A stretch of 38,801 nt of DNA from Candidatus Bathycorpusculum hydrogenotrophicum (GCA_009783705.1 WRCX01000013.1:1-38801), one strand, 5' to 3'; counted from the stretch's first letter, positions 1-38,801 are shown. Notes: generated from the letters alone by a model not told the origin. Program-made: numbers and translations.

Positions 1-589
1 CAAGAGCCGCTAGAACCTCAACATCTTCATAATCACAACGACTGCAAGTAGTAGTAACCGAACCAGCAACCAAACAAGTAGCATCCACAGTAACAGAAGA
101 AAGATCATGACCAAGAGCCGCTAATGCGTCTATACGGGTCTCGACGTGATTTTTGCAGTAATAGGATATGTAGCCATCTTCTGTACAGGTAGGTTCGCTA
201 CGGCCTTGTTCTACCCAGTCATGACCCAGGCCGATTCCGGATATGATTTGGGGTTCACCATTTTTACCCATTTCATTTCCTTGTATGGGTATATGCACTA
301 CATAACCGCCTATGGTAAGATATGCATCAAATTTGCCGCTACCGAAGTGGTTACCGGGTACGGTTATGGATATTGTTTTTTCTCCATCCACCGATAGAGT
401 TGCATAAAACACTATATTATTACCGCTACCACTTGTGCGGATGTTGATTTCTACGCCCGCTTCAGGGTCAGTCAGTGTCCAATCATATGGAGTATTTGCT
501 GCTGTTACTAGGGTAACAAAGACCAGAGCAACTATGCAGGTTACTATGAGTAATGATAGACATTTTTTGAATGATTTGGTTGTTTTCAT
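1..589 (-). CDS. Secreted protein with Cys-rich GHD repeats (partial, C-terminus off the window)
   Basis: I translated the minus strand from the ATG at 589 and found an open frame of 196 codons running off position 1. Residues 1-31 form a signal peptide (KKCLSLLIVTCIVALVFVTL then VTAA). A beta-rich domain follows. From about residue 120 there are tandem repeats of about 37 residues built on GHD...TC..G...TTCSRC; the first unit is GHDWVEQGRSEPTCTEDGYI and the next begins ALGHDLSSVTVDATCLVAGS. Each unit has a Cys followed by another Cys or CxxC pair. Similar GHD/TC/CxxC repeats occur in large secreted proteins of gut Firmicutes and other anaerobes; that is family recall, not a search. The product is probably exported and cell-surface. 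It is missing from a simple ORF list because no stop lies inside the window. Its divergent neighbour is the Elf1-like gene at 1132. Function unknown. Confidence 0.8.
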   Translation of the reverse strand, partial: MKTTKSFKKCLSLLIVTCIVALVFVTLVTAANTPYDWTLTDPEAGVEINIRTSGSGNNIVFYATLSVDGEKTISITVPGNHFGSGKFDAYLTIGGYVVHIPIQGNEMGKNGEPQIISGIGLGHDWVEQGRSEPTCTEDGYISYYCKNHVETRIDALAALGHDLSSVTVDATCLVAGSVTTTCSRCDYEDVEVLAAL

Positions 590-1131
590 ATATCTTCCTC
601 GTTGAGTAACAGCAATCGGTATCTTGATTTAAACAGTATTAAAAATGTCGCAATATTACAATTTACAGAATATTCCCATTTTAATAATGAGATAAATTTA
701 ACACAAATATAACAAAATAAAATACAATACAATAATACAAAAAAATAAAGCATTGTATCAAATGTAGTTCAAGCAAGTTTTTAACAAAAACAAACAAAAG
801 TCAGACGATACATGACGAAATCAGACTAAAAATCAGCAAAACCGCCAATCAAATGAAATATCAATAAAGACACCGCAAGTTAAAAGTCTTCCATCTAACT
901 AAACCAGCAGACCAAAAGAACCATCAAAAACAACAAAACCAACACAAAAAACAACACCACACACATTTTCCCCACACAACACCAAAATAACAAGACAAAA
1001 CAAAACCACAAATATTCAAACAAAAATACCCCCAAATTAAGCACTATTGTTAGCATAGTTTCGACATTTTGAGGGCAAAAATCCAGTTTCAGATGGAAGA
1101 GTATATCTTTGTGCAGATATAGTCTCTATAT
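590..1131. other. Divergent intergenic region, AT-rich with a G-poor A/C tract
   Basis: No coding frame is supported here. The first half is AT-rich and holds the upstream region of the minus-strand gene. Roughly 885-1045 is almost G-free on the plus strand and consists of runs of A and C. The last 30 nt hold the TATA box of the plus-strand gene. No tRNA, hairpin array or regular repeat was seen. Confidence 0.6.
1101..1110 (+). promoter_or_regulatory. TATA box of the Elf1-like gene
   Basis: GTATATCTTT is centred about 27 nt before the ATG at 1132, the spacing expected for a leaderless archaeal transcript. No ribosome binding site precedes the ATG, which fits leaderless initiation. Confidence 0.55.
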
Positions 1132-1428
1132 ATGAGTTCAGAGAAGCCCGCCAAAGAAAGCAAAGAGCTACATAAAGTCACAGCCAGCGGTATGAAGATC
1201 CTCACCAAAGATGCCAAACAGATGGTAAATGGCCCCTACTACTGCCCCAAATGCCGCAAAGAATTCTTGCAAATGTTTGTTGACACCAAAAATAAGAAAG
1301 CCTACGCAGTTTGTAAATGTGGACTCGAATGGGAACTCACCTATGCACCTGTTTTCCAAGGTGTTGATTACTACAACAAGTTTCGTGATGCCTGGAAAAA
1401 ACAGAGTTACGGCATAATTAGAAAGTAG
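1132..1428 (+). CDS. Elf1-like zinc-ribbon protein (putative transcription elongation factor)
   Basis: This is a 98-residue basic protein with a central zinc ribbon: C38 and C41 (CPKC) and C61 and C63 (CKC). After the ribbon comes VDYYNKFRDAW, which lines up with the VDVYSDWIDAC-like segment of eukaryotic Elf1, a chromatin and RNA polymerase II elongation factor with homologues in TACK archaea. The first 30 residues are Lys-rich and probably disordered. The second metal-binding pair is CxC rather than the usual CxxC, a small deviation. The start is set by the TATA box at 1101 with leaderless spacing. The gene stands alone, divergent from the secreted repeat protein and 49 nt before the transglutaminase gene. 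The Elf1 assignment rests on motif resemblance only; a generic zinc ribbon is the alternative. Confidence 0.65.
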   Translation: MSSEKPAKESKELHKVTASGMKILTKDAKQMVNGPYYCPKCRKEFLQMFVDTKNKKAYAVCKCGLEWELTYAPVFQGVDYYNKFRDAWKKQSYGIIRK

Positions 1429-1477
1429 ATTGGGAAAAACACTTAAACAGTAGCTCGAGAATTTTTATTAGGACAGG

Positions 1478-2611
1478 ATGCAAATAAATTGTCAAAGTTT
1501 TAAACCAGTCCGATTCTTAATCATCATTTCATTGACACTCATAATAGCTCTATCGATGATTACAGTTCCCCCAAGAGCAAACGCTCAAACTAGCGAGCAA
1601 TCCTATGAGAGATCATTTACATGGGACTATGAGGGGCAACATTGGACCTGGAATCTAAGTATTCCCACTGCACTCTATGAGTCTTATCAGGGTGTTCCGG
1701 TGTCTGTGAGAACAAAAAACGGCCCCGCAGGATATGGATATCTCACGACCACCCAAGATTATTACGTAAAACTGTTAGCACAAAAACTCACTGATATCAC
1801 GACCCAGACGGGTTATAATGACTATGATAAGGTTAGTTTTGTGTTGACATTTGTGCAGAATTTACGCTATGCCTCAGATATAGTTACAACGGGGTATGAT
1901 GAGTATCCGAGGTTTCCTATCGAAACACTGGTTGATGAGGGAGGAGACTGTGAGGATACCGCGATACTTTTTGCCACCTTGGCACGGATTATGGGCTATG
2001 GGGTAGTCTATATCAATCCGCCAAATCATTATGCAGTGGGCATCTTGGGCAATAACTTGAAGGGCACCCACTGGGTTTACCCCCCAGATTCTAATCAGAC
2101 ATATTACTACTGTGAAACCACCGGAGTGAACTTTAAAATCGGTCAACTGCCCCAAGAGTTTAACGGACAAACAGTAAAGATCTACCCCATAGATGAAACC
2201 AAACAATTCATTCCCGCTATAACAGTAACAGCTCCAACTATTCAGCCCAGCCCCACCCAAACAACAATACCACAAACATTTAACCCAAACCCAACAACCA
2301 TCGATCCACCTGTAATTCCAGACCCTATAACACAGCCTGTTTTGCCGCTATCGCTTGATTTGATTACCGAAAACTCGGGACTGTTTGTCATAATTATTGC
2401 AACCATAGCAACATTGATGACTATAACAATACTGTCTACAAAAACAAAAAGAACCAAACCGACCCCTCAAACATCAAACCACTCTACACCAAGCGGTGAG
2501 CAACAACAGACAGAAAACAACCAATCCATAGAAAAATTCTGTGTTTTTTGTGGTGCAATCAACAAGGGTTATGCATCTTTCTGTGAAAAATGCGGCAAAC
2601 AACTCACATAG
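1478..2611 (+). CDS. Secreted transglutaminase-like protein with TM segment and C-terminal zinc ribbon
   Basis: The 377-residue protein starts with a signal peptide or anchor (about 12-36, ending PPRANA). Residues 90-215 carry a transglutaminase-like fold with a readable Cys-His-Asp triad: C158 in GGDCEDTAILFA, H184 in PNHYAVGI and D204 in WVYPPDSN. A Pro/Thr-rich linker (about 250-290) leads to a transmembrane helix (about 302-320), then a polar tail ending in a four-Cys zinc ribbon (C355, C358, C369, C372; CVFC...CEKC). The topology implied is catalytic domain outside and zinc ribbon inside. Enzymes of this fold act as peptidases, amidases or cross-linkers; the substrate here is unknown. 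The gene is monocistronic and convergent with the CBS gene at 2694. Confidence 0.8.
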   Translation: MQINCQSFKPVRFLIIISLTLIIALSMITVPPRANAQTSEQSYERSFTWDYEGQHWTWNLSIPTALYESYQGVPVSVRTKNGPAGYGYLTTTQDYYVKLLAQKLTDITTQTGYNDYDKVSFVLTFVQNLRYASDIVTTGYDEYPRFPIETLVDEGGDCEDTAILFATLARIMGYGVVYINPPNHYAVGILGNNLKGTHWVYPPDSNQTYYYCETTGVNFKIGQLPQEFNGQTVKIYPIDETKQFIPAITVTAPTIQPSPTQTTIPQTFNPNPTTIDPPVIPDPITQPVLPLSLDLITENSGLFVIIIATIATLMTITILSTKTKRTKPTPQTSNHSTPSGEQQQTENNQSIEKFCVFCGAINKGYASFCEKCGKQLT

Positions 2612-2693
2612 CAAAAAATTCCCGCGGCAACCAATCAGCAGGGTTTGAAGGCGAACAAAAAGAGTTACCACAAATATAGAAATTGATTTGGAG

Positions 2694-3272
2694 CTATTTT
2701 TCTTGTTCGAGTTCGATACGACATTCGTCGCAGATGTTTTGTCCGTTGCATTCTTTTAGGTTCTCAGAGTATGCTTCGCAGTTGTCGCAGTATCCGGATT
2801 GGGGGGTTTCTTCGGGTTCTTCGCTTGCCGCGGCGCCTTCTATGCGCGAACGTTCTTGCATTATTTCAAGGAGTTCCGGCATGACTCCTAGGATGTCTTT
2901 GCTTGAGAGGATACCGACTAGGTTGCCTTTGTAGATGACGCCTAATCGTCTGATGCCTAATCGGGTCATTTTTCGTGCGGCGTCGCTTATGATTGCTTCG
3001 GGTTCGATTGTGACAAGAGGAGTGGTCATAACATCTTTGGCTTTTTTGGTGTCGGGTTTTTGGTTTTTGGCAACTACGCGTTTTACTATATCGCGCTCGG
3101 TTATGATGCCTATGGGGGTGCCAATTTTGTTTTGGACAATGACCGCCCCTAGGTTGTTTTGGTCCATGATTTCTGCGGCTTTGTTGGAGGTTTCGTCCGC
3201 ATCCATGGTTACGACTGGGCTACTCATGATGTCTCGAACTAACATTTTGGGGCTTAAACCAATTTCAGACAT
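2694..3272 (-). CDS. CBS-domain pair protein with C-terminal zinc ribbon
   Basis: The 192-residue protein holds two CBS motifs: about 9-65 (VRDIMSSPVVTMDADETSNK, then GTPIGIITERDIVKRVV) and about 78-132 (KDVMTTPLVTIEPEAIISDA, then GNLVGILSSKDIL). The pair forms a Bateman module, which typically binds adenine nucleotides or SAM. After an acidic linker the tail has CDNC (C162, C165) and CDEC (C181, C184), a probable zinc ribbon. This CBS plus zinc-ribbon layout is common in archaea, and such proteins are thought to be regulators or sensors. No enzymatic domain is attached, so the partner is unknown. The gene is divergent from the DUF4438 gene, with which it shares the 142-nt region 3273-3414. 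Confidence 0.85.
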   Translation of the reverse strand: MSEIGLSPKMLVRDIMSSPVVTMDADETSNKAAEIMDQNNLGAVIVQNKIGTPIGIITERDIVKRVVAKNQKPDTKKAKDVMTTPLVTIEPEAIISDAARKMTRLGIRRLGVIYKGNLVGILSSKDILGVMPELLEIMQERSRIEGAAASEEPEETPQSGYCDNCEAYSENLKECNGQNICDECRIELEQEK

Positions 3273-3414
3273 AGACGTCCCGGCAATTCAGTCAGTTTTG
3301 GTGTTGATTTAACATAGAAGGGACGCCGAATTTAAGAGTTGCTTTACATAGAGAGCCACTACAAGTTTTATAAGATCCTAACATACTACCCAATTGGACT
3401 TGGAGGAAATTATT

Positions 3415-4305
3415 GTGCTTAAAACTAATGTGGATAGGCTCATAAAACTCTCTGTTGTGGGTGAGGTTGCCAGTCCCACTATTCGTAATGTCTACACGAT
3501 CTCTGCTACTGGTAGACCCCAGGTGTTGCCTGGTGTGGGGGGTGTGACGTATAATTTGCGTGTGGGTGATTCTGCGCTGGGTTGGGAGGCTGATCATGTG
3601 GAGCCCGGTGCGAGTGTGGTAAATAGAGAAAATGATCCTCGATCAGGTCAGGGAGCGAACACGGCGTTTAATGTGCTCGCCTGTGTTGGTAATCAAGCGG
3701 TTGTCGCTTCAGGAGAGGCTAAAGGCGATATTGGCACGGTTGTGGGTAAGCATGGGGGTATTGAGCATGTGATGGTGGATTTTTCCAAAGAGGTCCTAGA
3801 GAAATTGTTGCCGGGTGATAAGATTCTCATTAAATCCTACGGTACGGGTCTAAAACTTCAGCAGTATTTTCCAGATATAAAGGTGATAAATACTGATCCG
3901 GCTTTGCTTGAGGCGTGGGATCCGCAACCTATCGGGGAGAAACTTGGGGTGCCGGTTACGCATCATATACCGGCAGCTATTATGGGTTCGGGGTTGGGAG
4001 CTAATCAGACAAACTCGGGCGATTATGATATTCAGCTCTTTGATGAGACCATCGTTGAGCAGTATGGATTAGAAACACTACGCTTGGGTGACTTGGTGGC
4101 GATTATTGATGCGGATCACTCGTTTGGCAGGATTTATCGTCGGGGCGCGGTTTCGGTGGGGGTAGTGGTTCACACCAATTGTATTTGTGCAGGACATGGT
4201 CCGGGCGTGACCACTTTGATGACTTCATCTGAGGGACGGATTGTGCCGCATATAACTCCGGATGCAAACATTGCTTCTTTATTAAAATTACGAGCAGATA
4301 TATAA
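3415..4305 (+). CDS. DUF4438-type protein
   Basis: The GTG at 3415 is preferred over the upstream TTG at 3394 because GGAGG at 3402-3406 lies 8 nt before it; this gives a 296-residue protein beginning MLKTNVDRLIKLSVVGEVAS. The chain matches what I recall of DUF4438: an N-terminal segment rich in Gly/Pro (TGRPQVLPGVGGVTYNLRVG), then GQGANTAFNVLACVGNQAVV and a C-terminal NCICAGHGPGV motif. It is soluble with no signal or membrane segment. The biochemical role of the family is not established. The gene precedes S26e by 47 nt on the same strand, so co-transcription is possible. TTTTATAAG at about 3366-3374 could be its TATA box. Confidence 0.8.
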   Translation: MLKTNVDRLIKLSVVGEVASPTIRNVYTISATGRPQVLPGVGGVTYNLRVGDSALGWEADHVEPGASVVNRENDPRSGQGANTAFNVLACVGNQAVVASGEAKGDIGTVVGKHGGIEHVMVDFSKEVLEKLLPGDKILIKSYGTGLKLQQYFPDIKVINTDPALLEAWDPQPIGEKLGVPVTHHIPAAIMGSGLGANQTNSGDYDIQLFDETIVEQYGLETLRLGDLVAIIDADHSFGRIYRRGAVSVGVVVHTNCICAGHGPGVTTLMTSSEGRIVPHITPDANIASLLKLRADI

Positions 4306-4352
4306 GACAGTTAACTCAATAAATGACACCAAAAAATAAAGAGGACTAATTA

Positions 4353-4646
4353 ATGCCTGTTAAGCGAAAGAGCCGAGGAAGAGCTAAAGGAAGCAAAGGA
4401 AGTAGTACCCTTGTACAATGCGTTAACTGCGGAGCGATAGTGCCCAGAGACAAAGCAAAACGCTCAACACGGCGGGTATCATTTGTAGAACCCCAGTTAG
4501 CCAAAGAACTCAGGCAAAAAGGCACCTTTCTAGCATCTTGGGTAGATACTAAATACTACTGTATCTCATGCGCAGTCCACCGTGGCATCGTCAAAGTCCG
4601 AGCAGAAAACGAACGCCACTCAAAGGGCTACAAACGAAGATACTAA
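4353..4646 (+). CDS. rps26e: Small ribosomal subunit protein S26e
   Basis: A 97-residue very basic protein with the full S26e signature: LVQCVNCGAIVPRDKAKR (C23, C26) and YYCISCAVHRGIVKVR (C70, C73), the four cysteines forming the zinc site. In eukaryotes S26e sits near the mRNA exit channel. Among archaea it is known from TACK and Asgard lineages rather than Euryarchaeota, which helps place the organism. AGAGGA lies about 9 nt before the ATG. A pyrimidine-rich stretch follows the gene and probably ends transcription. Confidence 0.95.
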   Translation: MPVKRKSRGRAKGSKGSSTLVQCVNCGAIVPRDKAKRSTRRVSFVEPQLAKELRQKGTFLASWVDTKYYCISCAVHRGIVKVRAENERHSKGYKRRY

Positions 4647-4677
4647 ACAACAAAAACAAAAAAGGAAGCACAGTATT

Positions 4678-4707
4678 GCTTTCTTTCTTCTCTTTTCTAA
4701 TTTTCTA
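4678..4707 (+). terminator. Pyrimidine/oligo-T terminator after S26e
   Basis: The stretch GCTTTCTTTCTTCTCTTTTC continuing to TAATTTTCTA is a T-rich pyrimidine tract just after a plus-strand gene and just before a converging minus-strand gene, as expected for intrinsic archaeal termination. Confidence 0.5.
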
Positions 4708-4713
4708 CTGTAA

Positions 4714-5346
4714 TCATGCAGTTAGTTTTTTCTTCAGTTCTCTATAAACATAGAGTGCGCGTTGTATGACGGTTAGGTTTGAGATAACAGCTAACACAGC
4801 TACACCATAGCCCAGAGCAGGTAACCAGAAATAACCCGCTATGCTGGCAACCGCTAAGATAAGCATACGCTCCGCACGCTCCGCAAATCCTACAGATTCC
4901 ATCTTTATCCCACAGGCTTCTGCTCGTGCACGGGTATAACTAACCATCATCGAACCCGCCAGAGCCGCCAAAACAACAATGGGCCCCCAAAACACACCCC
5001 ACGCCGCACTAGCTAACCCAGCGATAAGTATACCCGCATAGACCGCCGCATCAGCATAACGATCCAAAACAGCATCAAAAAACCCGCCAAACACAGTCGT
5101 CTGCCCAAAGGTACGCGCAACAATACCATCCATAGTGTCACAAAACCCAGACGCCAAAAGGAAAAAGACTCCGAGCAACAAAAACCAAGACGCATGCGCC
5201 GCAACTAAAGCGTAAGCAACCGCGGAGGCCATGGCAAATATAAACCCCACAATGCTGATTCGATTGGGTGTAAACCCAATTCGGTGAGCTATTTTGGCCT
5301 CGGTTGTTAACATTTGCTGGATTTGTTTTTTAAGTTTAGTAAGCAT
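4714..5346 (-). CDS. CDP-alcohol phosphatidyltransferase, probably archaetidylinositol phosphate synthase-like
   Basis: The 210-residue polytopic membrane protein carries the complete CDP-alcohol phosphotransferase motif D-x2-DG-x2-AR-x8-G-x3-D-x3-D: D70, D73-G74, A77-R78, G87, D91 and D95. These residues bind two metal ions and the CDP-lipid. About six hydrophobic segments surround it. In archaea this size class makes polar lipid headgroups by displacing CMP from CDP-archaeol; archaetidylinositol phosphate synthase is the best guess because of the TPNRISIVGF start and overall length, but archaetidylserine or archaetidylglycerol phosphate synthases share the motif. The gene is divergent from Alba and convergent with S26e. 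Confidence 0.8.
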   Translation of the reverse strand: MLTKLKKQIQQMLTTEAKIAHRIGFTPNRISIVGFIFAMASAVAYALVAAHASWFLLLGVFFLLASGFCDTMDGIVARTFGQTTVFGGFFDAVLDRYADAAVYAGILIAGLASAAWGVFWGPIVVLAALAGSMMVSYTRARAEACGIKMESVGFAERAERMLILAVASIAGYFWLPALGYGVAVLAVISNLTVIQRALYVYRELKKKLTA

Positions 5347-5546
5347 GCTTACACTCTACAGATAGCCCTATATCTTAGCTACACAAAAGCCTTTCTAGCC
5401 CACGATCAGCAACAATTATGTTTGCATAGTTGTGTTTTCAATGACTTTATAAGGAAGAAGTCATAAATATTTGGCAGTAATGTTCGGTCTCGCAACAAAG
5501 CGTTGACCTGCAACGTTACACATGAGACATAAAGGAGAAAAATAAA

Positions 5547-5834
5547 ATGACTGAAAACGCAGACGTTATTTTCGTCGGAAACAAACCCCCAATGAGCTAT
5601 GTTCTGGCCATAATCACAAGCCTTTCCTCAAACAACTTAAAAGAGATCACTCTAAAAGCAAGAGGCCAAGCCATAACCACCGCAGTTGACGTTGCAGAAA
5701 TCGCAAGAAATCGCTTCATAAAAGACCTAAAAATCAGCAAAATTGCAATCGGAACAGCCGAGATGCCACCACGAGAAGGCGAGAACAAGTCCAGAATGGT
5801 TTCCACGATGGAAATAACCCTTACCAAAAAGTAA
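5547..5834 (+). CDS. albA: DNA/RNA-binding chromatin protein Alba
   Basis: A 95-residue protein with the Alba fold signature: VIFVGNKPPMSYVLAIITSL near the N-terminus, including the lysine region (K13) that contacts nucleic acid and is acetylated in Sulfolobus, then LKARGQAITTAVDVAEIARN and a C-terminal beta hairpin rich in Arg/Lys. Alba dimers coat archaeal DNA and also bind RNA. AAAGGAG lies about 9 nt before the ATG. CTTTATAAGG at about 5443-5452 looks like a TATA box, implying a leader of about 75 nt, unlike the leaderless genes nearby. Confidence 0.95.
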   Translation: MTENADVIFVGNKPPMSYVLAIITSLSSNNLKEITLKARGQAITTAVDVAEIARNRFIKDLKISKIAIGTAEMPPREGENKSRMVSTMEITLTKK

Positions 5835-5889
5835 GCGGCACCATTTTAAGAAACAAATAAATAGATTAAATCCAAAAATCCAATTTTAA

Positions 5890-5896
5890 TTTTTTT
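5890..5896 (+). terminator. Oligo-T terminator after Alba
   Basis: A T7 run within AATTTTAATTTTTTTCC lies about 55 nt after the Alba stop, in the convergent spacer before the helicase operon. The rest of 5835-6071 shows no gene. Confidence 0.5.
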
Positions 5897-6071
5897 CCTA
5901 CTAACCACATAAAACACATCAGCGTGACGCATACAACTAACAGTTTTTGTAACCACACCAAATATCTTTAGAAGACAGCCCTTGAGATTACATGTAAAAC
6001 ACGATTAGAGATAGTGTGGTTTGTCTTGTGAGGGGCTCTTTAGGGGAATAAAGAAGCAACAGGTGGATAAC

Positions 6072-7949
6072 TTATGGATCTTTGTGGGTTTTATCAGCTG
6101 TTTCGGTGATTTTTACTGGCCAGCCGTTTTTTTCTATTAGGGTTTTTGCTTTTTTCTGTTGTTTGTCATCTATGGCTATGGCGTGACGTAGCTGGCTTGT
6201 TATGATGTTTTTTAGGCCTTTGATGTGTTTTATTTCTTCGAGCAACAGGGCGTCGTCGGTTTCAAGTACGGTTAGGGTGCGGATTTTTACGCGTCCGATT
6301 TTTAGTTGCCAATCATCTAAAGATCGTGCCACATTGTCGGGGAGGGGTTTGCCGCTTGCTTTTTGCAGGGTCTTTTTTATTTTTTGAGGTGCTATGTTGA
6401 GGTCATATGCGCGGATTATCGATTGGAAGTCGAGTTTGTAGATTGCGGCGTTGCCATCAATAGAGTGTTTGGTGAGGAATTTACTAAAGTGGGTTTCGTG
6501 TTCGATACGGCATTTAAGGCCGGATATAATTATGGGGTAGTCTGGCAGTACGAGGAGTTGGCCCTCATCGTTTAGGGGCCGGATAGTTTTGGTTGGGATT
6601 TGGTATTGGTTGATTAGTCCCAAGATCCAGGCGCCGAGTTGGGTTATGCGAAAACCGGCAATGCCGACGCAGAAGTCATCTTCAGCATATTTTGTGCGGG
6701 TAATGTTTTCAGTGTATGCGATATCGAGTATACCCAGGGTGCAAAGAAAGGACAAGATGAGGCCTATTAGGTGAGTTTCGCATTCACTCCAGTCGGGTTC
6801 ATAATCACCCTCATCAAAGTAGTCCTTATAGTGGGAGCTACGCACTACAATGTCGCAGTAGAGAAGTCGGCGCAGGAAATTGCCATAGAATGTTTGGGCG
6901 TGATTAGTCAAAGAGTCAAACGTTAAGAATTGTTCGGCAGGGCAGTTTTTTAGTAGGTCTATGATGGTTTTTCGGCATTTGTGCCACTCGATTTGTCCGC
7001 CGCGATCTTTGATTGCAATATGGGTGAGGTAGTGGATTTCAGGAATTTTATTTTCCGCCATATAGTCTTCAAATAATTGTTTGGCTATCTCGTTTGGGGG
7101 TTTAGATAGCAGGACAGGGGCTTTTTTGCCGGGGTGTACATAGCCGTCTGGGGCGATATCAAGTAATCCGGAGTTGGTAGCTAATATAAAGAGAGGTTGG
7201 GCAATTTTGAAGTCGTTTTTGTGTTTGACTTCTTTGGGAGTGCAAAATTTGCCGTTTTTGTCACATACTTCCTCAAAGTCAATTGTTTCGACGAGTTTGA
7301 CCAGTTTGGGGGGGGTGAGGTCAAATGTTTGGGGTTTTACTTTGAGACGTTCACTGGCGGCGAGTTTGACTAGGGTTTCAAAGTCGTTGAGGCGGTTTTC
7401 TCGGCAGATAAGATAATCGGTTTTTGTTGGATGATAGGGTGTGGAGTCGAATTTTATGGGGCCTACAAGGGGTTTTAAGACATCAAAAACCGTTTGGGGC
7501 ATGTTGCCGCCAGGAAAGAGAATGACGGTTTTGGTGTTTGGGAGGTTCCAGGTTAGGAGGTGGAGAAATTTTAGACGCATATAGTCATATGCGTTTGTTA
7601 GGTCTTTGGTGTAGCCGCCCGGGGCGGTGTATTCGAGTTTTAGGTTGTGTTTTTTTGCGTATAGCCGAGTGGTGGGGAGATATTCGCTACCGCATTGCAC
7701 CGCATATCGCAAAAAGTCTTGTTCGCACTCAGAGAAGCTGTTCCAGAGGTCTACTATGTTTTGGTTGTGGGCATAAAAGTTTGCGAGGTTTTTTATCATG
7801 TCTTTTTTTAGGACGTTGGTTTTGTTGTTAAAGAGACGTTTATGCAGTGCGCTTAGGCCGGTACCCTCGGCGCAACCATAGGGTGTGTCGTTGGTGCAGG
7901 TGTTTAGGTATTGTTCTAGATCAGCAAGTTTTGCGTTGGTTTCACTCAT
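6072..7949 (-). CDS. XPB-partner, helicase-associated (Helicase_C_3-like) protein
   Basis: The 625-residue soluble protein is the second gene of a two-gene operon; its ATG overlaps the stop of the XPB gene (ATGA at 7946-7949), so translation is probably coupled. About residues 470-570 contain GQLLVLPDYPIIISG, a GNAAIYKLDFQSIIRAYDLN segment and DNVARSLDDWQLKIGRVKI. This matches the pattern of the XPB/Ssl2 N-terminal (Helicase_C_3) domain, the same domain that opens the XPB protein next door. In mycobacteria a protein of this type is also encoded beside XPB. The N-terminal 350 residues look alpha-helical, possibly winged helices. No nuclease motif of the archaeal Bax1 type was seen. The likely role is partner or regulator of the helicase in DNA repair. 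Confidence 0.75.
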   Translation of the reverse strand: MSETNAKLADLEQYLNTCTNDTPYGCAEGTGLSALHKRLFNNKTNVLKKDMIKNLANFYAHNQNIVDLWNSFSECEQDFLRYAVQCGSEYLPTTRLYAKKHNLKLEYTAPGGYTKDLTNAYDYMRLKFLHLLTWNLPNTKTVILFPGGNMPQTVFDVLKPLVGPIKFDSTPYHPTKTDYLICRENRLNDFETLVKLAASERLKVKPQTFDLTPPKLVKLVETIDFEEVCDKNGKFCTPKEVKHKNDFKIAQPLFILATNSGLLDIAPDGYVHPGKKAPVLLSKPPNEIAKQLFEDYMAENKIPEIHYLTHIAIKDRGGQIEWHKCRKTIIDLLKNCPAEQFLTFDSLTNHAQTFYGNFLRRLLYCDIVVRSSHYKDYFDEGDYEPDWSECETHLIGLILSFLCTLGILDIAYTENITRTKYAEDDFCVGIAGFRITQLGAWILGLINQYQIPTKTIRPLNDEGQLLVLPDYPIIISGLKCRIEHETHFSKFLTKHSIDGNAAIYKLDFQSIIRAYDLNIAPQKIKKTLQKASGKPLPDNVARSLDDWQLKIGRVKIRTLTVLETDDALLLEEIKHIKGLKNIITSQLRHAIAIDDKQQKKAKTLIEKNGWPVKITETADKTHKDP

Positions 7950-9610
7950 GGCGGGGTGGCCTCATCGAGTATTTTGTAGGGGTAGCCTTGCTCGGTGAGA
8001 AAGAGTTGGCGGTGCATCGAAAAACTCTCCTCAGTGGTGTCGCGTGATACTAGGGTGTAGAAGTAGGCTTTGTTTTCGCCTTGTTTGGGGCGTAAAATGC
8101 GTCCGAGGCGCTGGGCTTCTTCTTGGCGGGAGCCAAAACTGCCGCTAACCTCAAGAGCAACATTTGCATCAGGAAGATCTATGGCAAAATTGGCGACCTT
8201 GGAGACTACCAAAACGGGAAATTCACCGCTTTTGAAGCGCTCATAGAGTGTTTCGCGGTCTCGGTTGGGGGCTTTGCCGGTGATGAGTGGAGCGTCGAGC
8301 TGTTCTGCGATGTGTTGGAGCTGCTCAAGATAGACTCCTATGATCAAGATGTGGGCGCCTTTGTGTTTTGTTAATAATTTGCGGATGATACCGAGTTTGT
8401 CGGGGTTTTCTGCGGCTATGCGGAATTTTTCGCGTTTAGGGGCGATTGCGTAGGGCATTTTTAATTCCTCAGGCATAGCGATGCGTACCTCAAAGCACTC
8501 GGCTTGGGCGATCCAGCCTTGGCTTTCAAGGATTTTCCAGCCCATTTCGTGGCGTTTGGGGCCAATTAGGGCAAATACGTCTGCTTCATGTCCGTCTTCA
8601 CGCACCAAAGTTGCAGTTAAACCCAGCCGACGCTTAGCCTGTAACTCGGCGGTTATGCGAAAAACTGGTGCAGGCAAGGTGTGTACCTCGTCATAGATGA
8701 TAAATCCCCAGTTGCGTTCCAAGAATAACTCGAAATGTTTCTGCACACCGGCTTTGTCTTTGGCACTTATGATTTGATAGGTTGAGACCGTCACGGGGCG
8801 AACATCTTTTTTCTCACCGCTATACTCTCCAATCAAGTCAGGATTCAAACCAGTTTTAGTAACTAACTCAGTTATCCATTGGCGCACTGCAGTGATTGAT
8901 GTTGTGAGAATCAAGGTCTCAGTTTTTAGCTCTGCCATAGCCGCAATTCCCACAATGGTTTTTCCCGCTCCGCAAGGTAAAACCACAACTCCATGATCAC
9001 CTCTGCCCCCAGCGCGAAAAGCACAAACCGCATCAAGCTGATAATCGCGGGGCTGGAAAACATCATGGCGTAGATCAACCATTAAGGCCGCCCCATCCGC
9101 ATACCCTGCCAGGTCCTCGGGTGGGAATTGGATATTCATAAGTGCCTGCTTGATATGACCCCGAAACACCGGATCAATCTTAACCCGATTATTTTTGGGT
9201 GTTTCGATAAAGAATTTAGAAACTGTTTTTTCTGCACATAGTTGCGCCATGATGTATGGGTCGTCAGTTTCAAGAAATAACTCGGTTTGTTCTTTGCATA
9301 TTCGGACCTTGCCATAGCGGTCGCTGATCTGGGTTAAACGTGCAACAACAGTTTCAGATATGGGATATTTACTATATTTTTCAAGGGTTGCTAAAATATC
9401 AGCACTCGTCACACCCGCACTGGCCGCATTCCAAAGAGAAATCGGAGTCATCTTGTAGGTGTGAATATACTCGGGAGATTTTACCATCTCGGCAAACGCT
9501 AAGAGCTCATCACGGGCAGATTCGTAGGATGTATTGTTTGTTTCAAGCAACAAGGTCATATCGCTTTGAACAATAAGCGGCTTGTAGACAGCCTCACTCA
9601 ATTCAGACAC
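7946..9610 (-). CDS. Bacterial-type XPB/Rad25 DNA repair helicase
   Basis: The 554-residue protein starts at GTG 9610. Residues 10-105 are the Helicase_C_3-type N-terminal domain (PLIVQSDMTLLLE, HTYKMTPISLWNAASAG). Residues 145-185 hold DLAGYADG and the PRDYQ Q-motif region. The SF2 helicase core has Walker A PCGAGKT (212-218), DEVH (307-310), motif III LTATL (331-335) and the XPB-specific RED motif (337-339). The C-terminal half has QEEAQRLGRILRP (motif VI). XPB unwinds or translocates on DNA in nucleotide excision repair. Sequence and domain order match my recall of the bacterial/mycobacterial XPB (about 540-550 residues) far better than the shorter archaeal XPB, which lacks this N-terminal domain. 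The operon with the 625-residue partner repeats the bacterial arrangement. Confidence 0.93.
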   Translation of the reverse strand: MSELSEAVYKPLIVQSDMTLLLETNNTSYESARDELLAFAEMVKSPEYIHTYKMTPISLWNAASAGVTSADILATLEKYSKYPISETVVARLTQISDRYGKVRICKEQTELFLETDDPYIMAQLCAEKTVSKFFIETPKNNRVKIDPVFRGHIKQALMNIQFPPEDLAGYADGAALMVDLRHDVFQPRDYQLDAVCAFRAGGRGDHGVVVLPCGAGKTIVGIAAMAELKTETLILTTSITAVRQWITELVTKTGLNPDLIGEYSGEKKDVRPVTVSTYQIISAKDKAGVQKHFELFLERNWGFIIYDEVHTLPAPVFRITAELQAKRRLGLTATLVREDGHEADVFALIGPKRHEMGWKILESQGWIAQAECFEVRIAMPEELKMPYAIAPKREKFRIAAENPDKLGIIRKLLTKHKGAHILIIGVYLEQLQHIAEQLDAPLITGKAPNRDRETLYERFKSGEFPVLVVSKVANFAIDLPDANVALEVSGSFGSRQEEAQRLGRILRPKQGENKAYFYTLVSRDTTEESFSMHRQLFLTEQGYPYKILDEATPP

Positions 9611-9817
9611 CCATGAGTAGATTAGTTTGAGAGATTTCCACGGTTAATTTTAGTCCCCAAGTGAAATGTTATGAGGCGAGAGTAATGTTGGGAATTCCTT
9701 ATATTTTTTATTAAACAAAAAGTCCGATTCCATCATGAGCAAGAACTGTAAATAGTAAAAAATATACCGTTCACACAACCATTACTCAGCTTGATAACTA
9801 GGAAGATGTGATACCGT

Positions 9818-11082
9818 ATGAGTAGTTTGTGCAGGGTATCAGGATTGGTTTTGGTAGTATTGTTATTTTTTTGTTTAGTTGTTGAGACTTCTGTTTTGGG
9901 GCATCTGTGTCTCCGCCGGAGGAGAATGTTTGGGTTGAGATGGCCTCGATGCGTTATCCGCGAAGCTATTTTGGTACGGTGGTGGCGGATGGCAAAATAT
10001 ATGCGATTGGCGGCCTTGTTTCGCGGGGTGTGGGGTTGGTTACTGGTGCCGTTGAGAGATATGACCCACAGACTAATACGTGGATGACTCTGCCGTCATT
10101 GCCTACACCCCGATACGGAGGCGTCGCAGTGTGTTCTATGGGTAAAATTTACTATATAGGTGGGAGTACAACCTCCTCGGGTCTCTATGGAGTAAATGAG
10201 GTTTATGACCCCGCCACAAACCAATGGACAAGAAAGGCATCTATACCAACTCCCAGAAATGGTGCGTCTGCGTGTGTTGTGGACGGTTACATATATGTCA
10301 TGGGCGGATATGTGAATTCGGAGCTTTGTGAGGTTTATGATCCCATAGAGGATACTTGGTCGGTGTATGAGGGGCCTTGGCCGGAGGTGCCTTCTGATGG
10401 TGTGGTTTTTGATGGTCGGGAGTATGTTTGTGATGGGGTTGGGCTTAGGATTCACGATCTTGTTTTAGATAGTTGGATGGATGGAGCGAACGTGCCGCTT
10501 GGGCTTCATGGCCGGGGGGTTGTTGAGGTGGATGGGTTATTGTATGTCTTGGGAGGCTGCACCGAAACCTATAGTTTTCCTAATGCATTGCCTTATGAGT
10601 TGCGTGAGTATTTTAGTAAAAATTTTGAGATGTTTAGGCATATAGCGACTACTGAGCAGGTTCATTTTCAGAGGGTTTTTATGTATACTCCATTTGGTTA
10701 TGGCCGTATTGCGCCTGAGATTTCAGTTTTATCTCTTGAAGAAGGGGGCAGGTATGATCTTGAGACTGTGACCCTTGAGTATAGTTTGAATCATCCGGTT
10801 GTGTGGATGGGGTATTGCCTTGATGGTCAAGCTAACGTAACGGTTGGGGGTAATGTTTCTCTGTCGGGGTTGTCTAGTGGTCGCCATAGTGTGAGAGTGT
10901 TTGCAGAGGATAAATATGGAAACACTGGTGCCTCTGAAACCATAACCTTCACTGTTGCTAATGCGCCGCGGTCGCTGGTCTTTATCGGTGTTGTTACAGC
11001 TACTACTGTTGTGGTTGCGGCTGTTGTTGTCTGTTTGGGGTTGTCGTTTTTGAGAAAAAACCGACACAAAAAATCCACCTAG
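9818..11082 (+). CDS. Membrane-anchored kelch-repeat surface protein, frameshifted at 9898-9901
   Basis: Two frames form one gene. The first starts at ATG 9818 and encodes a signal peptide (MSSLCRVSGLVLVVLLFFCL, VVETSVLG). The second carries the body and would otherwise have to start at GTG 9907 with no signal. One extra G in the GGGG run at 9898-9901 would join them as ...SVLGASVSPPEENVWVEM. The body has about five kelch motifs (YAIGG, YYIGG, YVMGG, YVLGG with intervening YDPQTNTW, YDPATNQW, YDPIEDTW), then an Ig-like segment (SLSGLSSGRHSVRVFAEDKYG), then a TM helix near the end (VVTATTVVVAAVVVCLGLSF) and a basic tail. It is probably a beta-propeller displayed outside the cell. Either a sequencing error or a real inactivating frameshift explains the break. 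Confidence 0.8.
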
Positions 11083-11137
11083 CCTCAGGTGTTTTGGATG
11101 TATGTCGAGTTAAGTTGGTTATTGTTGTTTAATCTAA

Positions 11138-11143
11138 TTTTTT
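11138..11143 (+). terminator. Oligo-T terminator after the kelch gene
   Basis: A T6 run in CTAATTTTTTG lies about 55 nt past the kelch stop. The remainder of 11083-11253 holds no gene and leads into the B12 radical SAM gene. Confidence 0.4.
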
Positions 11144-11253
11144 GTTAAGGTAAGCGGCGGGAAAGAAAACTAAAGCGAGAGGGTCGTTTTTCCGTTAAAG
11201 CTATAAGCGGCGCGAGTTATCAAACCTGAAATGTCCTCGGAGAGTCGAATGGC

Positions 11254-12630
11254 TTGATTTTGCTTATGACTACAGCGCCCCCTGAAAAAGATACTTGGTA
11301 TCATGGGAAGCGTTTGCCGCCTATTGGGTTGATGTATATTGCGGGTGCGCTTGAGAAGGCTGGTTATACTGTTGAGATGTTGGATAATTATTTGGCCAAC
11401 AAGTCTCTGGAAGAAGTTAAGCAAACAATTAGGCAGACCAAACCGTTTATGGTGGGGATTACTTGTGGTTCAGCTACGTTTGCACGCTGCCTAGAAACCG
11501 CGCAGGCCATAAAAGAGGCCAAAGCAGATTGTGTGGTGGTGGTGGGCGGCTGGCATGCCTCCTATCTACCCGAGACACTTTTGGCACACCCACAGATTGA
11601 TTATGCTATTATCGGAGAAGGCGAGCGCGCCATAACCCAATTAGCAAACACCCTAACAGAAGGCAACACAGACAAAGCAACAACCATTCCAGGAGTGGCA
11701 TGTAGAACCTCAAGCGGGGTTATGGTTAATGCGCCGCAGTTCATTGAGGATATGGATGAAATCCCCTACCCGGCGAGGCATTTGTTGCCCCTTGAGCAGT
11801 ATGATCGCACCATAGAGTTCTTAGATGCTAAACCGGCAGATGTGATGAGTATTAGCCGGGGCTGTGTGTATAGTTGTGGGTTTTGTGAAACCCGCAAACT
11901 CTGGGGCAACATAAATCGCAGCTTTAGCCCCAAACGCGTCATAGGCGAAATCCAAGATCTACAGAACCGCTATGGCACAAAAGGCATCTACTTCATAAAC
12001 GATAATTTTACCCTAAACAAAGAAAAAACCAAAACGCTCTGCAACCTCATGATTGAGCAAAAGCTGGATTTAGAGTGGGTTTGTGACACCCGAGTGGATT
12101 TGGTCGATGATGAGCTCTTGGAGCTTATGAGCAAGGCAGGTTGCAGAGTCATCTGGTTTGGCGTGGAGTCGGGCTCACCTAAAATCCTAAAACGCATAAA
12201 CCGAAACACCACCCCCCAACAAGTCCAAACCGCCTTTAAACTATGCAAAAAACACCACATAAAAACCGCCTGCTCCTTTATGCTAGGCTTACCCGATGAG
12301 ACACTTGAGGATATGGAGGAATCACTCAAATTCGCCAAAAAAATCGACCCCGACTACTGCCAATTCAACATCTTTATCGCCTACCCCGATAGCAAAATCT
12401 ACAAAGAACTCCTCCAAAACAAAAACTACACCCAACTCGACGAGTACCTGCTAAGCGTCAAAAGCGACCAATACGACTATGAAGCCCTAAAAGCACTGCA
12501 GTGGCGCTTCTTTAAGAGCTTCCACATGAGACCCAAACAAATCCTAAAACGCGCCAAACGCGAAGGCATCCTAACCTTCACCAAAACCCGATTGCTACAT
12601 GGCACCAAAAAAGCCAACGGCACCGCCTAA
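11254..12630 (+). CDS. Cobalamin-binding radical SAM protein (paralogue 1)
   Basis: A 458-residue enzyme from TTG 11254; the first strand ILLMTTAPP supports this start. Residues 1-140 are a B12-binding Rossmann domain (PPIGLMYIAGALEKAGYTVE, VVVGGWHASYLPETLL, AIIGEGERAI). The radical SAM barrel has the cluster motif RGCVYSCGFC (C204, C208, C211) and later FGVESGSPKILKRINR. Such class B enzymes cleave SAM to a 5'-deoxyadenosyl radical and use the corrinoid for methyl transfer or other radical chemistry; the substrate cannot be told. It lacks the D-C motif after the third strand shared by the 16908, 28991 and 32922 copies. The aldo/keto reductase follows 19 nt downstream, so they are probably one operon. 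Base composition swings from G/T-rich at the 5' end to A/C-rich at the 3' end. Confidence 0.88.
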   Translation: MILLMTTAPPEKDTWYHGKRLPPIGLMYIAGALEKAGYTVEMLDNYLANKSLEEVKQTIRQTKPFMVGITCGSATFARCLETAQAIKEAKADCVVVVGGWHASYLPETLLAHPQIDYAIIGEGERAITQLANTLTEGNTDKATTIPGVACRTSSGVMVNAPQFIEDMDEIPYPARHLLPLEQYDRTIEFLDAKPADVMSISRGCVYSCGFCETRKLWGNINRSFSPKRVIGEIQDLQNRYGTKGIYFINDNFTLNKEKTKTLCNLMIEQKLDLEWVCDTRVDLVDDELLELMSKAGCRVIWFGVESGSPKILKRINRNTTPQQVQTAFKLCKKHHIKTACSFMLGLPDETLEDMEESLKFAKKIDPDYCQFNIFIAYPDSKIYKELLQNKNYTQLDEYLLSVKSDQYDYEALKALQWRFFKSFHMRPKQILKRAKREGILTFTKTRLLHGTKKANGTA

Positions 12631-12649
12631 CAACAGCCCAGGTGATTTG

Positions 12650-13741
12650 ATGGATAAGCGTCGGCTGGGAAGGACCAATCTGATGATGTCGCAAGTGGGT
12701 TTTGGCAGCACCTGGATAGCTGAGCTACCCAAACCCCAAGCAATTGAGGTGATACAGTGCGCTTTTGAGTTGGGGTTTAATTATTTTGATACTGCCCGCT
12801 GGGATGGCGACAGCGAAGAAAAAATCGGCCAAGCGCTCCAAACCAAAAAAAGAGACCAATGCATAATTGCCACCAAAACAGGCAACCGAACCAAACGCGA
12901 ATCCCTCCAAGACTTGATGGTGAGCCTCAAGAATCTGCAAACCGACTGTGTGGATATTTTACAGCTTCATGGTATTGATGATGAAAAAACACTCAACAAA
13001 GCCATGGGTGAGGATGGGGTACTGCAAACATGCAAGCAAGCTCAGCGCGAAGGCCACACCAAATTCATCGGCATAACCGGACACAAACCAAGGGTACTCA
13101 CAAAAGCAATAACAACCGGCGAGTTTGACACCGTTTTGGTACCGCTAAACGTTGTAACACCACAGGCACTTGAGGAACTTATACCCACCGCAAAAAAACA
13201 CGACGTAGGAGTAGTTATCATGAAATCTTTGTCAGTGAAAACCTCCAACTTGATAACTTGCCTCTACCAACCCTCACTCTCGCTTATCTCACAAGAAGAA
13301 GAGGAAATCAAAACACTCTTGGGCCAAACCACACAAGAACAAGTTAGCAGTGCACTACAGTATGTGCTTGACCAAGATGTCTCAGGGGTTATTGCAGGAT
13401 TCAAAAGCATCGCCGAGGTAGAAACAGCCGCAAACGCCGCAAACCAATACCACAACTCAGCACCCAAGAAGCATAATCGGTTTAGCTTTGAATTAGGCAA
13501 TTACTGCCGCGATTGCGGTTTATGCATGCCCTGCCCAAACAACATAAACATCCCCGCAATACTGCGCTTCCAGATGCTACATGACATATACGGGTTAGAG
13601 AACTGGGCCAAAAAACGCTACGGCGGACTGGAAGTTAAAGCCGAGAAATGTGAACACTGCGGTCAATGTATCCAAAAATGTCCCTACAATCTACCCATAG
13701 AGAGCAAGTTAGAGAAAGCCAAACAAGAACTCACAGAATAA
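12650..13741 (+). CDS. Ferredoxin-fused aldo/keto reductase lacking the catalytic Tyr
   Basis: I place the start at ATG 12650, preceded by AGGTGA, giving 363 residues (MDKRRLGRTNLMMSQVGFGS). An in-frame ATG at 12599 inside the upstream gene would add 17 unlikely residues. Residues 1-270 are an AKR barrel with D47 (FDTAR), K76 (ATKTG) and H107 (LQLHG). The position five after D47, where the catalytic Tyr belongs, is D52 (FDTARWDGDSEEKIG). The C-terminal 75 residues carry two 4Fe-4S motifs, CRDCGLCMPCP and CEHCGQCIQKCP. AKR-ferredoxin fusions are common in anaerobes and usually annotated as oxidoreductases. The missing Tyr suggests altered chemistry, perhaps electron transfer for the upstream B12 radical SAM enzyme; that is inference. 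Confidence 0.88.
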   Translation: MDKRRLGRTNLMMSQVGFGSTWIAELPKPQAIEVIQCAFELGFNYFDTARWDGDSEEKIGQALQTKKRDQCIIATKTGNRTKRESLQDLMVSLKNLQTDCVDILQLHGIDDEKTLNKAMGEDGVLQTCKQAQREGHTKFIGITGHKPRVLTKAITTGEFDTVLVPLNVVTPQALEELIPTAKKHDVGVVIMKSLSVKTSNLITCLYQPSLSLISQEEEEIKTLLGQTTQEQVSSALQYVLDQDVSGVIAGFKSIAEVETAANAANQYHNSAPKKHNRFSFELGNYCRDCGLCMPCPNNINIPAILRFQMLHDIYGLENWAKKRYGGLEVKAEKCEHCGQCIQKCPYNLPIESKLEKAKQELTE

Positions 13742-13770
13742 ACCAACACCAACACAACATCTCATAGAGG

Positions 13771-13806
13771 TTAACCCAATACCAGGGGATTCATTGACTG
13801 GGTTAA
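13771..13806. repeat. Inverted repeat TTAACCCA...TGGGTTAA
   Basis: Perfect 8-nt arms (13771-13778 and 13799-13806) separated by 20 nt lie in the convergent spacer between the AKR and beta-helix genes. It could be a hairpin helping to end either transcript; no T-run follows directly. Confidence 0.4.
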
Positions 13807-13859
13807 ATCGTAGTTCGCGGGGGTATTTAACTTGCTAAATATGTCATTACAACATATGT

Positions 13860-14923
13860 TCAGTCATTACTAGGGTACGACCGGCTTTTGCCATCGTAGG
13901 TGTATACATCATTACCACATGAAGCAGTATTACCAGAAATTACCCCCGCATTTATTTTAAATCTGCCCTCATCGTATACGCCACCGCCACCATTCACTTC
14001 AGCAGTGTTACCCGAAATTACTCCACCATGCATAGTAAAATTGCCCTTATTGTATACACCTCCACCATTTGTCCCAGCTGTGTTATTAAAAATCTCACCA
14101 GCATACATAATAAAAGTGCCATAGTTGTACACCCCACCACCGTCACCACCCCAATCACCAGGCCCATCAAGCATCAGAAAAGGCGCTCTGTTTACTTTGT
14201 TTCCTGAAATCGTGCCACCATACATTACAAAAGTACCCCAGTTTAATACGCCGCCGCCTGTACTACCGCTACTACCGCCCGAATTAATTAGGCAAGCGGC
14301 GGTGTTGCCAGAAATTGTGCCACCATACATTACAAAAGTACCCCGGTTGCCTACACCACAACCACCACCACGAATGACATTACCAATAATTCCCCCATCA
14401 ACCAAGATAAGAGACCCCCTGACGCAACACCTACGCCACCACCGTAAACATTTTCATGAGTTACAATAATGCCGTCAAGAATCAACACACCACCATCATC
14501 GACATAGAGAGGACAAACACCATACGGGATAGTAGATATACAAGTTAATTTAAAAAAGTCAGCATTACCGTTGCTTGTTAAGGTTATGTTTTTATCTTCA
14601 GAAATACGGATCGAACGCTCCAAAGTAACGTCATTGTCAAGAACAATAGTAGTAGAAGTAAAAAATGATGCATTATCGATAGCATTTCGAAGATCAAATT
14701 CATCTTTAACATGTACACGCACTATATCAGAATCTATATCAGGCACTATATCAGAATCTATAAGCATAAAAATAGCCAAAAAAGAAAGTAGTATTACAAT
14801 TAACGAAAAAACCAATAACAACACAGTTTTGCGAGAACCATACAACTTGACCGCGAATTCACCATCTATACGCGCTATCTTTGACTCCGCACTAAATGCT
14901 TTCCTTAGTGAAATTATAACCAT
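13860..14923 (-). CDS. Membrane-anchored beta-helix adhesin-like protein, frameshifted at 14415-14419
   Basis: Two overlapping minus-strand frames make one protein. The N-terminal frame (ATG 14923) has a basic cytoplasmic start and a TM helix (KTVLLLVFSLIVILLSFLAI), then VHVKDEFDLRNAIDNA and a strand-rich segment TIVLDNDVTLERSI typical of adhesin-like beta-helix proteins. The C-terminal frame (to 13860) contains repeated YGGTISGNTA / NKGNFTMHGGVISGNTA / NYGTFIMYAGEIFNNTA units of about 24-40 residues, the pectate-lyase-like rungs. The frames join if the run of five G (coding strand, 14415-14419) had one more, giving ...VASGGSLILVDGGIIGN. It is a type II anchored surface protein of unknown ligand, seemingly complete at about 354 residues apart from the shift. 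Confidence 0.75.
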
Positions 14924-15225
14924 ATTGCGTAAACCTTTAAACCTAAACGATATTGTTTGCGTTCAGGTTTATTGTAAACGTTAATGCCCTTTTTATCATT
15001 TCCTTCTTCACTTTCTCAGAACCAGTCTTGCTTGAGCATCCAAATTCTTCTACGGCTTCATGCTTAAAACTGGAATTATGGTTTTGCCATGACGTACACC
15101 TACGGTCTTATGTTATATAAATGGCCTCAAATTCAAGATATAAAGACTGGACTATTTTGTGAAACGTCATCTATCAACAGAACTGTGTATAGCTATGATC
15201 CTTAGTATTTCAACCACATTGTAGG
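14924..15225. other. Intergenic spacer between two minus-strand genes
   Basis: About 300 nt with no supported gene. It includes the upstream region of the beta-helix gene and an isolated TATA-like TTATATAAATGG at about 15113-15124 on the plus strand with no ORF after it. Confidence 0.5.
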
Positions 15226-16776
15226 TTAGGTTACTACTAGAATTTGGCCGTTTAATATGACAAAATCTATGGTTATTGTGCTTATTTTATGTGGTTCAAC
15301 GTCAACGGGATCAGCGGTTAGGATGATAAGATCGGCTAGTTTGCCTTCTTGGATTGAGCCTTTGGTAGCTTCTTGGTCTGAGCATCGGGCGGCATTTATT
15401 GTGTATAGGCTGATGGCCTCATCGAGACTTAGACGTTGCTCGGGGTTGGGGTGTAGCATTAGTTCTTGGATACCAAGCAGGGGGTTTAGGGGTTCCATGG
15501 GGCAATCTGAGCCGGCGGCAACCACAACTCCTGTATCTAGAAGTGTTTTTAGGGGGTGGAGCCATTTTGCGCGTGAGCCGAGCCGGTGGTCTGCGGACCA
15601 GACTGTGAATTCGGTTGTTATGACTTTGGGTTGGATGGTTATGGCCACATTTTGTTTTTTTAGTCGTTCAAGAAGCGCGGGATTAAGAATGGCGGCTTGC
15701 TCGATTCGGATGCGTTGGTTGCTTTTTGTCTGCTCAATTACTGATAAAACTAGGTCTAGGGCGCGATCGCCCATTGCGTGGATAACTGGTTGAACTCCAA
15801 AGGATAGGGCTCGCGTAATCGAAGCTGACAGGGTCTCTTTGGAGAGTAACAGTTTGCCGGTGTTTGTGGGGTCGTCGCTGTAGGGCTCGTTTAGGGCCGC
15901 TTCTTTGGAGTCGAGGTAACCATCAGCCACAATAAAGGCGCCGCTGACTTGCAACACCTCAGGATTTTTTGTTTGGATTTGGATGGCTTTCTCTAGGAGG
16001 GCTTCGGGGACAACGATGTTTACTCTGAAGAGTAGTTGGTTTTGTTCGTAGAGTTTTTGGATTAGGGTGAATTCGTTTTCGTTGAGTATGAGCCAGTGAA
16101 GACTGGTTATACCTGCTTGGAAGACTTTTTGGCAGGCATGTGCTGTGGCGGCGAGTAGTTCGGTTTGGGTGGGTTCGGAAACCGTCTGCCAGATTAGGGT
16201 GGTGGCGGTGTCGCGAAAGATGCCGGTTGGTTGGCCTTGGGGGGTTTTTTCGATGATTCCGCCTGGGGGGTTGGGGGTGGTGGGGGTTATGTTGGCGTGG
16301 TTTTGGGCTTGAGTGTTGGCGGTGCAGAGCATGGCTACTTCGCGGTAGAGAATAACGGGGTTGTTTGGACTAACCAGATCCAAGTCGGCGGCGGTGGGCA
16401 TGCGTTGTTCTTGGAGGCGGGTTTCGTTCCAGCCTTGTCCGATAATCCAGCTGTCTTTTGGTGTGTTGGCAACTTTTTGTTTGAGGAGGGTTTGTAGTTC
16501 GTTTATGGATGTTGTGTTGGTGAGATCGAGCCAGAGGAGGCATCGGCCGTAGTCGGCGAGATGGATGTGGGTGTCGATTAGGCCGGGGAGAATGGTTTTT
16601 CCTTTGAGATCTAGAATCAGAGTTGTTTCATCAATTAGGGGGGTGATGTCTTGGTTGGTTCCGACTTTTTTGATGTGGTTGTTTTGGATTGCTAGGGCTT
16701 GGGCGTGGGGCTGGTTGGGGTTTTGGGTGTGTATGTTTGCGTTAAGGATGGCTATGGTTGCTGACAAGGGGTTCAC
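15226..16776 (-). CDS. Metal-dependent amidohydrolase (YtcJ/amidohydrolase 3 family)
   Basis: A 516-residue cytosolic enzyme from GTG 16776. It opens with the small composite beta domain (ILNANIHTQNPNQPHAQALA, IKKVGT) and LDLKGKTILPGLIDTHIHLADYG, where H70 and H72 are the HxH metal ligands. Downstream are GWNE, a PVIHAMGDRALD segment with the barrel His, AAGSDCPMEPLNPL with the catalytic Asp, and EGKLADLIILTADP at the C-terminus returning to the composite domain. Members hydrolyse amide or cyclic C-N bonds and are often annotated as N-substituted formamide deformylases; the actual substrate is unknown. The gene is divergent from the 16908 radical SAM gene across 131 nt. Confidence 0.9.
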   Translation of the reverse strand: MNPLSATIAILNANIHTQNPNQPHAQALAIQNNHIKKVGTNQDITPLIDETTLILDLKGKTILPGLIDTHIHLADYGRCLLWLDLTNTTSINELQTLLKQKVANTPKDSWIIGQGWNETRLQEQRMPTAADLDLVSPNNPVILYREVAMLCTANTQAQNHANITPTTPNPPGGIIEKTPQGQPTGIFRDTATTLIWQTVSEPTQTELLAATAHACQKVFQAGITSLHWLILNENEFTLIQKLYEQNQLLFRVNIVVPEALLEKAIQIQTKNPEVLQVSGAFIVADGYLDSKEAALNEPYSDDPTNTGKLLLSKETLSASITRALSFGVQPVIHAMGDRALDLVLSVIEQTKSNQRIRIEQAAILNPALLERLKKQNVAITIQPKVITTEFTVWSADHRLGSRAKWLHPLKTLLDTGVVVAAGSDCPMEPLNPLLGIQELMLHPNPEQRLSLDEAISLYTINAARCSDQEATKGSIQEGKLADLIILTADPVDVEPHKISTITIDFVILNGQILVVT

Positions 16777-16907
16777 CGTGTTATTCTATGAGTCGGAGGG
16801 GGGAGGTGGGTTAAAAACCTTCGTTTGACTCTTGGGGGTGTTTTGTGTTTGAGTAAGACATAATAGCGGCGCATTCATGTGTTGGATTACTTTGGGGGAC
16901 GTTTTGT

Positions 16908-18380
16908 TTGAAGGCTCATGTGGCTTTGGTTAATCCGCCTTATCCATCGGAAGCGGCGCAATCGGTTTTTCTGCCTTTGGGGATTGGTTATTTGGCAGCA
17001 GTTCTTGAAAAAGAGGGATACCCTGTAGATGTGGTGGACTGCCAAACCAAAAAATATACGCCCCAAGCTTTGGAGGAGAAATTTCGTAGCCTAAATCCCG
17101 ATATTGTAGGGATCACCTCAGCTACGGTTACTTATTTGCCGGCTTTGGAGGTTTTAAAGTCTGCTAAGGTTGCGGTGCCCAAGGCGCTCACGCTTATGGG
17201 TGGGCCGCATGTGAGTGTACTTGATCAGCAAGCCCTCTCCGATAGTCCTGATTTAGATATTGTGGTGCGTGGTGAGGGGGAGCAAACCATGCTGGAATTA
17301 GCGCGGTTTGTCTCTGAACAGGGGCTAATGTTTGGTCTTAGTGCCATTCAGGGCATTACCTATAGAAGTAATAATCAGACCTTTAGCACCACCGATCGTG
17401 CGTTTCTACCCGATATTGATAATCTGCCGCACCCTGCGCATCATCACTTTGACACCAATATGTACAAACTCTTTGGCGTCAACTATATGCCCATAATCAC
17501 CAGCCGTGGCTGCCCCAGTGCATGCACCTTTTGTTTAGCCTCCAAGATGTGCGGACACAAATTTAGAGGAAGAAGCCCCAGTAAAGTTGTAGATGAGCTG
17601 GAATGGTTACGCGATGAGTTTGGCGCAGGTGCATTCGCATTCTACGATGACACCTTTACCTACGATTTGCAACGCGCCTATGCGATTTGTGATGAGATGC
17701 AAAAACGCAAAATCAACTTACCCTGGGATTGCCGCACCCGAGTAGACCGAGTCTCTAGGGAGCTTTTGGCAAAGCTCAAAGCCACCAACTGCCAGCTAAT
17801 CCACTTCGGCGTCGAATCAGGTAGCCAAGAAATGCTCAAACTTATGCGCAAAGGCACCACCGTGGAACTAAACGCCCAAGCCATCCAGTGGGCCAAAGAA
17901 GCCGGCATTTCCGTTGCCGTCTCACTTGTTATTGGCTATCCCACTGAAACACCCGAGATGCTTGAGCAGACCATCGAGTTTCTCTACAAAACCAAACCCG
18001 ACTATGTCTATATGTGTGAAGCAGTCCCCTACCCCGGCACCGAGTTAGCCTATTTCATAAAAGAACTCGGATTAGAAGTGGATGCCAACTGGAACCAATA
18101 CCGTGAAGAAACCCAAATCTTCAAAAATACCTTGTTACCGCTTGAAAAGTTGGAAGAAGTCAAAAAAGAATTCTTTGACAACTATTTCTCCTACAGTTAC
18201 TTTTTACGTAAAAAAGTAAAGAGGGACTTTTACAGCCAAATCATGGCCCGTGCAGCACTCAACCATCGAATATGGAACAACAAAACACTCCGCTGGGGAT
18301 TTAAAAAAATCAGCAAACTTCGCACCCCCAAAAAAAGCAAAGGTGGCTACAGCACCTCAGAACAAGATCAACAAACATAA
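16908..18380 (+). CDS. Cobalamin-binding radical SAM protein (paralogue 2)
   Basis: A 490-residue protein from TTG 16908, with a GGGGGA run ending about 10 nt upstream. The B12-binding domain (1-170) shows VALVNPPYPS, LGIGYLAAVLEKEGYPVDVV followed by DCQ, and MGGPHVSVLD, RGEGEQTMLEL. The radical SAM cluster is SRGCPSACTFC (C202, C206, C209), and FGVESGSQEMLKLMRKG follows. The C-terminal tail (FDNYFSYSYFLRKKVKRDFY) is of the kind seen in BchE/hopanoid-methylase-like class B enzymes. The DCQ after the third strand and the tail are shared with the 28991 and 32922 copies, marking one subfamily. No canonical DxHxxG is present, as usual in this class. Composition shifts from G/T-rich to A/C-rich along the gene. 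Confidence 0.88.
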   Translation: MKAHVALVNPPYPSEAAQSVFLPLGIGYLAAVLEKEGYPVDVVDCQTKKYTPQALEEKFRSLNPDIVGITSATVTYLPALEVLKSAKVAVPKALTLMGGPHVSVLDQQALSDSPDLDIVVRGEGEQTMLELARFVSEQGLMFGLSAIQGITYRSNNQTFSTTDRAFLPDIDNLPHPAHHHFDTNMYKLFGVNYMPIITSRGCPSACTFCLASKMCGHKFRGRSPSKVVDELEWLRDEFGAGAFAFYDDTFTYDLQRAYAICDEMQKRKINLPWDCRTRVDRVSRELLAKLKATNCQLIHFGVESGSQEMLKLMRKGTTVELNAQAIQWAKEAGISVAVSLVIGYPTETPEMLEQTIEFLYKTKPDYVYMCEAVPYPGTELAYFIKELGLEVDANWNQYREETQIFKNTLLPLEKLEEVKKEFFDNYFSYSYFLRKKVKRDFYSQIMARAALNHRIWNNKTLRWGFKKISKLRTPKKSKGGYSTSEQDQQT

Positions 18381-18465
18381 CAACGCGCTTCAGCCTATCT
18401 GAGTGTTGACGCCCACTATATTGGTGTAAACTGAAACAACGCTTATTGCGGAAGGAAATGAAACA

Positions 18466-18480
18466 GTGACAAATTGTCAC
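18466..18480. promoter_or_regulatory. Perfect palindrome GTGACAA-A-TTGTCAC (possible operator)
   Basis: Seven-nt arms around a single A, in the 209-nt spacer before the radical SAM/SPASM gene. A 15-nt palindrome of this form is typical of a dimeric helix-turn-helix binding site. A second, weaker palindrome GTTGAGCAAC follows at about 18501. No protein can be assigned. Confidence 0.45.
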
Positions 18481-18589
18481 GGTTAACTGGAGTTTGGACA
18501 GTTGAGCAACTTGAAGCAGACAGGTGCAAAATCTTTTTTAAGTTGGAGGGGAGGGTTTATGGTTAGCTATCTGGAAAGAGGGTTATTAC

Positions 18590-19669
18590 TTGACACAGAA
18601 TGGTCCTTTACTTATGACTTCTTGGCGGGCAACAGGTGCCTGTAATGCTCGTTGTCTATATTGCAATGTTGATGCTACGGGTGCGCATGCGCCAAGAGAG
18701 ATGACGACTCAAGAAGCGTTTCATCTGGTTGATGAAGTTCATAAATTTGGTGTTCGATGGTTTGGTATAAAGGGTGGTGAGCCGCTAACCCGGCCTGATA
18801 TTTTTGAGATTGTGCTGTATGCGAAAAATAAGGGTCTAAATGTTTGTCTGCTAACCAATGGTGCATTTGTTGATGGTTCAATCTATGATAACTTGGTTAA
18901 AAATCAGGTTTGGTCCTCAGTAAGTATTGATGGCCCTGAGGAAATCAATGATCAGCTACGCGGTAAAGGATCCTACAAGAAAGCTTTGGCGGCTATTGAG
19001 AAACTCGCTGCAGGGAAAATTCTAAATGGGTTAGCTTGTGCGATAACTACCATTAACTATGAACACCTCGACCATGTTGCAGAATTGGCTGAGAAATACA
19101 AGGCGAATTTTGTTTGGTATAATCATTTGGTGCCCAGCGGCAGAGCTAAATCTACCATGGACCTCACTCCAACTCCGGATCAGTATGAGTGGACGCTTAA
19201 TCACATCTGGGATATTACAGAAAAATACAAAAACAAATTTGAGGTTCATGTCCACTGTCCCCACTTCGCCAGAGTCGTCAAACAACGCCTATCTGAGGAC
19301 GAATTTAATCACTGGTATGAAAAAGAGTTCCATGGCAAATGTACCTACTTTGCCTTTGGCGGCTATCTTAGCGTAACTGAGAACGGCGATTTAATCCCCT
19401 GCTTCTACACTGACCTCCAGCCCAACGAACCCATGATGCTGGGAAACATACGCAACAAAACCCTAACCACCGCATGGGAAGATGTCAAAGCCTCACCCTA
19501 TTACAACAAATTCCAAGACCGAAACGTCCTCAAAGGCAAATGCGGCGTATGCGAATACAGAGAAATCTGCGGCGGATGCCGAAACCGAGCCTACGCCTAC
19601 ACAGGCGACATAGCCGAATCCGACCCCGCATGCAACTATATCCCCAAAGCACTACGCAAACAAGAATAA
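18590..19669 (+). CDS. Radical SAM/SPASM protein
   Basis: A 359-residue enzyme. The cluster motif GACNARCLYC (C18, C22, C25), GIKGGEP (SAM-binding GGEP) and VSIDGP are classic. The C-terminal SPASM domain carries GKCTYFAFGG, GDLIPCFY and a Cys-rich CGVCEYREICGGCRNRAYA plus DPACNY, enough ligands for auxiliary 4Fe-4S clusters. The pattern resembles AhbC/AhbD (alternative haem synthesis) and peptide-maturase families; no short precursor peptide was found next to it. I use TTG 18590 because it is in frame and follows GAGGG. A strong GGAGGGGAGGG at 18544-18554 instead serves an out-of-frame ATG at 18559 whose 28-codon ORF ends at 18645, overlapping this start; a small leader ORF is possible. ATG 18614 is a shorter alternative. 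Confidence 0.87.
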   Translation: MTQNGPLLMTSWRATGACNARCLYCNVDATGAHAPREMTTQEAFHLVDEVHKFGVRWFGIKGGEPLTRPDIFEIVLYAKNKGLNVCLLTNGAFVDGSIYDNLVKNQVWSSVSIDGPEEINDQLRGKGSYKKALAAIEKLAAGKILNGLACAITTINYEHLDHVAELAEKYKANFVWYNHLVPSGRAKSTMDLTPTPDQYEWTLNHIWDITEKYKNKFEVHVHCPHFARVVKQRLSEDEFNHWYEKEFHGKCTYFAFGGYLSVTENGDLIPCFYTDLQPNEPMMLGNIRNKTLTTAWEDVKASPYYNKFQDRNVLKGKCGVCEYREICGGCRNRAYAYTGDIAESDPACNYIPKALRKQE

Positions 19670-19725
19670 ACCTCATAAATCAACAACAACACCTGCCCAC
19701 CATTTATTTTATTTAATCAACATTA

Positions 19726-19731
19726 TTTTTT
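19726..19731 (+). terminator. Oligo-T terminator after the SPASM gene
   Basis: A T-rich stretch (TTTATTTTATTTAATC, then T6) lies 35-60 nt past the stop. Confidence 0.4.
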
Positions 19732-19812
19732 GGCACTTATACGTTAAACAGGGCTCTACAACAGGGTTCAGTTCTTGGGGATTATTCCCATGAAATAGGA
19801 GGAGTACATGAG

Positions 19813-19920
19813 TTGCTTACAAAGTATAAGCAGTTAAAAATGCTCTGCCAAATGGGAAATGCTTCTCATAGACTGGCAGATACAGAACAAGGTACACAAA
19901 TATTATTTGGAAAAAAATAA
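19813..19920 (+). other. Possible small ORF after a strong Shine-Dalgarno
   Basis: AGGAGGAG at 19797-19804 is followed 5 nt later by ATG 19808 (only nine codons to a stop) and, in another frame, by TTG 19813, which opens 35 codons (MLTKYKQLKMLCQMGNASHR, then LADTEQGTQILFGKK). That frame stays open upstream to about 19714 without a usual start, so it could be a real small protein or a decayed gene end. Very uncertain. Confidence 0.2.
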
Positions 19921-19930
19921 AGGGAGAGTT
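19909..19930 (-). terminator. Pyrimidine/T7 terminator of the 19950 propeller gene (minus strand)
   Basis: On the minus strand the sequence reads CTCTCCCTTTATTTTTTTCC about 20-40 nt after the stop. The same CTCTC-T-rich form ends the 34452 gene and the partial gene at 38656. Confidence 0.5.
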
Positions 19931-19949
19931 TGGTTGATTGATTGGTTGT

Positions 19950-22672
19950 TTAGCGTTTTCTGAGCAGTAATACGATGGCTATTAGAGATAGGACTATGGC
20001 GATGATTATGCCGATAAAGGCTGGTAAGATGTAGGCGTCAGCAGCGGATCCGGGGGATTGGGAGGGGTTTTGGGTTGGAGAGTTGGTTTCGCCTACTGTG
20101 AAGTAGGTTGTTGATGCTGAGGGTCCGTAGGCTTCGGAGCCTGCAAAGGATGCATAGATTTGGTAGGTGCCTGTGATCTCAGGTTCAAAGGTGAAGGCAT
20201 AGTTGCCGCTTGCGTCGCTTAGGGTTTCGCCTAGGATGATATAGTTGTTGTTGGGATCAATGGCAGCAAAACTAACGGGGACACCTGTGATGTTTAGAGG
20301 GGCGGGGGCTTGTTTGTAGAGGTGTTGCATCCAAGCGGTTTGGTCGGCGTCTGAGATTGCGGGGGTGCCTTTGAGTGAGAAGTCGGGTTTGTCGTTGGTG
20401 TTGCGTCGGCCAGATTCTGTTTGGTCGGTGACTGTGCCGGTAAGGGTGATTTTGCCGCCAAGGAGTGATGAGCCTTGGGGTGCTGAGACTGTGGTTGCGC
20501 TTGGGCCGCGGCCAAAGCAGTAGAGTTGATTGTCATAGGCATTGAGGGCGATGAGGCGCCCGTCGGCTAGAACAAAGTTGCTACCGGCATTTCCAGAGGG
20601 CATCATAACGCCATAGACTGGAAAGTTCCATAGTCGTGCGCCATTTGATGCGTTAATACACTGTAAGACATTTCCACTTTCTAGGACTGGACCAGGAGAG
20701 TGTCGACCGGTGCCGATGTAGATTCGGCCATCATAGGAAATTGCGCCCACATTCATAGGATAGGTGCCAAAGACCGAATCGCCCAGATATTCATTAGCTG
20801 CAGTAAAGTTCCACATATAGCCTGTTCTCAAGTCAATACCAATCAAAACACCGCCATATCCGCTGGATAGAAGCATATTGCCGTATCGGTTAGTATTGAA
20901 ACCATAGTAGTCTGCTTGTGGTACAGTGACATTCCAGAGTTGGGTACCGGATTTAGCGTCAAATCCCCAGCGTTGAAGCAGTCGGGTGGACTGGTAGACC
21001 ACAGTTGCGGTTTCTTTGTCGATTGAGTACACACCTGTTAGGGTGATGGAGGCGTTGCTCTCAGTTGATGAGAAGGGAGGGGAGAAGGTATTGCGCCAGA
21101 GTTCTTTGCCTTCGTTGCCTTTTGAGAGATCAATCGCAAGGACAAAAGCTGGAACGACTCCGCGTTCATCGTTGCGTCCAGGTGTTGCAAATATAGCGTA
21201 TTCGCCTTCGCGTATAGCTTGAAGAGTGGCGGTCTGGTTTAGCAAGGTGTTGGATGGACCGGAGATGTTGGGAATAGAAAAGTTGCCGGTGATCATCAGA
21301 TTGCCGTCATGGACTATGTTGTATGCAACAGCGGTGCCCCAAAACGGAGTGGTAGATCCTCCCCCGCCTCCACCTGAGGGTCGCCACTGCCAAGCATCGG
21401 TTCCGTTTATTCCACTAACCATGGTACCTGCAGAAGTGTTCCAGATGGTCATGTAGGGTTGGGTACCTATGTTAGTCACGTTGTAGCGAAGTATGCTTCC
21501 GTCCATACCATAGACTGGTGTGCCACCTGTGGAGACGTTGGCTATGTAGGTTACATGTTGGAGGGTGTGTGCGTCAAGGATGTCCCAGATGGTTCCAAAA
21601 CTGTTTGATGTGAGGGATGTTTTATTTACGTTGGAAGCCCCGCTGTTTACGGTTAGGGTCAAATCAGGGTTTAGGGTTACGTTGGATAGTCGAACTATGT
21701 CAGGCAGGTTGGCGTATGTGACGGGTCGGTAGAGGTAGGGAAAGCCGCCATTTTGGTTAGGTGAGGAGTAATCGTAGACCTGGCCAAATGTTGGAGCGAT
21801 ATCGGTATAGTTTTCGTAGAGGGTTTCGCCAGTGTAGAGGTCAACGGCAGCCCAGCCTTGTGCGCTAGCGCCTGTGTAGCGGGGTTGGTAGTGGATTTTA
21901 CCGTCGATAACAACGGCAGTAAAGGCTAGACCTTGATAGTGGTATTGTGCAAAGCCAGAAGTGCCATAGCGGTTGTCCATTAGGCCGCCTACCCAGTAGG
22001 GTTTTGTCCACAGGATATGGGCGCTGCCCGGACCGGGACTGTAGCTGAAGTAGGAGGAGCCTTCGTTTGCGCTGCCTTGGGGCCATTGGTTAGCTGCACC
22101 GCCGATCCAGTTGCCGGTGAGGGTGTAGTAGAGGTGCATGTTGCTTGAGATGGGGCGGGTCCAGTAATCTTGGGGAACAGGGGCATCGTTTCGGGTGGGA
22201 ACGGGTTGGGTTTGGACTTGGAAAGTGATAAGGGGGCTGAAAGCTTCGCTGTAGACGTTTTGGGTATCGGCGCCAATGTTTACAGTTTGGGAGGGGAAAA
22301 ATGCTTGGGCGGTGTATGTGCCGGTTTTTTCGGTGGCCTGAATATAACATAGGCTGCACCGGTGGGATCGGTTCGTTCGATGGGTATGGTGGTGTTGGCG
22401 CCATCGGGGTCGGTTATGATGATCTGTAGGTTTGACCAGCCGCGTTCGCTCTGAATTGGGCCTGTGCCATACGGGGGTATATCTGCAGTCCAGGTGAGTA
22501 TGATTAGTTCTTGGTTTAAGCCTACGCTGGGGCTGTTTACGGCGATGTAGATATAGGAGTTGAAATAGGCGGTTTGTGCTGAAGCACTCATAAGAATTGT
22601 CGATACTGCGATTGTTAACAGCAAGAAAACTGAAATCACAGAAAAAAGATTTTTTTTATTTTTTATTTTCAT
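19950..22672 (-). CDS. Large PQQ-like beta-propeller surface protein, frameshifted near 22340
   Basis: The body frame (19950 to beyond 22139) and the N-terminal frame (ATG 22672) join into a protein of about 907 residues. N-terminal: signal peptide (LFSVISVFLLLTIAVSTILM, SASA) and an Ig-like domain. The frames break where the paralogue at 34452 reads VFVPKVEGNYTAQAF; here the two frames give ...AAYVIFR and ATEKTGTYTAQAFFPS, consistent with one lost base next to GG at about 22341-22346. The real body continues upstream of ATG 22139 (QDYWTRPISSNM). Propeller blades include AAVDLYTGETLY and IGIDLRTGYMWNF. A C-terminal Ig-like domain (GPSATTVSAPQGSSLLGGKI), a TM helix (ILPAFIGIIIAIVLSLIAIV) and RKR end the chain. 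Probably displayed outside; true PQQ binding is not shown. Confidence 0.8.
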
Positions 22673-22692
22673 AAAGTTTCCTCATTATTTTT

Positions 22693-22721
22693 ACGAGAAA
22701 TCAATCAGTTATGCTTCTCGT
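22693..22721. promoter_or_regulatory. Inverted repeat in the upstream region of the 22672 gene
   Basis: ACGAGAA (22693-22699) and TTCTCGT (22715-22721) are perfect 7-nt arms with a 15-nt spacer, 21-49 nt before the ATG at 22672. It could be an operator or a hairpin in the 5' leader ahead of the GAGG ribosome site. Confidence 0.4.
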
Positions 22722-22920
22722 TAAAAACAGCAAAAAAGCTCATAAGTAGTGATTGCAAGAATACTTATTAAATTTGCGGCAAAAACAATTAAACCTACGC
22801 TAACTAATTGCAAATAAACCAGCACTGACACAACACTAAAAACCAGAGGCCGCCACACCAAACAACCACCAACCAAAACCACAAACCCAACAAAACCACC
22901 CAATTTTTGGACAAGAAATC

Positions 22921-22930
22921 AATATATCTC
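22921..22930 (+). promoter_or_regulatory. TATA box of the 22963 propeller gene
   Basis: AATATATCTC, close to the element before the Elf1-like gene (GTATATCTTT). It places transcription start near 22950, just before the only reasonable start region. The spacer before it (about 22800-22915) is another G-poor A/C tract with no gene. Confidence 0.45.
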
Positions 22931-22962
22931 ATAACCCCCCTATCTACACCATCGGGGGTAAG

Positions 22963-25491
22963 ATCATCAAAAAAATCTTTGTAACCATCCTTTTTGCAAT
23001 CCTCCTCCTTAGTTCCGGAGTTGCCTCAATCTCACTCTATGGACAAACACAAGCCGCAACCACCAGCCGCTTAGATCAATACGAGTGGCCCCAATTCCAA
23101 GGCGACTCCGCCTATACCCGCTTCTCTGCAGGTCCAGCCCCCAACACATCAACCATAACCTGGAAAGCAGATATACCCAACATCCAACCCTACATAGCCG
23201 CCTTTAATGGCAAAATCTATGTTACCAACCACACCCATGTCTTTGCACTCAACCAAGATGGCGACATTGTCTGGCAAACCAAACTCCCAGAAGAAACACA
23301 TTGGCCCATAGCCTACAAAATTGACAGCACACACATGATAGTTGAGAGTTACTGTCTCAACCCCCAAACCGGAGATATACTTTGGAAAAGCCCCGATTTT
23401 AACACCTACACAGGCATCTTTAACACCAATGTCTACAGTCCAGAACAGAAAATGTTCTACACCAAAGTCAACTCCACCATTGTTGCTTGGGACTTCAGCA
23501 ATCCTACAAAGCCGCCCTCAGTAGCGTGGACGACCTACATTCGCGGCGGCGGCATAACAGGCATCGGCATCACCTATGGAGATGGAAAAATCTTTACCGG
23601 ATCGTTCCAAAACATGCAATATGCCCTTGACGCTAAAACCGGCAACATCATTTGGAGTACCCCCACCAAAGGCCCCATGATATTTACAGGCGCATATTCC
23701 AATGGACTGTACTTCAAGGGCGGAAGTGATGACAACACCATGTATGCCTTCAACGCCACTAATGGCAACATTGTCTGGCGATACCGGCCTGATACAGATG
23801 GCTATTTCACCACGGGATGCGCAGTCGCCTATGGATTGGTGTATGAGATGAACAAAGATGGTTATCTCTATGCCTTTGACATGTACACAGGTGAAGTGGT
23901 CTGGAAATACAAAGGCCCAAATGACACCCTGATGTGGCCAGGCATGCCCTCAGTAGCAGATGGCAAACTCTACATGACCACCGGCCAAACAGCTCAATAC
24001 AACGCCGAGAGCGGCATATCCGAGTTTTCCTGCATAAATGCCTACACCGGCAAAAAAATCTGGTCCCTAAACATAGAAGTCCTGCCACCCCGAGAATCAG
24101 TGGCCATCGCCTACGGCACACTCTACCTTATCCCCGGAGACGTAACAACAGCGGTAGATACCATCTCAGGTAATGAGTACACAACCGTTAATCAAATTTG
24201 GGCCATGCAGAACACTGGTGAACAAAATAACATACCCCCAACAGTGAGTGATTGGCCGCAGTGGCGTGCAGACGCAACCCACTCCTCCACCGCAGAAATC
24301 GGACCAAAAAATCTCACGGTAGAGTGGCGGTTTAGCACAAAAGGCGCCGTTAGTTCCTCACCCTCAATAGCAGATGGCGTACTCTACGTGGGTTCACAAG
24401 ATAAAAACATCTATGCCCTAAACGCCTACACCGGCGATCTACTTTGGAAATTTGCCACCAACAGCCCCGTAGAATCCTCACCCGCAGTAGCCAATGGCAA
24501 AGTCTACACTGGAGGAGATGATGGCTATGTGTATTGTCTAAATGCAAAAACAGGCAAACTCTTGTGGAAGACCTTTGTCAATGGCGATCTACCCTTCACA
24601 TTTGGCAATTTAGTCTTAAAATCCTCCCCCGCGGTAGTGGATGAGGTGGTTTATGTGGGTTCCCTAGACAACTACCTATATGCGCTAAATGGCAATACGG
24701 GCGATATTAAGTGGCAAACAAAAGCCAAGGGCCCCATAGAATCCTCCCCTGCTGTAGCTGATGGTGCAGTCTATTTTACCGCCGAAGAACCCAACGCAGG
24801 TGCACTCTACAAACTAGATGCCGCAACCGGAGAAATCATGTGGAAATATGAGATTCCCTATCGTATATCGTTTGGCGGCGGCACCCAAATGCTGGGTTCA
24901 CCCTCCGTTGCAGAGGGCCTAGTGTTTGCGTCCTCTAATTGGGGGGATTACTACTGTATCGAAACCAGTAGCGGCAACATGCTGTGGCACTTCTCAAACC
25001 CCACCGCCACAGAATTTATTGTATCCTCACCAATCTATGTCAAAGACGGCACCGTGCTACTAATTGACAAATTCGATCTAGCATGTGTCGATGTTTCTAA
25101 CGGCTGGACAAAGTGGACCACCTACACAGGTGATGAACTCTACGTCTCCCCCTCATATGCCGATGGCAAAGTCTACATGGCAACCAGCCAACGTCATATC
25201 TTGATCTTTGATGCCGCAAATGCCGGTGCCAAAATCGCAAACGTCACCCTCCCCTCAAGCACCTGGTCCTCACCTACAATAGCTAACGGTAAACTCTACA
25301 TAGGTTGCAATGACTGGAATATCTACTGCTTCAAAGAAGACACCCCCGAACCTCTAACAACCCAAACCCCACCCCCAAACAGACCGGCAATAATATCATC
25401 AGAAACAATCTTTGGTGTCATAATCACAGCAATCATAATCTTAGCTACCATAGCAATAATCTTCAAAATTTACAGTCACAACAAAAAATAA
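22963..25491 (+). CDS. Double PQQ-like beta-propeller surface protein with non-canonical start
   Basis: The frame is open and clearly coding from about 22963, well upstream of the first ATG at 23335. It includes a signal peptide (IIKKIFVTILFAILLLSSGV, ASISLYGQTQAA) and the opening propeller motif YEWPQFQGDSAYTRFSAGPA. No ATG, GTG or TTG occurs in frame; the best start is ATC 22963 or 22966, just after GGGGGTAAG. Two propellers are seen: the first to about residue 425 (blades such as YALDAKTGNIIW, YAFDMYTGEVVW), the second opened by a fresh DWPQWRADATHSSTAEIGP and containing YALNAYTGDLLW, YCLNAKTGKLLW, YALNGNTGDIKW. A C-terminal TM helix (IIAFG-type, IFGVIITAIIILATIAIIF) anchors it with a short basic tail. 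About 842 residues in all. Divergent from the 22672 propeller gene. Confidence 0.82.
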   Translation: MIKKIFVTILFAILLLSSGVASISLYGQTQAATTSRLDQYEWPQFQGDSAYTRFSAGPAPNTSTITWKADIPNIQPYIAAFNGKIYVTNHTHVFALNQDGDIVWQTKLPEETHWPIAYKIDSTHMIVESYCLNPQTGDILWKSPDFNTYTGIFNTNVYSPEQKMFYTKVNSTIVAWDFSNPTKPPSVAWTTYIRGGGITGIGITYGDGKIFTGSFQNMQYALDAKTGNIIWSTPTKGPMIFTGAYSNGLYFKGGSDDNTMYAFNATNGNIVWRYRPDTDGYFTTGCAVAYGLVYEMNKDGYLYAFDMYTGEVVWKYKGPNDTLMWPGMPSVADGKLYMTTGQTAQYNAESGISEFSCINAYTGKKIWSLNIEVLPPRESVAIAYGTLYLIPGDVTTAVDTISGNEYTTVNQIWAMQNTGEQNNIPPTVSDWPQWRADATHSSTAEIGPKNLTVEWRFSTKGAVSSSPSIADGVLYVGSQDKNIYALNAYTGDLLWKFATNSPVESSPAVANGKVYTGGDDGYVYCLNAKTGKLLWKTFVNGDLPFTFGNLVLKSSPAVVDEVVYVGSLDNYLYALNGNTGDIKWQTKAKGPIESSPAVADGAVYFTAEEPNAGALYKLDAATGEIMWKYEIPYRISFGGGTQMLGSPSVAEGLVFASSNWGDYYCIETSSGNMLWHFSNPTATEFIVSSPIYVKDGTVLLIDKFDLACVDVSNGWTKWTTYTGDELYVSPSYADGKVYMATSQRHILIFDAANAGAKIANVTLPSSTWSSPTIANGKLYIGCNDWNIYCFKEDTPEPLTTQTPPPNRPAIISSETIFGVIITAIIILATIAIIFKIYSHNKK

Positions 25492-25666
25492 CAACCAACA
25501 CACCGCTCAAATACACTACCGCCTTTCTTTGGTTTAATTGGTAAGTACTTAACAGCACAGGCTACTGGTCTAACAAAAGAAAAGCGACAGCAAAGTCACT
25601 TGAAATTCAACTATTCAGAGGTCGGCAGTAAAATAATTTTGGAAGGGATCAAGAGGTACAGTAAGT

Positions 25667-25676
25667 GATATATAAC
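25667..25676 (+). promoter_or_regulatory. TATA box before cbiB
   Basis: GATATATAAC is centred about 25 nt before GTG 25697, consistent with a leaderless transcript. No cobalamin-riboswitch-like structure was recognised in 25492-25696. Confidence 0.45.
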
Positions 25677-25696
25677 GAGGTTTTGAGTATCAAAGT

Positions 25697-26725
25697 GTGT
25701 TTGATATCATCGCTTGGTTAACCCAAAGTACCCTCCACTTAGGTATTACAACAGCTGTAGCAGTGCTTGTTTTTGCGATTGTGTTGGATTTGATTTTAGG
25801 GGATCCCTCACCCAACTATCCCGACAAGTTGGCGTTTAAGTTACATCCTACGGTGTTGATGGGTAATTTCACTAAAAAAATTGAACCCTACTTCAAAAAT
25901 CCTGATCCTAAAATGGAAAAGTTTCTAGGGGTCTTGCTGGGCTTAACAGTTATTGTTGCGTTTGCCGCACCCACATTTTTTGGGTTATGGGCGGTCTATA
26001 CGTTTTTGCCGAGCTATCTCAATATATTGTTCTATGCAGTCATTGGCATAATATTACTAAAAATGACTATCTGTATCAAACTTGAAACAGACTGGGCTAA
26101 AGCAACTGCTACGGCTATCAATCAAGATGACGCGGCAGAGACTAAAAAATATGTTCATTTCTCGCGCCGGGACAGTAAAAACCTCAACGCCACCCAGATG
26201 GGCAGTGCTGTTATAGAATCGATGTCTGAGAACCTAATTGACTTTAAACTCTCACCTATGATGAGCTTTGCATTATTTGGAGTCACAGGCGCGATAGCGT
26301 TTCGCGCCATAAACAACCTAGATGGTATGGTGGGGTTTAAGACCAAAGAGCACATAAACACCGGCTGGTTTAGCGCCAATCTCGATAACTTTGTTAATTA
26401 TATCCCTACGCGTCTAACGGCATTGTTAATGATTGTTGCTGCAGCCATTTTGCGTATGGATGCCAAAAATGCGTGGCGAGTCGCTCGGCGCGACCATAAA
26501 AAAACGCCTAGCCGCAATCATGGCTGGCCTATGGCCGCCGTTGCAGGAGCACTTCGTATTCAACTTGAAAAACCCGGCCAATACATCTTGGGCGATCCAC
26601 AGGAGCCGCTAACAGGAGACAAGGTCTTAGGTGCGCTAAAGATCCGTGATGTGACCATTGTGCTCTGGGGCTTGTTTTGTGTGTTGGTGTTGGTTTTGGT
26701 GCGGCTCTGGTTTTTCCCGATGTAG
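25697..26725 (+). CDS. cbiB: Adenosylcobinamide-phosphate synthase CbiB/CobD
   Basis: A 342-residue inner-membrane enzyme that attaches the aminopropanol arm to adenosylcobyric acid in B12 synthesis. Diagnostic motifs: LDLILGDP (30-37), HPTVLMGN (50-57), SRRDSKNLNATQMGSAVIES then MSENLID, GAIAFRAINNLDGMVGFK, GWFSANLDNFVNYIPTRLTA and NHGWPMAAVAGAL. About five TM helices. It starts at GTG 25697. The B12-binding radical SAM gene at 26774 begins 48 nt downstream on the same strand, so cofactor supply and a cofactor user may be co-transcribed. No other cobalamin biosynthesis genes are in the window. Confidence 0.95.
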   Translation: MFDIIAWLTQSTLHLGITTAVAVLVFAIVLDLILGDPSPNYPDKLAFKLHPTVLMGNFTKKIEPYFKNPDPKMEKFLGVLLGLTVIVAFAAPTFFGLWAVYTFLPSYLNILFYAVIGIILLKMTICIKLETDWAKATATAINQDDAAETKKYVHFSRRDSKNLNATQMGSAVIESMSENLIDFKLSPMMSFALFGVTGAIAFRAINNLDGMVGFKTKEHINTGWFSANLDNFVNYIPTRLTALLMIVAAAILRMDAKNAWRVARRDHKKTPSRNHGWPMAAVAGALRIQLEKPGQYILGDPQEPLTGDKVLGALKIRDVTIVLWGLFCVLVLVLVRLWFFPM

Positions 26726-26773
26726 GGTAAACATTAAATCAACGGGCGATATGGCTGTATTGAAGGCTCGTCG

Positions 26774-28219
26774 ATGCGTGTTTGCTTAATTAATCCTCCG
26801 CGAATTCAGCCCAAGGTTTGGGGTAAACCCAACGTTTTTCCACCCATAGTCATGGTATCAGTGGCAGCAGTGCTTGAGAGAGATCATCATCAAGTCAGCA
26901 TCATTGATGCACCCACTGAGGGATGGGATAATTTGCTTGAGCTGGATGCAACCAAGTACCGGGTGGGGTTGAGCACCGAAACAATTGCCAAGCGCATCCA
27001 AGGCTTCAAACCCGATATGGTTATTGTGGAGATTCCTTTCTCAGGTTGGTCTAAAGCCGCCTATGAAGTTATCACGCTTACAAAAAATATAGATAAAACC
27101 ATCACCGTTGCACTGTTTGGTCTCCATCCCACGGCGCGTCCCAAGGAGTGTTTAGAGGACAGTGAAGCAGACTTTGTTGTAATAGGTGAACCCGAAATCA
27201 CCATCAAAGAATTGGTTGGGGCATTGGAGAAAAAAACTGATTTGGGTGGTATTGATGGGGTGGGCTATAGAAAAAACGGAGGCATACAACTAAACCCCAA
27301 GCGCGCCTTTATTGAGGACCTGGATACTCTGCCTATGCCGGCTAGGCATCTCTTACCGATGCAAATCTATGCCGATGCGGTTAAGGAAAATCCTCTGCGT
27401 GGAGAAATCACCCAACCCAACACCATAGTCATCACCAGCCGTGGTTGTCCTTTTAGCTGTGTTTTTTGCACTCATGCCATTGTGTGGGGTAAAAAATGGC
27501 GCGCGCGAAGCCCAAAAAATGTGGTTGATGAACTGGAGCATCTCATCAAAACCTACAACATCAAACAAATCGACTTTGCCGATGACAACCTAACCTGGGA
27601 TCCTCAGCGTATGGCAACTATATGTGACCTAATTGTGGAGCGTAATCTGCGCTTTGAGTGGTTCACCCCAAATGGTGTTCGTGCGGATACTCTAAGTGAG
27701 GAATTGTTGCGCAAGATGAAGCGCGCGGGATGTAAAAAAATCCGCGTCGCCCCTGAATCAGGCGTGCAACGTATCGTCTCTGAGGTGGCCAAGAAGAATT
27801 TAGATCTAAAAAAAGTCGAAGCCGCCATTGTAGCCTGTAAAAAAGTGGGAATAAAAGTGGGCGTCTTTTTTGTTATGGGGTTAATCGGGGAGACCAAAGC
27901 CGATATAGAACAAACTATTCAATATGCCTACAAGCTCAAGGGGTTGGGTGCGGAGAGTTTTATTTTTAGTATAGCTATGCCAGTTTATGGCACCGAATTC
28001 TATGAACAAACAAAAGCAGGAGGATATTTGCGCGAAGACTTTTGTGACTATGCTCTAGCTGCCACCGAACCTCTAATTGAAACCGCAGAGTGGACCGCGC
28101 AAGACCTAATGGAGCTATGCATGAAAGCCAATGCCATAAACCGCACCCTAACCTACAAAAAACTGCTCACCGCCATGCGCAATCCACAAAGAACTCTACG
28201 AATGCTACATGGAAAATAA
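26774..28219 (+). CDS. Cobalamin-binding radical SAM protein (paralogue 3)
   Basis: A 481-residue protein. B12-binding domain: VCLINPPRIQ, VMVSVAAVLERDHHQVSIID, VALFGLHPTARP, VVIGEPEITI. Cluster: TSRGCPFSCVFC (C225, C229, C232), followed by FADDNLTWDP and a VAPESGVQRIVSEVAKK helix-strand. It differs from the 16908-type copies: an insert after the third strand (TEGWDNLLELDATKYRVGLS), no DCQ, and a tail ending LTYKKLLTAMRNPQRTLRML. The KYRVGLS...I.KRI.GFKPD segment is typical of class B enzymes annotated as B12-binding domain radical SAM or hopanoid-associated proteins; the substrate is unknown. The upstream neighbour is cbiB at 48 nt. Confidence 0.88.
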   Translation: MRVCLINPPRIQPKVWGKPNVFPPIVMVSVAAVLERDHHQVSIIDAPTEGWDNLLELDATKYRVGLSTETIAKRIQGFKPDMVIVEIPFSGWSKAAYEVITLTKNIDKTITVALFGLHPTARPKECLEDSEADFVVIGEPEITIKELVGALEKKTDLGGIDGVGYRKNGGIQLNPKRAFIEDLDTLPMPARHLLPMQIYADAVKENPLRGEITQPNTIVITSRGCPFSCVFCTHAIVWGKKWRARSPKNVVDELEHLIKTYNIKQIDFADDNLTWDPQRMATICDLIVERNLRFEWFTPNGVRADTLSEELLRKMKRAGCKKIRVAPESGVQRIVSEVAKKNLDLKKVEAAIVACKKVGIKVGVFFVMGLIGETKADIEQTIQYAYKLKGLGAESFIFSIAMPVYGTEFYEQTKAGGYLREDFCDYALAATEPLIETAEWTAQDLMELCMKANAINRTLTYKKLLTAMRNPQRTLRMLHGK

Positions 28220-28264
28220 TCAGGTTAGAGCCCGCTTCCAGTTTCGACAGGTTTACGGTGGTAG

Positions 28265-28939
28265 TTATTTGCCAAACCGATGAGGACATATTTTACGGCA
28301 TACATAGCAACTAACTTCCCATTTGGCATTTACCAGTTTGAAGCACATTCCAGCGCATTCGCTTTTCCCAAATAAATCAGGAGTGGCCAAGGCTTTTGAG
28401 GGGCATAGTTCGACGCATTTGTTACAATTGTCACAAACAATATCTTGGATTTTTTTATCGGGTGTTAGCTCAGCATCGGTGAGAACCGCACTGAACCAGA
28501 GAAGATTACCATAGACAGGATGGGTGAGTAAATAATTCCGATTGATAAGACCCAGTCCAGCCAATTCAGCGGCATGTTTTAGAGATATAAGGCCGAATTG
28601 TTTGCCATTCACCCATTTGCCGCCAAACCCGCTTATATCGCGGGCTTTGTATCCAGCAGTTTTGATTTGTTTTGCTACATCTTTTGCTATGCCGTTTATT
28701 TTTTCTATCATTACTTTCCGATGAGCAGTATATTCGGCTGAATTGCGCAGGGCTTCTTGGGAGAAGGATGCCCCTAAAACAATCACGGAAAGGCAACCGG
28801 CGAGGTGGTCGGAGGGTTTAAAGCCCTGGGGTGCTAAACCGAAATCTTTGGAAGCAGCTATCCCAACTACACTGGCGCCGGCATTTAAGCCGAAGGTTTT
28901 CACTATTTCGCTGTTTAGCACTTTTTTTGGTTTAGCCAT
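28265..28939 (-). CDS. QueG-like double 4Fe-4S ferredoxin protein
   Basis: A 224-residue protein. The middle shows the epoxyqueuosine-reductase/reductive-dehalogenase-like segment SLKHAAELAGLGLINRNYLL followed by THPVYGNLLWFSAVLTDAEL. The end has two 4Fe-4S motifs: CDNCNKCVELCP (C169, C172, C175, C179) and a second set from C195, C211, C214 and C218 (CYVCRKICP). QueG uses cobalamin and two clusters to reduce epoxyqueuosine, but this protein is far shorter than QueG (about 350-380) and lacks its HEAT-repeat tail. Archaea do not use queuosine by this route, so an electron-transfer or corrinoid-activation role in a B12-rich locus is more likely; that is inference. Confidence 0.75.
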   Translation of the reverse strand: MAKPKKVLNSEIVKTFGLNAGASVVGIAASKDFGLAPQGFKPSDHLAGCLSVIVLGASFSQEALRNSAEYTAHRKVMIEKINGIAKDVAKQIKTAGYKARDISGFGGKWVNGKQFGLISLKHAAELAGLGLINRNYLLTHPVYGNLLWFSAVLTDAELTPDKKIQDIVCDNCNKCVELCPSKALATPDLFGKSECAGMCFKLVNAKWEVSCYVCRKICPHRFGK

Positions 28940-28990
28940 ATTTTTCAGTCCGTTAGTATGCCGGTTGTTGGGTGTGTTGGGGGAGGGTGG

Positions 28991-30376
28991 TTAGTTTCTT
29001 TTAAGTTTGAGTTTTATGTTGGCGACTAGGTGCATACCTACAGTTATGGCGGTGTAGATTTTGAAGCGCCGGCGTTTGTCCATGAAGTATGCGCGTCTTA
29101 GGTAGTAGTGGTGGAATGCACTTTCGCGGAGCTTTCCGAGTTCTTTCATGCTTAGTTGGGGGGTCTCAAAGATGGGACGGGTAGTGTCGTATTTGTCAAA
29201 GTCGGTGACACGCAACCAGCCATTGGCGATGACTTGGTCGTAGAGGGGTGTGCCGGGGAAGGGAGTTGCGACGTTGTAGAATCCTACTGCATCGGGGGCG
29301 ATTTTTTCGACGAATTTTATGGTTTTCCAGGCACTTTTTTTGGTTTCGCCGGGGAAGCCTAGGATTACGTTGGGTACGGGTTTCATGCCGGCTTCGCGGA
29401 CCCAGCCCATGACTTTTTCGGTTAATTCGGGGGTGATGCCCTTTTTCATGGCGTCTAGAACTTGTTGGGTGCCTGATTCGATGCCGCACCAAAATGAGAT
29501 GCAACCTGCTTCTCTCATTTTTATGAGAAGTTCTTTGGTGACCATGTCGACGCGGCTACCGCAGTTCCACTCGATTTTTAGGTTGCGTTTTATGATCTCG
29601 CTACAGAGTTCTTCTACGAGGGCTTGGTCGACTGTGAAGGCGTCGTCGCAGAAGGTGAATTTGGTTTTGCCATAGGTTTTGTAGAGGTATTCTAGTTCGT
29701 CAACTACGTTTTGGGCGCTTCGCATGCGGTATTGTCGTCCGTGCATACGTACGGTGCAACAGAATTCGCACCAGTACACGCAACCACGGCTCATGGATAG
29801 GTAGAGGACATCTTCGTATTCTTTGAATTTTTCCATGGGCCAGAGATGGCGTGCAGGGAAAGGTAGTGAATCCAGGTCCTCGATATAGGGTCGATCGGGA
29901 GTGCGGACAATTTTGTTGTTTTTTCGGTAGGTGAGGCCTAGGACGTCATCGTAGGGTTTGTTGGCTTCGAGGTGCTGGACCAATTCGAGGATGGTGGCTT
30001 CGCCTTCTCTTCGGATAACCAGGTCGAGTTCGGGGCATTCTTCTAGGGCGTGGTCGTCCCAAAATGTTACATGGGGTCCGCCTGCAAGGGTTGTGCAGTT
30101 TGGAAGGGCCTGTTTTGTGGCTTTGATGAGGTTTAGGCCGGATTTGTAGGTGAGTGTGGAGGAGGTTATGCCCACTATGTTGGGTTGGCGTTTTTGGATT
30201 TCTTGGGTAAATTGCTCTAGGGAGAGTTTTTCAACTTGACAATCTATGACATCAACTTTGTATCCGTTTTTTTCTAGGACTGCGGCGAGGTAGCCTAAAC
30301 CCAAAAGCGCAAAGGGCCAGTGCATAACAGCACCCACGGGTGCTGCAGGGTTAACTAGGGTTATGTGGGGTTTCAT
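28991..30376 (-). CDS. Cobalamin-binding radical SAM protein (paralogue 4)
   Basis: I start it at ATG 30376 (MKPHITLVNPAAP), because the 32 residues added by the longer frame to 30472 are unlike any B12-binding domain; this gives 461 residues. Motifs: LGLGYLAAVLEKNGYKVDVI then DCQ, LAGGPHVTFWDD, REGEATILEL (Arg replaces the usual Gly before EGE), cluster SRGCVYWCEFCC (C199, C203, C206, plus an extra Cys at 207), WCGIESGTQQVLDAMKKG. The tail HHYYLRRAYFMDKRRRF belongs to the same subfamily as the 16908 and 32922 copies. Transcribed opposite to its neighbours, 51 nt after the QueG-like gene. Confidence 0.87.
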   Translation of the reverse strand: MKPHITLVNPAAPVGAVMHWPFALLGLGYLAAVLEKNGYKVDVIDCQVEKLSLEQFTQEIQKRQPNIVGITSSTLTYKSGLNLIKATKQALPNCTTLAGGPHVTFWDDHALEECPELDLVIRREGEATILELVQHLEANKPYDDVLGLTYRKNNKIVRTPDRPYIEDLDSLPFPARHLWPMEKFKEYEDVLYLSMSRGCVYWCEFCCTVRMHGRQYRMRSAQNVVDELEYLYKTYGKTKFTFCDDAFTVDQALVEELCSEIIKRNLKIEWNCGSRVDMVTKELLIKMREAGCISFWCGIESGTQQVLDAMKKGITPELTEKVMGWVREAGMKPVPNVILGFPGETKKSAWKTIKFVEKIAPDAVGFYNVATPFPGTPLYDQVIANGWLRVTDFDKYDTTRPIFETPQLSMKELGKLRESAFHHYYLRRAYFMDKRRRFKIYTAITVGMHLVANIKLKLKRN

Positions 30377-30550
30377 TTCTGCTTCACACCAACTTGCCTC
30401 TTGATGGGAACGCTTTATGCTTAAACATTTCGCATCTCCACAAACCAGCCACCCAGACTTAGCGCGACTCACAAAGATAAAAGAGAAGTATGTTAAAACT
30501 GGGGGGGTTTCTGCGGAACATCTTTAGCTTATCTTGGTTTGTATAGAAAT

Positions 30551-32881
30551 ATGATAAACCAAAAGATGTTGTGTTTTGGTCTATTGTTATTATTGCTCTT
30601 GTTTTCAAGTATGGTTTATGCAACAACATCAACAACAGCAGTAGCTGTAAATCAATCTGAGGTTGGTTTGTTGTGGTGGCCGATGTTTCGGGGTGATTTA
30701 GTGCATAGTGGGTTTTCTTCTACGGAGGTGCCGCCGTTGTCTAATCAGACTCTTTGGAAATTTAATACGGGGGGTCAGGTTGGTTCGCCTACCTATAGTG
30801 ATGGGGTGGTTTTTGTTGGGTCATATGATCATAGAGTTTATGCTTTTAATGCTGATACAGGTGATGTGGTTTGGGTTTATGTTACGGAGGGTATAGTGGT
30901 GTCTAGACCTGCGGTTGCTGAGGGTGTGGTTTTTGTTGGGTCTGAGGATTATAATCTCTATGCTCTGGATGTGGCTACGGGTAGAAAGCTTTGGAGTTAC
31001 TCAACGGGGTATTATGTGGATTCCGATCCCGTTGTTGCTGGTGGGGTGGTGTTTTTTGGTTCAGAGGATAACAAGGTTTATGCGCTAAAAGCAGATACAG
31101 GGGAGTATCTTTGGAGTTTTGCGGCTGAGGCGGAGATTATGTTGTCCTCGGTAACGCTAAGTGGGGGTATGGCCTATGTTGGTTCACTGGATAATAATAT
31201 CTATGCTCTCAACATGACCAATGGGGAATTGGTTTGGAAATATATAACGGATGCAACTGTTGCGTCTACCCCAGCGGTTATGGATGGCACGCTTTATGTG
31301 GGATCCTCAGATGGCAAACTCTATGCCCTAAACGCCGCAACGGGTAGTTTGCAGTGGCAATTTGTTACAGGGGCAGCTGTTTACTCCTCTCCGGCAGTAT
31401 CGGACGGGGTGGTGTTTGTGGGTTCGATGGACAACCACATCTATGCAATAGATGCCGCAAGCGGGGAGATGGTTTGGAATTATGCTACAGGGGCAGGGGT
31501 TGCCTCATCACCGATTGTTTGGGGGAATGTGGTTTATGTGGGATCAGATGATAGTCAAATCTATGCGCTAAACGTCAAGAAGGGTAGTCTTGTTTGGAGT
31601 TTTTTGACTGGGGATCAGGTGATTTCGCGTCCCGAGATTGCGCAGGGATGGGTTTATGTGGGATCCTCAGATGGCAAACTCTATGCCCTAAACGCGTTAG
31701 ATGGCGGGTTGGTTTGGAGTTTTGCAACAGGTAAAAAGGTTGACTCCTCACCCACCGTTGGGGAGGAGGGGTTGGTTTATGTGGGTTCGCATGATGGCAA
31801 AGTGTATGCACTAAATGCTTCAACGGGTATGGCGGGTTATGATTGGGAGATGCACAACAGTGCAATTTGGAGCTACGATACGGGTGATATGGTAATGTTT
31901 TCCTCACCAACAATCAGTAATGGTGTGGTTTATGTTGGAAGCTATAATGGCAAAATCTATGCCTTAGATGCCTATACAGGAGTTTGTCGGTGGAGCTATC
32001 AAACAGGCTATGCAATTGTCTGCTCACCCACAGTTTATGGAGAGGTGGTGTATGTGGGTTCAGAGGATTATAGTCTCTATGCACTAAACACCAAAGCCGG
32101 CAGTCTACTGTGGAAGTATGAAACTGATGATCAGATTATGGTGTCTTCTCCCGCGGTCTTTGAGGGTATTATCTATTTTGGCTCAAATGATGGTTATCTC
32201 TATGCTCTAAACCAAAACAATGGCTGTTTGGTGTGGAAAACGCAATTGGGGGATTATGTGGTTTCTTCCCCGGCCATAGCCAAAGAGGAGGGGGTAGTGT
32301 ATGTGGGTTGCTATGACCACAATCTCTATGCGCTAAACACAACAAATGGCGAGGTGATTTGGAATTATCCCACAAAGGGCGCAGTTTTGTCCTCGCCTGC
32401 CATCGCCTACAACAAGGTCTATGTGGGCTCCGAAGATGGAGGGCTCTATGCACTAAACGCAACAGAGGGCACCCTTGCATGGACCTATCAAACAGGGGGT
32501 AGTGTTAGCTCCTCACCTGCTATCGCATCAGATATGGTGGTGTTTGGATCTGAGGATGGCAAAATTTATGCGCTAAACACTCAAACCGCAGAACTCAAGT
32601 GGAGCTATCAAACAGGCGGCGCAGTGGTTTCCTCCCCCGCCCTTGCAAACAATGCAGTATATGTAGGCTCATATGATCATCTCATCTATGCAATCGGCAA
32701 CCCAAACAATAACCCTCAAAAAAACGAAAACCAACCAACACCCCATTGGATGATTCTGCTCCTATTTAGCAGTCTTTTTCTAATCGGCGCCGTGGCGCTG
32801 ATACTTTGGATACGACAACACAAACACAACCCCACAACATCCAATACATACAAAAATCCTCAAACCAAGAGCAGGGGTTAG
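30551..32881 (+). CDS. Sixteen-blade (double eight-blade) PQQ-like propeller surface protein
   Basis: I favour ATG 30551 (MINQKMLCFGLLLLLLLFSS) over the in-frame TTG 30539. After the signal peptide, WWPMFRGDLVHSGFSS opens the propeller. I count 16 blade ends (YAFNADTG, YALDVATG, YALKADTG ... YALNTQTA, YAIGNPNN) spaced about 40 residues apart, which fits two eight-bladed propellers. Each repeat reads SSPAV.DG.VYVGS.DGK.YALNA.TG...W. A C-terminal TM helix (MILLLFSSLFLIGAVALILW) and polar tail anchor it; the tail ends in the cytoplasm. Some blades are almost identical at DNA level (43-nt exact repeat at 31293 and 31653). PQQ binding is not implied by the fold. Codon use shifts from G/T-rich to A/C-rich along the gene. 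Confidence 0.88.
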   Translation: MINQKMLCFGLLLLLLLFSSMVYATTSTTAVAVNQSEVGLLWWPMFRGDLVHSGFSSTEVPPLSNQTLWKFNTGGQVGSPTYSDGVVFVGSYDHRVYAFNADTGDVVWVYVTEGIVVSRPAVAEGVVFVGSEDYNLYALDVATGRKLWSYSTGYYVDSDPVVAGGVVFFGSEDNKVYALKADTGEYLWSFAAEAEIMLSSVTLSGGMAYVGSLDNNIYALNMTNGELVWKYITDATVASTPAVMDGTLYVGSSDGKLYALNAATGSLQWQFVTGAAVYSSPAVSDGVVFVGSMDNHIYAIDAASGEMVWNYATGAGVASSPIVWGNVVYVGSDDSQIYALNVKKGSLVWSFLTGDQVISRPEIAQGWVYVGSSDGKLYALNALDGGLVWSFATGKKVDSSPTVGEEGLVYVGSHDGKVYALNASTGMAGYDWEMHNSAIWSYDTGDMVMFSSPTISNGVVYVGSYNGKIYALDAYTGVCRWSYQTGYAIVCSPTVYGEVVYVGSEDYSLYALNTKAGSLLWKYETDDQIMVSSPAVFEGIIYFGSNDGYLYALNQNNGCLVWKTQLGDYVVSSPAIAKEEGVVYVGCYDHNLYALNTTNGEVIWNYPTKGAVLSSPAIAYNKVYVGSEDGGLYALNATEGTLAWTYQTGGSVSSSPAIASDMVVFGSEDGKIYALNTQTAELKWSYQTGGAVVSSPALANNAVYVGSYDHLIYAIGNPNNNPQKNENQPTPHWMILLLFSSLFLIGAVALILWIRQHKHNPTTSNTYKNPQTKSRG
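31293..31335 (+). repeat. 43-nt exact direct repeat, copy 1
   Basis: Identical to 31653-31695, exactly 360 nt (three blades) apart, encoding VGSSDGKLYALNA in both places. It begins TTTATGTGGGATCCTCAGAT. Confidence 0.8.
31653..31695 (+). repeat. 43-nt exact direct repeat, copy 2
   Basis: Second copy of the repeat at 31293-31335. Synonymous positions are also identical, which points to recent duplication or gene conversion between blades rather than protein-level constraint. Confidence 0.8.
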
Positions 32882-32921
32882 CAAAGTTCATAAGCAAAAA
32901 ACCCGCCATAACTACCCAACC

Positions 32922-34337
32922 GTGAACATGATGATGCCTAACAAGAAAATAGCTCTCATCACACCACCCCTTCTCACCGACATCGGACACCATCCCCTCT
33001 TCCCCCCGCTGGGACTAGCCTATCTGGCAGCGGTTTTAGACCAAAATAATTTTGAGGTTAAAATCATCGACTGCCCAGTGAACCGCTATGACTACACCAA
33101 ACTCCAAGCTGAGCTGACAGCCTTTGAACCCGCAATAATTGGCATAGGTTCTATGACACCCATCGCAGAAGCCGCTTTTCAAACCGCACAAACCGCAAAG
33201 CAAGCCTGCCCAAACGCCCAAATCATACTAGGCGGACCTCATGCCACATTCCAAGATAGAGATATTCTCACAACAGAAAAATCCATAGATCTAATTGTGC
33301 GAGGCGAAGGCGAAGAAACACTTCTCGAACTGGCAAACCAAACCCAAACAAACAAACCCCTAAACGACATAAAGGGCATATCTTTTCGCAAAGACCAAGA
33401 AATCATCCAAACCCCCAACCGTCCGCCCATTCAAAACCTAGACACTCTCCCCCGACCAGCCTACAAATATGTACCCATCGAGAAATATTGGGTTCAGGGC
33501 CAAAAACTACTCTCAGTTATAACCAGTCGCGGCTGCCCCTACAAATGTCCCTTCTGCGTCGCCTCACAAATGTTTGGCCAACAATTCCGCGCGCGAAGCC
33601 CCAAAAACGTACTAGATGAACTGCAGTGGCTACAAAGCGAATACGGTGCTGAGGGTATAGCATTCCAAGATGACACCTTAACCTTTGATAAAAAAAGAGC
33701 CGCTGACATCTGTGAGGGAATGATTGAGCGCAAAATTAATCTGCGATGGGGATGCGGCACCCGAGCCGACACCGTCACTAAAGAACTCCTGCAAAAAATG
33801 GCCAAAGCCCACTGTGACGAAGTCATGTTTGGCATAGAGTCAGGTTGTGAACAAATGCGCCAAACCCTAAAACATGGCGTCACCAACCAGCAATGTCACA
33901 ATGCCATAAAATGGGCCAAAGATGCAGGCATGTTTGTTACAGTTTCAGTTATCATAGGTTACCCCGGTGAAACTAAACAAACCCTCCAAGAAACCCTAGA
34001 CTTTGTACGCAAAACCGAACCTGATGACGCATGGCTCTGTCATGCTACGCCCTTTCCAGGCACGCAACTAAGAGAACTTGTTGAGAAAAATGGCTGGAAG
34101 ATGTCAGAGGACTGGAAAACATATAGCACCATGAACGCTATTTTTGAAGATCCCAATCTACCTGCTAAAGAAATCGCTCAAATGCGCAAGCAATTCTACA
34201 ATAAATTCTACTCCATAAGCTATATCATGCGCCAAGCAAAGAAAGGATATCTTCAAGGTAACATCTACAGCAAAATAATGACCCGCACTGCCGCAAACTA
34301 TAATCTATGGCGAGCTATGTCAGCATTTCACCGATAA
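32922..34337 (+). CDS. Cobalamin-binding radical SAM protein (paralogue 5)
   Basis: A 471-residue protein from GTG 32922. B12 domain: IALITPPLLTD, PLGLAYLAAVLDQNNFEVKI then IDCPV, ILGGPHATFQD, VRGEGEETLLEL. Cluster SRGCPYKCPFC (C205, C209, C212), FGIESGCEQMRQTLKHG, IIGYPGETKQT. The tail NKFYSISYIMRQAKKGY is the subfamily signature shared with 16908 and 28991. It lies 40 nt after the sixteen-blade propeller gene on the same strand, so the two may form one transcript, tying a surface protein directly to a B12 radical SAM enzyme. Confidence 0.88.
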   Translation: MNMMMPNKKIALITPPLLTDIGHHPLFPPLGLAYLAAVLDQNNFEVKIIDCPVNRYDYTKLQAELTAFEPAIIGIGSMTPIAEAAFQTAQTAKQACPNAQIILGGPHATFQDRDILTTEKSIDLIVRGEGEETLLELANQTQTNKPLNDIKGISFRKDQEIIQTPNRPPIQNLDTLPRPAYKYVPIEKYWVQGQKLLSVITSRGCPYKCPFCVASQMFGQQFRARSPKNVLDELQWLQSEYGAEGIAFQDDTLTFDKKRAADICEGMIERKINLRWGCGTRADTVTKELLQKMAKAHCDEVMFGIESGCEQMRQTLKHGVTNQQCHNAIKWAKDAGMFVTVSVIIGYPGETKQTLQETLDFVRKTEPDDAWLCHATPFPGTQLRELVEKNGWKMSEDWKTYSTMNAIFEDPNLPAKEIAQMRKQFYNKFYSISYIMRQAKKGYLQGNIYSKIMTRTAANYNLWRAMSAFHR

Positions 34338-34389
34338 AGAATCGATTGTTAAACCTTGAGGCAACCGCCGTTCTTTATTTTATTAAACA

Positions 34390-34395
34390 TTTTTT
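34390..34395 (+). terminator. Oligo-T terminator after the 32922 gene
   Basis: T-rich sequence (TTCTTTATTTTATTAAAC then T6) 35-60 nt past the stop, in a convergent spacer. Confidence 0.45.
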
Positions 34396-34414
34396 GGCAA
34401 AATTTGCTAAGTGA

Positions 34415-34437
34415 AGTAAAAAAAGAGAAAGAGAGGA
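34415..34437 (-). terminator. Pyrimidine/T7 terminator of the 34452 propeller gene (minus strand)
   Basis: On the minus strand CTTCCTCTCTTTCTC followed by TTTTTTT just after the stop, of the same form as the tract after the 19950 gene. Confidence 0.5.
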
Positions 34438-34451
34438 AGTTTGTTGTTTGT

Positions 34452-37007
34452 TTAGGGGCGTTTTCTGAGCATGAGCATAATCAGTGCGCCGATTATGACT
34501 ATTGCGATGATTATGGCTGCGACTGCGGGTAGGAAGTAGGTATCAGCAATGCCAGGGCCTGGGGTTTCAGTGGGTGCTTGTGTTGGAGCGACTTCGTCGA
34601 CTGCAAAAGCAGTGCGTGCAGTAGATGGCCAGTAGGATTCACTGCCGCTAAAGCGTGCATAGACAGTAAATTTACCCTCGATGTCAGGTTTCCAGTTATA
34701 GCTAAAGAAACCCGTTTCATCCGCAGTTGTTGTACCAATAGGGCGATAGTTGTTGTTGCTGTCTAGTACTGAGAGTTCAACAGTAACACCGGTAATATTG
34801 TTTGGCATGAGTTGTTGCATGTAGACATATTCCATCCATGCGCTTTGGCTCTCATCAGATACTGCTGCAACTCCATTGGGGAATCGTGCAGATCTATCAG
34901 CGTCGCGTGTACCTGCAGATATGTCAAGAACTGTGCCTGTAAGAATAACACTGCTGCCAAAAGGAACAACGCCTGTACTTGTACTCACAGTGGTTTGAGA
35001 TGGACCTTTGCCAAAGGTGTAGATTTGAGCATCATAACTGTTCCAGCCAACCATGTAGCCATCAGCAATAGCGCTGGGTTCACGAGCGTAGGTACCAAGA
35101 ACACTCCAAACTATGGAGCCGTCTGTGATGTTGATTGCCATTTTGTGGGCATTGGTGAATAGCGGGGGGTCATACATGCGTCCTTCAGATAAGAACAGTT
35201 TTCCGTCAGCGATGCTGTGTGAACCAAAGTGCCAATATGGATAAATACCATAAGGTGTGTCATAGCCTGCGCTTCTAGGGGCAATGGTCCAATTGACAGT
35301 TGCGGTTGCTAAATCGATTGCGTTGACATAGCCGCCGAAGTCCCAGATGTAGCATTTGTCGTATGCAATAGCACCACCGCGAGATAGAGTACTAAGCGAA
35401 TTGCCTTCCAAGGGGATGCCTTTGCCTATTTGTCGGCCGTTATTTATGTTGTAAACATAGGCTATGTTGAGGTCTTTGTCATGTGTAACATAGTAGCCAT
35501 CGCCTGCTGCAACAACAGTGACTTCGTTGTATTGTTGGGTGTCTCGTTTAACTGGGCCCCAGAGTAGTGTGCCGTTTTTTGCGCTAATTCCAAGTTCAAT
35601 TGAGTATTCTGTGCCAAATTGGTCTGTGAACATGGGTAGTTCTTGACCGTGAGATCTTAGTACGATGACCTCGTTTGTTCTTGCTGCGATGCTTAAAGCT
35701 GGCTTCTTCGGATCGTTTAGCTGGGTGATGTTTGTGGTGACACCGTTAATGGTTATGTTTTCTGGAAGTCGGACTGTCCATTGGACGCCGCGGTTGTATG
35801 GAATGTTATTTACCGGACGGATAGTTGAGGCACTGTTTGGTGCTAAGCATCGGGTTGAGTTCCACATGTTGAGGTAGAGGTTGGGATATGTACCGTTGAT
35901 GTAGTACATGTATACTGCGCCTTGTGAGCTGTCTTCATCTGTCTCGATTAGACCTCTAGTTGTTGTTGTGTCGGAGAATTGAGATGCTACGCCTGTTATG
36001 TTTGCGATAAAGTAGCCGGTCATTGGGTCGTAGAGTTTCCAGAGGCTTGATGAGGCTGCTGCGACTAGGTAGGCTTGGGTTCCGTATTCTTGGACAGTGT
36101 GGAATTGCATGTTCCAGCCAAAGATCAAAGTTTCGCTGGTGTCTTTGTGCCAAACCAACTCCCCTGTGCGCAGATCAACTGCATCCCAGCCAGGTGTTCC
36201 ACCAGCGCTGCTGTAGGTTGTGGGTGTGTTGGGGTAGAGTTTGTAGTATATGATGCCATTTAGGATAATGGGTTCAAATTGTCGATAGAGAATAGAGGTA
36301 GAGGTGTATTGTCTCTCCTGATCGCCGCTAATCGGACCGCCAACCTGACCGCCAAACGCGGTTGGTTTTACCCACATAATGTGGCCTGTATTGGGTGCTT
36401 GGCTGTAGGGATTAAAGTTGTTACCTGAACCATCATATCCACCGGTATCGGCAAATGAGGGACAGCCTAGACCGTACCAGTTGCCGCCAAGCTTAGACCA
36501 CGCAAAGTTAGTTGAGTATATGGGTCGTGACCAATACTCGGTAGGCAGGGGTGCAAGGGGGTTTCCTATGACGGGTTCTGTTTGAACGGTAAAGTTTACG
36601 GCTTTACTCATTGCTGGTTGAATGTCGTAGTCAACTCCAGAGACTCGGATGGTTTGGCCTTTGTAGAATGCTTGGGCTGTATAGTTGCCCTCGACTTTGG
36701 GGACAAAGACTATACCTCCGACACCACCGGTTGTATCGCTGTCATAGGGACCAAAGGTTTCGTTTTTACCATCGGGGTGAACAAGGACAATCGACATATC
36801 TTTGAAGGTGCCTGGTATGGGTTTTGTGGAAAATAGGCTCAAGTACAAATCTTGGCCTACACCGACGGGATTAGGTTCAGCGTGGACTTCTAGATAGATG
36901 GGTATTTTTGGGTTTTCTGCGGATACAATTGAGACTAATTGTAATACTGTGGGCACTAATAGTGCGGCTAATAGAATCATTGCGAGAAAAGTTTTTGTTT
37001 TTTGCAA
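34452..37007 (-). CDS. Large PQQ-like beta-propeller surface protein (paralogue of 19950)
   Basis: An intact 851-residue protein from TTG 37007, with AAGGAG about 10 nt upstream. Signal peptide 1-30 (FLAMILLAALLVPTVLQLVS, IVSA); an Ig-like N-terminal domain (EVHAEPNPVGVGQDLYLSLF); then LPTEYWSRPIYSTNFAWSKL opening a propeller with blades DAVDLRTGELVWH, INNGRQIGK, NAIDLATATVNW and ITDGSIVW; an Ig-like C-terminal domain from GPSQTTVSTSTGVVPFGSSV to about residue 820; a TM helix (FLPAVAAIIIAIVIIGALIM) and RKRP tail. It aligns along its whole length with the frameshifted protein at 19950-22672, whose break it locates. The likely location is outside, anchored in the membrane; ligand or enzymatic activity unknown. 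Confidence 0.88.
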   Translation of the reverse strand: MQKTKTFLAMILLAALLVPTVLQLVSIVSAENPKIPIYLEVHAEPNPVGVGQDLYLSLFSTKPIPGTFKDMSIVLVHPDGKNETFGPYDSDTTGGVGGIVFVPKVEGNYTAQAFYKGQTIRVSGVDYDIQPAMSKAVNFTVQTEPVIGNPLAPLPTEYWSRPIYSTNFAWSKLGGNWYGLGCPSFADTGGYDGSGNNFNPYSQAPNTGHIMWVKPTAFGGQVGGPISGDQERQYTSTSILYRQFEPIILNGIIYYKLYPNTPTTYSSAGGTPGWDAVDLRTGELVWHKDTSETLIFGWNMQFHTVQEYGTQAYLVAAASSSLWKLYDPMTGYFIANITGVASQFSDTTTTRGLIETDEDSSQGAVYMYYINGTYPNLYLNMWNSTRCLAPNSASTIRPVNNIPYNRGVQWTVRLPENITINGVTTNITQLNDPKKPALSIAARTNEVIVLRSHGQELPMFTDQFGTEYSIELGISAKNGTLLWGPVKRDTQQYNEVTVVAAGDGYYVTHDKDLNIAYVYNINNGRQIGKGIPLEGNSLSTLSRGGAIAYDKCYIWDFGGYVNAIDLATATVNWTIAPRSAGYDTPYGIYPYWHFGSHSIADGKLFLSEGRMYDPPLFTNAHKMAINITDGSIVWSVLGTYAREPSAIADGYMVGWNSYDAQIYTFGKGPSQTTVSTSTGVVPFGSSVILTGTVLDISAGTRDADRSARFPNGVAAVSDESQSAWMEYVYMQQLMPNNITGVTVELSVLDSNNNYRPIGTTTADETGFFSYNWKPDIEGKFTVYARFSGSESYWPSTARTAFAVDEVAPTQAPTETPGPGIADTYFLPAVAAIIIAIVIIGALIMLMLRKRP

Positions 37008-37046
37008 ATTTTATTACTCCTTAAATTTATAAATAAAGTAGGTGAA

Positions 37047-37060
37047 TTGATGGTACATAT
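37047..37060 (-). promoter_or_regulatory. TATA box of the 34452 gene
   Basis: AATTATATATGTAC on the minus strand lies about 45 nt before TTG 37007, allowing a leader of about 20 nt that includes the AAGGAG ribosome site. Confidence 0.4.
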
Positions 37061-37248
37061 ATAATTTGCGTAAAGTCACCCGACACCACTTTTAAATCTG
37101 AAACCACCATAAACATCACCTAATATCAAAAACAAAGAAGACAAAAGAGCATCCGAGGTTTTGTTTAAAGATCACAGTTGTTGAGTTTACGTAAACTTTA
37201 TTATGGTTTTAACCCGTGATAAACTCTCAATTAAGAGGAGGATTATCG

Positions 37249-38553
37249 ATGACAAAAGCTGAGGGTCTTGAAAAAAGCAAATCCGAAGGTTATGATTCAC
37301 GGGAAAACTGGCCACCCTATACCTACAGGGACTACCCAGACATCCAAGCTCAAACTTATGAATCATTTATGGAGTTCCTAAACACTGAAAATACTTCAAA
37401 CAGATTAATGGAACTCCAGCCATGGGTCTCAATCTGTGACTCTAGATGCGCATTTTGTTACTTCCCAACCACTGCATCAAGCAAAGTGCAAATAGAACCC
37501 TACTTGGATTTGCTCAAAAAAGAGTTAGCCATGTATGCACAAACAAAATATGTAAAGACAAGCACTTTTGATGAGATCGTTCTTGGAGGCGGAACACCTA
37601 GCGTTCTTAGTGCTGAGCAGATAATTGATCTTATGGATTTCTGCAAAGCCAACTTTAACACAAGCAAAGAATACTTTATCAAAATTACTGGATCATCAAA
37701 AACTTTGGCTATTAAAAAAATCGACAAACTAGCAGAGTATGGAGTCTACCAAATGGATATGGGCGCCCAAACCTTTGATGACAAACTGCGCCATGCACTC
37801 TGCTTACCTGACAGCGCAATAGATGTGGAAAAAGCAATCACTCATGCAAGAAAACTGGGTCTTGTTGTATGTGTGGATTTGATGTATAATCTGCCCGGTC
37901 AGACAATGGAGAGCTGGGAAGCCACACTCAAAAAAGCCATTGAACTAGACGCTGAAATTGATGCCTACTCGCTACATGTTGACCCCGGGACATTGCTGGA
38001 GCAGATGATTAAAAATGGACAATCACCCCCAACAGGCGATGCGGAATACGAGAAAGAAATGTATCTAAAAGCCTACGATATGCTCACCAAAGCAGGCTAC
38101 AAAGCGGTGGGACATGACCGCTACAGTCGAGTTGAGTGGCATATGCGTGAGAACTGCCTCAACGGCTGGCCCTGGGGCGGTATTCTAACTACAGGCGCCG
38201 GATGCTTCATGGGATATCTTCAAAAGTTCTCCTACTCAAACATAGAAAACATTGAAGAATACATGGCCACAGTACGCTCAGGCAAACTGCCTATCTGCCG
38301 CCTCTCAGAATCTACCACCGAGGACATGATGCGTCGCACCATGACGCGACTCTACCTCCGATTAGCAGTTAACAAAAAAGAATTCCAAGAAAAATTCAAC
38401 ACCACCCCAGAGAACGTTTTCCCCAAACAACTACAAAAACTCAAAGACCAAGACCTAATCGAAATCGACGACAACGAAATCCGATTAACTAAAAAAGGCG
38501 CACTCTGGAAAGGCAACATCGCATGGGAATTCGCACCCAACCAAAAAACCTGA
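37249..38553 (+). CDS. HemN/HemW-like radical SAM protein
   Basis: ATG 37249 is the likely start: GAGGAGG lies 7 nt upstream, giving 434 residues; an ATA/ATG-rich 11-codon extension is open further up from 37216. The cluster is SICDSRCAFC (C63, C67, C70). Family motifs follow: IVLGGGTPSVLSAEQI, MDMGAQTFDD, VDLMYNLPGQTMESW, LHVDPGTLLEQMI, GHDRYSRVEW and a winged C-terminal region DQDLIEIDDNEIRLTKKG. Members include oxygen-independent coproporphyrinogen oxidase, the haem chaperone HemW and uncharacterised relatives. The order GILTTGAGCFMGYLQKFSYS fits the family's HemN C-terminal part. Whether it acts on haem cannot be said; anaerobic archaea often hold several such paralogues. Confidence 0.85.
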   Translation: MTKAEGLEKSKSEGYDSRENWPPYTYRDYPDIQAQTYESFMEFLNTENTSNRLMELQPWVSICDSRCAFCYFPTTASSKVQIEPYLDLLKKELAMYAQTKYVKTSTFDEIVLGGGTPSVLSAEQIIDLMDFCKANFNTSKEYFIKITGSSKTLAIKKIDKLAEYGVYQMDMGAQTFDDKLRHALCLPDSAIDVEKAITHARKLGLVVCVDLMYNLPGQTMESWEATLKKAIELDAEIDAYSLHVDPGTLLEQMIKNGQSPPTGDAEYEKEMYLKAYDMLTKAGYKAVGHDRYSRVEWHMRENCLNGWPWGGILTTGAGCFMGYLQKFSYSNIENIEEYMATVRSGKLPICRLSESTTEDMMRRTMTRLYLRLAVNKKEFQEKFNTTPENVFPKQLQKLKDQDLIEIDDNEIRLTKKGALWKGNIAWEFAPNQKT

Positions 38554-38555
38554 TC

Positions 38556-38575
38556 CTTTTCTAATCCTTTTTTAT
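38556..38575 (+). terminator. Oligo-T terminator after the HemN/HemW-like gene
   Basis: CTTTTCTAATCCTTTTTTAT directly after the stop codon. Confidence 0.45.
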
Positions 38576-38632
38576 CCGCTTAGGCCTTAGGCTTATTTTT
38601 AGAATACGTTCGTAAAATATTTTATTTGGTTA

Positions 38633-38650
38633 CAAAAAGAAAGAGAGGGG
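38633..38650 (-). terminator. Pyrimidine-rich terminator of the partial gene at 38656 (minus strand)
   Basis: Minus-strand CCCCTCTCTTTCTTTTTG immediately after the stop; third example of this form in the window. Confidence 0.45.
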
Positions 38651-38655
38651 AGTTT

Positions 38656-38801
38656 TTAATATCCAGAGTTAGAAAGATGCTTCTGAGGCTGGATACCATA
38701 CCAAGTCATGACTTTAGCGAGAATTGGAACGATTACACCCAAAGCAATACTTGGCACGAAATTAACAACTACCGCCATCAAAGGATCAGTTGCCCAAGAG
38801 C
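38656..38801 (-). CDS. C-terminus of an unidentified membrane protein (partial)
   Basis: I found an open minus-strand frame entering from beyond 38801 and ending at TAA 38656-38658, leaving 47 residues. They include a hydrophobic helix (MAVVVNFVPSIALGVIVPIL) and a polar tail AKVMTWYGIQPQKHLSNSGY (approximate division). The hydrophobic helix and the following terminator support a real gene. The family cannot be recognised from this fragment. Confidence 0.55.
   Translation of the reverse strand, partial: SWATDPLMAVVVNFVPSIALGVIVPILAKVMTWYGIQPQKHLSNSGY

Follow-up and report, generated by a model that had tools for sequence, protein, structure and literature searches.

The p52 subunit of human TFIIH holds the helicase XPB in place and drives it. 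In eukaryotic TFIIH, XPB and p52 (Ssl2 and Tfb2 in yeast) are coupled through a clutch, an established pairing of homologous domains, one on each protein (PMC6422496). Bacteria also encode XPB, and the enzyme of Mycobacterium tuberculosis, which has the XPB-specific RED motif, shows 3'-5' helicase and DNA-dependent ATPase activity (PMC3353954). The same study, published in 2012, noted XPB with the corresponding N-terminal domain (Helicase_C_3) in some archaea (Halobacteriaceae), and stated that neither a homolog of p44 or p52 nor any XPB complex was known in bacteria (PMC3353954). Archaeal XPB is organized differently, with a DRD domain and without Helicase_C_3, and its gene overlaps that of Bax1, a nuclease of the DUF790 family. 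Here we analyzed a stretch of 38,801 nucleotides (referred to as the window) from Candidatus Bathycorpusculum hydrogenotrophicum (GCA_009783705.1 WRCX01000013.1:1-38801), whose genus comprises Bathyarchaeia of termite guts as well as MAGs obtained from soils, sediments, and digesters (PMC10684969).

The original prediction placed a bacterial-type XPB helicase in this window, and this identification is borne out: the protein scores 805.5 bits over its full length against the NCBIfam model NF045503 ("DNA repair helicase XPB", cut-off 610), and it has the N-terminal Helicase_C_3 domain, the GAGKT, DEVH, and other SF2 motifs, and RED (Table 1). To this we add that the ORF lies on the minus strand. 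Pfam places ResIII at residues 185-336 and ERCC3_RAD25_C at residues 361-550, and finds no match to XPB_DRD (PF18458). The alignment used to compare the motifs consisted of nine XPB copies, both bacterial and archaeal. Judged by its alignment with the yeast and human proteins, the N-terminal domain is the equivalent of the eukaryotic XPB NTD, which docks p52. The window XPB is thus like bacterial XPB, such as that of M. tuberculosis (PMC3353954), in its full-length score, its N-terminal domain, and RED, and many bacteria likewise have an adjacent partner gene with Helicase_C_3; it differs in that it comes from an archaeon of the Thermoproteota in which XPB-Bax1 is present too.

Table 1. Features of the XPB and partner genes; positions are counted from the first letter of the window.
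Feature	Position	Strand	Evidence
p52-like partner, 625 aa	6072..7949	minus	AlphaFold model, Foldseek top matches p52/Tfb2, profile matches to p52
C-terminal beta-beta-alpha-beta module of partner, residues 583-615	6105..6203	minus	Secondary structure of AlphaFold model
Clutch-like Helicase_C_3 domain of partner, residues 466-582	6204..6554	minus	Pfam E 1e-10, above curated score; profile aligned to human p52 308-444
ATGA overlap, XPB stop / partner start	7946..7949	minus	Sequence
Bacterial-type XPB helicase, 554 aa, GTG start	7946..9610	minus	NF045503, Pfam domains, XPB trees
RED motif, XPB R337-E338-D339	8594..8602	minus	Invariant in 9-copy alignment
DEVH box, XPB residues 307-310	8681..8692	minus	Invariant in 9-copy alignment
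Walker A GAGKT, XPB residues 214-218	8957..8971	minus	Invariant in 9-copy alignment
XPB N-terminal domain Helicase_C_3, residues 12-134	9209..9577	minus	Pfam E 2.8e-33; aligns with yeast and human XPB NTD

A second, archaeal XPB-Bax1 pair had been suggested as something to look for elsewhere in the genome, and it was found on contig C62 (G000:C62:3269-6194), where a canonical XPB of 457 residues, with an XPB_DRD domain and without Helicase_C_3, is followed by and overlaps the gene for a Bax1 of 521 residues (DUF790, E 2.7e-118). The two pairs are alike in the SF2 helicase core and in the overlap of helicase and partner genes; they differ in the domains flanking that core and in the partner itself, as the window partner has no match to DUF790 by Pfam. 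The neighbors of the window pair are archaeal, as originally described for Alba, S26e, and others, and we additionally identified Elf1 and archaetidylinositol-phosphate synthase. Within the window there was no sign of DNA-repair neighbors. The rest of the window includes genes for five B12-binding radical SAM proteins (11254-12630, 16908-18380, 26774-28219, 28991-30472, and 32922-34337), a SPASM radical SAM protein (18590-19669), a HemN-like radical SAM protein (37216-38553), CobD/CbiB (25697-26725), and beta-propeller proteins of the kelch and PQQ types (9907-11082, 19950-22139, 23335-25491, and 30539-32881), as well as an 851-aa ORF on the minus strand (34452-37007) with no Pfam match at E 1e-5.

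The partner gene had been predicted to overlap XPB by ATGA and to carry the same Helicase_C_3 domain near its C-terminus, and both features are present (Table 1). When the AlphaFold model of the partner (mean pLDDT 76, 13 sequences) was compared with the PDB by Foldseek, TFIIH p52 and yeast Tfb2 were the best matches (E 3.8e-7 for 8ebs_D, 598 columns, TM 0.23-0.29); next came XPB via its NTD, and the first non-TFIIH match had an E-value of 0.34. Similarly, a Chloroflexi partner model (AlphaFold, pLDDT 80) matched p52/Tfb2 at the top (E 3.1e-10) and then the XPB NTD, with the next unrelated match at E 0.13. In both models the alignment to p52 covers some 590 columns, and there is no competing fold. 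Against p52, the partner models have low TM-scores (0.15-0.34) and a large rmsd, as would be expected if the domains are oriented differently, and identity in the fold alignment is about 10%. With such TM-scores, the match of the N-terminal part, where p52 has its winged helices, is weak evidence.

Profile comparisons point in the same direction. A profile of 13 partners matched the XPB NTD (E 1e-6) and human p52 (E 2e-5, p52 residues 308-444), and a second profile, of 14 partners, had human p52 as its best match (E about 5.8e-8), although the two alignments share many rows and the tests are thus not independent. The region matched is the clutch of human p52, which docks XPB, and the match extends beyond the clutch (p52 306-399) to residues 444-447. 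A clutch domain homologous to the XPB NTD is therefore present in the partner by Pfam, profiles, and fold alike, and the C-terminal module that follows it in the model may possibly be the equivalent of the p8-binding domain of p52. A profile drawn mostly from Bathycorpusculum gave only weak RPA32 winged-helix matches against the PDB; a wider alignment was required. The Pfam Tfb2 family (PF03849) has no match in the window partner, and matches 8 of the 13 partners over the last part of the model, all below the cut-off (best relative 25.2 of 34.5 bits), so we use the term p52-like for this protein and do not assign it to the Tfb2 family. In profiles and predicted fold the partner looks like TFIIH p52/Tfb2. 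The prokaryotic pair thus resembles XPB-p52 (Ssl2-Tfb2) in a homologous domain common to helicase and partner, and differs in being, as seen, a module of two genes whose partner stays under the Tfb2 cut-off. The open-access literature that we searched contained no description of a prokaryotic p52-like protein; as bacterial XPB is already known, the p52-like reading of its partner is provisionally the new part of this work.

The association of the two genes recurs across many phyla. Among the 80 best-scoring loci, which are not a random sample of bacteria, a gene with a Helicase_C_3 domain lies near XPB in 46, is absent from 20, and could not be sought in the remaining 14 for want of flanking sequence. 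Four Chloroflexi loci (L038, L054, L077, and L092) have two successive partner-domain genes downstream of XPB.

Bacterial-type XPB is common in bacteria, being found in 305 of 393 Spirochaetota genomes and in 32 of 398 genomes of the phylum of the Clostridia genome G482 described below (E <= 1e-60). In the sample from the archaeon's own phylum, 6 of 398 genomes have a copy over the NF045503 cut-off, all of them Bathycorpusculum, i.e., 1 of 163 genera. Eleven of the 32 genomes of the genus carry a copy over this cut-off, and the window XPB is 82% identical to that of another Candidatus Bathycorpusculum contig (L037). An EF-2 tree built from 26 genomes of the genus has a branch, supported at 100/99, that separates 11 genomes, 8 of them carriers, from 15 with no carrier among them, a distribution explained by one acquisition in the ancestor of the clade and a few losses or bin gaps. 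Archaeal XPB was found in 19 of the 32 genomes and in 10 of the 11 carriers of the bacterial type. The one carrier without it is G003, and about 12 of the 32 genomes show neither type. G003 groups with G028 in the XPB and partner trees but takes a basal position in that of EF-2, a hint that the pair was exchanged within the genus.

Elsewhere among archaea, bacterial-type XPB is also present in Thorarchaeota, Methanolliviera, and Methanophagales, in copies about 54-55% identical to the window XPB; in the Asgard phylum, 41 of 227 genomes have a match over the NF045503 cut-off. In three Thorarchaeota loci, XPB is followed 1.7-3.6 kb downstream by a partner-like gene. Two Thorarchaeota loci (L065 6692-10126 and L082 6692-11676) consist of the bacterial-type XPB, a small ORF, a clamp-loader-like ATPase (named by eye) on the opposite strand, and a p52-like gene. 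Haloarchaeal plasmids (e.g., L019 4117-6117) carry XPB-like helicases that are about 35% identical to the window XPB and distinct from both types.

Most bacterial XPB copies are about 50-58% identical to the window XPB. The closest relative of both genes is found in an uncultured Clostridia genome (G482), with an XPB of 74-76% identity and an adjacent full-length partner of 42-46% identity, next to an Rpn-like fragment and a HAD phosphatase. In the XPB tree (69 rows), the genus forms one clade (100/96) with G482 as its sister (100/100); their joint stem is long (0.62), and the deep branches that place this clade among bacteria are weakly supported. In the partner tree, the genus again forms one clade (100/98) with G482 as sister (100/100), and another Clostridia genome (G415) comes next (97/95, with a long-branch warning). 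The two trees agree on the main splits within the genus, which indicates that the pair travels together. When yeast and human XPB were included in a small tree of the helicase core (with long-branch warnings), the window XPB fell among the bacterial-type sequences, separate from canonical archaeal XPB. Its identity to the C62 XPB of its own genome is 26.5%, and the placement within archaeal XPB that would have spoken against the original prediction did not occur. Of the two origins which that prediction had offered for the pair, an early branch finds no support, while inter-domain transfer as a unit is favored by the patchy distribution, the Clostridia relative of both genes, and the retained XPB-Bax1. 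Based on these sequence comparisons, that XPB and its partner moved between domains as a unit is well supported.

We propose that the ancestor of one Bathycorpusculum clade received a bacterial XPB module of two genes in a single event, the donor being most likely a lineage of Clostridia or an unsampled relative of such a lineage, and that the module was kept beside the native XPB-Bax1; the direction is our inference. The opposite direction, in which the stem lineage of Bathycorpusculum had received the pair from another bacterium and later passed it to the G482 Clostridia, seems unlikely to us. It would suit the long joint stem, and of the two members of the G482 family with XPB, only G482 has the close type; the copy in G448 is distant (60%, a fragment of 294 residues) and is not sister to that of G482, so G482 may itself be a recipient. 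Against this, G482 lies outside the archaeal clade and not within it in either tree, and the next relative of the partner is from another Clostridia. The G482 contig is short (5.4 kb) and could conceivably be mis-binned, but its GC content (59.5%, with 61% at the ribosomal L2 locus of G482 and 46% in the window) points to a bacterium of high GC rather than to contamination from an archaeon; this L2 locus matches the Pfam L2 model (E 5e-39), as does that of its family-mate. An assembly chimera or a mis-binned bacterial contig on the archaeal side, which was named at the outset as grounds for doubt and could be suspected of a draft genome in 107 contigs, can be dismissed with near certainty, given that the pair occurs in 11 separate assemblies, that it sits on a 126-kb contig in G024 with the same neighbors on both sides (Alba 99% and S26e 98% identical to those of G024), and that its neighbors are archaeal and its GC matches the window.

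Vertical retention, with bacterial-type XPB present in archaea from early on and since lost from nearly all of this phylum, would accord with the copies in Thorarchaeota, Methanolliviera, and Methanophagales, and the AU test does not reject a tree that unites the genus, G482, and those other archaeal copies in one clade (p-AU 0.174). However, the gene would have to have disappeared from 162 of 163 sampled genera and from most of the genus itself, and the window XPB is far closer to the Clostridia copy than to those other archaeal copies; we consider vertical retention very improbable. Other sources were tried and rejected. A spirochaete donor, to which a first tree (94 SH-aLRT) and the termite-gut setting pointed, gave at best 57% identity in 393 genomes, well under that of G482, and the deep branches are weak; an IMG/VR scan for viral carriage returned only distant helicases (23-34% identity), and plasmids only copies of at most 52% identity.

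As for function, we suggest that the C-terminal clutch-like domain of the partner and its homolog at the N-terminus of XPB form a pair, as in p52 and XPB of TFIIH; one Helicase_C_3 domain on each of two proteins encoded by overlapping genes makes the same clutch the simplest reading. The helical N-terminal part of the partner may anchor XPB, to DNA or to other proteins, or stimulate it, and the complex would open DNA around lesions, with excision by other nucleases. The clutch heterodimer, the stimulation of the ATPase, and the repair role are inferred here, the last of these from the XPB family, to which nothing in the window adds. The partner could instead be an independent DNA-binding or regulatory protein that has only Helicase_C_3 in common with XPB and is not p52-like in function, in keeping with its N-terminal 460 residues, which have no accepted Pfam match, and with Tfb2 matches below the cut-off. 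We think this has a minor share of the probability in view of the long Foldseek alignments to p52 in two models, without a rival fold, and of the adjacency to XPB across many phyla. That the pair is an anti-phage defense module rather than a repair one is less plausible still: the patchy distribution would fit, and PADLOC matches XPB (best PbeA, E 2.8e-27), but these matches cover only part of the helicase core, the partner has none, and no defense genes are among the identified neighbors. A single bacterial acquisition of a clutch-coupled module of XPB and p52-like partner is thus the overall explanation that we favor with reasonable confidence.

Whether XPB and its p52-like partner are more generally a widespread prokaryotic two-protein machine, homologous to XPB-p52 of TFIIH and found across many bacterial phyla and in Thorarchaeota and, through transfer, in Bathycorpusculum, we regard as evenly balanced. 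If true, TFIIH would have inherited a ready-made helicase-plus-clutch module and not the helicase alone, and the p52-like partner would bear on the origin of the XPB-p52 unit. Such a partner would also supply prokaryotic XPB with a mechanism and provide a minimal two-protein model of the TFIIH translocase. Bathycorpusculum represents a natural case of both modules coexisting, in which XPB-partner and XPB-Bax1 may be compared in one lineage.
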